Part shown: positions 1 through 64,000 of the stretch, in pieces | How positions within the stretch are numbered: the first letter of the stretch is position 1 | Layout: every line of letters begins with the position of its first letter | DNA from: Cellulophaga sp. F20128 | Lineage (GTDB): Bacteria; Bacteroidota; Bacteroidia; Flavobacteriales; Flavobacteriaceae | Direction: 5' to 3' | Assembly (NCBI RefSeq): GCF_023015805.1 | Contig: NZ_JALKBA010000003.1 | Span: 186,001-250,000, forward strand | Length of the DNA stretch: 64,000 bases | Position numbers and translations under genes: made by a program | The notes under the pieces: model-generated | The model's database searches: none | What the model saw: only the letters and a program-made list of their open reading frames with translations | Told to the model about the DNA's origin: nothing

Positions 1-2417
1 TGGTTGATTTGAACAAGGCAGATATTGAGTCTATTGATGTGTTAAAAGATGCTAGTTCGGCTGCTATATACGGATCTCAGGCTGCTAATGGTGTAATTTT
101 AATTACTTCTAAAAAAGGAAAGACTATTGGTAAACCAGTAATTAGTTATTCTGCAAGTTACACGGTCCAAACTCCTACAGGTAATGCATTGGAACCTATG
201 GAGTCTGCGGAGTTAAAAGAGTTTTTGGCGGATGCGTATCCCGGTGAGGATGTGCAATCATTATTGAATACACAGGAAATGAAGGATGGTTATGCCAGTG
301 GATTTAATAACGGTTTGTGGGACATTATAACAGGAGATGGTTATATAAATACTCATAATTTAAGTGTTAGAGGAAGGTCAGAAGATTTTGGCTATTTCTT
401 TTCTGGAGGTTTTACGGATGTTGAAGGTTTTGTTATTAATGATAATTATAAAAAGGTTAATTACCGGATGAACTTGGATGCTAAAATTAACAATTGGTTA
501 GATGTTGGTACAGAAGCTTTTGTTACCACAAGTGATTATTCTGGTGTTACTCCAAGATCAGACTTATCTTCTTTAGTGCACCCATGGACACCTATATATG
601 AGGCGGATGGAACAACACCAAGACAAGTGCTTCAAAATACATGGTTAAATCCACTTTTGGATTTGGAAACATTAGATAGCGATAAAAGATTGAATTTGTT
701 TGCCAATATTCATGCAGATGTTAAACTGCCTATAGATGGTTTAAATTACCGTGTTAATTTTTCTCAAAATTACAGAACAACTAATCGTGATAATTTTGAT
801 CCTAATGCAGCTAATGAATTAGGTTATGCGTATAAGAATTCTTCCATTAATTACAATTGGACCCTGGATAATATTCTAACGTATACTAAAACCATTAATA
901 ATAAGCATAATATTAATGCAACCTTAGTATACGGTGTTGAAGAGATTATAACCTCTTTTACCAATGCAAATGCTACAAATTTCACCAACGATTTATTAGG
1001 ATACAATAGATTACAAGCTGGTGATGCTGCGCTTAATGGTGTTAGTTCTGGTAAGGAGAAAGAGACCAGTTTATATACTATGGGACGATTGCAGTATAGT
1101 TTTGATAACAAATACTTGCTTACTGGTACAGTAAGGCGCGATGGGTTTTCTGGTTTTGGATCTGAAGAAAAAATCGGAGTTTTTCCTTCTGTTGCTGCTG
1201 GTTGGGTTGTAAGTGAAGAGAATTTTATGACCGGTGTTGATACCTGGTTAAATTATTTGAAATTCAGAGGTTCTTATGGTACTACAGGAAGAAGAGCCGT
1301 AGGTAGGTATGATACTCAAGCCGTAGTAGCTGCAGGTGATAGTTATGTTTTCGGAGATGGCGGAGCAACCGTTATCGGTCAAGATATTTCAAGCTTAGCC
1401 AATAATAGTTTGGGTTGGGAAACAACAACAGGACTTAATGTGGGTATGGACTTTGCTTTTTTAAACTCTAGGTTAAGGGGTAACGTTGAGTATTATGATA
1501 ATGAATCAAAAGATATACTTTATGCAATTCAAATACCTTATGCTACCGGTTTTACAAGTATCAACACAAACATCGGAAAATTTGCCAACCATGGACTTGA
1601 ATTTACGGTAACAGGGCAAGTAATCAAGAGTCAAGATTTTCAATGGGAATCATCTATTAATTTTTCAAGAAATAGAAATGAAATTGTTTCCATTTTAGGA
1701 GCAGATGAGGATGGTGATGGTATAGAAGATGATTTGGTTAATAATAGATTGTTTATTGGTGAGCCAACGGGCGTAATCTATGATTATGAAATTCTTGGCA
1801 TTTGGCAACAAACAGATGCCGATGCAGGTATTATTCCCGATAGATTTAATGTGGGCGAATATAGAATTGCAGATTTAGACGAAAGTGGTGACTTTTCTGC
1901 AATCAGTGATAAAAAAATATTAGGCTATACAGATCCTGGTTTCCGTATGGGAATTGCCAATACCTTTAAGTATAAACAGTTAAGTTTATACACTTTTATC
2001 AATACCATCCAAGGAGGTAAGGATTATTATTACGGAACAGATGCCCTTATTTTTGGTGCAGGTAACACTGGTGATGATCGCTACTATAGTCAAAATGTAC
2101 CTAAAGGTGCATGGGACTATTGGACAACAGAGAACACCGATGCCAGGTTTAGGACATTAGTAGGTCCAGGGACCTATGAGCCAAATCGTTATTTGCAGCG
2201 TAATTTTGTACGTATCCAAGATGTTAGTTTAACGTATTCGTTTAAACGAAATGCATTGGAAAAGATGGGATTCAGCAAAATGAAATTATATGTGAGTGGA
2301 AAAAACTTAGCAACCTTTACAAAGTGGAGAGGTTGGGACCCGGAAACAGGTCAAGGATTTACACAGGGAACTCCTTTAATGGCAAATTACACGGTTGGAC
2401 TAAATGTTGAATTTTAA
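1..2417 (+). CDS. SusC-like TonB-dependent outer-membrane transporter, 5' truncated (PUL-A)
   Basis: This is the C-terminal part of a SusC/RagA-type TonB-dependent transporter, which imports oligosaccharides across the outer membrane together with its SusD partner. The reading frame is open from the first bases, so signal peptide, carboxypeptidase-like domain and most of the plug lie outside the window. The first visible residues hold the plug motif around [14 protein letters not shown] and [12 protein letters not shown], a SusC hallmark. About 750 residues of 22-stranded barrel follow, ending in an aromatic-rich strand (YTVGLNVEF) typical of BAM-targeted barrels. The stop at 2415-2417 lies 10 bp before the start of susD, so the two are co-transcribed. 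A TTG at position 9 is internal and is not the start. Confidence 0.95.
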
Positions 2418-2427
2418 AAAGGAAATT

Positions 2428-4107
2428 ATGAAAAATACTAAATATTTAATTTTATTGGTTACACTTTTCTTGGGTTTATCTGCTTGTAATGAAGATAAAT
2501 GGCTAGAAGAAGAAGCATTTGGTTTTTATAGTGCTGACAATTCTTATGTATCAGAAGATCAGTTCAATGCAGCGGTAACTAAAATTTACCAAGAAACGGA
2601 TCAATACAGTACTTGGAGCAATAATGCCAATTTTTTTATATCGCTTTATACCTCTGATTTAGCATTTGGTGCAAATCGACAAAATATAAACCTGAACAAT
2701 TATGGTGCACAGCTAGTACCGGGGAATGGACATGTTAGAATTAATTGGCAGCGATATTATTCTGTTATTGCAAATACAAATACGGTGCTTGGTAGAATTG
2801 ATTTAGAAGGTACGGTATTTACATCCGAAGCAAAACGTACCACATTAAAAGCAGAAGCCTCATTTTTTAGGGGATATTTATACAAGTATCTAGCTACGCA
2901 ATATGGTGGTGTACCCTTAATTTTAGAAGAAGTAACCTCTGCTAAAAGAGATTTTGTTAGGGCTACCCAAGCAGAAGTTTATGCACAGTGTATTCTAGAT
3001 TTAGAATATGCTGCCGCTAATCTTCCCGATGTAACAGAGTTAGGAGATGAAGTTAGGTTAACCAAAGCTGCAGCCAATCATTTATTGGCAGAACTATATA
3101 TTATAGTGGGGGAATACGACAAGGCAATTGCTAAAGCTTCTGCTGTTATTGATAACCCTAGTTATGAATTAATGAAAACCCGTTTTGGTTCACGTAAAGA
3201 TGAGCCTGGTGATGTCTATTGGGATTTGTTCCGTAGAGGAAACCAAAACAGAAGTTCAGGTAATACTGAAGCCATATGGGTAGCACAGTATGAGTATTTA
3301 ACACCAGGTGGTGGAAACGGTAGTACTATTACACAGTTTTTAGGCCCTGGATATTATAACATACAGGGTCCAGATGGTTCAAATTTATTTTTAGGACCAA
3401 CAACTCAAAATGGAGGACGTGGTATTAGTTGGTTAGCACCATCAGATTACATATTGGAAGATGTATGGACGGATAGCCCTGGGGATATGCGAAATTCAGA
3501 ATATAATATCATTAGGGATCTTGTAGCGGATAATCCAAATTCACCATATTTTGGGCAAAAGATGGTTGAAAACAACCTTATATCCAATGATAATAGTCTC
3601 AGTAAATTGTGGTCGGCTATTTTTGTTAAAACCACGCCTATTAATAATTTCCCTGAAGAATTGTTTGTAGATGCATCTACCGGTGAAGTTACAAGGAATG
3701 CATCCCAAACTTTTAGTGATCATTATCACATTCGTTTAGCGGAAACCTACCTGTTAAGAGCAGAAGCTTATTTGTTAGACAGCAAGCCAGGGTTGGCCGC
3801 AGATGATATTAATAAGTTAAGAGAAAGAGCAAATGCCCCATTAGTTGACGGGAGCGATATTGACATTGATTTTATACTGGATGAAAGAGCAAGGGAATTG
3901 CATTTTGAAGAATTCAGAACATTAACCCTTAAACGTATGGGGAAATTAGTAGAGCGTGTAAGAGCTAGTAACCCTTGGTATAATGGTAAATTTAGTCCAG
4001 AGCTATCTACCATAGACGAGTACCATAGTTTATGGCCAATACCTTCTCAAGAGATAGAAAGAAATACAGAGGCTGAATTAGTGCAGAATCCTGGTTATCC
4101 CAATTAA
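2428..4107 (+). CDS. SusD/RagB-like glycan-binding lipoprotein (PUL-A)
   Basis: Surface lipoprotein that closes the SusC channel as a lid and binds glycan. I chose the ATG at 2428 over the upstream in-frame ATG at 2404. It is preceded by an AAGGAAATT ribosome-binding sequence, does not overlap susC, and gives a proper lipoprotein signal peptide (MKNTKYLILL..., lipobox LSAC with Cys20). The 559-residue product shows the usual SusD architecture: TPR-like helices in the N-terminal half (the LKAEASFFRGYLYKYLATQYGG region) and the C-terminal repeat with FSDHYHIRLAETYLLRAEAY and ILDERARELHFEEFR. The protein ends in QNPGYPN, common for the family. A stem-loop after the stop separates it from the enzyme genes. 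Confidence 0.95.
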   Translation: MKNTKYLILLVTLFLGLSACNEDKWLEEEAFGFYSADNSYVSEDQFNAAVTKIYQETDQYSTWSNNANFFISLYTSDLAFGANRQNINLNNYGAQLVPGNGHVRINWQRYYSVIANTNTVLGRIDLEGTVFTSEAKRTTLKAEASFFRGYLYKYLATQYGGVPLILEEVTSAKRDFVRATQAEVYAQCILDLEYAAANLPDVTELGDEVRLTKAAANHLLAELYIIVGEYDKAIAKASAVIDNPSYELMKTRFGSRKDEPGDVYWDLFRRGNQNRSSGNTEAIWVAQYEYLTPGGGNGSTITQFLGPGYYNIQGPDGSNLFLGPTTQNGGRGISWLAPSDYILEDVWTDSPGDMRNSEYNIIRDLVADNPNSPYFGQKMVENNLISNDNSLSKLWSAIFVKTTPINNFPEELFVDASTGEVTRNASQTFSDHYHIRLAETYLLRAEAYLLDSKPGLAADDINKLRERANAPLVDGSDIDIDFILDERARELHFEEFRTLTLKRMGKLVERVRASNPWYNGKFSPELSTIDEYHSLWPIPSQEIERNTEAELVQNPGYPN

Positions 4108-4144
4108 ATTTTGAAAATTATTTAATTAACAATATAAACTTTAT

Positions 4145-4179
4145 AATTAGGGTGGGGATCAATTATCCTTGCCCTAATT
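4145..4179 (+). terminator. Stem-loop between susD and the PUL-A enzyme genes
   Basis: AATTAGGG (4145-4152) pairs with CCCTAATT (4172-4179), and the stem continues inward through G-U pairs to about 15 bp around a CAATT loop. No U-run follows, so it looks more like an attenuator or mRNA-stabilising 3' hairpin than a full intrinsic terminator. It would allow susCD to be expressed above the downstream enzymes. The rest of the 159-bp spacer up to 4266 shows no clear promoter. Confidence 0.55.
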
Positions 4180-4266
4180 TATAATTAATAGGTTTAGGTA
4201 GAGTACTACAAGCCAAATTGTAATAACGCTTTAATTATAGTGTAGAAAGGACTAAATATAAATAAA

Positions 4267-6756
4267 ATGAAAGTAATAAGTAAAACATTTCTATTTGCAA
4301 TATTGATTGTAAATGCATTCATCCTAGTAAGTTGTTCACAAGGGAATGCCTCAGAAGTACCCAGAGAAAAAATTAATTTTGATTTTGATTGGAAGTTTTC
4401 TAAAGGAGACTTTCCAATGGCTAACAAAAATGATTTTCAGGATGATTCTTGGGAAGATATTGATGTACCGCATGACTGGAGTATTGCAGGTCCTTTTCTT
4501 AAAACAAACCCAGCAGGGAATGTAGGCGCTTATGCCCTAGGAGGAATTGGATGGTATAGAAAAGCTTTTACTTTAGATAAGTCAGATGCCAATTCAAAAA
4601 TAAGTATTGAATTTGGTGGGGTTTATATGAATAGTGAAGTGTGGATCAACGGACATTATTTAGGCATACGTCCTTATGGCTATATTAGTTTTCATTACGA
4701 TTTAACACCCTATTTAAAGTACGATGAAGAAAATATTATTGCAGTTCGTGTAAATAACTCTAAAGAACCTAGTGCCCGTTGGTTTACGGGTTCTGGTATT
4801 TATAGACATGTATGGTTGGTTAAAACCAATAAACTACATATAGACCGATACGGGGTGTATGTAACCACAAAATCTGTAGAAGAAAACAACGCGGTTATTG
4901 AGTTAAAAACAGCAGTAAAAAATAATGAGGACGCTTCTAAGGATTATGTTTTGGTCAATGAAATATATTCTGCTCAAGATGAACTATTAGGAAAAGTAGA
5001 AACCAATACACAATTGACCAGTACATCAACTCAGGATATAGTGCAAAATATTACTGTAAATAATCCAAAATTATGGTCGCCAGAATCTCCTTATTTGTAC
5101 AAGGTAAAGACCAAAATAATGAATGGTGATAAAGTAATAGATGTTGTTGAAACCAATATGGGAATTCGCAGTTTTAGCTTTTCTGCAGATAACGGATTTA
5201 CCTTAAACGGAAAAAACATCAAGTTAAAAGGGGTAAACAATCATAGTGATTTAGGGGCTTTAGGTGCAGCTATGAATGATAGAGTTTTAGAACGTAGGTT
5301 AGAGATTTTAAAAGAAATGGGATGTAATGCCATTCGTACGGCGCATAACCCACCAAGTGCTACGCTTTTAGATTTGTGTGATAAAATGGGCTTTATGGTG
5401 ATGGATGAAGCTTTTGACGAATGGATAGAATCTTGGCCTTTTGGGAATAAAGTAAAAGAAGGGAAAGCAAAATATGGCTATCATTTATATTTTGAAGAGT
5501 GGGCAGAAAAAGATTTGGCTGAATTAATTCGTAGAGACCGCAACCACCCATCTATCATTCTTTGGAGTGTTGGGAATGAAATACCAGATGCTTGTTTTGA
5601 AATAGGTACAGAACGTCTTAAAAATTTAATGAGTGTTGTTAGAGAACACGATGCTACCAGACCTATTACCTGTGGTATTACACATATGCATTTGGCTAAT
5701 GAAAGTGGTTTTGCAAGTGCATTAGATGTAACTGGGTATAATGGCGGCGGTGGTTCTGTTTTTATGTATGAAAAAGATCATGAGACTTATCCTGAAAGAA
5801 AATTTATAGCTACTGAGGTGCCACATACGTTTCAAACCCGAGGGGAGTACCAATCACAATCGTGGTATAGAGGACAAAATCCTTTGGGCGGAATTATGAA
5901 AATTCCAAACCTTTCAGAAGAGGAAGTTTTTGATCCTATTAGTAAATATTACAGTTCTTCCTATGACAATTCAACCGTTCGTATTTCAGCAAGAGACTCA
6001 TGGAAACTTACCACTGATTTTTCATTTATGTCCGGTGAATTTAGATGGACAGGTTTTGATTACTTGGGTGAATCTATGTTTGGATGGCCAGCAAAATTAT
6101 GGAACTTCGGAATTATAGACATGTGTGGTTTTCCTAAAGATACCTACTATTTTTATCAAAGTCAATGGACAGCAGAACCAATGGTTCATATACTTCCACA
6201 TTGGAATTGGGAAGGGAAAGAAGGTGTTAATATTCCAGTTGTAGCTTACTCCAATTGCGACAGTGTAGAATTGTTTTTAAACGGTAAATCGCTTGGTGTA
6301 AAAGAAATGGGAGAAGACATGGATTTGGTATGGCAAGTGCCGTATACAGCTGGGGTTTTAGAAGCTAAAGGAATAAAAGACGGTAAAGTAGTTGCCGAAA
6401 AGAAAATAGAAACTGCCGGAAATGCTAAAAAAATAGAATTGTTAGCAGACAATACAACGGTAAAGGCAGACGGCAGAGATGTAGTTCATGTAGAAATCAA
6501 TATTTTAGATGCTAACAATCGCTTTGTCCCTAAGGCCCTAAATGCTTTAACATTTAAGGTTGAAGGTGAGGCTACTATTTTAGCCGTAGATAATGGAGAT
6601 CCTAAGAGTGAAGAAAGTTTTGTTGGGAACCAACGATCAGCCTTTAATGGGAAAGCCTTGGTGATTTTAAAAACCACTAAACAAGCCGGTGAAATAACTT
6701 TAACGGTTACTTCAGAAGGCTTAGAAAGTGCTCAAATTAAAGTAAGTTCAAAGTAA
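4267..6756 (+). CDS. Glycoside hydrolase family 2 lipoprotein (beta-galactosidase-like)
   Basis: 829-residue exo-beta-glycosidase. A lipoprotein signal (lipobox LVSC, Cys23) places it on a membrane, periplasmic or surface side. The order is a sugar-binding jelly roll (about 45-190, with GGIGWYRKAF and WFTGSGIYRHVWL), an immunoglobulin-like domain (about 195-310), a TIM barrel (about 310-600), then a DUF4982-like domain (VELFLNGKSLG) and a C-terminal Ig-like domain. Glu438 in LWSVGNEIPD is the expected acid/base and Glu517 in FIATEVPHT the expected nucleophile. Family members act on beta-galactosides, beta-glucuronides or other beta-glycosides, and the sequence does not settle which. It lies 28 bp before the first GH95 gene, so it is probably the first enzyme gene of the PUL-A operon. 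Confidence 0.9.
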   Translation: MKVISKTFLFAILIVNAFILVSCSQGNASEVPREKINFDFDWKFSKGDFPMANKNDFQDDSWEDIDVPHDWSIAGPFLKTNPAGNVGAYALGGIGWYRKAFTLDKSDANSKISIEFGGVYMNSEVWINGHYLGIRPYGYISFHYDLTPYLKYDEENIIAVRVNNSKEPSARWFTGSGIYRHVWLVKTNKLHIDRYGVYVTTKSVEENNAVIELKTAVKNNEDASKDYVLVNEIYSAQDELLGKVETNTQLTSTSTQDIVQNITVNNPKLWSPESPYLYKVKTKIMNGDKVIDVVETNMGIRSFSFSADNGFTLNGKNIKLKGVNNHSDLGALGAAMNDRVLERRLEILKEMGCNAIRTAHNPPSATLLDLCDKMGFMVMDEAFDEWIESWPFGNKVKEGKAKYGYHLYFEEWAEKDLAELIRRDRNHPSIILWSVGNEIPDACFEIGTERLKNLMSVVREHDATRPITCGITHMHLANESGFASALDVTGYNGGGGSVFMYEKDHETYPERKFIATEVPHTFQTRGEYQSQSWYRGQNPLGGIMKIPNLSEEEVFDPISKYYSSSYDNSTVRISARDSWKLTTDFSFMSGEFRWTGFDYLGESMFGWPAKLWNFGIIDMCGFPKDTYYFYQSQWTAEPMVHILPHWNWEGKEGVNIPVVAYSNCDSVELFLNGKSLGVKEMGEDMDLVWQVPYTAGVLEAKGIKDGKVVAEKKIETAGNAKKIELLADNTTVKADGRDVVHVEINILDANNRFVPKALNALTFKVEGEATILAVDNGDPKSEESFVGNQRSAFNGKALVILKTTKQAGEITLTVTSEGLESAQIKVSSK

Positions 6757-6784
6757 ATCTAGCTGGATATATAATATAAAACAA

Positions 6785-9184
6785 ATGAATAAAAAATTAA
6801 GTAAGGCAATACTACTCCTTTTAGGATTGGTCTTTATGCCTATTCAAGAATCTTATAGTCAAACAAAGTCTGATACTCCAACTAATATACAAGACGCTTT
6901 TGAAAATACCCTATGGTATACCGCTCCTGCTAAAGAATGGATAGAGGCTCTGCCTGTGGGTAACGGTAGATTAGGCGCTATGGTTTATGGTGGGGTTATC
7001 AATGAAAAAATACAATTAAATGAGGAGTCTGTTTGGGCAGGCCCTCCAATTCCAACAGGGAAACCAGGCGCATGGACGTCTATTGAAGAAGCCAGAAAGT
7101 TAATTTTTAATGGGCAATATACAGAGGCTAACACGCTAGTGCAAGACAATGTATTAGATAGGCGTATTGCGCCACGTAGCTACCAAACCCTGGGGGAGTT
7201 AAATCTTAATTTTAAGATAGAAGGGGAAGCTAAAAACTATAAAAGAGCGTTGAACCTTGATAATGCCATTACAAAAACAAGTTTTACCGTAAACGGAATA
7301 ACATATGTGAGAGAGGTTTTTTCAACACCGATAGATCAGGTAATTGTGGTGTTGCTAACGGCAGACAAACCAAATGCTATTTCAGTAGATTTAAATTTAG
7401 ACAGACCTGCAGATTTTGAAGTTGCCAGTATAGGTAAAAACAAAATTAAAATGTGGGGTCAGGCAAGTCACAAAGGAAAGCACTTGGGAGTTAAATATGA
7501 AACCCAACTTATGGCAGTGCCTAAAGGAGGAAAACTAACTTCTGTAGATGGGGTGATTTCTATTGAGAATGCTACTTCGGTTAAATTGTTAATTTCAGCG
7601 GCTACCGATTATAATAGAGAAGATCCTTTTTCTCCTTTAAAACACAATTTAAGCAAGGAATGTACATCAGATCTTAATGCTGCCAATAAAAAACAATTAA
7701 AAAAGTTAATTGAAGCCCATACCAATGAATACCAAAGGCTTTTTAGAAGGGTTTCTATTAACCTTGGAAATTTTACCGCGCATGAATTGCCTACAGATGA
7801 GCGTTTAGAAGCCGTTAAAAATGGGGCGGATGATGCTGGTTTATTGGCACTGTATTTTCAATATGGGCGCTATTTATTAATCTCATCTTCTAGAGAAGGT
7901 TCATTACCAGCAAATTTACAAGGCATATGGAACAACCATTTAAATGCACCTTGGAATAGTGATTACCACACCAATATTAACATGCAAATGAACTATTGGC
8001 CTGCAGAGGTTACCAATCTTTCAGAATGCCATGAACCTTTTTTTAGTTTTATAGAATCGTTAGTGCCTTCGGGCCAAAAAACAGCCAAGGAAATCTATAA
8101 CAATGATGGTTTTGTGGTGCATCATACTACGGATGTTTGGCATTGGACGGTTCCTATAGGTAGAGTAGGATATGGGATGTGGCCAATGGGTGGCGCATGG
8201 GCAACAAGTCACTTTATGGAACATTATAACTATACCGGAGATAAAATGTTTTTGGCAGAACGTGCCTATCCTATAATCAAAGAATCTAGTAAATTTTTAT
8301 TAGACTGGCTTACTACAGATCCAAGGTCTGGTAAATTAGTTTCAGGTCCTTCTACGTCGCCTGAAAATAAATTTTTTCCCCCAAATGGTACCGGCGATAG
8401 CTATGTAAATTTAGGGATGGGGAATGCTATGGATCAAGAGATTGTATGGGAAAATTTTACCAATCTATTGGAAGCAGCAGAAGTATTGGGTATAAATGAT
8501 GAGTTTACAGCGAAAGTTACTGTTGCCTTAGAAAATTTAGCGCTTCCTAAAATTGGATCAGATGGGCGATTAATGGAATGGTCTGAAGAATTTAAAGAAG
8601 TAGACCCGGGACATAGACATTTAAGTCATTTGTATGGTTTGTATCCAGGGAAACAATTCAATAAAAAAGACACTCCTTATATTATAGATGCTATTTATAG
8701 AAGTATAAACCATAGGTTGGCCAATGGAGGCGGACACACCGGATGGAGTAGGGCTTGGATCATTAATTTTTATGCTCGTTTGGGTGATGCTGATAAATCG
8801 TATGAAAACCTAAAGGCGCTTTTACAAAAATCAACCTCTACCAATTTATTTGATTTTCACCCTCCTTTTCAAATTGACGGTAATTTTGGTGGGACAGCAG
8901 GTATTGCAGAAATGTTGTTACAATCTCATATTAAGGATGCAAATGGTAATGTAATTTTAGATTTACTACCAGCCTTGCCTAAAGAATGGGCATCAGGAAG
9001 CATAAAAGGTTTGATCTCTAGAGGTGGTTTTGAAGTGGATTTAGAATGGGAAAATGGCACGTTAAAAACGGCCACAATTGCATCAAAAGGAGGCGGAAAT
9101 TGTAACGTACAATTTGGTGAGATTTCTATAGATTTGGCATTAGCTGCTGGTGAAAAACGTATTTTAAATAATAAATTAAAATAA
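6785..9184 (+). CDS. GH95 alpha-L-fucosidase (His-type active site)
   Basis: 799-residue family GH95 enzyme with a Sec signal peptide ending near SYSQ, so probably periplasmic. GH95 enzymes invert and release terminal alpha-1,2-L-fucose or alpha-L-galactose. The N-terminal beta domain carries WYTAPAKEWIEALPVGNGRL, and the catalytic (alpha/alpha)6 barrel follows. By comparison with Bifidobacterium AfcA (numbering from memory) the catalytic residues are Asn397 and Asn399 in YHTNINMQMNYW, Glu598 in RLMEWSEEF and Asp698 in FQIDGNFGG. His395, two residues before the first Asn, is the residue kept in fucosidases. The stop is 6 bp before the next GH95 start, so the two are co-translated neighbours. 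This is the most confidently alpha-L-fucosidase-like of the four GH95 enzymes. Confidence 0.9.
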   Translation: MNKKLSKAILLLLGLVFMPIQESYSQTKSDTPTNIQDAFENTLWYTAPAKEWIEALPVGNGRLGAMVYGGVINEKIQLNEESVWAGPPIPTGKPGAWTSIEEARKLIFNGQYTEANTLVQDNVLDRRIAPRSYQTLGELNLNFKIEGEAKNYKRALNLDNAITKTSFTVNGITYVREVFSTPIDQVIVVLLTADKPNAISVDLNLDRPADFEVASIGKNKIKMWGQASHKGKHLGVKYETQLMAVPKGGKLTSVDGVISIENATSVKLLISAATDYNREDPFSPLKHNLSKECTSDLNAANKKQLKKLIEAHTNEYQRLFRRVSINLGNFTAHELPTDERLEAVKNGADDAGLLALYFQYGRYLLISSSREGSLPANLQGIWNNHLNAPWNSDYHTNINMQMNYWPAEVTNLSECHEPFFSFIESLVPSGQKTAKEIYNNDGFVVHHTTDVWHWTVPIGRVGYGMWPMGGAWATSHFMEHYNYTGDKMFLAERAYPIIKESSKFLLDWLTTDPRSGKLVSGPSTSPENKFFPPNGTGDSYVNLGMGNAMDQEIVWENFTNLLEAAEVLGINDEFTAKVTVALENLALPKIGSDGRLMEWSEEFKEVDPGHRHLSHLYGLYPGKQFNKKDTPYIIDAIYRSINHRLANGGGHTGWSRAWIINFYARLGDADKSYENLKALLQKSTSTNLFDFHPPFQIDGNFGGTAGIAEMLLQSHIKDANGNVILDLLPALPKEWASGSIKGLISRGGFEVDLEWENGTLKTATIASKGGGNCNVQFGEISIDLALAAGEKRILNNKLK

Positions 9185-9190
9185 AACGAA

Positions 9191-11608
9191 ATGAAAATTT
9201 TACGAATAGTAGCTTTTATGACCTTATTGATTCTTACTGTTGTAGGATGCAAGAATGAAGCTACTGATTTAAATATTGCTAGTGATTCTAATACAATTTG
9301 GTATAGTGCACCTGCAAAAAAATGGACAGATGCTTTTCCAATAGGGAATGGAAAGCTAGCTGCAATGAGTTTTGGAGGTATAGAAACTGAAAGATTTCAG
9401 TTGAATGAAGAAAGTTTATGGGCAGGAACACCAGAAAACCCTTATGCTGAAAATTTTCGTGAGCATCTAACAAAAGTGCAGCAGCTGGTACTGGCGGGAA
9501 AGTACAAGGAAGCAAATGCTTATGGAATAGAAAATTTAACAGCTGGTCCTACCTCATTTAGGTCCTATGAACCCTTAGGAGATTTGTTAATTGACTTTGA
9601 TAATCATAGTCAGGTAGCCAATTACAAGCGATCATTGGATATGGCTACAGGAGTTAGTAAAGTGACTTTTGAATTGAACGGTTCCACAATTGTTCGTGAA
9701 TCCTTTATTTCTGCCATTGATAATGTTTTGTGTATTCGAATTGCGACTACAGGTGCTCAAAAAATAAACTGTAGCATAGGTCTGGAACGACAAAAAGATG
9801 CTGAAATTAAAGTTTTGGCTGATGGATCTATACAAATGGATGGGCAAATTGTTGATGTAGAAGCTCCAGAGGCACGAGATGAAAACGCAGGAGGATCGGG
9901 AAAAGGTGGTGCACATATGCGTTTTGCAGCAAGGCTATCATCGGATGTTAAGGGTGGCAATGTTAGTGCTGAAAAGGGTAAATTAAAGATTAGCAATGCC
10001 ACTGAAGTTGTTCTAAAGTTAGCAGCAGCAACAGATTATAATTTAGAAGTATTGAATTTTGATGCTAGTATTGACCCTAGTAGTAAGGCCGAAAAAGTTT
10101 TAGCAGCCACTTCTAATAAAACTTGGGAAGGCATAAAAAAAGCACATACTAAAGAGCACTCCGCCTTGTTTAACAGAGTGAGCCTTGATTTGGGAAATCC
10201 AGCATTAGATTCCTTAGCTATGGATGTGCGATTAAAACAATACAAAGCAGGAGCAGAGGATGCAGGATTAGAAGCTCATTTGTTCCAGTTTGGAAGGTAT
10301 TTGTTAATAGGTAGTTCTCGTTCAAATTCAGTTCTTCCGGCAAATTTACAGGGAAAATGGAGTGAACGTATGTGGGCACCATGGGAAGCAGATTACCATC
10401 TTAATGTGAACTTGCAAATGAACTATTGGTCTGCAGATGTCGCTAATTTGTCTGAAACAATGGATCCATTGATTACTTGGTTTGAAAAAATTACGGAAGT
10501 TAGCAAACCCTATGCGAAAGAAATGTACGGTTCTGATGGCTGGTTTTCACATCATGCCTCAAATCCTTTTGGAAGAGTTACTCCTTCTGCGTCTACAATT
10601 TCATCGCAATTTAATAATGGTGTTTTAGATCCGCTACCAGGGGCTTGGATGATGATGAACTTATGGGATCATTATGAATTTACACAGGATCAGGTCTTTT
10701 TAAAGAATCAATTGTACCCTATGTTAACAGGGGCAAGTGAGTTTATTTTAGATGTCCTAGTTGAAGATCAAAACGGAGTGCTTCATTTTGTTCCTTCCTC
10801 TTCTCCAGAGAATCAATACCTGGACCCTCAAACCAATGAAATGATGCGAATCACTTCAACTTCTACCTATCACTTAACTATTATTCAGGCGGTTTTTGAA
10901 GCTACTTTAGAGGCAAGTGCAATTTTAGATGAAGGCGGTACTATGAAAAGGCGCATTCTAGAGGCTCAAGATAAATTGCCAGACTTTCCAGTTGCTGATA
11001 ATGGACGGATGATGGAATGGCGAGAGGACTGGCAAGAGAAAGAACCGGGACACAGACATCTGTCTCATCTGTTAGGGATTCATCCATTTACATTAATTAC
11101 AGAAAAAACACCAAAGCTGTACGAAGCTGTAAGAACTAGCCTAACATGGCGTGAAGAAAATGGACACGGTGGAATGGGCTGGGCATATGCCCATAGTTTG
11201 TTAATGCATGCTAGGCTTTTAGAAGGAGAAAAAGCCTATAATAGTTTACATACATTATTAAGTAAAGGAAATAAAAATAGCTTAATGAATACCATTGGAC
11301 CCTTTCAAATTGATGGTAATTTAGGGGCTACTGCTGGTATATCAGAAATGTTACTTCAAAGTCATTTAAAAAATGATAAGGGTAATTTTATACTACATTT
11401 GTTGCCTGCCATACCGGCTCAATGGGCAGAAGGTAAGGTAGCTGGCTTACATGCTAGAGGAGGTTTTGAACTCGATATGGAATGGAATGCTACAGAATTG
11501 GTAGTTACTATTATTTCAGAAAAAGGCGGTTCATGTGTTGTTCGTGCCCGAGGTGTTGAAAAAGAAGTGACCTTAGCAGCTGGTGAAAAATTAGAATTAA
11601 TTTTTTAG
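9191..11608 (+). CDS. GH95 alpha-L-fucosidase-like lipoprotein (His-type active site)
   Basis: 805-residue GH95 enzyme, clearly diverged from the preceding gene. It has a lipoprotein signal (lipobox VVGC, Cys20), unlike its neighbour, so the two probably sit in different places. The family pattern is intact: WYSAPAKKWTDAFPIGNGKL near the N-terminus, Asn405 and Asn407 in YHLNVNLQMNYW, Glu609 in RMMEWREDW and Asp708 in FQIDGNLGA. His403 is the fucosidase-type residue. The catalytic loop has L/V in place of T/I beside the two Asn, so linkage preference may differ from the first enzyme. It is the last gene of the PUL-A operon and ends 57 bp before a strong convergent terminator. Confidence 0.88.
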   Translation: MKILRIVAFMTLLILTVVGCKNEATDLNIASDSNTIWYSAPAKKWTDAFPIGNGKLAAMSFGGIETERFQLNEESLWAGTPENPYAENFREHLTKVQQLVLAGKYKEANAYGIENLTAGPTSFRSYEPLGDLLIDFDNHSQVANYKRSLDMATGVSKVTFELNGSTIVRESFISAIDNVLCIRIATTGAQKINCSIGLERQKDAEIKVLADGSIQMDGQIVDVEAPEARDENAGGSGKGGAHMRFAARLSSDVKGGNVSAEKGKLKISNATEVVLKLAAATDYNLEVLNFDASIDPSSKAEKVLAATSNKTWEGIKKAHTKEHSALFNRVSLDLGNPALDSLAMDVRLKQYKAGAEDAGLEAHLFQFGRYLLIGSSRSNSVLPANLQGKWSERMWAPWEADYHLNVNLQMNYWSADVANLSETMDPLITWFEKITEVSKPYAKEMYGSDGWFSHHASNPFGRVTPSASTISSQFNNGVLDPLPGAWMMMNLWDHYEFTQDQVFLKNQLYPMLTGASEFILDVLVEDQNGVLHFVPSSSPENQYLDPQTNEMMRITSTSTYHLTIIQAVFEATLEASAILDEGGTMKRRILEAQDKLPDFPVADNGRMMEWREDWQEKEPGHRHLSHLLGIHPFTLITEKTPKLYEAVRTSLTWREENGHGGMGWAYAHSLLMHARLLEGEKAYNSLHTLLSKGNKNSLMNTIGPFQIDGNLGATAGISEMLLQSHLKNDKGNFILHLLPAIPAQWAEGKVAGLHARGGFELDMEWNATELVVTIISEKGGSCVVRARGVEKEVTLAAGEKLELIF

Positions 11609-11617
11609 GTAGGCTTG

Positions 11618-11637
11618 GCTATCTATAATTAGATAGC
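11618..11637. terminator. Small stem-loop after PUL-A
   Basis: GCTATCTA (11618-11625) and TAGATAGC (11630-11637) form a perfect 8-bp stem with a 4-base loop just after the GH95 stop. There is no U-run. It may protect the 3' end of the PUL-A transcript. Confidence 0.4.
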
Positions 11638-11664
11638 TAACAACACCATTAATCTGTGAAATTT

Positions 11665-11720
11665 AAAGCGGGTATCGTTTAGAAAGTGATAATTTCTAAT
11701 CGATACCCGCGCTTTATTTT
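11665..11720. terminator. Bidirectional intrinsic terminator between PUL-A and PUL-B
   Basis: AAAGCGGGTATCG (11665-11677) pairs with CGATACCCG...CTTT (11701-11715). The stem continues inward through TTTAGAAA and TTTCTAA around a short loop. It is flanked by A-rich and T-rich runs on opposite sides, so it can stop the plus-strand GH95 transcript and the minus-strand phoD-like transcript. Confidence 0.85.
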
Positions 11721-11740
11721 GTCGCTAAAATGAAACAGAA

Positions 11741-13249
11741 TTATTCCACGTTTTTTATAGCGATGTTAAGTTGTTTCCCAGTTTCATCAATGGTTTCAAA
11801 AATGAGCTGTGGACTTTTGCCAAGTGCTGGGGCAGTTAACTTCACTAAAATAAAACCGCCAGTAGGTTCTTCCTGAATATACGGTTGTTTAATAAACCCT
11901 AAAGGGTCTGTGGAACCTGCTTCTCCTGGTTTTCTTCCAGGTCTAGAGTTTTGACCGTTGATAGATCCTGTGCCAAATTCCTCAAAACCGGCTGGGTGAA
12001 TGGAGTGGTATTGCCAATGGCGATCCCCAGTTATGATATAAAAATTCTTATCTAAGTTGTTTTTTTTCAACCAATGAAAAAAGGCATCTCTTTCTTGCTG
12101 AAAGCCACCATAGCTCACATGGTTGTCGTGTTTGGTAGCATCGTCTGGTCCCACTAAGGGAGAAGCCACAATAAAGACTTTAAAACTGGCGGTGCTTTCT
12201 AGTAGGGATTTTTTAATCCAGGCCAGTTGTTCCTTGCCCCAAATAGATTTATGAGGTCCGTCTGGTGTATCATTTCCATCCCTATAATCTCGTCCTTCAG
12301 GCATCCAAATTTGTAAATGCTTGTTTATTTGCCGGGTTCGGAAGGTGACTGCCTGTTCATCAGCTGGGTGGGCTATGGGTGTTTGTTCTAAAAAAGTGGA
12401 CCTCGCCAATTGCGGTGAAGGTTCTTTTCCGTTTTCCTCGTTATCACTGTCGTTATACCGGTATTCGTGATCATCCTTCATGAAATAAACAGGCACATTG
12501 CCTAGGAAGTTCTGCATGCGGGGCATGGCCATTTGTCGGTGCCATTTAGCCCGTAATTCGGTCTGGGTTTTTGCAATGCCTTTATTTGGATAATCATAAT
12601 ATACAGTATCCCCGGTTTGCACCCAAAAATTAGGTTTTAAAGCAGACATTGCTGCTAAAGACGGAAATCCAAGTTTCCGATCTTCACCTTGGGCTGCTTG
12701 GCTCTTGCTTCCTGCCCTAAGTGCGCCACCACCCAAAAAGAATTTACCCAAATTCAAACAAGAGGTGACTACAAACGAAACTTGTTTTTCATCGTTAATA
12801 GACTGCAGCGTGGTAAATTTACTTATCGGTCCTGTTTTGGTTTTAGAAGTTGTGGTCCCATAATGAACCCGTACGTAATATGTAGTGTCTGGATTTAATT
12901 CTTCCACTTTGTGTTTGATGACAAAATCCTTAGCCGGACTTGTCTCTTGCCATGGAGATGTTTTAGATCTTTTAAATTTAGGATTGTCAGCAATCTCAAA
13001 ATTGGCAGTACCTAAAGTTCCTTTTATATCATAACTTAAAAGTTCTTTAGCGGAATCAAAACCATTTTCAGGCATCTTGTTTTCACTGGTAAGTCGAGTT
13101 TGTAAAATAGCTGAAGACTGGCTTACTTCGCCAATCATTTGAGGAAAACTGTACATAGTAGGATTTTTATCTAAATATTCCCAAGTTGGTTTAAACGACA
13201 AGGCTGTAGCACCTGCTCCAGATAATTTTAAAAAAAGACGACGCTTCAT
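11741..13249 (-). CDS. PhoD-like metallophosphatase with Tat-type signal
   Basis: 502-residue PhoD-family (alkaline phosphatase D) enzyme that hydrolyses phosphomono- or diesters with an Fe/Ca centre. The N-terminus (MKRRLFLKLSGAGATAL) has a twin-arginine motif followed by a hydrophobic stretch, fitting Tat export of a metal-loaded enzyme. A fibronectin-like PhoD_N domain (about 35-150) precedes the metallophosphatase domain, which shows VQTGDTVYYD, MKDDHEYRYND, VASPLVGPDD and ITGDRHWQYHS. It is the last gene of the PUL-B operon, 11 bp after the lactonase, next to the terminator. A phosphatase is not expected in a pathway for a purely sulfated glycan. It may remove phosphate from a phosphorylated glycan or simply scavenge phosphate. 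Confidence 0.85.
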   Translation of the reverse strand: MKRRLFLKLSGAGATALSFKPTWEYLDKNPTMYSFPQMIGEVSQSSAILQTRLTSENKMPENGFDSAKELLSYDIKGTLGTANFEIADNPKFKRSKTSPWQETSPAKDFVIKHKVEELNPDTTYYVRVHYGTTTSKTKTGPISKFTTLQSINDEKQVSFVVTSCLNLGKFFLGGGALRAGSKSQAAQGEDRKLGFPSLAAMSALKPNFWVQTGDTVYYDYPNKGIAKTQTELRAKWHRQMAMPRMQNFLGNVPVYFMKDDHEYRYNDSDNEENGKEPSPQLARSTFLEQTPIAHPADEQAVTFRTRQINKHLQIWMPEGRDYRDGNDTPDGPHKSIWGKEQLAWIKKSLLESTASFKVFIVASPLVGPDDATKHDNHVSYGGFQQERDAFFHWLKKNNLDKNFYIITGDRHWQYHSIHPAGFEEFGTGSINGQNSRPGRKPGEAGSTDPLGFIKQPYIQEEPTGGFILVKLTAPALGKSPQLIFETIDETGKQLNIAIKNVE

Positions 13250-13260
13250 ATTTTATTTTT

Positions 13261-14106
13261 TTATTTCTGTTGGATATCTATCCCATAAAACGCTATGGCA
13301 TTTTTACCCATAATTTTATTTTTCTCTTGTTCAGAAAATTTAGATATATATTGGTCAATAATGCCTTTTACCTCCACATAAGAAGCGCTTAGTAAACAAA
13401 CTGGCCAATCTGAACCAAATAATACCCTGTTTGTTCCAAAAGATTCAAAAACCACATCTAAATAGGGTTCAAAATCTTCATACTTCCACGTATGCCATTT
13501 AGTTTCAGTGACCATTCCAGATACTTTACACCATACATTGTCAAATGTACTTAGCGCTTGCATATGACTTTTCCATACGTTAATTTCCTTTTTTTCGATA
13601 TAGGGTTTTGCAATATGGTCTATTATAAATTTTTGATTTGGATGTGCTTTTATAAATTGTATTGTGGCTTCTAAATGTATGGGAAAGATTAGAATATCAT
13701 AGGTGAGGTTGTACTTTTCCAATTGGCTTATTCCGTAATTAAAGGCTTTTCCAAGAATAAAATTGGCGTTAGGTTCGTCATGCACTACATGCCTAAAGCC
13801 TTTTATAGTTGTGCATGAGTCTATAAAATAACTGAGTCGTTCATCAATATTTTTAGCCCTTAAATCTGCCCAACCCACAATAGCTTTTATGCTTTTGTTT
13901 TCTTTGGCTAATGAAATCAGAAAATTAGTTTCTGCTTCAGATTGACTAGCTTGTACAGCAACACTTCCATCGATGGCAGTTTTTCCGAATTCTTTTTTAA
14001 GATCTTCAGGTAAATAGTCTCTTTTTAAGATAGACATAGTATCATTAATCCATATATGATCTGCGGGATTATACTTCCAAAAATGCTGATGTGAATCGAT
14101 TTTCAT
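13261..14106 (-). CDS. COG3618 amidohydrolase: L-galactono/L-fucono-lactonase
   Basis: 281-residue cytosolic amidohydrolase of the Amidohydro_2/COG3618 group. This family hydrolyses sugar lactones, including L-fucono-1,5-lactone and L-galactono-1,5-lactone. It starts with the metal-site motif DSHQHFW (His6, His8), has IIDHIAKP around His164, and ends with FGSDWPVCLL (Asp233), the metal-binding Asp of the superfamily. There is no signal peptide. It lies 2 bp after the second tandem sulfatase and 11 bp before the phosphatase. With the aldo/keto reductase and zinc dehydrogenase of the same operon it matches the three-enzyme L-galactose route described in Bacteroides vulgatus (Bvu0219, Bvu0220, Bvu0222). 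An L-fucose role is possible, but no fuconate dehydratase is present in the window. Confidence 0.85.
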   Translation of the reverse strand: MKIDSHQHFWKYNPADHIWINDTMSILKRDYLPEDLKKEFGKTAIDGSVAVQASQSEAETNFLISLAKENKSIKAIVGWADLRAKNIDERLSYFIDSCTTIKGFRHVVHDEPNANFILGKAFNYGISQLEKYNLTYDILIFPIHLEATIQFIKAHPNQKFIIDHIAKPYIEKKEINVWKSHMQALSTFDNVWCKVSGMVTETKWHTWKYEDFEPYLDVVFESFGTNRVLFGSDWPVCLLSASYVEVKGIIDQYISKFSEQEKNKIMGKNAIAFYGIDIQQK

Positions 14107-14108
14107 AT

Positions 14109-15647
14109 TTATTTTTTTGCCACCTTATTTAATTTTTCCCAATATGGGCCTTCATCTCTAATCTCTTTCCATTGGGAGATCATTATGGGTTTTAATTTGG
14201 CTACGATGTCTTGTTCAGTTGTTGCAAGGTCATTTTGTTGTTCGGGATCATTGGCTAAATTGTATAGCGCAAACCTAACAGGTGTGGAAGTTTTCATCCA
14301 TTCCATAATAGATCTTTCTTTAGTTTTCTCAGGAAGCCAGCCAATAAGTGTAAGGTCATTATAACGCATTGCCATATGCGGCATTCTAAAATAGGAATCC
14401 TCATGTGCCGGGAAAATCCATAGGTAGGGTTTTTCTCTTTCAATCTTCTGTCCAAGAAATGCAGGTAGGGCATTTGTGCCATCAAAGTTTATGTTATTGG
14501 GTAATTGTACTTGTGCAAGTTTGGCTGCTGTGGCTATAAAGTCTGTCGCTACCACCATTTCATCACTAGTGGTACCCGCTGGAATTTTAGCTGGGTAGCG
14601 TACAATACCCGGAACCCTGTGGCCGCCTTCATACGGAAATCGTTTCATTCCTCTGTAAATGCCTGGGTTGCCAAAACAGAAATCACGGGTAGGGGCTGCC
14701 CATTCACCTTGAGACTCTTCTAAGTTAACAGGAGATTCGGGACCATTATCACTAGTAAAAATAACCATTGTGTTTTCCGTTAAGTTTTCTGCATCTACAG
14801 TTATTAGTAAGTTTTCAAAAGCTTTGTCTAACTGAGAAACAGTGCCGTAGTATTCTTTTTTGTTCTGACTTATATCATAATCGGGTCTGGCAATGCCCCC
14901 ATAACTAATGGATTGTTCTAAGCTATCAACAAGAGCATTGTTGTACAGATCACTATAATCCTCTGGCGGTGCAAGGGGCGTATGTGGTTCATGTGTTGAA
15001 ACTATCAATAGAAACGGTTTGCTTTTATCTCTTTTGTGAGTGAGCCAGTCCGATGCTTCTTGGGTAAGAACATCACAATACCATCCACTTACTTCACCAA
15101 CATCTTCTCCATTTCTGATAAATTTTCTAAAATTTTGAGGACCCTCATAAGCATTATGGGTAGAAGCAAACCAATAATCAAACCCTTGGTCACCAGGATT
15201 GGGCTCTTTAGCTTTACTTGTTTTTTCTAGTCGAGATAAGTGCCATTTTCCCATAAAAGCAGTTTCGTACCCTCCAGATTTTAGAAGTTCAGCGATAGTT
15301 ACTTCACTATCTCTTAAATGTGTGCCTGCAAACCCTTGTAGGTAATAAAATCCACTTCTATACGGATTTTTTCCGGTTAATAGGCCAGCTCTCGAAGGAG
15401 AACAAACGGTTCCTGCCGAATGTACATCTGTAAGTAAAACACCTTCAGATGCAAATTTATCAATGGCAGGCGTGCTAATGATTGGGTTTCCGTAACAGCC
15501 CAAATCACCATATCCTAAATCATCAGTTAGATAAATGATAATGTTGGGTTTTATTTCTTTTGTTTTAGTTTCCTTAGAATTACAACTAGTTAATGATAAA
15601 GCGATTATTAAAAAAGAAACAAGGGCTATTTTAATTTCGGTTCTCAT
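14109..15647 (-). CDS. Sulfatase S1 family lipoprotein, tandem copy 2
   Basis: 512-residue formylglycine-dependent sulfatase that removes ester sulfate from carbohydrate. The signature CSPSRAGLLTG gives Cys82 as the residue converted to formylglycine and Arg86 as its helper. Asp42-Asp43 in YLTDDLGYGDLG are calcium ligands, and FMGKWHL and FTSDNGPE hold further active-site residues. A lipoprotein signal (LTSC, Cys22) suggests an envelope location. It is a close paralogue of the next gene upstream, with long identical stretches through the catalytic core, and the pair is 32 bp apart. The maturation enzyme (FGE or anSME) is not in this window. The S1 subfamily and the sulfate position cannot be fixed by eye. 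Confidence 0.92.
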   Translation of the reverse strand: MRTEIKIALVSFLIIALSLTSCNSKETKTKEIKPNIIIYLTDDLGYGDLGCYGNPIISTPAIDKFASEGVLLTDVHSAGTVCSPSRAGLLTGKNPYRSGFYYLQGFAGTHLRDSEVTIAELLKSGGYETAFMGKWHLSRLEKTSKAKEPNPGDQGFDYWFASTHNAYEGPQNFRKFIRNGEDVGEVSGWYCDVLTQEASDWLTHKRDKSKPFLLIVSTHEPHTPLAPPEDYSDLYNNALVDSLEQSISYGGIARPDYDISQNKKEYYGTVSQLDKAFENLLITVDAENLTENTMVIFTSDNGPESPVNLEESQGEWAAPTRDFCFGNPGIYRGMKRFPYEGGHRVPGIVRYPAKIPAGTTSDEMVVATDFIATAAKLAQVQLPNNINFDGTNALPAFLGQKIEREKPYLWIFPAHEDSYFRMPHMAMRYNDLTLIGWLPEKTKERSIMEWMKTSTPVRFALYNLANDPEQQNDLATTEQDIVAKLKPIMISQWKEIRDEGPYWEKLNKVAKK

Positions 15648-15679
15648 AATTCCTGCGATATATAATTAAAGTTTACTAT

Positions 15680-17236
15680 TTATTTTTTAACAGTTTGGTT
15701 TAATTTCTCCCAGTAAGGACCTTCATCTCTTATCGATATCCATTCGGATAGCATAATAGGTTTTAATTTAGCAAGGACATCTTGCTTGGAGGCTATAAGA
15801 TCATTTTTTTGTTCAGGATCTGTTGCCAAATTATACAGTTCAAAGGTTACTGGAATAGAGGTTTTCATCCATTCCATGATCGTAACGTCATCTTTCTTAT
15901 CTGGAAACTGGCCAATAAGGGTATAATCATTATATCGCATAGCCATATGTGGCATTCTAAAATAGGTATCCTCATGTGTAGGGAAAAGCCATAGATATGG
16001 TTTTTCTCTTTCTATTTTTTGCCCTAGAAAGGCAGGGAAAGCATCGACTGCATCTAACTTTAAATCGTTAGGGATTGGCACGCCTGCTAGGGCGGCGGCA
16101 GTGACTATAAAGTCAGTGGCTACAACCATTTCATCACTGGTTGTACCTGCTGTAATTTTAGCAGGGTAACGCACAATACCTGGTACTCTATGTCCGCCTT
16201 CGTAGGGGTACCTTTTCATTCCTCTTAAAGGGCCAGGCGTTCCAAAACAGAAATCGCGAATTGGATCTTCCCATTCCCCTTTAGATTCTTCTAGGTTAAC
16301 GGGAGTTTCTGGGCCATTGTCACTAGTAAAAATAACCATGGTATTTTCAGTTAAATTTTGGTTCTCAACTGTTTGTAGTAAGTTGTCAAAAGCTTTGTCT
16401 AATTGTGAAATAGTACCGTAATATTCTTTTTTGTTTGCGCTAATATCATAATCAGGTCTTGCTACGCCACCGTAGCTAATAGATTGCTCTAAACTGTCTA
16501 CTGTTGCATTATTATACATTTCGCTATACGCTTCTGGTGGAGCAAGTGGAGTGTGAGGTTCATGAGTAGAAACAATAAGAAAGAAAGGTTTACTCTTGTC
16601 TCTTTTATTAGTGATCCAATCTGATGCTTCCTCAGTTAATACATCACAATACCATCCATCTACTTCACCAACATCTTCACCATTTCTAATGAATTTTCTG
16701 AAATTTTTAGGACCTTGAAATGCATTATGGGTAGAAGCAAACCAATAGTCGAAGCCTTGGTCACTAGGACTAGGTTCTTTGGCTCTTGTAGTTTTTTCTA
16801 ATCTAGAAAGGTGCCATTTTCCCATAAAAGCAGTTTCGTACCCTCCTGATTTTAGGAGTTCTGCAATGGTTAATTCACTATCTCTTAAATGTGTACCCGC
16901 ATACCCTTGTAGGTAATAAAACCCACTCCTATAAGGGTTTTTTCCGGTTAAGAGTCCAGCCCTAGACGGAGAACATACCGTTCCTGCAGAGTGTAAATCT
17001 GTAAGTAAAACACCTTCAGAAGCAAATTTATCTATACCAGGTGTTTTAACAATAGGGTTACCATAAACACCTAAGTCACCATAACCCAAATCATCAGTGA
17101 GGTATATAATTATATTGGGTTTTATGGCTACTTCCTCTTTATGTTCTTTTTCCTTTTTTTTAGTATTGCAACTAAAAGTTAGGGTTACTATTAAAAAAAG
17201 AAATGCGTATTGTATTAATTTAAAAGGTTTTCTCAT
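15680..17236 (-). CDS. Sulfatase S1 family lipoprotein, tandem copy 1
   Basis: 518-residue sulfatase with formylglycine Cys88 in CSPSRAGLLTG and calcium Asp residues in YLTDDLGYGDLG. The lipobox is TFSC (Cys23), followed by a Lys/Glu-rich linker that is longer than in the paralogue. It aligns end to end with the next gene, and most differences lie in the C-terminal third (for example DKKDDVTIMEWMKTSIPVTF against EKTKERSIMEWMKTSTPVRF). A recent duplication with possible change of sulfate position or flanking-sugar preference is likely. It follows the symporter gene by 32 bp in the same operon. Confidence 0.92.
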   Translation of the reverse strand: MRKPFKLIQYAFLFLIVTLTFSCNTKKKEKEHKEEVAIKPNIIIYLTDDLGYGDLGVYGNPIVKTPGIDKFASEGVLLTDLHSAGTVCSPSRAGLLTGKNPYRSGFYYLQGYAGTHLRDSELTIAELLKSGGYETAFMGKWHLSRLEKTTRAKEPSPSDQGFDYWFASTHNAFQGPKNFRKFIRNGEDVGEVDGWYCDVLTEEASDWITNKRDKSKPFFLIVSTHEPHTPLAPPEAYSEMYNNATVDSLEQSISYGGVARPDYDISANKKEYYGTISQLDKAFDNLLQTVENQNLTENTMVIFTSDNGPETPVNLEESKGEWEDPIRDFCFGTPGPLRGMKRYPYEGGHRVPGIVRYPAKITAGTTSDEMVVATDFIVTAAALAGVPIPNDLKLDAVDAFPAFLGQKIEREKPYLWLFPTHEDTYFRMPHMAMRYNDYTLIGQFPDKKDDVTIMEWMKTSIPVTFELYNLATDPEQKNDLIASKQDVLAKLKPIMLSEWISIRDEGPYWEKLNQTVKK

Positions 17237-17268
17237 TTTGAGTTATTGATTTAATAGAGTATAATTTA

Positions 17269-18882
17269 TCATTGAAATATAAAATATAATATTCCAATAG
17301 TTACTAATAAGAGACCGGCATACAATCGCACATCCTTAAGGCCAGTAAATTCTTTATTTGTTAGGAATTGTAATGGATTATCCCAAGTGTATTTTAATTG
17401 TTCAATATTAGGTTTTGGTGTAGCATAACTAATTGTAAAATACACTACTGAACAGATACAGAATAACCACCAAGCTTGCATCATAAATGGTATTCCCCAG
17501 AGGTCTGTTATTATACTGGGTTGTTCTGAAAGTGTGGGTATGAAATCTGCAGAAAATGCAGCTATTCCCAATAGAAACCCAAAGATTAAAGTAACTAATG
17601 ATGCTTCTTTTGTTCCTCGTTTACTAAAAACACCAAAGAGGAATACAGTTGCAATTGGTGGTGCCAAAGCAGCAGCAATTTTATTAATTGCTTCAAAAAT
17701 ACTATTAAATCTTCCTCCCTGAGTAGACCAAGCTATGGCTAATATCATAACTACAACCGCAACATACTTTCCTATTTGTACTTGTTTTTTATCCGATAAT
17801 GAAGGTTTTATTCTTTTTGCGATATCAATTGCTACTAAGGTAGAACAACTATTAAGGGCTGCAGCAATGGTACTCATTAGGGCTGATAATAAAGCAGCGG
17901 CAAAAATACCCTTAATTCCGATTGGTAATAATTCATTTATAAGTACAGGTAAGGTTTCATTACTATCTGTTATCTTGTCTTTAAATAAAACATAACCTAG
18001 TACGCCTGGGAGCACCATAATAAATACAGGCAATATTTTTAAAAATCCGGCAAAAATCGGACCTTTTTGAGCATCATCTTCGCTTTTTGCAGCTAAAACC
18101 CGTTGAACTATAGTTTGGTCTGAACACCAATACCAAAGGCCTAAAATGGGATAACCTAAGAAAATAGCATACCAAGACAAGCCGGAATTACCGGCATTAT
18201 CTCCGCTTCTGAGCATACTTAATTGGTCTGGTTTTATATTCTCTTTTAAATCAGCTAAGGAGTTAATGCCAACCTCGGGGAGTTCATTAATTGCGAATAT
18301 AGTGAGGATTACAGCGCCTACAATTAGAACTACGGTTTGCACTGTTTCTGTCACCACAACAGCTTTTAAACCTCCTAAAATTGTGTAGGTTGCGGTTATA
18401 ACAGAAATTATTAATATAGAAACAAAAACATCGATCCCGAAAAAGGATTTAAATACGATAGCCCCAGCATAAAGACTCATTCCAATATGGACAAATAACG
18501 CACCAATGATAGCCATAAATGCTAAAAAAGAACGTGATGAAGACCCGTATCTTTTTTCTAAAAATTCAGGCAAAGTTGAGATTCTACTTTTAAAGTAAAA
18601 AGGAGCAAAAATGAGCCCTAAAAATATAAGGACAATAGAGGCCATCCATTCAAAATTACCCCAAACCAAGCCATCTTCAAAGCCTGAAGCAGCCAATCCT
18701 ACTAAATGAATTGTAGATATATTACTAGCAAAAAGAGCAGCACCAATTACAATCCAATTTAAACTACGCCCTGCTAGGAAATAGTTATCGGAGGTCATCT
18801 TTGTTTTTCTTGTAGTATAAATACCAAGTGCAACTATACCTATTAAATAAACTACTATTATTGCTAAATCTATATTTTCCAT
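17269..18882 (-). CDS. Sodium/solute symporter (SSS/SGLT family)
   Basis: 537-residue inner-membrane Na+-coupled symporter with the 13-14 hydrophobic segments of the family. It starts at MENIDLAIIVVYLIGIVALG and shows DNYFLAGRSLNWIVIGAALFA, RISTLPEFLEKRYG and ALLSALMSTIAAALNSCSTL, which are SSS signatures. The substrate is probably the monosaccharide freed in the periplasm, and L-galactose is the best guess from context. It sits between the aldo/keto reductase (1 bp gap) and the first tandem sulfatase, so uptake and first oxidation are tightly co-expressed. Confidence 0.9.
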   Translation of the reverse strand: MENIDLAIIVVYLIGIVALGIYTTRKTKMTSDNYFLAGRSLNWIVIGAALFASNISTIHLVGLAASGFEDGLVWGNFEWMASIVLIFLGLIFAPFYFKSRISTLPEFLEKRYGSSSRSFLAFMAIIGALFVHIGMSLYAGAIVFKSFFGIDVFVSILIISVITATYTILGGLKAVVVTETVQTVVLIVGAVILTIFAINELPEVGINSLADLKENIKPDQLSMLRSGDNAGNSGLSWYAIFLGYPILGLWYWCSDQTIVQRVLAAKSEDDAQKGPIFAGFLKILPVFIMVLPGVLGYVLFKDKITDSNETLPVLINELLPIGIKGIFAAALLSALMSTIAAALNSCSTLVAIDIAKRIKPSLSDKKQVQIGKYVAVVVMILAIAWSTQGGRFNSIFEAINKIAAALAPPIATVFLFGVFSKRGTKEASLVTLIFGFLLGIAAFSADFIPTLSEQPSIITDLWGIPFMMQAWWLFCICSVVYFTISYATPKPNIEQLKYTWDNPLQFLTNKEFTGLKDVRLYAGLLLVTIGILYFIFQ

Positions 18883-18883
18883 G

Positions 18884-19846
18884 TTAATCGTTGTATGAGC
18901 CGAAATCGAAGTCTATATTTCTCAATGGTTCTAAGATGGAACAAACTTCTTGAATTACGGTATCATCGAGCGGTTCCTCAATCCAATCGACATTTTTGCC
19001 AAGAATTTGTGCATTGGTACAGCTAAATAAGGTTGTGGGTATTTCAACATTGCTCAAGGCAAACTGTAATGCAATTTTCTCAAAAGTAACATTGTGTTGC
19101 GAGCAAAATTGAATCGCTTTATTAATGCAGCAAATTTCTTTAGAGGTTACAGGGTACCAGTCTGGAGGCCCTTGATGTGTTAATAACCCACTAGCGAAAG
19201 GAGAAGCACTGATTAATCCCATTTTTTTAGCTTTTATTTTTGGCATTAAATCTAGTAATAAATCATTAATTAGTGTATAATGATTGTGAACTAAAATGGC
19301 ATCCATATCATAATTTTGAATTACTTTTTGTAAGACATCAACAGAATAACAAGAAATGCCAAAATTCCTAATTTTTCCTTCCTTTTTTAATTGGGTAAGG
19401 GCATTTAGCCCTTCGCTCATGGCAAGGTTTAAATGCATTCCTTTATTGTATTCGATATCATGTAAAAAAACGATGTCTATATAGTCTGTTTGTAACCGCT
19501 TTAAGCTAGATTCAACAGAATTTATAATGGAGTTGTATTTAAAATTAAATTCCGGTGGTAAGGAAGCATTTTTCCCTGCTTTTGTAGATAAGACAATTTT
19601 AGAACGATCAATATCTTTAAGCCCTTTACCCAAGATGATTTCGGAGGTAACTGGACCAAAAATGGAACTATTTCTTCCATAAGCTGGCGAGGTATCAAAA
19701 TAATTTATACCTCTATCAAATGCACTGTGAATGGTATTAAGTGCATCACTTTCATTTATCTTTTCGAACATGCCACCAAGTCCTGAAGCTCCAAAACCCA
19801 ATTCACTTACTAGTAAGTCAGTTTCTCCTAATGTATTATAGTTCAT
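18884..19846 (-). CDS. Aldo/keto reductase: probable L-galactose (L-fucose) dehydrogenase
   Basis: 320-residue cytosolic aldo/keto reductase. The catalytic tetrad is visible as Asp51 and Tyr56 (NYFDTSPAYG), Lys89 (LSTKAGK) and His129 (VFLHDIE). The N-terminus (YNTLGETDLLVSELGFGASG) and GKGLKDIDRSKIVLSTKAG match the group that includes plant and bacterial L-galactose dehydrogenase and bacterial L-fucose dehydrogenase, which oxidise C1 of the sugar to a lactone. The start is 6 bp after the zinc dehydrogenase stop and the stop is 1 bp from the symporter start. The neighbouring lactonase supports a sugar-to-lactone reaction. L-galactose is favoured over L-fucose because the next enzyme in the operon suits L-galactonate. 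Confidence 0.82.
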   Translation of the reverse strand: MNYNTLGETDLLVSELGFGASGLGGMFEKINESDALNTIHSAFDRGINYFDTSPAYGRNSSIFGPVTSEIILGKGLKDIDRSKIVLSTKAGKNASLPPEFNFKYNSIINSVESSLKRLQTDYIDIVFLHDIEYNKGMHLNLAMSEGLNALTQLKKEGKIRNFGISCYSVDVLQKVIQNYDMDAILVHNHYTLINDLLLDLMPKIKAKKMGLISASPFASGLLTHQGPPDWYPVTSKEICCINKAIQFCSQHNVTFEKIALQFALSNVEIPTTLFSCTNAQILGKNVDWIEEPLDDTVIQEVCSILEPLRNIDFDFGSYND

Positions 19847-19852
19847 GGTTAT

Positions 19853-20890
19853 TTAGTTTTCTATGATGATTTTTATATCATTTAGTGAGCAGGAAGCCTT
19901 TTCTATAGCATCTGGAATTCTATCGTACGGAAATCGATCAGAAATAATCTGAGTTAAATCTATTTGTTTGGTTTGTAAAAGTTCTAGGGCTTTTTCGTAC
20001 TCATTATTAAAACGAAAAGACGGTTGGTATGTTAATTCGTTTTTCATAAAGGCTGCAAAAGGAAATTGTGCACCATCTCCAAACATTCCTAATTGAATTA
20101 CTTTTCCTCCTTTTTTTAAAAATTTCACAGAATTGGTTAATATAGTATTGGCACCTGAGGCTTCCAGTAAAATATCATATCCTTCCGGAGCATAGGATAT
20201 TACCTCTGTTTCAAAATTGGAGTTTTTTGGATTTAGGGCCGCAGTTGTTCCAATTTCTTGTGCTTTTTCTAAGGCAGAATCTCTGATGTCTGTAATTACA
20301 ACGGCTTCATCTGTGTAGAGATTGGCAACCATATGACACAACTGACCAATAGTTCCTGCGCCTGTGATTAAAACAGATTTTCTTTTGATGTCACCTGCTA
20401 AGGATAGGGCGTGTAGAACCACAGAAAGTGGTTCTAAAAGAGCCGCAGTTTCAAAACTGATAAAATCTTCAAGAGTCACACAATTTTCCGCAGGTATTTT
20501 AATGTATTCAGAAAACCCTCCATTAAGATGTGGGTAAACACTTGCGGATCCAATGTATTTCATATCGGGACATAAATTCTGCTTTCCAGCTTTACATGTA
20601 GTACATGTTTTACAGGGTCTAGACGGATTGATACTTACTCTGGTTCCAATTTTTAGCCTTGGGTGTAATGGAGATGCTTTTTCTATAACGCCAGAAAATT
20701 CATGACCCAAAGCAAAGGGTTCTTTTGGAATAAAATCTCCAATTTTACCATCCTTGTAATAATGAATGTCTGAGCCACAAATTCCTACAGATTTCACTTT
20801 TACTATAACTTCATGATTTTCAGTAGGTTCTGGGTATGGTATATCGGAATAACGGACATCTTTTTTTCCGTATAATAAGAATGATTTCAT
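19853..20890 (-). CDS. Zinc-dependent alcohol dehydrogenase: probable L-galactonate 5-dehydrogenase
   Basis: 345-residue medium-chain zinc dehydrogenase of the sorbitol/L-idonate/L-galactonate type. Catalytic zinc ligands are Cys38 (GICGSDIHYY), His63-Glu64 (LGHEFSG) and Glu153 (LLEPLSV). Four structural-zinc Cys lie at 93, 96, 99 and 107. The NAD(P) site is GAGTIG at about 177-182, followed by an acidic residue after the second strand (VVITDIRD), which favours NAD+. In E. coli (LgoD/YjjN) and B. vulgatus (Bvu0222) enzymes of this family oxidise L-galactonate to D-tagaturonate, which enters the hexuronate pathway. Placement between GH95 and the aldo/keto reductase suits that role. A 2-keto-3-deoxy-L-fuconate dehydrogenase role is the main alternative. 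Confidence 0.8.
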   Translation of the reverse strand: MKSFLLYGKKDVRYSDIPYPEPTENHEVIVKVKSVGICGSDIHYYKDGKIGDFIPKEPFALGHEFSGVIEKASPLHPRLKIGTRVSINPSRPCKTCTTCKAGKQNLCPDMKYIGSASVYPHLNGGFSEYIKIPAENCVTLEDFISFETAALLEPLSVVLHALSLAGDIKRKSVLITGAGTIGQLCHMVANLYTDEAVVITDIRDSALEKAQEIGTTAALNPKNSNFETEVISYAPEGYDILLEASGANTILTNSVKFLKKGGKVIQLGMFGDGAQFPFAAFMKNELTYQPSFRFNNEYEKALELLQTKQIDLTQIISDRFPYDRIPDAIEKASCSLNDIKIIIEN

Positions 20891-20892
20891 AT

Positions 20893-23346
20893 TTATTTAA
20901 TCGTGTATGTTTTACCTTTAACGGTAGCAAATTCTATAGTTTGGTTGGGTTGTTTTTTTGTTTTAACCTGCTTACCATCTACATAAACTTTGGTGTTTTT
21001 TGCCGCTTTAATACGACAAACAGTACCCGCTTTTGACAAGATATCTACAGTGGTAATTTTTTGATCTTTCCAACTAAAATTAAGCTCAAATCCGCCTCTG
21101 GCTACAACACCATTAAATTGACCTTCGAACCATTCACCTGGTAAGGCTGGCAATAGGTCTATATAGCCTTCATGGGACTGAATTAACATTTCTGTAATAC
21201 CAGCGGTTACTCCAAAAGAGCCATCAACCTGCAGTGGTTTGCCACATTTAGCAAATAGAGAGGTGTAGCACTGTTCCTTTAGATATCCTTTAAAAATACT
21301 GTTAGCCCTGTCGCCATCATAAAGCCTTGCCCATAGTGCCATTTTCCATGCTCTTGAAAATCCAGTTCCGCCATCGCCACGTTGCTCTAATACTTTTTTT
21401 ACGGGCCCTATAAATTCAGGGGTTCTATTCGATGAAATAACGTTTCCAGGATATAAACCATAGAGATGAGAAAAATGTCTGTGTTTATCTTCCATTTGTT
21501 CATAATCCTTAGTCCACTCTTGCAACATACCATCTTTTCCTATTTGTGATGGAGGGAAACGTTTTCTAGCTTCTGATACCTTCTTTGCGAATTCCGTGTC
21601 TACACCTAAGACCTTAGCTGCCGAGTTGTAATAGCTAAATAAATCTTTTAATATTTGCATATCCATAGTTGCGCCTGCAACTATAGTAGTGAAATAATAC
21701 ATTCCAGTTACCTCATCATAAAAGTATTTGTATCCTTTTCCTTTTGGCGGATTCTCAGGGGAATTTGATGGGTTGGTTACCAACCAACCAGTTCCGGGGT
21801 ACTCAACAAGAAAATCCATAAAAAATTCAACAGACCCTTTCATTGTAGGGTAGATTTCCTCTAGGTATTCTTTGTCTTGTGTAAAAAGATAATGTTCCCA
21901 CATATGGGTAGTTAGCCATGCACCGCCAACAGTAAACGTTCCCCAAGTAGGTCCGTCCATTGGAGCAGCAACTCTCCATAAATCTGTGTTTTGATGAAAT
22001 ACCCATCCTTTTGCGCCGTAGTGCTCTTTAGCTACTTCAGAACCTTGATCTGTTAGTTCTTTAATCATTGTGGTTAATGGCTCAGTAAGTTCAGATAAAT
22101 TAGCGCTTTCAGCAGCCCAATAATTCATTTCAGTATTAATATTGGTTGTGTATTTGGAGTCCCAAGCCGGATTCATATCATTATTCCAAATTCCTTGCAA
22201 GTTGGCGGGTTGAGTGCCGGGTCTAGAAGAAGAAATAAGAAGGTAACGCCCAAAGTTATAACACAATGTCGCTAATTGGGGGTCAGGGTTCGATTGTATT
22301 TCTGTCATTCTCTCATCTGTAGTAAGGTAAGAGTTTTCCGTTGTTGGTAGGGTCAGGGATACCCTGTCAAAATAATTTTTGTAATCTTTAAGGGCTAATT
22401 TTTTAATGTTGTCGTAATTGGTATTCTCTACATGGGCTAGCATGTTTTGTACGCGTTCATGTTCATTTGCGCTAACATCTTTGTAGTTTACAAAATTTGT
22501 GGCCGCTACAAAATATAAAGTAACTGAATTTGCATTTTTTATAGATAGGATTGTATCATCACGTTGCATTTCCCCGCCATCTTGATAGGCTTTAATCTGC
22601 GCTTCGTATCTTAACTTTCCATCTACACCCATATAATCTGTAGATTTTCCAGTTAATTTTAGTTGATTTTCTCCTATGCCATCCATTCTAAAGTAATCCG
22701 TTGCATAGTTGGAGTGAGATCCGTTTCTAACCCCCCTTAGCTGAGCCTCTAGTGATATACTTTTAGGTTTGTCGGCTGTAATCCTAATTGCAATAGTTTG
22801 ATCTACGGCAGAAGCAAAAATTTCTCTTTTAAAATTAACTCCATTCGTAGTATAAGTTACACTAACGATTCCTGTTTTTAAATCTAAGGACCTTTTGTAA
22901 TTTACTACACTGTCTTTTTTGAAGTTCAAATGAAGGTTTGCTAAGGATTGGTATTTTTGTTGTTCTACAGGATACCCCATAAGTGCACGTCCAAATAGCT
23001 TATGAGCTTTTATTGGCTCGTCATTGAATAGATATTCTTGAATTTCTGGAAGTTTTTTAAAGCCTCCTTTTGTAACCGTAGAATAAGGGCCGCCAGACCA
23101 GTAGGTTTCTTCATTAAACTGAATCTTTTCCTCATCCTGTTTTCCATAAACCATTGCACCAATACGACCGTTACCAACAGGTAAAGCTTCTTCCCAAATG
23201 GTTGCAGGTTCGTCAAACCACAGTACAGTTCCTGGATCAAAATCACTTTGTTTGGTTGTACTAACTGTTGCCGTATCCGCAGTTTGGCCTATACTAACGA
23301 CCGTGATACATAAAAAATAGAAAAATAAGAAATGCTTTGTGTTCAT
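20893..23346 (-). CDS. GH95 enzyme with Thr-type active site: candidate alpha-L-galactosidase 2
   Basis: 817-residue GH95 enzyme with a Sec signal peptide ending near VVSIGQ. It shares most of its sequence with the gene at 24104-26554. The catalytic pair is Asn402 and Asn404 in KYTTNINTEMNYW, with the general-acid Glu in MLQEWTKDY and the base-activating Asp in LQVDGSFGV. Thr400 replaces the His found at this place in fucosidases, the change I recall for the Bacteroides ovatus alpha-L-galactosidase BACOVA_03438. Glu406 replaces the usual Gln of the QMNYW motif, which the sister enzyme keeps. It starts a transcription unit that continues 2 bp later into the zinc dehydrogenase, after a 757-bp gap without a convincing gene. 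Confidence 0.88.
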   Translation of the reverse strand: MNTKHFLFFYFLCITVVSIGQTADTATVSTTKQSDFDPGTVLWFDEPATIWEEALPVGNGRIGAMVYGKQDEEKIQFNEETYWSGGPYSTVTKGGFKKLPEIQEYLFNDEPIKAHKLFGRALMGYPVEQQKYQSLANLHLNFKKDSVVNYKRSLDLKTGIVSVTYTTNGVNFKREIFASAVDQTIAIRITADKPKSISLEAQLRGVRNGSHSNYATDYFRMDGIGENQLKLTGKSTDYMGVDGKLRYEAQIKAYQDGGEMQRDDTILSIKNANSVTLYFVAATNFVNYKDVSANEHERVQNMLAHVENTNYDNIKKLALKDYKNYFDRVSLTLPTTENSYLTTDERMTEIQSNPDPQLATLCYNFGRYLLISSSRPGTQPANLQGIWNNDMNPAWDSKYTTNINTEMNYWAAESANLSELTEPLTTMIKELTDQGSEVAKEHYGAKGWVFHQNTDLWRVAAPMDGPTWGTFTVGGAWLTTHMWEHYLFTQDKEYLEEIYPTMKGSVEFFMDFLVEYPGTGWLVTNPSNSPENPPKGKGYKYFYDEVTGMYYFTTIVAGATMDMQILKDLFSYYNSAAKVLGVDTEFAKKVSEARKRFPPSQIGKDGMLQEWTKDYEQMEDKHRHFSHLYGLYPGNVISSNRTPEFIGPVKKVLEQRGDGGTGFSRAWKMALWARLYDGDRANSIFKGYLKEQCYTSLFAKCGKPLQVDGSFGVTAGITEMLIQSHEGYIDLLPALPGEWFEGQFNGVVARGGFELNFSWKDQKITTVDILSKAGTVCRIKAAKNTKVYVDGKQVKTKKQPNQTIEFATVKGKTYTIK

Positions 23347-23480
23347 GTTATTGAATTTTTTTTTTAAAAAAACTGTGCTTCTCAGAAATAATTTTGGCGT
23401 TAATCAAATTGGTTAATCTTATAATTTTTTTTAATATAGTAAGCTATTCAAGGTGTCAATTTTTTCTGGTTGTATAGTCT

Positions 23481-23520
23481 AAAAAAAAGGAGTAGCAGAG
23501 ATAAATCTGGTGCTACTCCT
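23481..23520 (-). terminator. Intrinsic terminator inside the GH95 gap (minus strand)
   Basis: Read on the minus strand, AGGAGTAGCA and TGCTACTCCT form a 10-bp perfect stem (plus-strand arms about 23488-23497 and 23511-23520), followed by eight T residues. It terminates minus-strand transcription before the GH95 gene at 20893-23346, although no gene is seen between it and the next terminator at 24055. Confidence 0.75.
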
Positions 23521-24054
23521 AACTAAACTAATTCAACTCAAAATAAAAACTATAATTTAATTTATATCAAGCTACTAATTCCATAATTATGTACTTTATA
23601 TAATCTTAATTGGTAGTTGATAATATTTAGTATTACTCTATTAAATCTTACCATTATTACTATAGTATTAGCTGTCTTACGGCTTGTATTTTTAAACGTT
23701 TTTCTACAGTAAGAACTAGAATATAAATTTAAGAATATTAGAAGTATAATAGTAGGCTTATGTTGACATTAGACTGTACTATTTTGTTTATTTAAGTCCT
23801 TGAAGTGTTTTTTTAATGGATTTGGGTAAGTTATTCAAAAGTTTAATCAAGAAGTATACAGTATTTTGTGGTATTAGCTTTGATTGTAACTCCTAAATTT
23901 TTAGAGATTGAATTTAATGTAATAATTAATTTAGAAAATGCCGTAATAAAGTTTGATAAGTGGGAAGAGAATCTCTTGATTGGTCTCAAGTTTATTCAAC
24001 AAGGTAGCATAACCTTTTTTGTAGTATTAATGAGAAGAATAGTCATTGCTTTAT

Positions 24055-24090
24055 AAAAAAGGTTCCTTGGCATTTCCAAAGAACCTTTTT
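24055..24090 (-). terminator. Intrinsic terminator after the first PUL-B GH95
   Basis: AAAAAGGTTCCTTGG (24056-24070) pairs with CCAAAGAACCTTTTT (24076-24090) around a five-base loop with a single mismatch. It starts 13 bp after the GH95 stop on the minus strand and is followed by a T-run, so the unit from susC to this GH95 ends here. Confidence 0.8.
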
Positions 24091-24103
24091 GTCACCACTG
24101 ATT

Positions 24104-26554
24104 TTAAATGTTTGTAACAGTATATGTTTTTCCTTTTTTTGTGTTGAATGTTATTAACCCGTTATTAAGTCTCTTGAATACTACTTGTTTGCCTTCAGAA
24201 ATGACTTTTGTTTTAGTTCCAGCTCTTAAAGAGCAGGGCATACCTGCTTTGGATAAGATGGTAGCTGAAGTTATTTTTTGATCTTTCCATTTAAAGTCTA
24301 GTTCAAAGCCTCCTCTTGCACATACACCGTCAAATTGACCGTCTGTCCATTCTAATGGTAATGCAGGTAATAAATCGATATAGCCTTCATGGGATTGAAT
24401 TAGCATTTCAGTAACCCCAGCAGCTACTCCAAATGAGCCATCTACTTGGAATTGATTGGCACAGATTGCGAATAGTGATGAATAAGCTTGATCATTTAAA
24501 TAGCCTTTGAATATTTTATTAGATCTATCGCCATCACGGAGTCTAGCCCATAAATTCATTTTCCATGCTCTAGACCATCCAGAAGCTTCATCACCTCTTA
24601 GTTCCAATACTTTTTTTACTGGTTCAATTAATTCCGGGGTTTTATCAATAGATATTACATTGCCAGGGTATAAACCATATAAATGAGAAGCATGTCTGTG
24701 ATTTGGTTCCATTTGTTCATAATCCTCAGTCCATTCTTGAAGCGTACCGTCTTTACCTACCTGTGAAGGAACTAATTTACTTCTTGCTTCAAGAACTTCC
24801 TTAGCAAATTCTTTATCCTTTCCTAAAACTTCTGTGGCAGAAGCATAATAATTAAAAAGATCTTTTAGAATTTGCATATCTATGGTAGAACCAGCAACTA
24901 TGGTGGTAAAGTAATACATACCCGTTATTTCGTCATAGAAGTATTTATACCCTTTTCCTTTTGGTGGATTTTCTGGTGAATTTGATGGATTGGTTACCAA
25001 CCAATCTTGTCCAGGGTATTTAACTAGGAAGTCCATAAAAAATTGAACAGAACCTTTCATTGTTGGATAAAATTCTTCTAGAAATTCTTTGTCTTGTGTA
25101 AAAAGATAGTGTTCCCACATATGTGTTGTTAACCAGGCGCCGCCAACGGTAAAAGTACCCCAAGTAGGGCCATCCATTGGAGCAACTACTCTCCATAAGT
25201 CAGTGTTTTGATGGAAAACCCAGCCTCTTGCCCCATAAAGCTCCTTCGCTGCTTGTGAACCTTGGTCGGTAAGTTCTTCTACCATAGTGGTTAAAGGTTC
25301 TAATAACTCTGGAAGGTTGGCAGTCTCTACAGCCCAATAATTCATTTGAATATTTATATTGGTGGTATATTTGGAATCCCAAGCTGGGTTCATCTTATTG
25401 TTCCAAATACCTTGTAAATTAGCGGGTTGGGTGCCTGGTCTTGAGGATGATATTAGAAGGTAACGACCAAAGTTATAGGCTAGACTAGCTAATTGAGGGT
25501 CAGGATTAGTTTGCACGTTCTTCATCCGTTCGTCTGTGGGAAGGAAAGAGTTTTCCGTAGTAGGTAAAGTAATAGAAACTCTGTCAAAAAACTTTTTGTG
25601 GTCGTTTAAGGCATCGACTTTGATGTTGGCATATGAACGTTGCTCTAATTTTGCTAACATTTTTTCAACTAAGGCATGTTGGTCAGCGCTTACATCTTTG
25701 TAATTCACAAAATTTGTTGCAGCTACAAAATATAGGGTTACTGCATTGGCATTTTTAATGCTAAGTACAGTATCGTCAATTTCTATAGTTCCACCTTCAG
25801 GTATAGCCTTTATTCTAGCTTCGTAACGTAATTTACCTTCTACTCCTAGATAGTCAGCAGATTTCCCAGTTAATTTTAATTGATTGTTATCAACTCCGTC
25901 CATTCGAAAATAATCAGTGGCATAATTAGAATGAGCATTGTTTCTTACGCCTCTAAGTTGCGCATCTAAAGTTATACTTTCCGGTGTATCGGCAGTAATA
26001 CGTATTGCAATTGTTTGGTCTATAGCTGAAGAAAATACTTCTCGGGTATAATTTACGCCTTTGTGTTTATATTTTACTGTAACCACACCCGTTTTTAGAT
26101 CTAAAGATCTTACATAGTTTTGTACACTATCTACTTTGAAAGATAGGTGGAGGTTTGCCAATGATTGATATTTCATTTGTTCAACAGGCATACCCATCAT
26201 AGTTCTGCCAAAGAGCTTATGAGCTTTTATAGGTTCACCGTTAAAGATAAGTTGTTGAATTTCTGGTAAGTTTTTGTAAGCACCTTTATTTACGGTATTA
26301 TAAGGGCCTCCAGTGTAATAGGTGTCTTCGTTAAATTGTATTATTTCTTCTCCTTGTCTACCATACACCATACCCCCTAATCTACCATTGCCAACAGGTA
26401 AGGCTTCTTCCCAAATAGAAGCAGGCTTAGAGTACCACATGACTGTAGCTGGGTCAAAATTATTTTGAGAGTTTATACTTTTATTGTTTTGACCGATGGA
26501 ACTATAGCCATAGATAAGAAAAAGAGTAAGAATTAATATTTTATTTGCCTTCAT
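24104..26554 (-). CDS. GH95 enzyme with Thr-type active site: candidate alpha-L-galactosidase 1
   Basis: 816-residue GH95 enzyme with a Sec signal peptide (start MKANKILILTLFLIYGYSS, cleavage near SIGQ). The N-terminal domain has WYSKPASIWEEALPVGNGRL. The catalytic Asn residues are Asn399 and Asn401 in KYTTNINIQMNYW, the acid Glu is in TLQEWTEDY and the Asp in FQVDGSFGV. Thr397 stands where fucosidases have His, pointing to alpha-L-galactosidase or broader specificity. It follows the sulfatase by 37 bp and is probably co-transcribed with susCD. The close paralogue 757 bp downstream shows a local duplication. Alpha-L-fucosidase remains possible, since a single residue supports the switch. Confidence 0.88.
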   Translation of the reverse strand: MKANKILILTLFLIYGYSSIGQNNKSINSQNNFDPATVMWYSKPASIWEEALPVGNGRLGGMVYGRQGEEIIQFNEDTYYTGGPYNTVNKGAYKNLPEIQQLIFNGEPIKAHKLFGRTMMGMPVEQMKYQSLANLHLSFKVDSVQNYVRSLDLKTGVVTVKYKHKGVNYTREVFSSAIDQTIAIRITADTPESITLDAQLRGVRNNAHSNYATDYFRMDGVDNNQLKLTGKSADYLGVEGKLRYEARIKAIPEGGTIEIDDTVLSIKNANAVTLYFVAATNFVNYKDVSADQHALVEKMLAKLEQRSYANIKVDALNDHKKFFDRVSITLPTTENSFLPTDERMKNVQTNPDPQLASLAYNFGRYLLISSSRPGTQPANLQGIWNNKMNPAWDSKYTTNINIQMNYWAVETANLPELLEPLTTMVEELTDQGSQAAKELYGARGWVFHQNTDLWRVVAPMDGPTWGTFTVGGAWLTTHMWEHYLFTQDKEFLEEFYPTMKGSVQFFMDFLVKYPGQDWLVTNPSNSPENPPKGKGYKYFYDEITGMYYFTTIVAGSTIDMQILKDLFNYYASATEVLGKDKEFAKEVLEARSKLVPSQVGKDGTLQEWTEDYEQMEPNHRHASHLYGLYPGNVISIDKTPELIEPVKKVLELRGDEASGWSRAWKMNLWARLRDGDRSNKIFKGYLNDQAYSSLFAICANQFQVDGSFGVAAGVTEMLIQSHEGYIDLLPALPLEWTDGQFDGVCARGGFELDFKWKDQKITSATILSKAGMPCSLRAGTKTKVISEGKQVVFKRLNNGLITFNTKKGKTYTVTNI

Positions 26555-26591
26555 AAGTTATTGATTTTTATAAAAAATTGATTGAATTACT

Positions 26592-28205
26592 TTAATTGAT
26601 GTTCGTGTTTTTTAGCTGTATTGAAAGTGGGTTGTTTGTTTTATATGTTTCTCTTTCTAAGTTTTTTTTCTCGGATTGTTGTGCTGTTTTACGTCTTAAC
26701 TCATTTAAAATTTTAGAGCCTTCATAATCACCTATTATGTTATTCATTTCATTTGGGTCATCCTTTAAGTTGAATAATTGTTCAAACGCTATGGTTTTTT
26801 CTTTAAAATCAATATCATTTTCTGTCCAGCTCCATTTGTGATGCTCATACATTCTAATGTATTTCCAATCGCCTACTCGTATGCCTTCAGAAAAAGGGTT
26901 GTCTCTTCCCGTAAATAAGCTCTCTAGAAAGAGTTCTTTTCTCCATTCATCTGTAGTACCATTTATTAATGGTATTAAACTTCCGCCTTGCATATCTTCG
27001 GCAGGTTTTATTCCTGCATAATCTAGAATTGTAGATGGGATATCAATAGTTGAAACTAATTCTTCGATTTTTATTCCTCTCTTGTTTTTAGGAAGCCTAG
27101 GGTCATAAATGAAAAACGGTATTTTACTGGCCTTGTCATACAATAAAGCTTTTCCAGACATTCCATATTCTCCCATCAAAAGGCCGTGATCACTGGCAAA
27201 AATTATGATGGTATTATCACTTAACCCTTTTTCTTCTAGGGATGCAACCATATCTCCAATTACTTTGTCCATAGCGGATATTTGCTGATAATAGCGAACG
27301 TAATGTTCCTTACAGCTTTCTATTTCATAATCATATTTGTAAGTGCCTGTGGCTCTTCCTTTCGTTTGGTCAAGCACGTTTTTTGGGATATGAATATAAG
27401 GGTTTGTAGCAGTTTCTTCAGGGATGGATATGTTTACATCTCTGTATAAAGTATCGTAAAATGGCATGCCTTTTAATTTAGAATACTCATTAGCGTGAAC
27501 CCTGCATCTTGCGGCTATTTTATTGTCTGGGTACATAGATGCTATTTGGCTGCCGTGGGGTACAGAAAAACTTACTGATAAAGTAAACGGTTTGTTTGTG
27601 GGAACAGTGTTTAGGAAATCTTCAATTTTTTCTCCCATAATTGGGGTAATGATTTCAGATTTGGCATCTGAATAAATTTCAAAACCCTCAACTCCTTTTG
27701 GCCAGAAATCTGCCCAACCGTCATGTGCTGCCCAGTAGTCAAATTTCTCAGAAGTTTGTCCTTTAAATGTATAATACTCAAGACCAAATTTACCTACAAA
27801 ACCAGAATAGTATCCATTAGATTTAAGTACATGTGGGTACGAATTTTTCCATTGATTTTCTGTGATTTGATAGCTCGATGAAAAGCCTACACCATGCACT
27901 CGTTGATACATTCCTGTAAATATTGAGACTCTACTAGGAGAGCATACAGGTGCTACGGCGTAGGTATTATTAAACCAGACACCATCATTAATTAGTTTAT
28001 CTGCATGAGGGGTTTTTAAAACGGGGTGCCCCATAGCACCGAAAGTTTTATCGCGTTGATCGTCTGTTAGTAAAAAAATAATGTTTGGCCGTTCATTGCT
28101 TGGAACCCTAGGGAGTTCTTTTTTTAAGGAAACACTAGTAACCCATAATACACCAACGGATAGGGTTAATAGCGATGGTATAATCTTGTTTACTTTCATA
28201 TGCAT
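26592..28205 (-). CDS. Sulfatase S1 family (distinct from the tandem pair)
   Basis: 537-residue sulfatase with formylglycine Cys88 in VCSPSRVSIFTG, calcium Asp residues in FLLTDDQRDKTFG, and IIFASDHGLLMGEYG near the C-terminal half of the active site. Outside these motifs it differs strongly from the tandem sulfatases, so it is a different S1 subfamily and should attack a different sulfate position or be exo/endo different. An N-terminal hydrophobic stretch (about 9-26) acts as a signal peptide or anchor and I see no clear lipobox. Two in-frame starts lie two codons apart (MHM), and the second is equally likely. It is the first enzyme gene after susD of PUL-B, beyond a long perfect hairpin. 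Confidence 0.88.
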   Translation of the reverse strand: MHMKVNKIIPSLLTLSVGVLWVTSVSLKKELPRVPSNERPNIIFLLTDDQRDKTFGAMGHPVLKTPHADKLINDGVWFNNTYAVAPVCSPSRVSIFTGMYQRVHGVGFSSSYQITENQWKNSYPHVLKSNGYYSGFVGKFGLEYYTFKGQTSEKFDYWAAHDGWADFWPKGVEGFEIYSDAKSEIITPIMGEKIEDFLNTVPTNKPFTLSVSFSVPHGSQIASMYPDNKIAARCRVHANEYSKLKGMPFYDTLYRDVNISIPEETATNPYIHIPKNVLDQTKGRATGTYKYDYEIESCKEHYVRYYQQISAMDKVIGDMVASLEEKGLSDNTIIIFASDHGLLMGEYGMSGKALLYDKASKIPFFIYDPRLPKNKRGIKIEELVSTIDIPSTILDYAGIKPAEDMQGGSLIPLINGTTDEWRKELFLESLFTGRDNPFSEGIRVGDWKYIRMYEHHKWSWTENDIDFKEKTIAFEQLFNLKDDPNEMNNIIGDYEGSKILNELRRKTAQQSEKKNLERETYKTNNPLSIQLKNTNIN

Positions 28206-28236
28206 TATTAAAATTACTTATTGTGCATTATAATTA

Positions 28237-28288
28237 AAATTAATATGGAATATATTCATAGTGTTATGAATATATTCCATATTAATTT
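28237..28288 (-). terminator. Perfect 24-bp hairpin between susD and the PUL-B enzyme genes
   Basis: Positions 28237-28260 are the exact reverse complement of 28265-28288, with a GTGT loop. The stem is AT-rich and no T-run follows, so it probably acts as an attenuator, processing signal or 3' end protector between susCD and the sulfatase. It could also be a protein-binding palindrome. The same position in PUL-A (4145-4179) also carries a hairpin. Confidence 0.6.
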
Positions 28289-28364
28289 GATGAATTGATA
28301 CTTCCTTTATTCAAAAAAAAGAGACAAAAGGTTCATCGTTTTTTAGGTATTGTTTTTAGTCTAT

Positions 28365-29816
28365 TTAATCAACATCCCACCAAACACCAGCACCAAATTT
28401 TTCGTCTATAATACCGGGTTGTGCTTCTAAGGCACCATTGAAACCATCTGGGTTAGAAACAGCTTCTGTATGTGGGTATGGTTTTCTAACCATTATTCCT
28501 TTTCCTGGAAAAAGGGATTCAACTGGTTCTGTGGTTGCTACATATGTAGGGTATCCAGAACGGCGAACTTCTGCCCAGCCTTGATTTCCATCAGGGTATA
28601 GTGCACACCATTTTTGATCACCAATTAATTCCCGTTGATCTTCTCCTCCGTTAAAATCAACTAGTGGTTCTGATAGATAGCTACCAGGTTCTAAGCCATA
28701 TTCATTAAAACTTGCAGTGATTGCTGCTTCATAGGCCTCTTGTGCAGTCATCCCTACATTCCATCCGTTTAATGCGGCTTCGGCAATAATAAAAAGGACT
28801 TCAGAATAACGCATTATTCGGGTAGGGGAATCTAAGGATCTAAATTCTGCTACCCCCATTATTGATAAATCTGGGGTGTTTTGTCCCAATGTTCCCAGTG
28901 GAATACCTACATATTCTCCTGAGCTAGCAGCAGGTTCCGCATAGACGGCTAATCGATCTGTGTCATTTCTGGTTTTCAAAAAATCAATTAGAAAAGCAGA
29001 GGTTACATTTTCTTGTTTAGCAGCTTGGGTAGGGTTCATATAGTAAGGACTACGGTATACTGCGTCATCGGCCAACCAATATTTGAACGCCGCGTTTTCA
29101 TTAGAATCTATTATAGGATACGTGTTAGAATCAGCCATAATTTCTTCAATACCATTTTGTGCAGTAATAGGGTCTTTTAGAGACATTCTCATATACACAC
29201 GTAGTAGTAGGGAGTTAGCAAATCTTTTCCATTGCAACATATCTCCATTAAAAATAACATCAGCAGAACCGATATTTTTTGATGCATCGATCATTGCATT
29301 GGCCGATTTTAATTGAGCTATAATATCGGTGTAAATGCTTTGTTGTGAATCATATTTTGGGTATATGGTTGCATTTTCAGAACTGTCCGCATTTAATGCC
29401 TCAGAGTAAGGAATATCTCCATACCAATCGGTTAAATTTTGAAATGCGTATGAAGTTAAGATTTTAGCTACCGCTATAGCATTATTATCTTCAGCTTCAG
29501 AGGCTAGTTTAGTGGCAACTTGTAAATTTTTAAGATGCCCGCTATACACATTGAAATTTGTTTCACTTCCCGTCATCTGATATCTGTCATTATGTACGTA
29601 TACATCACGGACATTATACCTAGCCCAGCTTACCACTTCATTTATTACAGGGTTGTAAGAATTTAAAATGCTTATTTGTGCATTTGTAATAAGTGTTTTA
29701 TAGGGTACCTCCGTTAAGCTATTGGGACTTGTGTTTATACTTTGGAAATCATCTGTACATGCAACTGTGAAAGTGAGAAGTACACTAGCGCATAATAGTT
29801 TTATATGTGTTTTCAT
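28365..29816 (-). CDS. SusD-like glycan-binding lipoprotein (PUL-B)
   Basis: 483-residue SusD-family lipoprotein of the shorter SusD-like-2 type. I chose the ATG at 29816 because it starts a clean lipoprotein signal (MKTHIKLLCASVLL, lipobox TVAC, Cys20). An upstream in-frame start at 29849 would overlap the end of susC and bury that signal. The mature protein begins TDDFQSINTSPNSLTEVPYK, typical of this subgroup, and carries IAVAKILTSYAFQNLTDWYGDIPYSEAL and RIMRYSEVLFIIAEAAL. It pairs with the SusC encoded 45 bp upstream. It is only distantly similar to the SusD proteins of PUL-A and PUL-C. Confidence 0.93.
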   Translation of the reverse strand: MKTHIKLLCASVLLTFTVACTDDFQSINTSPNSLTEVPYKTLITNAQISILNSYNPVINEVVSWARYNVRDVYVHNDRYQMTGSETNFNVYSGHLKNLQVATKLASEAEDNNAIAVAKILTSYAFQNLTDWYGDIPYSEALNADSSENATIYPKYDSQQSIYTDIIAQLKSANAMIDASKNIGSADVIFNGDMLQWKRFANSLLLRVYMRMSLKDPITAQNGIEEIMADSNTYPIIDSNENAAFKYWLADDAVYRSPYYMNPTQAAKQENVTSAFLIDFLKTRNDTDRLAVYAEPAASSGEYVGIPLGTLGQNTPDLSIMGVAEFRSLDSPTRIMRYSEVLFIIAEAALNGWNVGMTAQEAYEAAITASFNEYGLEPGSYLSEPLVDFNGGEDQRELIGDQKWCALYPDGNQGWAEVRRSGYPTYVATTEPVESLFPGKGIMVRKPYPHTEAVSNPDGFNGALEAQPGIIDEKFGAGVWWDVD

Positions 29817-29860
29817 TTTGTTATTTGATTTAAAATTATAATGAATCATACCTTGAAATA

Positions 29861-32800
29861 CTAAAAAGTAATTTTTACTCGTGCCCCAATATTTCTAGCT
29901 GATGGGTTAGAGGCAAATTCTGAACCTTGTGAAGATAAACTGGCATCTTTGTTTGATACTTCGGGATCAAAGTTTTCACTTTTCTTATATAATATGGCTA
30001 TGTTTCTTGCGAATATTGATAAATCGATATTCTTTAGTTTAAGTTTGTTTGCAAATGATTTTGGCATTGAATAACTCAAAGTCATTTGACGTAGTTTAAC
30101 ATATGAAGCATCGTATAACCATCTTTCTGCTCTTGCAAATGAGTTCCATCTAAAATCATCTAAATTTTTATAGACATCATTTGGCGTTCCGTCTTCAAAA
30201 ACACCTTCAAATAAATACCCACCTCCAGCATCTAGTGGGTCCCTTACTGAAACCCCATTAGCATTTTGGCCAATCGTACTGGTAAGTGCACCTGTTGCCC
30301 ATCCGTCCTGATTGGTTCTTGAGTAAATATTTCCTCCTATTTTAGCATCAATTAAGAAACTAAAGTTAACGTTTCCAAATGTAAGGGAGTTGTTAATGCC
30401 GCCTACCCAATCAGGCATAAGGCTTCCTAGTTTTTTTAGATCACTTGTTAAGGGAACGCCATTTGCATCTACAATTGGTTTTCCATTTTCGTGGTAAACA
30501 AAACCTTTGCCCCACATATCACCATAGGAGCCTCCTACGTCTGCAACTACAATTATTTGATTGCCTTCCGCTTTAAATAACTCTAATCTTTCCACGTCTC
30601 CATTGAGCGCAACTATTTTACTGGTGTTTGTACTCCAGTTTACCGTAACATCCCAAGAGAATTTATCAGTAAGGATTGGTGTTCCATTTAAAATTACTTC
30701 AGCACCTTTATTGTCTACTTGTCCTGCATTAATGGTTTGTGAGGTATAGCCTGATGTCGGAGAAATTGGAGCGCTTAATATTTGATTTTTAGCCACCGAA
30801 TTGTATAAGGTAAGATCTAATCCAAGCCTGTTATTAAAAAACTTTACATCAAAACCAAGTTCCTTAGATGTTACTAGTTCATTAACTAAGTCAGCTGGCG
30901 GCATTACAGAGCTTAGGCTAAATGAAGGGTTATTCCCATAAGGTGATGATGCATTGTAGATTGAGTTTAATCTATACGGGTCAGTATCATTACCAACTTG
31001 GGCTATACTTAAACGTAATTTACCAAAACTAACTACATTTCTATCTAAATTAAAAGTTTCAGAAAAGATCCAACTGGTTGTAGCAGATGGGTAGAAATAG
31101 GAATTGTTAGCAGCTGGTAAGGTTGTAGACCAGTCGTTACGCCCTGTTAAATCAAGGTAAAGTTGATTTTTATATCCAAATGAAAATGCGGCATACATAC
31201 TTTGGATTTCTTTTTCTCTTTGATAAAAAGTAGTCGTTGGAGTTTCTTTTGCATTGGATAAAGAGTAAACGTTTGGTACAACTAGTTTGTCTACATATGA
31301 ATCTTGCAGTCTAAACTTGTTATTCATAATGCTACCACCAACGTTTGCGGAAAACGAAATATCATCTGATATGTTTTTGTTGGCAGAAAGAAGGAAATCT
31401 GAATTTATTTCTTGGCGGAAGTAATTACTTACACTGTATCTACCTTCTGGATCATTGTTGCTGTAATAAGCACGTATTAATTCTACTTGTTCATTTGAAT
31501 AATCAATACCAGCTCTAGTAGTTAAGCTCAACCAGTCATTAAATTGGTACTTCAAAGAAGTAGAACCAATCATTCTATTTTTAGTTTGTGGATTTAGATT
31601 TTTATACTGGGTCCAGTATGGGTTATTGTGCCATCTGTCAATCCAGCTAATCATAGTTCCATCAGGATTCTCTATATTATTTTTTAAGTACTCCCAGTCT
31701 ACCTGTCTGGCTGTCCATATCGTTTGCATTCCAATATTGTTAAAGGTGTAGCCAGATCCGTTAAGATTACCATTTGAATTGATATAAGAAGCTTTGGTGT
31801 CAAAAGAAAGTTTGTCTGTTAGTTTAGTGCTTCCTGAAAAATTAATTGTATTCTTTACTTGGTTGGTGTTTGGCACCATTCCTGTTTGGTCAGAATTAGT
31901 AATGGATAAACGAATGTTTCCCCAACTACCACTATTGCTTAACGCAGCGTTGGTAACACGTGTTATGCCAGTTTCATAAAAGTTCTTTATGTTGTTTGGG
32001 TTTGAAACCCATGGTGTTGGAATTCTTTCGCCAGTAACTGGGTCAAGAGGTGAATTAAATTGTGGGAGTGATAAAATTTCACCTACAGTTTGAGGAAATC
32101 CAGCCTCTACGGCCCAATATAATTTACCCCCAGGGGTAATATCATCTGCTTGAACCCTATAGTCTAGGCGTGGTCCAAAACTTTCGTCTACACCATCATT
32201 TTTACCTCCATTTAAACCATCTTCGTACCAGTATTGTAAACCACCTCCTTGACCATATTCATTTTGATAGTCGGGAAGTAAGAGTGGATTGCTTAAGGTT
32301 AATGAGTTTTCAATGGAAACAGAAAACCCTTTTCCCTTACCTGATTTTGTGGTAATAAGTACTACTCCATTTGCTCCCCTTGATCCATATAGAGCTGCGG
32401 CATTTCCTCCTTTTAATATAGTTACTTCAGCGATATCAGATGGGTTTATGTCGGCAGCCCCACTTCCCATATCCGTAAAATCATACCCACCTCTAGTACT
32501 AGAAACAATAGTATTGTCAATAGGAATACCATCTACTACAAACAAAGGTTGATTGTCTCCAGTTAAAGACTGATTTCCTCTAATTGTAATCCTTGACGAT
32601 GCCCCAACATTACCATTTGAACTATTTACAAGGACTCCTGCCGATTTTCCTGCCAAGGCATTAATGACATTAGTTTCAGACGTGTTTTTAATGTCGTCAC
32701 CAGATAAATCTTGTACCGCATAGCCTAAGGCTTTTTTCTCTCTAGTTATACCAAGAGCGGTTACAACAACTTCCTTTAGGGATTCTACGTCAGGTTGCAT

Positions 32801-33100
32801 ACTTATATTGATTGTTGTTTTTGAATTAACGGAAACAACTTGCTCTAGATAACCTACATAACGATATATTAGCATATCACTTGAATTAGCAGTGATACTA
32901 TACTTGCCGTCCATATCGGTTGTAGTTCCTTGTCCTGAATTTTTGGTAATTACAGTGACACCCAACATTGGAATGCCTTCCTCATCTGTAATTGTACCAG
33001 AAACGGTAGTGCTTTGGGCTAATAATGTCCCAGAGAAAAACAGTGATATTCCCAAAAGAAATAGCTGTTTTACTAAATGTTTTTTTAGAGTGTTTTTCAT
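29861..33100 (-). CDS. SusC-like TonB-dependent transporter (PUL-B)
   Basis: 1079-residue complete SusC. A signal peptide ends near GTLLAQ. The carboxypeptidase-D-like domain (about 32-107: VSGTITDEEGIPMLGVTVI, DMDGKYSITA) is followed by the Ton box region (EVVVTALG) and the plug (about 120-255, with RITIRGNQSLTG, PLFVVDGIPIDN, GANGVVLITTKSG). The rest is barrel, ending in RNIGARVKITF. It imports the oligosaccharide captured by the adjacent SusD. The 216-bp region upstream holds an 11-bp direct repeat that could be the regulator site. No anti-sigma-contacting N-terminal extension is present, which fits control by a cytosolic AraC regulator and not by an ECF sigma/anti-sigma pair. Confidence 0.95.
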   Translation of the reverse strand: MKNTLKKHLVKQLFLLGISLFFSGTLLAQSTTVSGTITDEEGIPMLGVTVITKNSGQGTTTDMDGKYSITANSSDMLIYRYVGYLEQVVSVNSKTTINISMQPDVESLKEVVVTALGITREKKALGYAVQDLSGDDIKNTSETNVINALAGKSAGVLVNSSNGNVGASSRITIRGNQSLTGDNQPLFVVDGIPIDNTIVSSTRGGYDFTDMGSGAADINPSDIAEVTILKGGNAAALYGSRGANGVVLITTKSGKGKGFSVSIENSLTLSNPLLLPDYQNEYGQGGGLQYWYEDGLNGGKNDGVDESFGPRLDYRVQADDITPGGKLYWAVEAGFPQTVGEILSLPQFNSPLDPVTGERIPTPWVSNPNNIKNFYETGITRVTNAALSNSGSWGNIRLSITNSDQTGMVPNTNQVKNTINFSGSTKLTDKLSFDTKASYINSNGNLNGSGYTFNNIGMQTIWTARQVDWEYLKNNIENPDGTMISWIDRWHNNPYWTQYKNLNPQTKNRMIGSTSLKYQFNDWLSLTTRAGIDYSNEQVELIRAYYSNNDPEGRYSVSNYFRQEINSDFLLSANKNISDDISFSANVGGSIMNNKFRLQDSYVDKLVVPNVYSLSNAKETPTTTFYQREKEIQSMYAAFSFGYKNQLYLDLTGRNDWSTTLPAANNSYFYPSATTSWIFSETFNLDRNVVSFGKLRLSIAQVGNDTDPYRLNSIYNASSPYGNNPSFSLSSVMPPADLVNELVTSKELGFDVKFFNNRLGLDLTLYNSVAKNQILSAPISPTSGYTSQTINAGQVDNKGAEVILNGTPILTDKFSWDVTVNWSTNTSKIVALNGDVERLELFKAEGNQIIVVADVGGSYGDMWGKGFVYHENGKPIVDANGVPLTSDLKKLGSLMPDWVGGINNSLTFGNVNFSFLIDAKIGGNIYSRTNQDGWATGALTSTIGQNANGVSVRDPLDAGGGYLFEGVFEDGTPNDVYKNLDDFRWNSFARAERWLYDASYVKLRQMTLSYSMPKSFANKLKLKNIDLSIFARNIAILYKKSENFDPEVSNKDASLSSQGSEFASNPSARNIGARVKITF

Positions 33101-33162
33101 ATGTTATTAATATAAGTTTAATAATTAGTTAAATTTATATTAATTTGGGTAGCATAAGAGCG

Positions 33163-33194
33163 ACTATATTAACATTATACTATACTATATTAAC
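33163..33194. promoter_or_regulatory. Direct repeat upstream of PUL-B susC, candidate AraC operator
   Basis: ACTATATTAAC occurs at 33163-33173 and again exactly at 33184-33194, a start-to-start spacing of 21 bp or two helical turns. This is the geometry used by AraC-family proteins with two DNA-contact half-sites. It lies 63-94 bp upstream of the susC start. Region 33101-33250 is otherwise AT-rich and shows no clear TAnnTTTG box. Confidence 0.45.
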
Positions 33195-33250
33195 AAGTTA
33201 TTGAAGTAAATGTGTTTTTTTGATTATTCTGTATAGCTTTTTAAGATAAA

Positions 33251-33294
33251 GTAGTCTTTTATAATGCATTGTAAATTACAGTACAAAAGACTAC
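33251..33294 (-). terminator. Stem-loop after the M60 gene
   Basis: GTAGTCTTTT (33251-33260) and AAAAGACTAC (33285-33294) are perfectly complementary, and an inner TGTAA/TTACA pair can extend the structure. It starts 22 bp after the M60 stop on the minus strand and is followed by a moderately T-rich stretch, so it probably separates the M60 transcript from susC. Confidence 0.5.
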
Positions 33295-33316
33295 CTTCAA
33301 GGTTATTCGAGATTTT

Positions 33317-35842
33317 TTATTGTTTGATAAAGAACTTTATATCGCTAATACTGTTCCAATCATCGGTTTCGTTACCACGACAAATAATTTTAATATAGCG
33401 TGCTTTTCTCGAAACGGAATAGGTGTCAAAAGAGGCTGTTGTTTTACTACTTGATAAACCTTGTTTTACCTCCATATAAGTTTTGTTCTCTCTAGAAACT
33501 TGAATGTCAAAATAATTCAATCTTGTTCGTCTATTTGTAAATTTTATCTCCAAATCGCAAAGCTCGTAAATAGCTCCTAAATCATAAATAAGGTATTCTC
33601 CATTTCCTTTAGCAGCCCATTGGGTATCCGGGTTGTTGTCTAAGGTGTTTTCTGGGTTTAAAGCCGAACTTGCTTGTACAGAAACCGGTGTAATTTCAAG
33701 ACAGGTTTCATTTTTTCCTTCTGGTCTACCAGTAGGGAAGTACATGTCTATGATATCTTGTAATTGATGTACTGTAGCACCTGCTTCTGATTTATGATAC
33801 TTATCCCACCACTTTTTAAGGAAACCCTTATAGTAGCTTTGTGATATGTTATCATGATAAGTAGCTTTTTTTATTTCAGCCTCGCTAAAATCTACTAATC
33901 CAAAAGATCTAAAGGCTTCATTATTCATTGGAACGATGGTTTTGTAGTAGGACAATTGATCATAAATTGCGGTAGATTGACTTAAGTTGTTTTTTTGAAT
34001 TTCTTTTTCTAAGCCATTGAAATCAATTGGGTGAATACCCCAAAAATGGAGCAGTGGTCGTAAATCGTAACCAGCTGCTTGAGACATTCTTAATATTCTG
34101 TCATCCGTAGGAATGTCGTTTACACGGTTGGGGTTAGAATAATCTATTTCTCCCTTGTCATACATTTTACTTGTGTTTGCATAAAATTGCTCAATAGCCT
34201 CCCAATTAAAAAGTCGTACTAAATCAGCATATTTTGCATGTCCCCTTGGTTGGTATGAAAACTCCTGTCGGTATTGCCCTGTTTGAGAACTCATAGGATT
34301 ACCAGATCTAAAATTTTCAGTTATCATCCAGCTAATGGCGGCTTCTTCAATGGAGTGTGATATGCCATACCCATTAAAGGACTCTTCAAAAGCCTTGTTC
34401 AATTCTACGCCAAATTTTTTGTTGTGCACAGCTACCCAAAGGAAATTAATCATCGATTCAATTTCACCTTTAAATTTGTAGATTTTTTCGGCATGGCCCT
34501 GTTCATGGAACAATACATTGGTTAGATATCCTCTTTCATTTCTTGGTCCATCTGTTAAATAGCTACTATGGTATCCTTTATAATCAATGTAGGGATCGTA
34601 TGATACGTTTGATTGTGGGTAACCTGGGAAATTTGCTTTTCCTCTTTTTATAACATCTACCTGCATGTATATTACAGTCTTTGATCTAAGAAGTGGTCTG
34701 CCTAAAAGTGTTGAAATAGCATCCATAGACATATCCCAATCATCCATAGTTGTTTCAATATCATCAAAAGCATATATCCATGACGTTGGTACTTGCATCA
34801 TTACTTTATCCGTTTCAATATCTGTCCATGGGGCCTTACGTAGTCTTTCTACATTTTTCCATTGGCTTGTACTTGTATGGTTGGCTACAGTTCTAGCATA
34901 ATAAGGAGAGCGCACAACATTTTCTAAGGAAATGTTAAGGATGCCGAAATCATTTTGAAATGGGATATTGATATAAACACCTCCTCCTAATGGATTGGCA
35001 ATTGTAGTTGTTGTTTTGTTTATCTCATATTTAGTGGTAACCCGATCTATTCTTTTAATGTCATTTTTCTTGGTTAAATCCCAAGTATGTGCGCCTACTA
35101 ATATTGTTGCGCCTATACCGACTAATGAAGGAGGAACGGTTACTTTAGCAATACTTCCAGGTGCTAAATAACAGCCTGTTGGCCGCCTGGCATCTTCTGT
35201 TTCGTAATTGGCTGGTGTTCCTGGTTTTCTTACATGGGTTCCATTTATTTTAATGGTGTAAGTTTGCTTGGGATCTGCTGGTTGTTCTACGGCGCCAGGG
35301 AAATAGGAAGATGTTTTAAACAATCTATTTTTAAATAGTTTAGGATTGGTTGTTAGGTTTGCAGTGGTGTAAGCGTAATCCAGAACAGATTGCATAATGA
35401 CAAGGATTACATTCTCTAGTTCAAAACCCGGTGCTAACCGTGCATATCCACCTTCTGATGGAGTGCCTTTCGTGAATAGTCCTCCGTGATTGTTCTCATA
35501 TAATGCAATTACATCTAATGCTAGCTTTATGACTTTGTAATTGTCTTTAAAAAATAAGCTATCCGTTGTGATGGTATTGCTTACTGTTGTTAATTTGGTT
35601 GCTGTTAATTTAGATTTGCCTAAGAGATGTTTTTTAAGCTTTTTTAATTCAGCTAAGGATTTAGGATTTTCTATAGCAACGCTAAGGTTAATTTTTTCAC
35701 TGCTAACGAAATCCAATTTCTCAAATGTCAATGCGGTGTCATTTCTAGATGTAAAAGACAGGTTGTGGGCAAAAATTTGGGAGGTTGGTATGGCCAACAA
35801 AAGCAATAACAGAAGATTTTTGTATGATAGATTTTTTTGCAT
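33317..35842 (-). CDS. M60-like zinc metallopeptidase with C-terminal discoidin (F5/8 type C) domain
   Basis: 841-residue secreted peptidase with a signal peptide ending near IFAHN. The M60 zincin motif is HEQGH (His446, Glu447, His450), followed by a downstream Glu (Glu460 or Glu463), matching the HExGH...E pattern of the family. M60 enzymes known from gut bacteria cleave O-glycosylated mucin-type proteins. The last 130 residues (from about CLEITPVSVQASS) form an F5/8C/CBM32-like jelly roll with NTLDNNPDTQWAAKG, likely to bind galactose-type sugars. It lies just upstream of susC on the same strand, suggesting that the PUL-B substrate is a glycoprotein or is held in a protein matrix. It may instead belong to a unit of its own, as a stem-loop separates it from susC. 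Confidence 0.88.
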   Translation of the reverse strand: MQKNLSYKNLLLLLLLAIPTSQIFAHNLSFTSRNDTALTFEKLDFVSSEKINLSVAIENPKSLAELKKLKKHLLGKSKLTATKLTTVSNTITTDSLFFKDNYKVIKLALDVIALYENNHGGLFTKGTPSEGGYARLAPGFELENVILVIMQSVLDYAYTTANLTTNPKLFKNRLFKTSSYFPGAVEQPADPKQTYTIKINGTHVRKPGTPANYETEDARRPTGCYLAPGSIAKVTVPPSLVGIGATILVGAHTWDLTKKNDIKRIDRVTTKYEINKTTTTIANPLGGGVYINIPFQNDFGILNISLENVVRSPYYARTVANHTSTSQWKNVERLRKAPWTDIETDKVMMQVPTSWIYAFDDIETTMDDWDMSMDAISTLLGRPLLRSKTVIYMQVDVIKRGKANFPGYPQSNVSYDPYIDYKGYHSSYLTDGPRNERGYLTNVLFHEQGHAEKIYKFKGEIESMINFLWVAVHNKKFGVELNKAFEESFNGYGISHSIEEAAISWMITENFRSGNPMSSQTGQYRQEFSYQPRGHAKYADLVRLFNWEAIEQFYANTSKMYDKGEIDYSNPNRVNDIPTDDRILRMSQAAGYDLRPLLHFWGIHPIDFNGLEKEIQKNNLSQSTAIYDQLSYYKTIVPMNNEAFRSFGLVDFSEAEIKKATYHDNISQSYYKGFLKKWWDKYHKSEAGATVHQLQDIIDMYFPTGRPEGKNETCLEITPVSVQASSALNPENTLDNNPDTQWAAKGNGEYLIYDLGAIYELCDLEIKFTNRRTRLNYFDIQVSRENKTYMEVKQGLSSSKTTASFDTYSVSRKARYIKIICRGNETDDWNSISDIKFFIKQ

Positions 35843-35970
35843 TATTTAGATAGTTATATTAATAGTTTACGGTTGTATTAAAGAAAGCCTTGGTCTAGTT
35901 GCTCTGGGCTACAGTTCTAATACCTTTATATATACGACTGTGTTTGACTTGTTTCAATTTTAAAAATTGA

Positions 35971-37557
35971 TTAGCAATTTTTAAAGGATACGGTATTTGT
36001 GTTACTTTTATTTTGGTTTAAGCGCGCTTCTATTTCCTTGGCTGTTTTGGTAATCGCTAAGCCCCCAAGGCCTGTACATCTAAGGGTATGTGGAATGGCG
36101 TCACCAACTTTTTTCATTGTTTCAATAACTTCATCAAGCGGTATAACCTGATCGTAATCAGATAAGGCCATATTGGCAGAGGAAATAGCTGTAGATGCGG
36201 CCATAACATTTCTGTTAAGGCAAGGAGCTTCTACTCGGTCTGCTACTGTATCACAAATAAGGCCAAGAGAACTTTGTAAAGCCATAGATGCCGCTGCTAA
36301 AGATTGATTTAAAGTTCCGTTTTTCAACACTACCACACCTGCTGCTGCCATACCAGAAGCCGATCCGCATTCTCCCATACAACCGCCAACTTCGGCAGAA
36401 AATGTTGCGTGGGCCGTTATAAAAACTCCAATTAGTCCTGCCGCAAGCATAGCTTCAATTATTTGTTTTCTGGGTAAATCTAGGGTGGTAGCAGTTCCTA
36501 TTAGAGTTCCAGGAATAGCACCACATGATCCAGCGGTAGGTGCGGCTACAATTACACCCATTGAACTTTTAACCTCCATCATAGAAGAAGTGTATAGTAT
36601 TGCATTGTTTAAGACATCCCCAGGGACAAGTGTTTTTTTGTCCATATTCTTTTTAAAAGATACTGATTGGCTTCCTAAAATCCTGTCTTTATAATTTGTT
36701 CCTTTTAATCCAAGATTTATAGAGTTTTGCATGACGTCAACGATCTCTCCCATCTTTTCAAAAACTTCGATAGGTGAGATGTTTCCTCTAATACTTTCAT
36801 ATTCAACAGCTAATTCCCATAGATTTAGATTTTTATTTTCGTTGTATTTTAATAACTCTTCAACCGTGATAAAAGGTACTGTGACCTCCTTTCTAGATTT
36901 AATAGGGAGTACTGGTGCAATTACTTTAATGTCATTTATAGAATTAATTTCCTGACACTTATGTATTAATTTTTTTTGCGCTGTACTGTCAGAATTTACA
37001 AGTATATACGAAGATAACCCCTTGTGTATGGTGGCATCTCCGAGATTTAAATCGGTTATGACTTTTTCTATTTCTTCAGGAGTATTTGTGTAAAGAAGTG
37101 TAGTGTAAAAATCACCCATCATGGAAACTGATGCTCCGTCTATTTCAATAATTTCGATCATTCCACCTCCGGTAGATATTCCTATGACTTGGTGGGATTC
37201 CTTATGGTTTTTTAATGTGATTTTATAAGTATTGGGATGCGTAGCGCCAATGGGGTGTATGTCTATTTTTATATGGATACCAGCTTCCTTAATATAAAGC
37301 TCATAATCTTTGAGACGCTCGTCATCTGCATTCCAGCCTAGTAATCCTCCAAACAAACCCATATCTGATCCTTGTCCAGAATGAGTAGTTGCTAAGGAGC
37401 CATTTGGATCAAATTCAATATATACATCGTCAATGTTGTCATTCATTAAGTTTCTACATATTCTTCCAATTCTTAATGCAGCTGCACAATGAGAACTAGA
37501 GGGTCCTCTCATAACAGGGCCAATTACATCATTAAAAATACTTGGATATAATTTCAT
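35971..37557 (-). CDS. sdaA: L-serine ammonia-lyase (iron-sulfur type), beta and alpha parts fused
   Basis: 528-residue cytosolic L-serine dehydratase that converts L-serine to pyruvate and ammonia with a [4Fe-4S] cluster. The beta part is N-terminal (VIGPVMRGPSSSHCAAALRI, HSGQGSDMGLFGG). An ACT-like stretch follows (about 125-215, from GGGMIEIIEIDG). The alpha part carries the cluster Cys residues in AGSCGAIPG, EVGGCMGECGSASG, and CDTVADRVEAPC. Single-chain enzymes such as E. coli SdaA are about 455 residues. The extra length fits a fusion of the two-subunit SdaAB and SdaAA type. It is divergent from the AraC gene at 37739. It could process serine released from the glycoprotein attacked by the M60 peptidase. 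Confidence 0.9.
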   Translation of the reverse strand: MKLYPSIFNDVIGPVMRGPSSSHCAAALRIGRICRNLMNDNIDDVYIEFDPNGSLATTHSGQGSDMGLFGGLLGWNADDERLKDYELYIKEAGIHIKIDIHPIGATHPNTYKITLKNHKESHQVIGISTGGGMIEIIEIDGASVSMMGDFYTTLLYTNTPEEIEKVITDLNLGDATIHKGLSSYILVNSDSTAQKKLIHKCQEINSINDIKVIAPVLPIKSRKEVTVPFITVEELLKYNENKNLNLWELAVEYESIRGNISPIEVFEKMGEIVDVMQNSINLGLKGTNYKDRILGSQSVSFKKNMDKKTLVPGDVLNNAILYTSSMMEVKSSMGVIVAAPTAGSCGAIPGTLIGTATTLDLPRKQIIEAMLAAGLIGVFITAHATFSAEVGGCMGECGSASGMAAAGVVVLKNGTLNQSLAAASMALQSSLGLICDTVADRVEAPCLNRNVMAASTAISSANMALSDYDQVIPLDEVIETMKKVGDAIPHTLRCTGLGGLAITKTAKEIEARLNQNKSNTNTVSFKNC

Positions 37558-37738
37558 AGTATGTGTATTATTTTGATTATCAGTTAAATATAAATATATA
37601 CTTGAAATTAAATAAATTAAAAAGTCACATCACTATGTGTTAAAATTTAAATTTGATTTAAAATCATGCGTAAAATTACAATTTTTTTGTAATTTAGACT
37701 TTTTAATTTAAGTTTAAAAACTTTTAACACTTGAAATT
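37558..37738. promoter_or_regulatory. Divergent intergenic region between sdaA and the AraC pair
   Basis: AT-rich region of 181 bp that must hold two promoters. TAAATTTG at 37648-37655 fits the flavobacterial TAnnTTTG element in plus orientation, but I see no TTG at the right distance upstream. An inverted repeat AAATTACA/TGTAATTT surrounds a T-run at about 37673-37695 and might be an operator. Confidence 0.35.
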
Positions 37739-38608
37739 ATGACGACACCAATTGGCTTTAAAGTTCCCTTTCATAATAATAGTTGTGTACGTGCTTTGGA
37801 ATGGAATGATGATTGTTTTTATGAAGCAGTACACTTTCACGAAGAATGCCAATTAACATATATTATTGAGGGTGAGGGAGATTTAGTCGTTGGTTCATCT
37901 ACCTATAAATTTAATTCTGGTGACGCATATTTATTTGGAAAAAATTTGCCTCACGTATTTAAGAATACTAGTTTAAAAAGTAAATCATCAAGGGCTCGAA
38001 CTATCAGTGTTTTTTTTAATTTAGATTCATTTCGGTCCATTCTTAATCTTGAGGATAATGATGAGGTTATAAGGTTAGAGCGCTTGTTAGATAAGGCATC
38101 TGTTGGTTTAAGATTGCCTCTTGATCAATCATTTAATTTAAACGATAGGATGGAAACCTTGTTTAAAATGAATGATTTTGATAAAGTTTTAGAATTATTA
38201 AATATTCTGAATGATGTCTCACTAAGTACAAAAATTAAGTTTTTAAACTCAGAGAGTATTTCGGATCAAGTATTTGATATTCGTGATATACATAGAATTA
38301 AAGAGGTTTTCAATTTTGTGAAGAATAATTGCCATACTAAAATTACCCTAGTAGATATGGCTCACAAATTTAAAATGACCCCAAGTGCTTTTTGTCGTTT
38401 TTTTAAATTGAGAACACAACAGACTTTTTCAAGTTTTTTATTGGAAGTACGAATTGAAAAAGCTTGTAAGTTGTTAAGAGAAGGAGCTCATAATGCCACT
38501 GAAAGTTGTTATGATTCTGGGTTTACCAATATATCTAATTATCATAGGCACTTTAAAAAGATTAAAGGAATGACGCCAACGCAGTATGTACTAGATTATG
38601 CGTGTTAA
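37739..38608 (+). CDS. AraC family transcriptional regulator
   Basis: 289-residue one-component regulator. The N-terminal cupin (about 15-80) has VHFHEECQLTYIIEGEG and FNSGDAYLFGKNLPHVFKN, the sugar-binding pocket type. The C-terminal 100 residues (from HRIKEVFNFVKNNC) are two AraC HTH motifs, with MTPSAFCRFFKLRTQQTFSSF and YDSGFTNISNYHRHFKKIKG. It is the first of a pair with the gene 73 bp downstream. It lies between PUL-B and the prolyl peptidases, so it is the nearest candidate to control PUL-B. No HTCS or ECF sigma/anti-sigma system is visible in the window. Confidence 0.92.
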   Translation: MTTPIGFKVPFHNNSCVRALEWNDDCFYEAVHFHEECQLTYIIEGEGDLVVGSSTYKFNSGDAYLFGKNLPHVFKNTSLKSKSSRARTISVFFNLDSFRSILNLEDNDEVIRLERLLDKASVGLRLPLDQSFNLNDRMETLFKMNDFDKVLELLNILNDVSLSTKIKFLNSESISDQVFDIRDIHRIKEVFNFVKNNCHTKITLVDMAHKFKMTPSAFCRFFKLRTQQTFSSFLLEVRIEKACKLLREGAHNATESCYDSGFTNISNYHRHFKKIKGMTPTQYVLDYAC

Positions 38609-38681
38609 TTAAGGTGTTTTTTGTAAGAGAGATTAGTTTCTAAAATGTTTAGTACCCTTGTGAATTAAAAAAACTTAAAGT

Positions 38682-39545
38682 ATGAATCATTTAAAATATG
38701 CGCCAACGTTTAGTCAAAGTTCTTCGTTTTGTATAGAAAATGACACTATAGAAAGTTCTCATACACAACCACACAAACAATTTAAAGTAACATTAATTGT
38801 ATCAGGAAAAGGGTCTCTTGTAGTTTTAGATAGGGTCGTAAAATTTAAAAAAGGAGATGTTTTTCTTTTTGGGATAAATTCGCCTAACGTTTTACTTAAT
38901 TCAGAAAAAACAAAAAAGGATCATGAGGCTTCAAGTCTTAAAACAGTTTCATTATTATGTGATCAAGATAAGATTGAGAATTCTCTTAAGAATGTAAATG
39001 AAGCATACCGTATTAAAAAGTTATTGGAACAGATAGATTTTGGTGTTAAAGTGTCAAAAAGTTGTTCCAAACAATTAGGTGTGTATTTGAGTGATATTAC
39101 AGAAGCTAAAGGCATTAAAAGGTTGTTGTTGTTTTTAAAAATATTGCACCTTGTTTCTAGAGATGAAGGGACAAAATTTTTGTCCTCGAAGGCTTTTCCA
39201 AAAAGAATGGACTATGATGTTAACTCTAAGATTTCCAACGTATATAAGTATGTCAAAGTAAATCATCATAAAAAAATTAGCTTGGAACAAGTGGCCGAAA
39301 AAGCAAATATGTCACCAACTGCTTTTTGTCGTTTTTTTAAAGCAAAGAGTAAAAAGACCTTTTCACAATATCTTATAGAAATTAGAATAGGCAATGCTTG
39401 TACATTATTATATGATCAGAATATAAGTGTGGAAGATTCTTGTTACAGTAGTGGATATAACAGTTTGTCAAACTTTCACAAACATTTTAAAAGGGTAATG
39501 GGTATGTCTCCTTCTGAATACCGCACCATTGTTTTAAATAAATAA
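38682..39545 (+). CDS. AraC family transcriptional regulator with degenerate sensor domain
   Basis: 287-residue paralogue of the preceding regulator. The DNA-binding half is well kept (MSPTAFCRFFKAKSKKTFSQYL, YSSGYNSLSNFHKHFKRVMG). The cupin half has lost the pocket markers: the HFHEE segment is replaced by SSHTQPHKQFK, and NLPHVFKN has become NSPNVLLN. It may therefore have lost or changed its ligand and act as a constitutive or competing regulator of the same sites. It is very Lys-rich in the linker. The stop is followed by 249 bp with no gene before the DPP-IV gene. Confidence 0.9.
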   Translation: MNHLKYAPTFSQSSSFCIENDTIESSHTQPHKQFKVTLIVSGKGSLVVLDRVVKFKKGDVFLFGINSPNVLLNSEKTKKDHEASSLKTVSLLCDQDKIENSLKNVNEAYRIKKLLEQIDFGVKVSKSCSKQLGVYLSDITEAKGIKRLLLFLKILHLVSRDEGTKFLSSKAFPKRMDYDVNSKISNVYKYVKVNHHKKISLEQVAEKANMSPTAFCRFFKAKSKKTFSQYLIEIRIGNACTLLYDQNISVEDSCYSSGYNSLSNFHKHFKRVMGMSPSEYRTIVLNK

Positions 39546-39794
39546 CCCAAGCAGTAAAAAGGTACTTTATTTTTTCAATTTTGTACTCTAATCCTTCTAT
39601 TTACTATTTTTTTAGAAATATCTTAGCATAATAGTATAAAGATTAGCTAAAATGTGTGACAAAGGAATGGTCTTTTATTAATAGTATTGCTCTTGGTAAA
39701 TGTAGTTTTAGTGGTGCTTTTTTCTCAATTGAAAATCATATAGTTACCTATTATACAGCTGCCAAAATGCAATTAATAATTAATTTAATAAAGA

Positions 39795-42035
39795 ATGATT
39801 AAGAAAGGATTTTTTACTACGATGCTTTTTGTTTTGTTTTTTGCCTTGTATGGCGAAGCACAAAATACAACACCTTTGGTATTGGAAGACATTTATAAAA
39901 ACAATGTTTATGGTCAAAAAGGCTTTGGACCTGTACGTTGGATGAAAGACAGTAAAGGCTATTCAACTCTAGAAAACAATAAAGGTGTAGGAGGAAAAGA
40001 TATTGTAAAGTATGATGCAGCTTCAGGAAAAAGATCTGTTGTTGTGTCTGCTACTCAGCTGATTCCAAAAGGAGAAAAGGAACCAATTTCAATTTCTGAT
40101 TACGAATGGTCTGCCAATAATAAGAAACTTCTTTTATTTACAAATACAAGAAAAGTATGGCGGTACCATACGCGTGGAGATTATTGGGTATTGAATTTAG
40201 AGACTAATAATTTGGTGCAGTTGGGAAAAAATTTACCAGAAGCAACATTAATGTTTGCTAAGTTTTCACCAGATGCTTCAAAAATAGCCTATGTAAGTGA
40301 ACTGAATATTTATGTAGAAGATTTAATGCAACACAATATTAGTCCGTTAACCACAGATGGTGGTGATACTATCATAAACGGTACTTTTGATTGGGTGTAT
40401 GAAGAAGAATTAAGTTGTAGAGATGGGTTTAGATGGAGTCCTGATGGAACTCATATCGCTTATTGGCAATCGGATACAAAGAATGTAGGTACTTTTTACA
40501 TGATAAACAATGTGGATTCTATTTATTCTAAGCCAATTCCAATGCCGTATCCTAAGGTAGGGACGGAGCTTTCTTCAGTTAAAGTTGGAGTAGCGGCAAT
40601 AGCAGGTGGAGCTACAAAATGGTTCGATATTCCTGGAGATCCAGCGAACAATTATTTGGCTCGTATGGATTTTATTCCTAACTCTAAAGAAGTAATGATT
40701 CAGCAATTAAACCGCAAGCAAAATACAAATAAGGTTTGGATTGGAGATACAGAAACTATGGATCTTACTACCATTTTGGTAGAGAAAAATGAAGGTTTTT
40801 TAGATGTACATGATGATATTCGTTGGTTAGACAATGAAAAATATTTCACATGGTCTAGCGAGAGAGATGGTTGGTTGCACTTGTATAAAGTGTCAAGGGA
40901 TGGTAAAACAGTAGAACCTATTACAAAAGGGGAGTTTGATGTGGTAAATATAAATTGTATAGACCCAAAAGGAGGGTATGTCTATTATATTGCTTCCCCA
41001 GATAATTTTACGCAACGGTATTTGTACAGAAGTCGTATAGATGGTAAGGGGAAAGCAGAAAAAATAACACCGGCTTCTAATTCTGGTCAAAATTCCTATC
41101 AGATTTCGGATAATGCTAAATGGGGAATACAAACATTTCAAAATGCTATTACCCCACCAAAGTTTTCTTTAGTAAGTCTTCCTAATCATAAAGAAAAAAG
41201 AGTTTTAGAAGAGAACAAAGAATTAAAAGCAAAGTTTGATGCCTTGGGATTAAATCCAAAAGAGTTTGTAAAAGTAGATATAGGCGAAGAAGTTTTTGAT
41301 GCCTTTATGATTAAACCAATTAATTTTGATGCTTCTAAAAAATATCCCCTACTTTTTTATGTGTATGGAGAACCTGCAGGTTCTACAGTACAAGATAACT
41401 GGAGTGGTGGTGATCTTTGGCACCAATATATGGCGCAAGAGGGGTATATTGTTATGAGTGTAGATAACCGAGGTACAAAAACACCTCGTGGAAGAGATTG
41501 GCGTCAGTCTATTTACGGTCAAATAGGTATTTTAGCAGCCAAAGATCAAAGTAAAATAGCGACAAAAATATTAAGTACTTATGATTTTCTAGATGCTGAT
41601 AGAGTTGGTATTTGGGGATGGAGTGGTGGCGGACAAATGACGCTTAATTGTATGTTTAAATATCCGGAAATTTATAAATCGGGATTAGCGGTGTCTTTTG
41701 TTTCTGATCAAAAATTGTATGATGCAACCTATCAAGAAAGGTATATGGGATTAATTACAGAAAATGCGAAAGGCTATTTTGAAGGATCTCCCATAAATTA
41801 TGCTCAAAACCTAGAAGGTAATCTAATGATAATGCACGGTACTGCAGATGATAACGTACACTATCAAAGTTATGAGATGCTAATTAATAGGTTAATTAAA
41901 CACAATAAAATTTTTAATATGATGTCTTATCCAATGCGGGCACACTCTATATATGAAAGAGAAAACACCTCGTATCATTTGAGAGAAACAATGGAGGTTT
42001 TTTGGAAAAATAATCTGCCAGCAGGTGGAAAATAA
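39795..42035 (+). CDS. S9B prolyl dipeptidyl peptidase (DPP-IV type)
   Basis: 746-residue exported serine peptidase that removes X-Pro dipeptides (or tripeptides) from N-termini. A signal peptide ends near YGEAQ. The beta-propeller (about 40-480) contains DWVYEEEL, the Glu-Glu motif that binds the substrate amino terminus in DPP-IV. The alpha/beta hydrolase domain carries the triad Ser610 (GWSGGGQM), Asp685 (HGTADDNVHYQ) and His717 (MRAHSIYE). The length matches bacterial DPP-IV. It is 35 bp upstream of the Xaa-Pro aminopeptidase gene, so the pair is an operon for proline-containing peptides. Confidence 0.93.
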   Translation: MIKKGFFTTMLFVLFFALYGEAQNTTPLVLEDIYKNNVYGQKGFGPVRWMKDSKGYSTLENNKGVGGKDIVKYDAASGKRSVVVSATQLIPKGEKEPISISDYEWSANNKKLLLFTNTRKVWRYHTRGDYWVLNLETNNLVQLGKNLPEATLMFAKFSPDASKIAYVSELNIYVEDLMQHNISPLTTDGGDTIINGTFDWVYEEELSCRDGFRWSPDGTHIAYWQSDTKNVGTFYMINNVDSIYSKPIPMPYPKVGTELSSVKVGVAAIAGGATKWFDIPGDPANNYLARMDFIPNSKEVMIQQLNRKQNTNKVWIGDTETMDLTTILVEKNEGFLDVHDDIRWLDNEKYFTWSSERDGWLHLYKVSRDGKTVEPITKGEFDVVNINCIDPKGGYVYYIASPDNFTQRYLYRSRIDGKGKAEKITPASNSGQNSYQISDNAKWGIQTFQNAITPPKFSLVSLPNHKEKRVLEENKELKAKFDALGLNPKEFVKVDIGEEVFDAFMIKPINFDASKKYPLLFYVYGEPAGSTVQDNWSGGDLWHQYMAQEGYIVMSVDNRGTKTPRGRDWRQSIYGQIGILAAKDQSKIATKILSTYDFLDADRVGIWGWSGGGQMTLNCMFKYPEIYKSGLAVSFVSDQKLYDATYQERYMGLITENAKGYFEGSPINYAQNLEGNLMIMHGTADDNVHYQSYEMLINRLIKHNKIFNMMSYPMRAHSIYERENTSYHLRETMEVFWKNNLPAGGK

Positions 42036-42070
42036 GAATTGAATAATTAAGTAAATCCATAATTTGTAAT

Positions 42071-43471
42071 ATGCAGTTAAGAGATGAGTTTATAAAAAGA
42101 AGGCAAAATTTAAAGGAGATTGTTGGTGACGGTGTTGTTCTTTTTATAGGTAATGAAGAAAGTAGTATTAACTTTAAGGACAATTGGTACCCCTTTCGTC
42201 AGGATAGTACATTTGCATACTTTTTTGGATTAAATCATCCAGATTTATTAGGTGTTATTGATATTGATGCCGATAAAGAAATAATTTTTGGAGATGATGT
42301 ATCTATTGATGATATCGTTTTTACAGGGCCATTGCCATTGTTAGAAGACGAGGCAGCGGAGGTAGGTGTTTCTGAAGTTGTTGAATTGTCAGGTTTACAA
42401 AGTTATTTTCAAAAGGCAATTCAAGAAGGTAGGAAGATACATTTTATTCCGCCGTACCGCCCAGAGCAAACACTTCTTTTGTCCTCAACTTTGGATATTC
42501 CAGTAGCTAATGTTAAAGAAAATTTCTCGGTTGCTTTGGTAAAAGCAGTTGTAGCCCTGCGTTCTATAAAATCTGAATATGAAGTACAAGAAATAGAAAA
42601 GGCGGTAAATGTAACAGTGAATATGCACTATAAAGCTATGGAGATGGCTAAGGAAGGCTTAATTGAAGCTGATTTATATGGAGCTGTTACTAATATTGCA
42701 CTGGCAGAAGGAAGTGGTACTTCATTTCCGGTTATTATGACAATCAATGGTCATATTTTACACAATCACTACCGTGGTAATAAACTAAAAAGCGGCGATA
42801 TGGTATTGTGCGACTGTGGTGCCGAAATAAGTTCAAATTATGTTGGTGATCTAACCCGTACTTTTCCGGTGGATGAAAAGTTTACTACAAAGCAAAAAGA
42901 GATTTACGATATTGTGTATTCCTCGTATAGCACTGCAGTTTCTAAATTAAAACCTGGAGAATTATTTTACAATATTCATGTAGCTGCTTCTGTTGCCATT
43001 GTTGAAGGTTTAATTTCGGTAGGTTTAATGAAAGGAGATCCCGTTAAAGCCGTAGAAAATGGAGCACACACTTTATTCTTTCAATGTGGTTTAGGACATA
43101 TGATGGGTATGGATGTTCATGATATGGAGAATTTAGGAGAGCAATATGTAGGTTATTCAGATGATTTTATTCAGAGTAAAGAATTTGGATTTAAGTCGTT
43201 GCGAATGGGTAGAAAACTTGAAGCAGGAATGGTGGTCACTATTGAGCCTGGAATTTATATCATTCCCGAATTGATAACGCTAAGAAAAAGTCAGAATTTG
43301 TATATGGATTTTGTTGAATACGATAACCTAGAAGCATACTTAGACTTTGGTGGTATCCGTATTGAAGATGATTTTTTAATTACGCCAGAAGGGAGTCGAC
43401 TTTTAGGAAATAGATTACCATCAACTTCAGATGAAATTGAAGCCTTTAGAAAAACTAAAAAAAGAATGTAA
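42071..43471 (+). CDS. pepP: Xaa-Pro aminopeptidase (M24B family)
   Basis: 466-residue cytosolic dimetal aminopeptidase that removes the residue before proline. The creatinase-like N-terminal domain (about 1-170) has GVVLFIGNEESSINFKDNWY. The pita-bread domain holds the five metal ligands in DCGAEISSNYVGDLTRTF (two Asp), GLGHMMGMDVHD (His), IEPGIY (Glu) and GGIRIEDD (Glu). No signal peptide is seen. It completes the degradation of peptides released by the DPP-IV enzyme encoded just upstream. A terminator follows at 43517. Confidence 0.92.
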   Translation: MQLRDEFIKRRQNLKEIVGDGVVLFIGNEESSINFKDNWYPFRQDSTFAYFFGLNHPDLLGVIDIDADKEIIFGDDVSIDDIVFTGPLPLLEDEAAEVGVSEVVELSGLQSYFQKAIQEGRKIHFIPPYRPEQTLLLSSTLDIPVANVKENFSVALVKAVVALRSIKSEYEVQEIEKAVNVTVNMHYKAMEMAKEGLIEADLYGAVTNIALAEGSGTSFPVIMTINGHILHNHYRGNKLKSGDMVLCDCGAEISSNYVGDLTRTFPVDEKFTTKQKEIYDIVYSSYSTAVSKLKPGELFYNIHVAASVAIVEGLISVGLMKGDPVKAVENGAHTLFFQCGLGHMMGMDVHDMENLGEQYVGYSDDFIQSKEFGFKSLRMGRKLEAGMVVTIEPGIYIIPELITLRKSQNLYMDFVEYDNLEAYLDFGGIRIEDDFLITPEGSRLLGNRLPSTSDEIEAFRKTKKRM

Positions 43472-43516
43472 ATTCTTTAATACCAATCTAGTCTAACTAC
43501 TTTTAACAAGCAGTAA

Positions 43517-43545
43517 AACCATATACGAAAGTGTATGGTTTTTTT
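43517..43545 (+). terminator. Intrinsic terminator after pepP
   Basis: AACCATATAC, a GAAA tetraloop and GTGTATGGTT form a 10-bp stem (one G-U pair) at 43517-43540, followed by seven T residues. It ends the DPP-IV/pepP transcript. Confidence 0.85.
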
Positions 43546-43714
43546 GGTTTAAGATTCTATTCCTTTACTGCAAAATGCACAACACTAGAATGGCTTTTAT
43601 GGTGTTTAATATGTTCATGGTCGTAAGGAATTGGAGTATACCTACTAATTGAAGTGGGGTGTAACGCTATTTTAATGTTAGAATAAAGGTTTTATTGGTC
43701 ATTATGTAGTTTAA

Positions 43715-43741
43715 TTGGTGTTATAATTCTATCTATTTTTG
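43715..43741 (+). promoter_or_regulatory. Candidate promoter for the glycerate kinase operon
   Basis: TTG at 43715-43717 and TATTTTTG at 43734-43741 (16-base spacer) resemble the flavobacterial TTG-N17-23-TAnnTTTG promoter, about 90 bp before the glycerate kinase ATG. The spacer is one base short. The rest of 43546-43829 shows no gene. Confidence 0.45.
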
Positions 43742-43829
43742 AAAATGATTCCAATTACTTAATCTATATTTAAAGGGAGTATTAGGAAAAAAATAAAAAA
43801 GGTAAGGCAGAGTTTAAATTCTAAGTGAG

Positions 43830-44969
43830 ATGAATATTGTAATTGTACCAGATTCTTTTAAAGAATGCTTATCGGCAAAAGCGGTTGCTGCCAATATTTC
43901 TATTGGAATTTTGCAAGTTTTCCCAAAAGCAACACTAGTAGAAATTCCTATATCAGACGGGGGGGAAGGAATGCTTGAAAGTATTGCCTATGGAATTGAA
44001 GTGAAATTGGTTACCGTAGAAGTTATGGATCCATTGATGAGAAATATAGAAGCACAATACGGTATTCTAAAAGACAAGAAAACAGCGGTTATAGAAATGG
44101 CAAAGGCATCTGGCCTGGAACTGTTGAAAGAGGAGGAGAAAAATCCGATGATAACTTCAACCTATGGTACGGGGCAATTAATAAAAGATGCTTTAGACAA
44201 AGGATGCACTAAGATTATTATTGGTATTGGGGGTACTGCCACCAATGATGGGGGAGCAGGGATGGTAAAGGCGCTTGGTGCTAGATTATTGGACAGTAAG
44301 GAAAAACTCATAAAAGAAGGAGGAGGGTATTTAAATGAGCTTCATACTATTGATATGTCCAATTTTGATGAAAGAATTCTACAATGTGAGCTTGTGGTTG
44401 CTTGTGATGTAAGGAATCCGTTAACAGGTAAAAATGGAGCTTCCTTAGTTTATGGAAAGCAAAAAGGTGGGAAAACCAAAGACCTGGAGCAATTGGATGC
44501 CAATTTAACTCACTACGCAAAATGTATAGATGCCACCCTAGGTATTGCGGTAGCAAACATCCCGGGTGCTGGAGCTGCAGGAGGAACAGGAGCTGCATTA
44601 TTGGCTTTTTTAAAGGGAAAATTAAGCACAGGAATTGAATTAATGATGGAAACTTTACAATTGGAGGAGCATATAAAAAATGCAGATTTGGTAATAACAG
44701 CTGAAGGCAAAATAGATGGGCAAACGCTCCACGGAAAGACCATTGCAGGTGTTGCAAAATTAGCTCAAAAACAGCATGTTCCAGTAATTGTGATCACCGG
44801 GAATATTGATGACAATATAGAAGAAATATATACCATGGGTGTTTGCGCAGTTCACGCTATAGTAAATAAGCCAATGAATTTAAGTGAAGCAATAGCACAA
44901 GCACCTAACTTAATACAACAATGTGCAAAAAATATTATGGGTACAATAGCTCCTTTTGCAAGGAATTGA
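43830..44969 (+). CDS. Glycerate kinase (GarK/GlxK type)
   Basis: 379-residue cytosolic kinase that phosphorylates D-glycerate to 2-phosphoglycerate. It shows the family start (IVIVPDSFKECLSAKAVA), PISDGGEGMLESIA, IIIGIGGTATNDGGAGM and the C-terminal TAEGKIDGQTLHGKTIAGVA. The length is normal. It opens an operon with the Tm-1-like gene 31 bp downstream. Glycerate could come from tartronate semialdehyde or from a C4/C6 sugar-acid pathway encoded by the neighbours. Confidence 0.93.
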   Translation: MNIVIVPDSFKECLSAKAVAANISIGILQVFPKATLVEIPISDGGEGMLESIAYGIEVKLVTVEVMDPLMRNIEAQYGILKDKKTAVIEMAKASGLELLKEEEKNPMITSTYGTGQLIKDALDKGCTKIIIGIGGTATNDGGAGMVKALGARLLDSKEKLIKEGGGYLNELHTIDMSNFDERILQCELVVACDVRNPLTGKNGASLVYGKQKGGKTKDLEQLDANLTHYAKCIDATLGIAVANIPGAGAAGGTGAALLAFLKGKLSTGIELMMETLQLEEHIKNADLVITAEGKIDGQTLHGKTIAGVAKLAQKQHVPVIVITGNIDDNIEEIYTMGVCAVHAIVNKPMNLSEAIAQAPNLIQQCAKNIMGTIAPFARN

Positions 44970-44999
44970 ATAGGTCCAAGCTAAAAACTATAAATTAAA

Positions 45000-46244
45000 A
45001 TGAAGCGTATACAAAACCATAACTTAAGAAAAGATAGCAGTATAGTTATGGTGGGTTGTTTTGATACCAAAGCAGAAGATTTTGAGTATCTCTACAGCTG
45101 CCTGTCAAAGAAAGGATTTAAGGTTATAACCATCAATACAGGTGTTTACGGAACTACAAAATTATTTCCGGTAGATTTTGAAGCCAAAGACGTGGCTCAA
45201 AATACGGGCGCTAGTATTTTGTCACTACAGAAAAATAAAGAAAGGGGAAAGGCCATAGCAGTAATGGGAGCCGGAGCTGCTCAAATTGTCACCAATCTTT
45301 ATAGTGAAAATAAGATTGGAGGGATCATAGGTATGGGGGGTGGTGGTGGAACCTTTATCGCTCTTCAGGTGATGCGTGTCTTACCTTTTGGATTTCCTAA
45401 ATTGTGTATTAGTACCTTGGCCACCAAAGATTTAACAGCGCAGATAGGTAGTAAGGATATTACCTTAGTACCTTCTATTGTAGATATTGCAGGCCTAAAT
45501 AGTATTAGCAAACATGTCATGCAACAGGCGGCGGCGGCCCTATGTGGAATGATGGATGCCATAGAATTGGTGGAAGAAAGGGATGTTAAAAGCATTGCAA
45601 TTAGTGTTTTTGGGAATACTACTGTATGTGTTGATGTATGTTCAGAATTATTAAAATCTGAAGACTTTGAGGTGCTTGCTTTTCATTCCGTAGGAATAGG
45701 AGGGCAGACCATGGAAGAACTAACTTTAGAAGGATGTTTTGATGCTATTTTAGATATTACAACTACAGAATTGGCCGATGAACTTTGTGGTGGAATCTGC
45801 AGTGCTGGGCCCGACCGACTAACGGCGGCTTCAAATATGGGAATTCCGCAAATTGTTGTTCCTGGGTGTTTAGATATGGTGAATTTTGGTCCTTTGGATT
45901 CAGTACCAGTAAAGTATAAAAAAAGGCAGTTGTTTTCTTGGGCACCCAATGTAACTCTTATGCGGACTAATAAAGATGAAAATAGAATATTAGGAAGAAT
46001 AATTGCAGAAAGTTTGAATACATCCAAGGGCCCAGTAACTGTATTGTTGCCTTTAGGCGGATTATCAAAAATTGGCGCCACTGGAGAAGTTTTTCATAAT
46101 CCTGAAATAGATAAGGAGTTGTTCAATTCCCTAAAAAGTACATTAAATAATAACATAAAAGTAGTAGAAGTGGATGCAAATATTAATACATCCCATTTTG
46201 CAACATATGCTGTAAATGAGTTATTGAAATTCATTAAAAAATAA
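45000..46244 (+). CDS. Tm-1-like ATP-binding protein (UPF0261)
   Basis: 414-residue protein of the UPF0261 / Tm-1 N-terminal domain family. It shows VGCFDTKAEDFEYL near the start, a Gly-rich GIIGMGGGGGTF segment, STLATKDLTAQIGSKDITLV and FHSVGIGGQTMEEL, all family markers. In tomato the same domain, fused to a TIM barrel, is the resistance protein Tm-1 that inhibits tomato mosaic virus replication. In bacteria the biochemical role is unknown to me. It is followed, after 164 bp, by the TIM-barrel partner as a separate gene. The setting with glycerate kinase and a cupin suggests a role in metabolism of a small acid or sugar. Confidence 0.88.
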   Translation: MKRIQNHNLRKDSSIVMVGCFDTKAEDFEYLYSCLSKKGFKVITINTGVYGTTKLFPVDFEAKDVAQNTGASILSLQKNKERGKAIAVMGAGAAQIVTNLYSENKIGGIIGMGGGGGTFIALQVMRVLPFGFPKLCISTLATKDLTAQIGSKDITLVPSIVDIAGLNSISKHVMQQAAAALCGMMDAIELVEERDVKSIAISVFGNTTVCVDVCSELLKSEDFEVLAFHSVGIGGQTMEELTLEGCFDAILDITTTELADELCGGICSAGPDRLTAASNMGIPQIVVPGCLDMVNFGPLDSVPVKYKKRQLFSWAPNVTLMRTNKDENRILGRIIAESLNTSKGPVTVLLPLGGLSKIGATGEVFHNPEIDKELFNSLKSTLNNNIKVVEVDANINTSHFATYAVNELLKFIKK

Positions 46245-46408
46245 AAAATACGGTAGCCTAGTCACTATTTTTGTACTTGATTTATTTCATATAATGAGAT
46301 TATAAATTGAGGAATTAGGTATAATACAGTTACTATTGGCAATATTTCAGATAGATATTCGGGAAAATATATTCCAATTTTGTAATTAGATTTAAAAAAT
46401 ATTCAATC

Positions 46409-47269
46409 ATGCCAAATATATGGACAGGTAAGGGAAACCCTTACACCAAACAAGAAGTTAGAGATAGATTGCAAGCTGTAGTAAACCAAAATAAGGCCAT
46501 TATTGCAGCCGGTGCAGGAACGGGAATAAGCGCTAAGTTTATTGAAAAAGGGGGAGCCGATTTAATTATTGTTTATAATTCGGGCAGATTTAGAATGTCT
46601 GGACATGGTTCTACCGCTGGTATGATGGCTTACGGGGATGCTAATGCAGTTGCTATGGAAATCGGTGAGTTTGAGGTGCTGCCAGTAGTTGAGGAAATTC
46701 CAGTGATATGCGGAGTCCATGGTAGTGACCCGCGCAGAAGAATGTGGCATTTTTTAGGAAAAGTGAAAGATATGGGATTTTCCGGAGTAAATAATTTTCC
46801 AACCCATTCCATTATAGATGGTCATTTTAGAAATGTGCTCGAAGAAACAGGGATGAGCTTTCAAAAAGAGGTTGAAATGATCCGTTTGGCAACAAAAATG
46901 GATTTATTTTCGGTTGTATATGTTGGCAAACCTGAAGAAGCAGTGCAAATGGCAGACGTTGGAGCAGATGCCATCATTGCTCATGTAGGAACAACCGTTG
47001 GGGGATCTATTGGCGTTACACAGGCTACCGCATCTATGGATGATGCTTTAGAGCGCACCCAACGCATCATAGATGCTGTTAAGCAATCTAACCCTAATAC
47101 TTTGTTTCTTGCCCATGGCGGCCCTATAAATACACCAAAGGATGTAAAATATGTCCTTGAAAATACCAATGGATTGCATGGATTTGTTGGTGCTTCTTCC
47201 TTAGAAAGAATGGGAATAGAACAGTCATTAACCAATTTAACAAAAGAGTTCAAGGCAATAACCTTATAA
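46409..47269 (+). CDS. Phosphoenolpyruvate-hydrolase-like TIM-barrel protein (Tm-1 C-terminal domain homologue)
   Basis: 286-residue TIM barrel of the PEP_hydrolase family. It shows AIIAAGAGTGISAKFIEKGGAD at the N-terminus, VICGVHGSDPRRRMWHFL, NFPTHSIIDGHFR and the late-barrel segments ADAIIAHVGTTVGG and LFLAHGGPI. The family is usually found next to or fused with the UPF0261 domain. No activity has been firmly shown for it that I know. It starts after a 164-bp gap that contains TATTTTTG at 46266-46273, so it might have its own promoter, and it is 6 bp before the cupin gene. Confidence 0.85.
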   Translation: MPNIWTGKGNPYTKQEVRDRLQAVVNQNKAIIAAGAGTGISAKFIEKGGADLIIVYNSGRFRMSGHGSTAGMMAYGDANAVAMEIGEFEVLPVVEEIPVICGVHGSDPRRRMWHFLGKVKDMGFSGVNNFPTHSIIDGHFRNVLEETGMSFQKEVEMIRLATKMDLFSVVYVGKPEEAVQMADVGADAIIAHVGTTVGGSIGVTQATASMDDALERTQRIIDAVKQSNPNTLFLAHGGPINTPKDVKYVLENTNGLHGFVGASSLERMGIEQSLTNLTKEFKAITL

Positions 47270-47275
47270 TTTCTG

Positions 47276-47686
47276 ATGGATAAAAAGTGGAAATTTGTCA
47301 AAGAAAAAGACCTGCTGTTGGAAAGGGTTTTGGGGCGTGTTCACTATTGGCATAGTCATCCCGAAATAATTGAAAACGGAAGCACCTATCTGGTAAAGGT
47401 TGTGATGCCAAAGGGAGGTTGCCATGATTTTCATATACATCCAGAAATGAACGAGATCTTGTATATTTTAAAGGGCACTGCAGAACAATGGATTGAAAAT
47501 GAAATGGAAATTTTAAAGGAAGGAGATTCTGTGTTTTTAGACCAAAATATAGCCCATGCTACTTTTAATGTAGGGGATGATGATTTAGAGTTTTTAGCGA
47601 TGCTATCTCCAGTAGATGGGTGGGCCGCGGGAACTGTGGATGTCAGTGAAGACTTGCCGTACTCTGAATATAGAAAGCACAAATAA
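47276..47686 (+). CDS. Small cupin-fold protein
   Basis: 136-residue single-domain cupin. The metal motif HDFHIHPEMNEILYILKG and the second motif (DQNIAHATFNVGDDD) are both present, so it probably holds a divalent metal and acts as an isomerase, lyase or dioxygenase on a small acid. The substrate cannot be read from the sequence. It starts 6 bp after the TIM-barrel stop, so the two are translationally linked. The start is chosen at MDKKWKFVKEKD since no in-frame alternative lies upstream within the gap. Confidence 0.8.
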   Translation: MDKKWKFVKEKDLLLERVLGRVHYWHSHPEIIENGSTYLVKVVMPKGGCHDFHIHPEMNEILYILKGTAEQWIENEMEILKEGDSVFLDQNIAHATFNVGDDDLEFLAMLSPVDGWAAGTVDVSEDLPYSEYRKHK

Positions 47687-47756
47687 ACTGAATGTGGGGG
47701 GCTTAAAACTCTTTTGCATCAAATCAAATTGGTTCGTAATTGTTAAAATAGTATAG

Positions 47757-50700
47757 ATGAAAAAAGTAAAATTTTGTTTTGTATTTCTAAGTTGTTTGTT
47801 ATTGCTTTTTACAGCGTGCAAAGAACGAAATGAAAAGTTACCTGCTTTAACCTATTCGGGTGAAAACCCTAGAGTACAAAACCCATTAAGCCCAGAAGAT
47901 TCTCAAAAGCATATTCAATTACCTGAAGGATTTAAGGCCGAATTATATGCTGCTGAACCAGACATCATTAACCCAATAGCTTTTGCTTGGGATGCAAAGG
48001 GAAGGCTCTGGGTTGTACAATCTAAAGATTATCCACATGGATTAAATAATGATGTAGGCGGGGATAGGATAACCATTTGCGAAGATACTACTGGAAATGG
48101 CAAGGCAGATACCTTTACAGATTTTGCCACCAACCAAAATCTAATAACAGGTATAACGATTGTTAAGGGCGGAATTATAGTTGCTCAAGCTCCAAATATG
48201 GTTTTTCTACAAGATACCAATGGTGATGATAAGATGGATAAAAGCACTATTTTGTTTGCAGGTTTTGGAACTTTTGATACTCATGCAGGGCCTTCAAATT
48301 TGCGGTATGGTCTGGATAACATGATTTGGGGTTCTGTGGGTTACTCTGGCTTTGAAAACTCATTTCAGGGCAAGGGTGTAAACTTTAAAATGGGGGTATT
48401 TAAATTTGCTAAAGATGGTTCTTCTTTTGAGCCAGTGGGTCAATTTAATAATAATACCTGGGGCCTCGGATTTAATGAGAATTTTGAAATTTTTGGATCA
48501 ACAGCAAATAACAATCATTGTTGTTATGTAGGTATTCCGTTACGTCATTATGAATATTTAAGTAAAATGCCTTCATGGGCTGTAAACGCAGATTTTATAC
48601 AAGGGCACTATGAAATTACTGCCGCAGATACCATCCCATTACAGCAAGTAGATGTACGTGGAGGCTATACGGCAGCAGCAGGTGCTAATTTTTATACAGC
48701 AAGGAATTATCCAGAAATCTATCAGAACCAAATGTATGTTTGTGAGCCTACTGGGCATTTGGTTCATATCGCAAAAATTGTGGAAGAGGGCGCAGGGTAT
48801 AAAGAAGTTGATGGAGGGAATATTTTTGCCAGTACAGATGCATGGACAGCGCCTGTGTTTGCAGAAACTGGTCCCGATGGAAATTTATGGGTTGCCGATT
48901 GGTACAATCCAGTAATTCAACACAACCCAGACAATAGGGGAATGGATAATCAAATATGGAACGAAGAAAAAGGGGAAGGAAATGCTCATATAAATACGTT
49001 AAGAGATTATGGTCATGGCCGTATCTATAAAATTACCTATGACGATGGTAAGAAATCTGGTATAACTTCCTTGAGCCCTGAAGGAGATGTAGCACTTCTA
49101 GAAGGGTTAAAAAGCGATAATATGTTTTGGAGGACTACAGCACAACGCATCATCGTTGAAGAACAGAGAACAGGTTTAATTCCAGAATTAATAGATTTTA
49201 TTCATAAGGATGTTAGTAGTCCAGGGGCTTTACACGCCTTATGGACACTGAAAGGACTAGGTGCTTTCGAAGATGGTAATCTAGATCTTAATGATTTAAT
49301 TAGTATGGCATTAGAGAAGGGTACTTTTGCGGTTAAAAGAGCCGCTATGGCCATGTTGCCAAATTCCCAAAAAGGGAGTGATATTTTGGCCAAATCAGGA
49401 GTTTTAACGAGCGAAAACCCCAAGCTTTGTTTGGCAGCTGTTCTCAAGGCAAGTGAACTGCCAGAATCTAGTGACCTATATGCGGAAATGGATAAATTAT
49501 CTCGGGACCAAATTAGTGCCTCAGACAAATGGATTAATGCAGCTATAAAAATATATTTTAAGGAATTAAACGTGGAAGAAGTAAACCCTTCATCTGTAGT
49601 TATGCTATTGCCTACTGCGCAAGATAAAAAGTCCTTATGGAAGTATACAACTACCAAACCCAATATGGATTGGACAAAAGAAAGTTTTAATGATGATGCT
49701 TGGAAAAACGGAGCTGCTATGTTTGGTAGTGAAAATAAAGAAGCAGTGAATACAGCATGGACTTCTTCTGATATTTGGATGCGAAGAGAAGTAAACCTTT
49801 CGGAAACAATAAGTGAACCAATTCTTAAAATAGCCCATGATGATGATTACGAGATATTTATAAATGGACAACTTTTACATACAGATACGGGAGCTAGTGG
49901 TACCTATAAATATATTAAATTGGATACTGAAAAAGGACAATTGTTTAAAAAGGGAAAAAATGTAATTGCAGTGCATTGTGTGAATACGGGAGGTGTTCAA
50001 CATATTGATGTGGGACTAGGGAAAATTGGTGCTGTAAAAACAGATGCAACCTTTGTTCTCAATACAGTTAATCAAGAAATGGCTTTTGATAAAAATAAGT
50101 TATATGCAACAGCCGGGCAGACTATTGAAATAATAGTGAATAATAAAGATCAGATGCCCCATAATTTAGTGTTGCTTCAGCCTAATAGTTTGGATACCTT
50201 TGGAAAAATGGTTGATGAATTTGTAACAAATCCAGACGCACAGAAAATGGGCTATGTCCCAAAATCTAGATATCTTTTAGGTGCTACCAATATGTTAGGT
50301 CCCGGTGATAAAGGATCACTAATTGTTACATTACCGGATACGCCTGGAATTTATCCCTATGTATGTACATTTCCTGGACATTGGCGTATGATGCAAGGTG
50401 TTCTAATAGTTACCGCTCCAGGTTCCTATATTTCTGAAACTAAAGATGCTTTAAAGATTTCAGTCATGGGTGGGGGTGGATCTCATGACTTTCTTAAGTA
50501 TTTTGGAGTTGTGGATGGAAAAATACTTAGTGATTCAGGGAAGAATACGGTCATTTATACAGAAAACTCTTTAGAATTAGGAGAATTAATTCAAAGCTCA
50601 AACATCTTAATGTTAAGTAATAATAAACCTTTAGATATACAGACCAAAAATACTATAATGTCTAGGGTAAATGAAGGTTCTTTGAACCTACTCATTTATC

Positions 50701-51086
50701 ATCCAAGTACATGGTATAATTGGGAAGATTGGCCAGAATACAATAAAACCCTTGTGGGTGGAGGATCAAGATCTCATGAAGCCTTGCAGGAGTTTGAAGT
50801 TATAGTGGTCAAGCCAAACCATCCAATAATGAAAGGCATACCTTCAAAATTTAAAATTGTTGATGAACTTTATAGATGGGAAAAAGAACCCGAGGCAAAC
50901 ATTGAAGTGTTGGCAATGGCTCGCGGAATAGAATCTGGTAAGGAATACCCCGCTGTTTGGGTTGTAAAACACCCTAAAGCAAAAATAGTAGGCAATACAT
51001 TAGGACATGATGAAAGAGCACACGATCACAAGGCATATCAAACCATTTTAAAAAATAGCTTAGATTGGGTAAAACCGAATAAATAA
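47757..51086 (+). CDS. PVC-type dehydrogenase / type-1 copper / ThuA multidomain lipoprotein
   Basis: 1109-residue lipoprotein (lipobox LFTAC, Cys21). Order: PVC-type beta-propeller (about 50-430, NPIAFAWDAKGRLWVVQ, FDTHAGPSNLRYGLDN), HEAT-like helices (about 445-620), a galactose-binding-like jelly roll (about 625-755, DIWMRREVNLSE), a plastocyanin/azurin-like copper domain (about 765-885) and a C-terminal ThuA-like domain (about 895-1107). Copper ligands are His802, Cys870, His875 and Met879, with azurin-like spacing. No CxxCH haem motif is present, unlike many PVC-type proteins. The likely role is oxidation of a sugar in the periplasm with electrons leaving through copper. It closes the glycerate kinase operon and has a permuted paralogue at 54334-57831. 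Confidence 0.85.
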   Translation: MKKVKFCFVFLSCLLLLFTACKERNEKLPALTYSGENPRVQNPLSPEDSQKHIQLPEGFKAELYAAEPDIINPIAFAWDAKGRLWVVQSKDYPHGLNNDVGGDRITICEDTTGNGKADTFTDFATNQNLITGITIVKGGIIVAQAPNMVFLQDTNGDDKMDKSTILFAGFGTFDTHAGPSNLRYGLDNMIWGSVGYSGFENSFQGKGVNFKMGVFKFAKDGSSFEPVGQFNNNTWGLGFNENFEIFGSTANNNHCCYVGIPLRHYEYLSKMPSWAVNADFIQGHYEITAADTIPLQQVDVRGGYTAAAGANFYTARNYPEIYQNQMYVCEPTGHLVHIAKIVEEGAGYKEVDGGNIFASTDAWTAPVFAETGPDGNLWVADWYNPVIQHNPDNRGMDNQIWNEEKGEGNAHINTLRDYGHGRIYKITYDDGKKSGITSLSPEGDVALLEGLKSDNMFWRTTAQRIIVEEQRTGLIPELIDFIHKDVSSPGALHALWTLKGLGAFEDGNLDLNDLISMALEKGTFAVKRAAMAMLPNSQKGSDILAKSGVLTSENPKLCLAAVLKASELPESSDLYAEMDKLSRDQISASDKWINAAIKIYFKELNVEEVNPSSVVMLLPTAQDKKSLWKYTTTKPNMDWTKESFNDDAWKNGAAMFGSENKEAVNTAWTSSDIWMRREVNLSETISEPILKIAHDDDYEIFINGQLLHTDTGASGTYKYIKLDTEKGQLFKKGKNVIAVHCVNTGGVQHIDVGLGKIGAVKTDATFVLNTVNQEMAFDKNKLYATAGQTIEIIVNNKDQMPHNLVLLQPNSLDTFGKMVDEFVTNPDAQKMGYVPKSRYLLGATNMLGPGDKGSLIVTLPDTPGIYPYVCTFPGHWRMMQGVLIVTAPGSYISETKDALKISVMGGGGSHDFLKYFGVVDGKILSDSGKNTVIYTENSLELGELIQSSNILMLSNNKPLDIQTKNTIMSRVNEGSLNLLIYHPSTWYNWEDWPEYNKTLVGGGSRSHEALQEFEVIVVKPNHPIMKGIPSKFKIVDELYRWEKEPEANIEVLAMARGIESGKEYPAVWVVKHPKAKIVGNTLGHDERAHDHKAYQTILKNSLDWVKPNK

Positions 51087-51191
51087 TAGAAAGTGGTTTT
51101 AGTTATGATTTAGGTTATATTGTGGAATCTGTAGCTGATTTAAAGGGGTTAGCTGTTGTATCCTTGCTCTATTATCATTGAACCCATAAGT

Positions 51192-51223
51192 CCCCTATAA
51201 GCTAGAGTCACTTTTGTTAGGGG
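51192..51223 (+). promoter_or_regulatory. Inverted repeat overlapping the promoter of the AraC gene
   Basis: CCCCTA (51192-51197) and TAGGGG (51218-51223) flank and overlap the upstream promoter element. It might be a regulator site or a weak end of the preceding transcript. Confidence 0.3.
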
Positions 51224-51242
51224 TATTTAATTATTATATTTG
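51214..51242 (+). promoter_or_regulatory. Flavobacterial sigma-A promoter of the AraC gene
   Basis: TTG at 51214-51216 and TATATTTG at 51235-51242 are separated by 18 bases, an exact fit to the Flavobacterium consensus TTG-N17-23-TAnnTTTG. Transcription would start near 51249, giving a leader of about 20 bases before the ATG at 51269. Confidence 0.7.
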
Positions 51243-51268
51243 GGTTCCTTATCCAACATGCTATATTT

Positions 51269-52141
51269 ATGAAATCTGCAATAGGAAAATCTCCAATATC
51301 TGCTTCTAAATGTTTTAAAATTGAGGAGCTTATAGCACCTCATTTTGATCCCAACTGGCATTTTCATCCAGAGTACCAACTGGCCGCTGTTTTTGAAGGA
51401 ACAGGAACTAGGTTTGTTGGGGACAATATTAGTTCTTTTGAGGCAGGGGATACCGTTCTTACTGGGGCTAATTTACCGCATGTATGGCGAAATGATGATG
51501 CTTACTTTGAAAGAAAAGATTTGCAAACCCATGTGGTTGTCATTTATTTTTCATTAGACTTTCTAGGAGACGTTTTCTTAAAGAAGGATGAGATGCAAGA
51601 TTTTAATCAGTTACTATTAAAAGCGAATCGCGGTATAGAAATTTGTGGAGCTACCAAGTTAGAAATTCGACAAATCATGCAGTCTATGCTATTTCAAAAA
51701 GGATTTAATAGTATATTTTCACTGTTTAAAATCTTACACCTAATTACTTATTCTAAGGATTTAAAATTTATTAATAGGGAAGGCTATTCACCAAATACTG
51801 TTTCAAATTTAGATTCAAAGCGTATAAAAGCGGTTTACGAATATATTTTAGACAACTATAAGAGTGATATTAAAATTGCTGAGGTGGCAGCCTTGGCAAA
51901 TCTTGCTCCTACTTCTTTTAGTCGCTATTTTAAAATTAGAACAAACAAAACTTTTTCAGATTTTGTATCCGAGTTGCGTATTAGTTTAGCATGTAAATTA
52001 TTGCAAAACAAGGATTATACGATTCTACAAATAGCACATATGTGTGGTTATAATACCTTGTCTAATTTTAACCGTAAATTTAAAGATATAACCTGCGAGA
52101 ATCCCAATAAATATAGAGACCGATTTAAGGTGGTATCGTAA
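51269..52141 (+). CDS. AraC family transcriptional regulator
   Basis: 290-residue regulator. The cupin half has FDPNWHFHPEYQLAAVFEGTG, FEAGDTVLTGANLPHVWRND, and the C-terminal half has two HTH motifs (LAPTSFSRYFKIRTNKTFSDF, CGYNTLSNFNRKFKDI). It is much closer to the regulator at 58025 than to the pair at 37739 and 38682. Each member of this second type lies next to a ThuA/PVC-type lipoprotein gene, so these regulators probably respond to the product of that system. A clear promoter precedes it. Confidence 0.92.
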   Translation: MKSAIGKSPISASKCFKIEELIAPHFDPNWHFHPEYQLAAVFEGTGTRFVGDNISSFEAGDTVLTGANLPHVWRNDDAYFERKDLQTHVVVIYFSLDFLGDVFLKKDEMQDFNQLLLKANRGIEICGATKLEIRQIMQSMLFQKGFNSIFSLFKILHLITYSKDLKFINREGYSPNTVSNLDSKRIKAVYEYILDNYKSDIKIAEVAALANLAPTSFSRYFKIRTNKTFSDFVSELRISLACKLLQNKDYTILQIAHMCGYNTLSNFNRKFKDITCENPNKYRDRFKVVS

Positions 52142-52205
52142 TTTTACGATTATATATGTAAGTCTATTGGCTTACAGGTTGGTCAGCTGCGAAATACAAA
52201 GAAAT

Positions 52206-52245
52206 AAAAAGCAACAATCTGGTGATTAGATCGTTGCTTTTTTTA
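52206..52245. terminator. Bidirectional terminator between convergent genes
   Basis: AAAAAGCAACAATCT (52206-52220) pairs with AGATCGTTGCTTTTT (52228-52242) with one mismatch and a seven-base loop. A-rich and T-rich flanks allow termination of both the AraC gene (plus) and the Gfo/Idh gene (minus). Confidence 0.85.
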
Positions 52246-52272
52246 TAAATTAAGCAATACGGAATGCAGAAA

Positions 52273-53406
52273 TTAAGTATTGGAAAGGGTGAAATCTGGT
52301 AGTTTTATAAGTTCTCCGCCCTTTAGTGCAGATGCATGTGCAAGGATACCTACACAGGTTATATTGGCCGACTGTTGTGCATTGGGGTAGGGTGATTTAT
52401 GCTGTACAAGGGCGTTGACAAATTCGTGTACTAGATGAGGGTGAGATCCACCATGTCCTGCTCCTTGGGTAAATGACAAATGTTGATGTTCATCCGAGTC
52501 GTACACCCCATTAGAAGTAAAATGTTGTATTTCCTTAGGTAACAATTTTGCAAAATCTGGACTTTCTACCTCCTCTGGGATTTCAGGTTCTGGTTTTTTT
52601 GCGGTATGAACAACCAAGGGTTTCCCTTCAATCAAGGGCCATTCTACAGATTTTTTTGATCCATAAACTTCAAAACTTTCCCGATACTGTCGGGCTACAT
52701 CAAAAAGTGAACGATATACTTGTGCGCTTAAATCGGAATTTCTGAATTTGATATGGGTTGTTTCAACAGCATAGGGAGAATTATAATGTCCTATTAATTC
52801 TTCTCGAATAGTTCCTGAACCAAAGCAGGATACATATTCAGCTTCTCCTTTTGTCAGGGCAAGAACAGGCGCAACACAATGCGTAGCGTAGTGCATGGGT
52901 GGAAGTCCGGGCCAATAATTTGGCCATCCATCCATATCCTGTTGGTGGCTCGCTTTTAAAAATTGAATTTTGCCCAATTCGCCTTGCTCATACAGTTCCT
53001 TCATGTATAAAAACTCCCTGGCATATACCACGGTTTCCATCATCATATAGGTAAGTCCGGTTTCTTGGGTGAGACGTACAATTTCTTCGCACTCTTCCAA
53101 TGTCGTTGCCATAGGAACAGTACAGGCCACATGTTTCCCAGCCTTTAAGGCTTTTATAGATTGCGCCCCATGATCAGGTATGGGTGTGTTAATGTGTACG
53201 GCATCTATTTCTGGGTCTTGCAATAGTTCATCATAGGAGGTATATCTTTTTTCGATATTGAATAGGTCTGCCAATTCTTTTAGCTTGTCCGGATTTCGTT
53301 GAGAAATTGCCACGAGATTGGCATTTGGGTGCTTTTGATAAATGGGAATAAATTCTGCCCCAAATCCTAAACCCACAATGGCGATATTTATTTTTTTGTC
53401 ACTCAT
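52273..53406 (-). CDS. Gfo/Idh/MocA family oxidoreductase lacking the EKP motif
   Basis: 377-residue NAD(P)-dependent sugar oxidoreductase. The Rossmann fold starts INIAIVGLGFGAEFIP, and the second domain contains LMYMMMETVVYAREF-like features and HCVAPVLALTKGEAEYV. In most members the segment after GKHV reads CEKPMA, where Lys contacts cofactor and substrate. Here it is GKHVACTVPMA, so Glu96-Lys97 is replaced by Thr96-Val97. The tail HGGSHPHLVHEFVNAL is usual for a sugar-binding subgroup. It is the last gene of the ThuA/PVC operon, 13 bp after the isomerase. There is no signal peptide, so it should act in the cytosol, for example on 3-keto sugars. Confidence 0.88.
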   Translation of the reverse strand: MSDKKINIAIVGLGFGAEFIPIYQKHPNANLVAISQRNPDKLKELADLFNIEKRYTSYDELLQDPEIDAVHINTPIPDHGAQSIKALKAGKHVACTVPMATTLEECEEIVRLTQETGLTYMMMETVVYAREFLYMKELYEQGELGKIQFLKASHQQDMDGWPNYWPGLPPMHYATHCVAPVLALTKGEAEYVSCFGSGTIREELIGHYNSPYAVETTHIKFRNSDLSAQVYRSLFDVARQYRESFEVYGSKKSVEWPLIEGKPLVVHTAKKPEPEIPEEVESPDFAKLLPKEIQHFTSNGVYDSDEHQHLSFTQGAGHGGSHPHLVHEFVNALVQHKSPYPNAQQSANITCVGILAHASALKGGELIKLPDFTLSNT

Positions 53407-53419
53407 TTCTTTTTTAATT

Positions 53420-54277
53420 TTATGTAAATGTTTTTTTTAAGAATGAAATTCCTTCGGATGCAAATTGGTCCTGACTCGCTGCCAGATTTTTCCAGATGCA
53501 AACGGCTGCCGCCAGCTCCTTTATTTCAGGTGTAAAACTCTCTATTACTATAGCTCCTTTATAATCAATAGCCTTAAGGCCGGCAGCAAAATCTGTCCAA
53601 GGTGTTAATCCAGTTCCAGGGACACCTCTGTGATTCTCCGAAACCTGTACATGTATTAATTTATCACCTACGGTTTTTATAGCATCGGCAATATTCTTTT
53701 CTTCAATAGTCATATGAAATCCGTCCAACAATACTTTGGCACTTTTGTGGTTTACATCCTTTATAAAACGCATCACATCCGCTGCGGTATTGATTAAATC
53801 AGATTCAAAACGATTTAAGGGTTCCAAGGCAATTGATAAACCCTGGTTCTGGGCCATATTGCAAACTTTAGATATATTGTTAACCGCTAAGTCCCATTCC
53901 TTTTTGCGTTCTTCTTTAGGAAGCATTCTGGCTTTTCCTACCGCAGCATACATAGGGCCAGCAAAAAAATCGACCTCCCATAGGTTACAGAGTTCAAAAC
54001 ACTTTTGAATGTATTCAAAACAGTTTTTATGCACTGCTCTGTCTTCATGGGTCAGATCCTTTGTAGCTCCAAAAGCACCACACACTGTAGCTTGTAATCC
54101 GTTGTCTTTTAATGCCTTCTTAATGGTTTTTCCATCAATCAAATGAGGGTCTTCTACCGGAATTTCGACGATATCATAGCCCATTTTTTTAATTTTGGGA
54201 AACAATGCGACGGATTGAGTGTTAAACGGAGATTCCCAAAGCCAGGTACTTAGGCCGAATTTTATCTGATTAGTCAT
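53420..54277 (-). CDS. Sugar phosphate isomerase/epimerase-like TIM-barrel protein
   Basis: 285-residue cytosolic xylose-isomerase-like TIM barrel (AP_endonuc_2 fold), closest in style to ketose 3-epimerases. Metal and substrate residues are visible in SIALEPLNRFESD (Glu), KVLLDGFHMTIEEK (Asp, His), HVQVSENHRGVPGTG and AIVIESFTPEI (Glu). Members isomerise or epimerise free keto sugars or their derivatives. It lies 56 bp after the ThuA/PVC lipoprotein and 13 bp before the Gfo/Idh gene in one operon. Confidence 0.87.
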   Translation of the reverse strand: MTNQIKFGLSTWLWESPFNTQSVALFPKIKKMGYDIVEIPVEDPHLIDGKTIKKALKDNGLQATVCGAFGATKDLTHEDRAVHKNCFEYIQKCFELCNLWEVDFFAGPMYAAVGKARMLPKEERKKEWDLAVNNISKVCNMAQNQGLSIALEPLNRFESDLINTAADVMRFIKDVNHKSAKVLLDGFHMTIEEKNIADAIKTVGDKLIHVQVSENHRGVPGTGLTPWTDFAAGLKAIDYKGAIVIESFTPEIKELAAAVCIWKNLAASQDQFASEGISFLKKTFT

Positions 54278-54333
54278 GCTTTCAGTTTTACTATATATTG
54301 TTTCTAAATGCGAATTTCCATCTTAGGCATTTT

Positions 54334-57300
54334 CTATTCTTTTACGACCTTCATAACTCCTTGCATAATTCGCCAGTGGCCCGGAAAGGTACAGATAAAG
54401 GGGTATTCTCCAGGCTCTGTGGGAGCTATGAATTTGAGTATTCCTTTTTCTTCCGGGTTTATAATGTCGGTTGCAAAGAGTACCTCAGGCATATCAGGAA
54501 CATAATTTTTTGCTTCCCCATTAGGGTCCATCGCCAATTTATCGGCAGCCATTCCAACTTTTTCTTTTGCATCAATTTTGGTTATGACTAAGTTGTGTTG
54601 CATAAAATCTACATTCTCAAAAACCAGTTTAACCGCCTTTCCTGCCGTCACAACAAATTCGCTTACGTCATATTTCATCTCATTTTTAATGCTCTTGATG
54701 TTAATGATTACAGCTTTCGTATTGCGGTCTCGATTTTCGCCTTTGCCTAAGGTGATGGTATTTATATAGGTCTCTACCAAGCGTTCGGCTATAGAAGTAT
54801 CCGAGAAAAGGTTCTTTGAGGCTTTGTTATAATCCAAAGCAACTTTGTATTTCCAGTCGCCTGCCAAGGAAACCTTAGCGGTTCCAGTTTTTATAAATAG
54901 TTGTTCTTTCTTGCCCCAAATTCCACCCCCGGCACCAGTATCATCAACCCGTACTGCAATTGTATTTTTGCCGGCTTTTAATATTCCAGCAGGAATTTTA
55001 TAATTCCTATTGGCGATATAATCTTGCTCAGTTGCCCCTACAAGGGTTCCATTAACATAAACTTGGTCAGAATCGTCTATTGGACCAAGGGAAATACTAG
55101 CTAACCTATCAGTATTATGAGACGGAACATCAATATAAGTTCTAAACCAAATAACACCATCTATATGTAAGCCAGCATCCTCTATGAGTTGTGGAAGGCG
55201 CATGCTTTTCCATTTGGAATCATCCAATGTTCTAGTTTTATATTGGTTTTTTGCTTTTGATCCAAGCTTAAAATTTGGGTTCGAAGCCATAAATGCGGTT
55301 ATTAACCCTTTGTGGTGTCTACTTCCGGCTACATAAAGTGCTTTGGCTAGCCATTCATCAGCCACAACTTCCTCATTTGTACTATAGTCATACAATTGTT
55401 GCCCGATTTCAGCATTAGGTTCTCTTTCTGAAAAATAGAGTAGCGCTGCCAATTGCACTGCGGCATCCTTGTCTTGAAGAATATTACTTTGCAATAACAA
55501 AGCATCTGTAGCTTCATTTTTTTGCAGAATCTGTAGCGCAGCTTTTCTCACCGCTGCCGCAGGATGGTGTATTGCCGTTGTAAGCACATCTATATGCTCA
55601 TCGCTGTGAAAAGCACCAAGACCCTCTAGCGTCCATAACCCATGTAAAGCACCAGGATTCAGACCCAAACCGTCGAGCTCAGTATTCTGGATTAACGTGA
55701 TTAGATCTGGCACAACCTCTGTAGCACCTTTTTCAACCAATAAACGCTGGGCAGTTATGCGCCAAAATAGATTGGTATTGGAAAGGGCTGTTACCAACCC
55801 TTTTGAATCGTCCTTATCCAAGGTTATGGGTTTCCTGTCCTTGTTATCCTTTGGAACAATACGCCAAACACGCCCTTTAGATTTATCTCGTAAAGGGTTT
55901 TCATAAGCATTTCCTTTACCATTGACAGCATCATATCCTCCTCTAGCTACATTAGGAGTTGGGTTGTGTTGAATGATAAAATTATACCAATCCAATACCC
56001 AAACGGCACCGTCAGGACCTACTTTGGCTTCTACAGGGGAAACCCATTCGTCTGCACTTGCCATTAAATTACCACCGTCCTTTTCTATATATCCAGCTCC
56101 ATCTTTTTTTATGATCGCATTATGTACTAAACCTCCCGTGGGTTCACAAACAAAGGCATAGGAATTCCAATATTGTTTTGGAAAACTACGGGCTGTATAA
56201 AAATGGTGACCTGCAGCAGCTGTAAAACCACCGAAAACGTCTACCTGTCGTATGTTTTGGGTTATGGGAGATATATTGTAATGTCCGTCTATTTTAGCAC
56301 TTCCCTTTATTGAAATACCCTCAATGTCTTTTAAGGTTTTATTCGGAATACCCATGAAAACGCTGTGTGTATTATTGGCGGTGGATGCAAAAATGGAATT
56401 ATCCTCGGTAATGCCCAATCCCCAAGTATTGTTACTCGTATTGGTTAGAAACTCAAAATTACGATAGTCCTTGTTAAAGCGATAGATGCCTTGACTAAAT
56501 TCGAAATTTTCACCAGAGATAGTTCCTTTAAAACCTGAATAGCCAACGGCACCATAGATAGCATTGTCAATTCCCAGCTGCAAGTTAGAAGGTCCGGCAT
56601 GGGTATCAAAAACACCCCAACCGTTAATCGCTATTTCCTTGATATCGGCCTTGTCGTCCCCATCGGTATCTTTTAAAAACAAAAAATAGGGGGCTTGGGA
56701 AACCAAAATTCCCCCATTTACAAAGGTAAAACTGGTAGGGATATTTAACTTATCGGCGAATATGGTAAATTTATCCGCTTTTCCATCTCCGTTGGTGTCT
56801 TCGCAAATTTTAATTCGGTCATCTCCTGAGCCTTTATCATTGCGCACTGTATTGGGGTAATCAACCGTTTCTATCACCCAAAGTCGCCCTTTTTCATCCC
56901 AGTTCATTGCTATGGGGTTTATAATATTTGGTTCGGAAGCAAATAGTTCAAGTTGAAATCCGGCTGGGACTTGAATTAATTTTGCAGATTCTTCAGGAGA
57001 CAGAGGTAATTGGTATTTGGGGGCAGGATCTCTTTTTTCATAATTGGGTATATTGGCCATTTCCTTATACTGTAGGGTTGGCATATCTTTAGTAAATACT
57101 TCCCAGTTTTTTTTAACTTGGTCACTAACCGCCCAAAGAATACCTTCTTTAATCAGGTCTTGAAATTCTGGCTTATTCCAAGTTCGTTCATCATGCCCAT
57201 AGGCGGTATAAAAAACTTTTCCCTTTCCAAATGGCTTTACCCAGGTCCAAGGCTCGTGATGATCACCATCAACCCTTTCCATTAAAACCGTAATATCTGT

Positions 57301-57831
57301 GGCCAATTTATCGTGAACGTAAGTTTCATCCCAGGTAGAGAATTCTTTTGCATTATGCATACTTGGGTGAGTTGCATTAATAATAGTAGCCGTAAACGTA
57401 TCCGTGCCATGGGTTTTAAATTGTCCTCCTACCAAATCTATATACGCATCAGACTCATTAAAACAAAAACTAGCACAATGGATAGGAATAAACGCATGTC
57501 CATCCGCAACATAATCTAATAACGCTTTTTCTTGTTCGGGAAACCTGGCCTCATGATTAGCGTACAGAATTAGTCCGGTGTATCGTTTTAAATTTTCAGG
57601 ATTTAAGTCTTCAACGGTTTCAGTATAGGTAATATTAATACCATTTTTGGTCAGGGCAGCAGCTAATATGGGCATATATGCCTTAGAATTATGGTGTTCT
57701 TGGGCATGTCCTAAAAACAATAATTCTATGCGTCTGGGCTGGTCATCTTTCTTTTTTCTCTGAGACGAATTACAAGCTACGAATGCGACTACAATTAGTA
57801 ATGAGAACAAAGCTGACTTTATATTTTTCAT
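54334..57831 (-). CDS. ThuA / PVC-type dehydrogenase / type-1 copper multidomain lipoprotein
   Basis: 1165-residue lipoprotein. The ATG at 57831 is chosen since it starts a clean signal peptide (MKNIKSALFSLLIVVAF, lipobox VAC), and a longer frame from 57879 would bury it. Order: ThuA-like domain (about 35-250, LLFLGHAQEHHNSKAY, FYTAYGHDERTW), PVC-type propeller (about 295-690), HEAT-like helices (about 700-870), jelly roll (about 890-1010) and a C-terminal azurin-like copper domain with His1079, Cys1147, His1152 and Met1156. There is no CxxCH. The same blocks occur in the gene at 47757, where ThuA is at the other end. It leads the operon with the isomerase and Gfo/Idh genes, which fits sugar oxidation outside and further conversion inside. 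Confidence 0.86.
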   Translation of the reverse strand: MKNIKSALFSLLIVVAFVACNSSQRKKKDDQPRRIELLFLGHAQEHHNSKAYMPILAAALTKNGINITYTETVEDLNPENLKRYTGLILYANHEARFPEQEKALLDYVADGHAFIPIHCASFCFNESDAYIDLVGGQFKTHGTDTFTATIINATHPSMHNAKEFSTWDETYVHDKLATDITVLMERVDGDHHEPWTWVKPFGKGKVFYTAYGHDERTWNKPEFQDLIKEGILWAVSDQVKKNWEVFTKDMPTLQYKEMANIPNYEKRDPAPKYQLPLSPEESAKLIQVPAGFQLELFASEPNIINPIAMNWDEKGRLWVIETVDYPNTVRNDKGSGDDRIKICEDTNGDGKADKFTIFADKLNIPTSFTFVNGGILVSQAPYFLFLKDTDGDDKADIKEIAINGWGVFDTHAGPSNLQLGIDNAIYGAVGYSGFKGTISGENFEFSQGIYRFNKDYRNFEFLTNTSNNTWGLGITEDNSIFASTANNTHSVFMGIPNKTLKDIEGISIKGSAKIDGHYNISPITQNIRQVDVFGGFTAAAGHHFYTARSFPKQYWNSYAFVCEPTGGLVHNAIIKKDGAGYIEKDGGNLMASADEWVSPVEAKVGPDGAVWVLDWYNFIIQHNPTPNVARGGYDAVNGKGNAYENPLRDKSKGRVWRIVPKDNKDRKPITLDKDDSKGLVTALSNTNLFWRITAQRLLVEKGATEVVPDLITLIQNTELDGLGLNPGALHGLWTLEGLGAFHSDEHIDVLTTAIHHPAAAVRKAALQILQKNEATDALLLQSNILQDKDAAVQLAALLYFSEREPNAEIGQQLYDYSTNEEVVADEWLAKALYVAGSRHHKGLITAFMASNPNFKLGSKAKNQYKTRTLDDSKWKSMRLPQLIEDAGLHIDGVIWFRTYIDVPSHNTDRLASISLGPIDDSDQVYVNGTLVGATEQDYIANRNYKIPAGILKAGKNTIAVRVDDTGAGGGIWGKKEQLFIKTGTAKVSLAGDWKYKVALDYNKASKNLFSDTSIAERLVETYINTITLGKGENRDRNTKAVIINIKSIKNEMKYDVSEFVVTAGKAVKLVFENVDFMQHNLVITKIDAKEKVGMAADKLAMDPNGEAKNYVPDMPEVLFATDIINPEEKGILKFIAPTEPGEYPFICTFPGHWRIMQGVMKVVKE

Positions 57832-58024
57832 GGTACCTTGTATTTGATTAGAACAATGATAAGAATTAAACGGTCGCAAAGCGTGCTATATATTGTCTAC
57901 CCTTGACTGTATTATATCATAATATTAGTTTTTTACATATATTTACTGATATATAATTATAAATAACTGCCTTTTTAGTAAAAATTTGATTCCCGAAGGA
58001 ATCATAATTAGACCCCTTATATAC
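57832..58024. promoter_or_regulatory. Divergent control region of the ThuA operon and AraC gene
   Basis: 193-bp AT-rich region between divergent genes. It contains ATTGTCTACC at 57892-57901, which recurs at 58963-58972 upstream of PUL-C susC, and is a candidate binding half-site for the adjacent regulator. No clear TAnnTTTG element is seen. Confidence 0.4.
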
Positions 58025-58891
58025 GTGAAATCTGCCTTACAAAAATCCCCCATTCCAAACGCCCAAGCCTTTGTAGCAAAGTTGTTGCGCCAACCTAATT
58101 TTGACCCCATCTGGCATTTTCATGCGGAGTACCAATTATTTATGGTGTTAAAAGGTAGTGGCACTCGTTTTATAGGAGACCATGTAAAACAATTTAAGAA
58201 AGGGGATATTACTTTTACAGGTCCCAATTTACCGCACATGTGGCGGAGTGATAATGAGGGGATGACCGTAGAAGAAATTGCCTGGTCTGAAGGTATTGTG
58301 GTCTATTTTCACGAGGATTTCATAGGCAATAGCCTTTTGCAGAAGGAAGAAATGATTAAACTGCGGCAGTTATTTCAAAAGAGTTTACGAGGCTTGGATG
58401 TTACTGGGAAAACAGCCCAAAATATTTCAGCCATGATGGCCAATTTACTGCATTTAGAGGGTCTCGATAGCGTATTTGAATTGTTTAAAATTTTACGCTG
58501 CCTAACGCATACAAACGAAACTAACTTATTGGCTAGTCCTGGATATACCAATTCTTTAAAAGAAGGTGATACGGAACGGATGAATACTGTGCATGCCTAT
58601 GTTATGAAAAATTTTAGGGGAAAAATAGAATTGCGCACGGTAGCAACCTTGGCAAATATGACGCCTACTTCCTTTAGTCGATATTTTAAAACCCATGCCA
58701 ATAAATCTTTTTCTGTGTTTTTAAGTGAAATCAGAATTGGCTATGCCTGTAAACTCTTAATAGAAGAAAAAATGAATATTGGTGAGGCATGTTATAAGAG
58801 TGGTTTTCAAACGCTATCGAATTTTAATAAGCAGTTTAAGGCCATCACAAAAAGAACGCCAATGTCCTACAAAAAAAAATATACCATGTAA
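58025..58891 (+). CDS. AraC family transcriptional regulator (GTG start)
   Basis: 288-residue regulator. I place the start at the GTG at 58025, because the sequence from there (VKSALQKSPIPNAQAF) lines up with the start of the paralogue at 51269 (MKSAIGKSPISASKCF), while the 13 codons upstream have no counterpart. Cupin half: FDPIWHFHAEYQLFMVLKGSGTRF (continuing to NLPHMWRSD). HTH half: MTPTSFSRYFKTHANKSFSVF and YKSGFQTLSNFNKQFKAI. It sits between the divergent ThuA operon and PUL-C, and a shared 10-bp motif in front of both suggests it controls both. Confidence 0.9.
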   Translation: MKSALQKSPIPNAQAFVAKLLRQPNFDPIWHFHAEYQLFMVLKGSGTRFIGDHVKQFKKGDITFTGPNLPHMWRSDNEGMTVEEIAWSEGIVVYFHEDFIGNSLLQKEEMIKLRQLFQKSLRGLDVTGKTAQNISAMMANLLHLEGLDSVFELFKILRCLTHTNETNLLASPGYTNSLKEGDTERMNTVHAYVMKNFRGKIELRTVATLANMTPTSFSRYFKTHANKSFSVFLSEIRIGYACKLLIEEKMNIGEACYKSGFQTLSNFNKQFKAITKRTPMSYKKKYTM

Positions 58892-59322
58892 ACATTGACA
58901 TTTGGCAACTGAAACTGCAACTGTTTTTTTATAACGTATAGAAGACAGTGCATGGGTAGCAGATTGTCTACCTAGATTTTTTGAAGGGATTGTTGTGTTT
59001 AACGAAACAATACAATTGTTGCAACAAGCTTTATGAATGTATAAATTGGTATTTGTTTGATAATTTTAAACATAATAGCATCCTAAAAAGGAAAACGATA
59101 TTCCTTTCCTTTGGGTTTTCATTGTTTTATGTGCCTTGTAAAATCTTGTTCTCTATTTATTTGCAAAACAATGCTAGCCCTATAATCTACTGAGGTTGGT
59201 GTAATAAAAAAAATATATTCCGTTGTTGTTTTTTAATTCTATCCATATATCGGCATTATTTGTCCATAGTGTTAACAGTCTTTTAACATTAAATTGCTAT
59301 CAATTAACTAAACAATTAGAAA
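58892..59322. promoter_or_regulatory. 431-bp leader region of PUL-C susC
   Basis: No gene is supported here. A 70-codon frame at 58981-59193 has low-complexity, Cys/Phe-rich content and no family features. GGTAG (58955-58959) and CTACC (58968-58972) form an inverted repeat that includes the 10-bp motif shared with the AraC/ThuA control region. The susC promoter should lie near 59220-59300, where ATTATTTG is only a partial match to TAnnTTTG. Confidence 0.4.
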
Positions 59323-62300
59323 ATGGAAAAACTAAAACTCTTATTTATTGTCCTTATAATGGGCTTTACAAGTAGTGTAATGGCGCAGAGTACGGTGACT
59401 GGTATAGTAACGGATAGTCAAAATGTTCCGATCTTAGGCGTAAACGTTCTTGTTAAGGGTACCGTTAATGGTACAGCCACCGATTTTGATGGTAAATACC
59501 AAATAGCAGCTAAAAATGGGGATATCTTACTATTCTCCTTTGTTGGTTATAAAGCCAAGGAAGTTACCTTTACTGGGCAAACTCAATTAAATATTGTATT
59601 GGAAGAGGATGCTTCACAATTAGATGAGGTCGTAGTTATTGGGTATGGTTCAATTAAAAAAAGCGATTTAACAGGAGCGGTGGTTTCTTTGGATAACGAA
59701 ACACTTACGGCTCAGAAGAAAACCGATATTGGACAGGCTCTTAAAGGGCAGGTTTCAGGGGTTGATGTACGATCATTAAGTAATAAACCAGGTGCACCAT
59801 TAAATATTCGAATTAGAGGAAATACAGCTATTCGAAATGATGCATTTGTAGGTCGTGATGGGGTAAGTGATGCTGCTTCAGCGGATAGATCTAAACCTTT
59901 ATATGTAGTAGATGGTATCTTTTTTGAAGACATCAATATTTTAAATCCTGCAGATATTCAACAAATGGATATATTAAAAGATGCCTCTGCAACCGCTATA
60001 TATGGATCTAGAGGAGCTAATGGTGTTGTAATTATAACTACCAAAAATGGTATTGAGGGCAAAACCGTCTTTACCTATGAAGCAACCCTAGGAATTCATT
60101 CTGTTACAAATGAGCCTGATTATTTTACAGGTGATGAATATGTAAATTTTGTAAATGATGTTATTAGAAGTAGAGAATGGAAGAAGCTTTTTAGCACCAG
60201 TACGCCTACTGCGGCAGATTATGACAATATAAATGTTGCAAGTTTTATTTCTAATGAAATACGAAATACTAATGAAGAAGCAAGTAATGCCGCGAACGGA
60301 CGTTTTACAAATTGGAGAAAAGACTACCAAAAAACAGGTGTACAAACGAGTCATAATTTAGGGATGTCGGGAGGAAGTAATGGGTTAACCTACAATGGTT
60401 CTATTGGTTATTTGAGTGATGAAGGTGTGATAGGTATAGAAGGTTATGAACGTTACAATTTAAGCGCATCTTTATCTAAAAAAGTGTCAGATAAATTTTC
60501 AGTAGGTTTAAAAGCTTATTTAGCTTTTTCTGAACGTGAAGAAGGTAGTAGAGAATTGTATAGAAGCACACAAAGATTACCACCTACCGTAAATTCTCGT
60601 GATACTGATGGCAATCTTATTTTGTTTCCAGACGATCAAGATTTACGTTTTACGAATCCTTATTATGATGCAAATGGAGCGTGGAGAGTGAATACAAAGT
60701 CCTTGGATGTTATAGCTAATGTGTTTTTAAACTATAAGCCTACTGATTGGATTAATTTTAAAACGCAGTTTGCGCCAAATATAAAGAACACAAGATTTGG
60801 TGAATTTAGAGGTTTGTACACAAAGGCTGCCCGAAATGACCCGGGGAGAATCCAATCCCATTATGATGCCTATTTTAATACATCGTATTCTTGGGATAAT
60901 ATTGTTGATTTAAATTTTGATGTTGCAGAAGGACATAATTTAAAAACGACTTTTATTTCTTCTTTGTATTATAACCAACGTGATTGGAGTAATATTGAAA
61001 CTAGAGATTTTGATACCGATGCGTATTTATTTTACAATACACAATCAGGACTTAATATAAGAGACTATAATTCGCAATATAGAAAAGAATCCATAGCTTC
61101 TTTTGCGGGAAGATTAAACTATAGTATTGATGATAAATACCTTTTTACGTTTTCAGGTAGATATGATGGCTCATCTAAATTAGCTGCAAATAATAAATGG
61201 GCTTTCTTCCCTGCAGCAGCGTTTGCATGGAAAGCTAGTGATGAACAGTTTTTACAGGATACAGATTGGTTAAGTAATTTAAAATTACGTTTAAGTTATG
61301 GCGAATCTGGAAACGATACCTCAGCAAGTGCCTATGGATCACTAGCACTTTTAGGAGGGGCAGATTATTTATTTGGAAACACGCTTGTAAATGGAGCTAA
61401 TGTAAACAGTTTTTCAAACTATGATTTAACGTGGGAGAGATCTAAAGAATTTAACGTAGGTCTCGATTTTGGTGTTTTAGACAATAAAATACGCCTTGGT
61501 TTAGAAGTCTATAATAAAAAGACTGTCGGCAGTATCTTAGGACGAACCTTATCTCCAATAACAGGTTTTAGTGCTGCTACAGGAAACTATGGTTCTATTC
61601 GCAATAAAGGGGTGGAAATCACCTTAAATACTAGAAATATACAGACTGAAAACTTTAGCTGGACGACCAATTTAAATTTTTCTAAAAACAAAAATGAAAT
61701 AATAGAATTGGATGGGAATTTAGATCTAATACCTTATGAAAACCATGGAGTATTACAAGTAGGACAACCAGCTGATGCCATTTGGTCTTATGAAAAACTA
61801 GGTATTTGGCAATTAGACGAAGCAGCTGAGGCAGCAGTGTATAATAGATTTCCTGGCGAGTACAAATTTAAAGACCAAAATAATGATGGTGTTTTAGATA
61901 ACGAGGATAAAGTAGTCTTAGGGCAATTGTCACCAGATTGGATAGCAGGTATGATCAATACCTTTACTTATAATAATTTCGACCTTTCAATCCAGGCATA
62001 TACAAGACAAGGTAGTTTTGGACATTCCGAATTTAATCAGCTTTCTGTGCCTTGGCAGGGAGATGATGCTAAATTCAATAAAGTAGATTTGGACTATTGG
62101 ACACCTAATAATCCTACTGCTAATAATCCAGCTTTGGAATATGGTGCAAATACAGATTATTATTATACAGATTTTGATTTTGTACGTATCGGAAACATTG
62201 GTTTGGGATATAAACTTCCAAAAGATATTTTAGATACCTTGAAAATGTCTAGTTTACGTTTTTCATTAGATATTCAAAATCCATTTACTTTTACAGATTA

Positions 62301-62394
62301 TGCTGGTTCAGATCCAGAAACAGGTCTTCAAAATAACTATAACGGAGGGTATTTGACTCAAACAGTGTTGTTTGGACTAAAATTGTCATACTAA
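59323..62394 (+). CDS. SusC-like TonB-dependent transporter (PUL-C)
   Basis: 1023-residue complete SusC. A signal peptide ends near SSVMAQ. The carboxypeptidase-D-like domain (about 23-95) has VTGIVTDSQNVPILGVNVLV and DFDGKYQIAA, followed by EVVVIGYGSIKKSDLTGAV, the plug (about 120-245, LNIRIRGNTAIRN, PLYVVDGIFFED, GANGVVIITTKNG) and a barrel ending in TVLFGLKLSY. It is quite different from the PUL-B SusC, so a different glycan is likely. It is co-transcribed with the susD gene 18 bp downstream. Confidence 0.95.
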   Translation: MEKLKLLFIVLIMGFTSSVMAQSTVTGIVTDSQNVPILGVNVLVKGTVNGTATDFDGKYQIAAKNGDILLFSFVGYKAKEVTFTGQTQLNIVLEEDASQLDEVVVIGYGSIKKSDLTGAVVSLDNETLTAQKKTDIGQALKGQVSGVDVRSLSNKPGAPLNIRIRGNTAIRNDAFVGRDGVSDAASADRSKPLYVVDGIFFEDINILNPADIQQMDILKDASATAIYGSRGANGVVIITTKNGIEGKTVFTYEATLGIHSVTNEPDYFTGDEYVNFVNDVIRSREWKKLFSTSTPTAADYDNINVASFISNEIRNTNEEASNAANGRFTNWRKDYQKTGVQTSHNLGMSGGSNGLTYNGSIGYLSDEGVIGIEGYERYNLSASLSKKVSDKFSVGLKAYLAFSEREEGSRELYRSTQRLPPTVNSRDTDGNLILFPDDQDLRFTNPYYDANGAWRVNTKSLDVIANVFLNYKPTDWINFKTQFAPNIKNTRFGEFRGLYTKAARNDPGRIQSHYDAYFNTSYSWDNIVDLNFDVAEGHNLKTTFISSLYYNQRDWSNIETRDFDTDAYLFYNTQSGLNIRDYNSQYRKESIASFAGRLNYSIDDKYLFTFSGRYDGSSKLAANNKWAFFPAAAFAWKASDEQFLQDTDWLSNLKLRLSYGESGNDTSASAYGSLALLGGADYLFGNTLVNGANVNSFSNYDLTWERSKEFNVGLDFGVLDNKIRLGLEVYNKKTVGSILGRTLSPITGFSAATGNYGSIRNKGVEITLNTRNIQTENFSWTTNLNFSKNKNEIIELDGNLDLIPYENHGVLQVGQPADAIWSYEKLGIWQLDEAAEAAVYNRFPGEYKFKDQNNDGVLDNEDKVVLGQLSPDWIAGMINTFTYNNFDLSIQAYTRQGSFGHSEFNQLSVPWQGDDAKFNKVDLDYWTPNNPTANNPALEYGANTDYYYTDFDFVRIGNIGLGYKLPKDILDTLKMSSLRFSLDIQNPFTFTDYAGSDPETGLQNNYNGGYLTQTVLFGLKLSY

Positions 62395-62412
62395 TTTTAA
62401 AAATATATAAAT

Positions 62413-64000
62413 ATGGAATTATTAAAAAACATAAAATATATATCAGCTATACTAGCTTTTATGGTTTTATTAAATGCTTGTGATAACTTTATAGAAGAAG
62501 ATATTTACTCAAGTGTTACAAGTGAAAATTTTATAACAGAAGATAATGCAGACCAATTGGTTGCAGGTATTTACCCCCACGTTCGCTCGGTTTATAAAAA
62601 CTATGGTTATAAGTTTGAAGGGACTGATATCTTTACATCTAGAGGTGATGTTAATTCTATTAGTGCTGGTAATGATTATGTAGGTTTTGAGGCACCAACT
62701 GGCAACGGGGTGTGGTCAGGTAATTATGATATTATTGCCAAAGCAAGTACAGCTCTTAATCGTTATGAAAATCAAATAAAATGGAGTGATGGAAGATTAG
62801 CTGAAAAAGCCTATGGTATTGCACAAGCAAAAGCATTAAGAGCCTTGGCCTTTTTTAATTTAGCACAACAATACGGTGGTGTAGTTTTAGAATTAGATGA
62901 GCCTCAAACTATTCGTGACGATTATAAAAGATCGTCAGAAGAAGAAACTTATGCCCTAATTATTTCAGAATTGGAAGCGGCTATTCCAGATTTAGAAAAT
63001 GACCCACAAACAGGAAGGTTTTCAAAAAGAGCAGCACAACATGTATTGGCAGAGGTTTATTTAACGAAAGCATATACTTCCTTTGGTACTCCCTCAGATT
63101 ATACAACTGCTGTAACTTTGGCTGAATTAGCGATAGGTAATTACGACCTTAGAAGTCAGACTTTTGCACAGGTATTTGATTATGACAATCAAGTAAATGA
63201 TGAAGTGCTTTTTGCAGCGCAATGGGGTACGGATGGTACATCAGCTGATAAAAACAACAATAAACATGCTATGTTTATGTATTCAGTAGCTAATTTACCA
63301 GGTATAAACAGAACAACAACCCCTTATGGTTTTGCTATTGGTAGCCCTATGCCTACACCATTCTTTTATTCACTTTTCGCAGACAATGACTCAAGAGAGG
63401 ATGTTACAATTCACCGTGCGCTCCTTGCAGATGCAGATGAACCTGGTGGGCCAGATAATATAGTCGCTGGAGATACAGTGGTATATTTTCCTAAAGTTGC
63501 TTTAGATGCGGTTGAATTAGCAGAACGTTTAGATCGTTATTGGGTATACCAACCCGATCAATATCTATGGGGAAGTCCTGCTGATATTCCAGGAGTAAAT
63601 TACTTATATTCTTTAAATACGGAACTTACGAATTTTCCAATTTTTAAAAAATTTGATGATGAAAATTTTAATGAATCCGCTGAAGGTGCTCGTGATACTT
63701 TTATATATAGAATCGCTGAAACTCATTTAATTGCGGCGGAGGCTCATTTAGGCGCAGGAAATACAGCAGGAGCATTAGCACATATTAATCGAGTTAGAGA
63801 ACGAGCAACTGGAGTAGCAAATGAATATACCAGCATAACCATTGATGATATTTTAAATGAACGCGCATTAGAGCTTGCAGGCGAAGATAATAGATGGGCC
63901 GTATTAAAGAGAACTGGTAAATTACAAGAACGGATAGAACTTTACAATCCACATATAATTAACCACGGAGCTTTTGATCCTACAAAGCATTTATTGCGAC
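62413..64000 (+). CDS. SusD/RagB-like lipoprotein, 3' truncated (PUL-C)
   Basis: The open frame starts at ATG 62413 and runs without a stop to the window end (529 codons), so the C-terminus is missing. The lipoprotein signal is MELLKNIKYISAILAFMVL with lipobox LNAC (Cys23). SusD features include AQAKALRALAFFNLAQQYGG, RAAQHVLAEVYLTKAY, the late helix IAETHLIAAEAHL, and ILNERALELAGEDNRW. It is the lid partner of the SusC just upstream. Enzyme genes of this PUL must lie beyond the window. Confidence 0.93.
   Translation, partial: MELLKNIKYISAILAFMVLLNACDNFIEEDIYSSVTSENFITEDNADQLVAGIYPHVRSVYKNYGYKFEGTDIFTSRGDVNSISAGNDYVGFEAPTGNGVWSGNYDIIAKASTALNRYENQIKWSDGRLAEKAYGIAQAKALRALAFFNLAQQYGGVVLELDEPQTIRDDYKRSSEEETYALIISELEAAIPDLENDPQTGRFSKRAAQHVLAEVYLTKAYTSFGTPSDYTTAVTLAELAIGNYDLRSQTFAQVFDYDNQVNDEVLFAAQWGTDGTSADKNNNKHAMFMYSVANLPGINRTTTPYGFAIGSPMPTPFFYSLFADNDSREDVTIHRALLADADEPGGPDNIVAGDTVVYFPKVALDAVELAERLDRYWVYQPDQYLWGSPADIPGVNYLYSLNTELTNFPIFKKFDDENFNESAEGARDTFIYRIAETHLIAAEAHLGAGNTAGALAHINRVRERATGVANEYTSITIDDILNERALELAGEDNRWAVLKRTGKLQERIELYNPHIINHGAFDPTKHLLR

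Follow-up and report, generated by a model that had tools for sequence, protein, structure and literature searches.

Tandem Thr-type GH95 enzymes of Cellulophaga sp. F20128 belong to a distinct clade and adjoin predicted sugar-oxidation and peptidase genes

Introduction

The window analyzed here, a stretch of 64,000 nucleotides from Cellulophaga sp. F20128, encodes four GH95 enzymes: two in PUL-A carry His and two in PUL-B, GH95-B1 and GH95-B2, carry Thr at the residue two positions before the first catalytic Asn (Table 1). A preliminary description had taken Thr at this site as the sign of an alpha-L-galactosidase and assigned that activity to the PUL-B pair. The question raised by this locus is whether a single residue can reveal which sugar the pair removes and, if not, what the gene context suggests in its place.

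Results

Identity, catalytic residues, and fold of the GH95 enzymes

All four GH95 enzymes are full-length, with scores of 462 to 584 bits against the Pfam GH95 catalytic model (cut-off, 27); the PUL-B pair, at 544 and 538 bits, also carries both flanking N- and C-terminal domains. The motifs given in the preliminary description were recovered from the ORFs, namely, YTTNIN in both PUL-B enzymes (Y399-T400-T401-N402-I403-N404 in GH95-B1 and Y396-T397-T398-N399-I400-N401 in GH95-B2) and YHTNIN and YHLNVN in PUL-A. In the alignment, the general acid of GH95-B1 is Glu531, which is followed by a loop of 25-26 residues. Both members of the pair are probably exported, as judged from their N termini by eye. 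They are 74% identical. The two sit in separate sub-branches of the GH95 tree, each with an Arenibacter relative, so that the tandem does not stem from a recent copy.

An AlphaFold2 model of GH95-B1, the member of the pair chosen for modeling (pLDDT, 87.6; pTM, 0.90), has the GH95 three-domain fold, and its best 15 Foldseek rows were all chains of GH95 proteins. Of these, 7KMQ, a fucosidase, ranked top but was practically tied with 2RDY and the galactosidase 4UFC (TM to query, 0.86-0.87). The sugar pocket was compared by sequence alignment only.

The tandem genes are separated by a gap of 757 bp (23347-24103) in which inverted-repeat-like sequence was seen by eye. A promoter and terminator scan found promoter-like sites there at chance level (5 versus 5.1 expected), and one terminator-like site (0.3 expected) on the strand opposite to the genes. 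The genome has 12 GH95-type matches, among which L009 and L010 have FHHDLN or YHHDLN and Glu at the catalytic Asp position.

Table 1. Features of the PUL-A and PUL-B regions, with positions in the window
Feature	Position	Strand	Remarks
PUL-A GH95, His type (YHTNIN)	6785..9184	+	Comparison gene
PUL-A GH95, His type (YHLNVN)	9191..11608	+	Comparison gene
PhoD-like phosphatase-family protein	11741..13249	-	After sulfatases in three Arenibacter loci too
Amidohydrolase-family lactonase	13261..14106	-	Best NCBIfam L-fucono-1,5-lactonase, 273 bits (below cut-off 400)
Sulfatase (PF00884)	14109..15647	-	
Sulfatase (PF00884)	15680..17236	-	
SGLT/vSGLT-type sodium:sugar symporter	17269..18882	-	
Aldo-keto reductase (AKR)	18884..19846	-	Plant L-galactose dehydrogenase closest among solved structures
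Zn-dependent polyol-type dehydrogenase (Zn-ADH)	19853..20890	-	Best NCBIfam L-idonate 5-dehydrogenase, 285 bits (below cut-off 469); 2 bp after GH95-B1
GH95-B1	20893..23346	-	817 aa; Thr400; Gly702 at O4-His position; Phe663 at Trp655 position
GH95-B2	24104..26554	-	816 aa; Thr397; Ala699 at O4-His position; Trp660 kept at Trp655 position
Sulfatase (PF00884)	26592..28205	-	
SusD-like protein	28365..29849	-	
SusC-like TonB-dependent transporter	29861..33100	-	
M60-like (enhancin-type) metallopeptidase with F5/8 type C domain	33317..35842	-	
Fused L-serine dehydratase	35971..37557	-	
AraC-type regulator with cupin domain	37739..38608	+	
AraC-type regulator	38682..39545	+	
Dipeptidyl peptidase IV (DPP-IV)	39795..42035	+	Nearest 5olj, 377 bits
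M24 peptidase, Xaa-Pro aminopeptidase/dipeptidase kind	42071..43471	+	

The Thr/His site marks ancestry

The literature facts behind the earlier reading are accurate: the Bacteroides ovatus alpha-L-galactosidase BACOVA_03438 has Thr370, and AfcA has His419 with Asn421 and Asn423. Thr370 touches O6 of L-galactose, and T370H abolishes galactosidase activity; the authors nevertheless hedged, since the mutation gave no rise in fucosidase activity (excerpt of PMC4491172). The step from Thr to alpha-L-galactosidase is contradicted by XacAfc95, which has Thr at the site, is very specific to L-fucose, and keeps this preference in T395H, as well as by Blon_2335, another fucosidase with Thr (excerpt of PMC8245568). 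The FucOB paper reaches the same conclusion on Thr/His (excerpt of PMC10063614), and the question is thus already answered in print.

The Thr/His split in the window is real and not due to chance, yet it is not special. In a set of 33 other GH95 proteins, drawn from a Bacteroidia sample and from the same genome with its PUL-A enzymes, the site is Thr in 16 and His in 17; own-genome duplicates (L001, L005, L006, L008, L099, L114, and L124) were dropped from this count, and the alignment excluded the weak own-genome matches L011 and L012 and the fragment L113. A 67-row GH95 tree (49 Thr and 18 His) has one Thr/His change. It was built with every third related-locus sequence (26 of 78), without AfcA, whose residues were taken from papers, and without BT1010, the second proven GH95 L-galactosidase. 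Its Thr side holds XacAfc95 and 8ZBV (both named as fucosidases), as well as the galactosidase 4UFC. Because there is one change on the tree and its Thr side includes a proven fucosidase and a proven galactosidase, the residue is a mark of ancestry. As a specificity rule for GH95, Thr is ruled out by the Thr-type fucosidases, the T395H and T370H results, and the single change on the tree; in the pair, it is uninformative on L-galactose versus L-fucose.

A separate GH95 clade with an altered sugar pocket

An alignment of the pair served to search for relatives and gave 391 confirmed stretches, of which the best 80, in 76 loci, were kept. Since the pair itself supplied the search patterns, the set represents its closest kin rather than a fair sample of GH95, and all clade counts below refer to this set. 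Thr is present in all 78 GH95 sequences of these loci, which, together with the pair and one sequence from a further genome, make up 81 clade members. On the 67-row tree, the pair falls in its own clade with an SH-aLRT support of 100 and a long stem. Clustering with proven fucosidases, along with inactivity on alpha-L-galactosides, had been named as grounds for abandoning the L-galactosidase assignment; the clade does share the Thr side of the tree with a proven fucosidase, yet falls outside the branch of that fucosidase, 7KMQ, which is shared with 4UFC (support, 83), so that the pair does not group with BACOVA_03438 either. The clade is present in Bacteroidota and in MAGs labeled Aminicenantes, Armatimonadetes, and Verrucomicrobiae. 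A class-wide sample of 159 genomes, including that of the window, gave GH95 matches at the chosen cut-off in 15 of them, and matches above 60% identity were confined to the window's genome and G031.

Pocket residues are named after FucOB (excerpt of PMC10063614). W378, both Asn, the acid Glu, R612, H613, Q697, and D699 are kept in 81/81 members, and the equivalents of the catalytic set N385, N387, E541, and D699 are therefore intact throughout. As a control for residue mapping, the inactive E541A form, 7ZO0, showed the expected Ala at 541. The exception lies at H693, which bonds O4 of fucose in docking and corresponds to H760 of AfcA (excerpt of PMC10063614): none of the 81 members has this His, with 79 having another residue and two a gap (Gly 42, Phe 20, Ser 6, Ala 5, Tyr 4, Thr 2). 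One member, in L080, has a His one position upstream. Outside the clade, H693 is kept in all 16 of the other Thr-type sequences and 13 of 17 of the His type. The position of Trp655, which in FucOB bonds O3/O4 (excerpt of PMC10063614), is Phe in 44 members and Trp in 37. In addition, the loop after the general acid measures 25-26 residues in all 81 members versus 5-17 in 38 others (five PDB chains included). Loss of the O4-binding His suggests that the -1 subsite may not take ordinary L-fucose or L-galactose, although 8ZBV, titled a fucosidase, likewise lacks it. The GH95 frame of L049 (9875-13942) is 1355 aa long, against a median of 820 aa in its relatives, which suggests an extra domain.

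BACOVA_03438 (4UFC) shares with the pair the family, the fold (TM, 0.86), Thr, and the catalytic Asn pair, Glu, and Asp, with 41.5% identity to GH95-B1 over the aligned stretch; it differs in belonging to another branch, in having the O4-His (so that the -1 subsite is not fully conserved, the pair having Gly and Ala there), and in a loop of five residues, and it acts on corn glucuronoarabinoxylan. XacAfc95 (7KMQ, a Xanthomonas citri alpha-1,2-L-fucosidase) is also of the Thr type, 40-41% identical, and the top-ranked fold match (TM, 0.87), but it retains the O4-His, comes from a xyloglucan context, and is a proven fucosidase. 8ZBV, from Pontiella sulfatireligans, shares Thr at the site and has Gly for the O4-His; it differs in having Asp for the first catalytic Asn, a different branch, and a shorter loop. 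No paper was found under its PDB code. The alpha-1,2-L-fucosidases AfcA (2EAB) and FucOB (7ZNZ) share the family and the mechanism residues, and unlike the pair have His at the polymorphic site and the O4-His.

Sugar-side genes of PUL-B

GH95-B1 is followed by genes for a Zn-ADH (after 2 bp), an AKR (6 bp), and a symporter (1 bp) and then for two sulfatases, a lactonase, and a PhoD-type protein. Intergenic gaps in the two gene blocks are 1-37 bp, apart from two longer ones of 159 and 216 bp. Gene types for a putative aldose dehydrogenase, lactonase, sugar-acid enzyme, and transporter all lie in one operon-like block.

Among solved structures, the AKR matches plant L-galactose dehydrogenase with 208 bits, and the next family with 87 bits. 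Its nearest solved relatives (7LH6 and others) serve ascorbate synthesis, as opposed to the putative catabolic role of the bacterial enzyme. For the Arabidopsis enzyme, affinity is reported as 0.1-0.4 mM for L-galactose versus 56 mM for L-fucose (excerpt of PMC11066809). Another AKR of the genome, which has an enolase-type dehydratase next to it and a distant GH95-like gene in its vicinity, reaches at most 82 bits to L-galactose dehydrogenase. The domain scan found no enolase-type dehydratase among PUL-B genes; six over the cut-off occur elsewhere in the genome, and four of these have another GH95 or GH95-like match no farther than about 10 kb away. The four that were scanned had NCBIfam matches only below cut-offs and are at most putative fuconate dehydratases. 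The L-fucose isomerase C-domain was not found in the genome. A tagaturonate reductase is encoded elsewhere in the genome (653 bits; cut-off, 359); this enzyme serves galacturonate utilization too.

A strong AKR match occurs in only nine of the 76 clade loci, and in nine the AKR is followed by the symporter, all of these being Flavobacteriaceae by record title, with Flavivirga counted as a member of that family. Three Aminicenantes loci (L091, L095, and L096) combine the GH95 gene with a Zn-ADH and an SGLT-like symporter but have, in place of the AKR, an iron-type ADH, its family being established for L095, and a gene that by eye resembles a sugar kinase; DPP-IV is present in L091 and L095 and is not among the listed ORFs of L096. 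Since an iron-type ADH and a kinase-like gene take the place of the AKR there, the sugar may differ across the clade. In four Arenibacter loci (L023, L025, L026, and L027), the PUL-B operon is likewise faced at its end by a GH95 of the PUL-A type, 70-73% identical to that at 9191-11608 and truncated where the locus stops. As this is the arrangement at 9191-13249 in the window, PUL-A and PUL-B are kept together.

Peptide-side genes and their linkage across the clade

PUL-B itself encodes the M60-like peptidase, and adjoining it are the genes for the serine dehydratase, the two AraC regulators, DPP-IV, and the M24 peptidase; the preliminary description made no mention of these peptidases. Across the 76 clade loci, serine dehydratase is found in 30, DPP-IV in 27, M24 in 11, and any of these in 37, with 29 loci missing 4 kb on at least one side; among loci with both flanks, the count for any is 25 of 47. 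The median distance between DPP-IV and the GH95 gene is 66 bp, and the two share a strand in 26 of 27 cases. The controls were 24 other GH95 loci of 20 kb, of which 20 came from 36 other rows of the class-wide sample and four from the same genome; in the latter, the gene is not always central, and the PUL-A genes were left out since they adjoin PUL-B. Serine dehydratase, DPP-IV, and M24 were found in 0, 1, and 0 of these, and any in 1/24 (Fisher p = 3e-5 against 37/76, a value that the shared descent of the loci makes too small). Linkage is better argued from the taxonomic spread, which reaches from Flavobacteriaceae to Aminicenantes. Flavivirga locus L086 unites M24, DPP-IV, both AraC regulators, serine dehydratase, GH95, Zn-ADH, AKR, symporter, sulfatase, and lactonase, so that its peptide half adjoins its sugar half in the same way as in the window. 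A Pfam scan for additional common enzyme families revealed none among the 25 commonest of 144 families in 95 of 115 unclassified same-strand neighbor proteins.

In L047 and L049, a 4-hydroxyproline epimerase scoring over its cut-off has as neighbor a D-amino-acid-dehydrogenase-like protein that scores below its own; L047 further encodes a pyrroline-2-carboxylate reductase over the cut-off, along with a DapA-type protein and an aldehyde dehydrogenase below it. In the window's genome, such an epimerase (609 bits; cut-off, 376) is encoded with a DapA-type protein on another contig, C24, in a probable hydroxyproline catabolic cluster. This cluster (L144; C24, 5001-22000) also contains genes for an AraC regulator and for what by eye looks like an aldehyde dehydrogenase.

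No description of a GH95-peptidase linkage, including one with dipeptidyl peptidase and serine dehydratase, was found in the literature searched, nor was any paper found that treats L-fucose dehydrogenase together with L-galactose dehydrogenase and aldo-keto reductase. For Latescibacteria single-cell genomes, use of hydroxyproline-rich glycoproteins (HRGPs) has been predicted, with GH95 listed among the enzymes for it (excerpt of PMC4454575).

Discussion

Proposed function

The reading preferred here, tentatively and at somewhat less than even confidence, is that the pair are exported inverting exo-glycosidases of a distinct GH95 clade, whose target would be a terminal sugar of L-galacto configuration, most likely alpha-L-galactose, on a sulfated proline/serine-rich glycoprotein. 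In this scheme, the M60-like peptidase would clip the glycoprotein, SusCD would take up the pieces, and the sulfatases and the GH95 pair would trim the glycan. The freed sugar would be imported and oxidized to its lactone, which would be hydrolyzed to L-galactonate; oxidation at C5 would then yield D-tagaturonate for the tagaturonate-reductase route encoded elsewhere in the genome, and the peptide remainder would be finished by the Pro-specific peptidases and serine dehydratase. L-Galactose is favored because the operon combines an L-galactose-dehydrogenase-like AKR, a lactonase, an L-idonate-dehydrogenase-like (polyol-type) enzyme, and an SGLT-type symporter. The preliminary assignment of the pair as alpha-L-galactosidases thus loses its Thr argument, while its L-galactose conclusion may survive on this other evidence. 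Against it stand the absence of the O4-binding His from all clade members, the small number of loci with a strong AKR match, the scores of the Zn-ADH and lactonase below NCBIfam cut-offs, the use of tagaturonate reductase in galacturonate utilization as well, and an L-fucosidase as the top, if practically tied, solved structure. A bolder reading, considered rather unlikely, is that the clade forms an undescribed GH95 subfamily that serves an operon devoted to proline/hydroxyproline- and serine-rich glycoproteins, which it would deglycosylate by means of a rebuilt sugar pocket, acting on a sugar or linkage new to GH95.

Alternative explanations

The pair could instead be alpha-L-fucosidases acting on a sulfated fucose-containing glycan, with the AKR as L-fucose dehydrogenase and the lactonase as L-fuconolactonase. 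Thirteen of 15 characterized GH95 enzymes are listed with fucosidase activity only (Table 2 of PMC10154630, excerpt), the closest fold match is a Thr-type fucosidase, L-fucono-1,5-lactonase is the best model for the lactonase, and 8ZBV combines a fucosidase title with Thr and no O4-His. This alternative is nonetheless unlikely: the enolase-type dehydratase expected for oxidative fucose use lies at other loci of the genome instead of PUL-B, and the AKR is nearest to L-galactose dehydrogenase, whose plant members are poor on L-fucose.

The altered pocket raises a further possibility, that the clade has shifted to another sugar and strips it from Ser or Hyp residues of HRGPs, where the target could be Ser-linked alpha-galactose or a Hyp glycan; it would do so with the pocket rebuilt on its O3/O4 side and with the long post-acid loop. 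The missing O4-His, the Trp-to-Phe replacement, and the invariably long loop would fit such a shift, as would the proximity of DPP-IV and the hydroxyproline epimerases of L047 and L049; moreover, algal HRGPs are reported with Ser-O-alphaGal, a structure given as tentative (excerpt of PMC11015965). The AKR in the window, however, points to an L-sugar, the epimerase is present in only two of 76 loci, and arabinosidase families were not among the 25 commonest families of the 95 neighbor proteins. Moreover, no GH95 enzyme is known to act on D-sugars, and such a shift is considered quite improbable.

Implications and other observations

The present analysis removes an unsafe annotation rule, by which Thr in GH95 denotes an L-galactosidase, and puts a testable clade definition in its place. 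If the preferred reading of the gene context is true, these loci would show how bacteria strip and consume algal or animal structural glycoproteins rich in proline, a type of substrate with few known dedicated bacterial systems, and would provide a linked L-galactose catabolic route. Farther along the window, two large proteins (47757-51086 and 54334-57879) combine DUF7133, ThuA, and plastocyanin-like domains in differing order.
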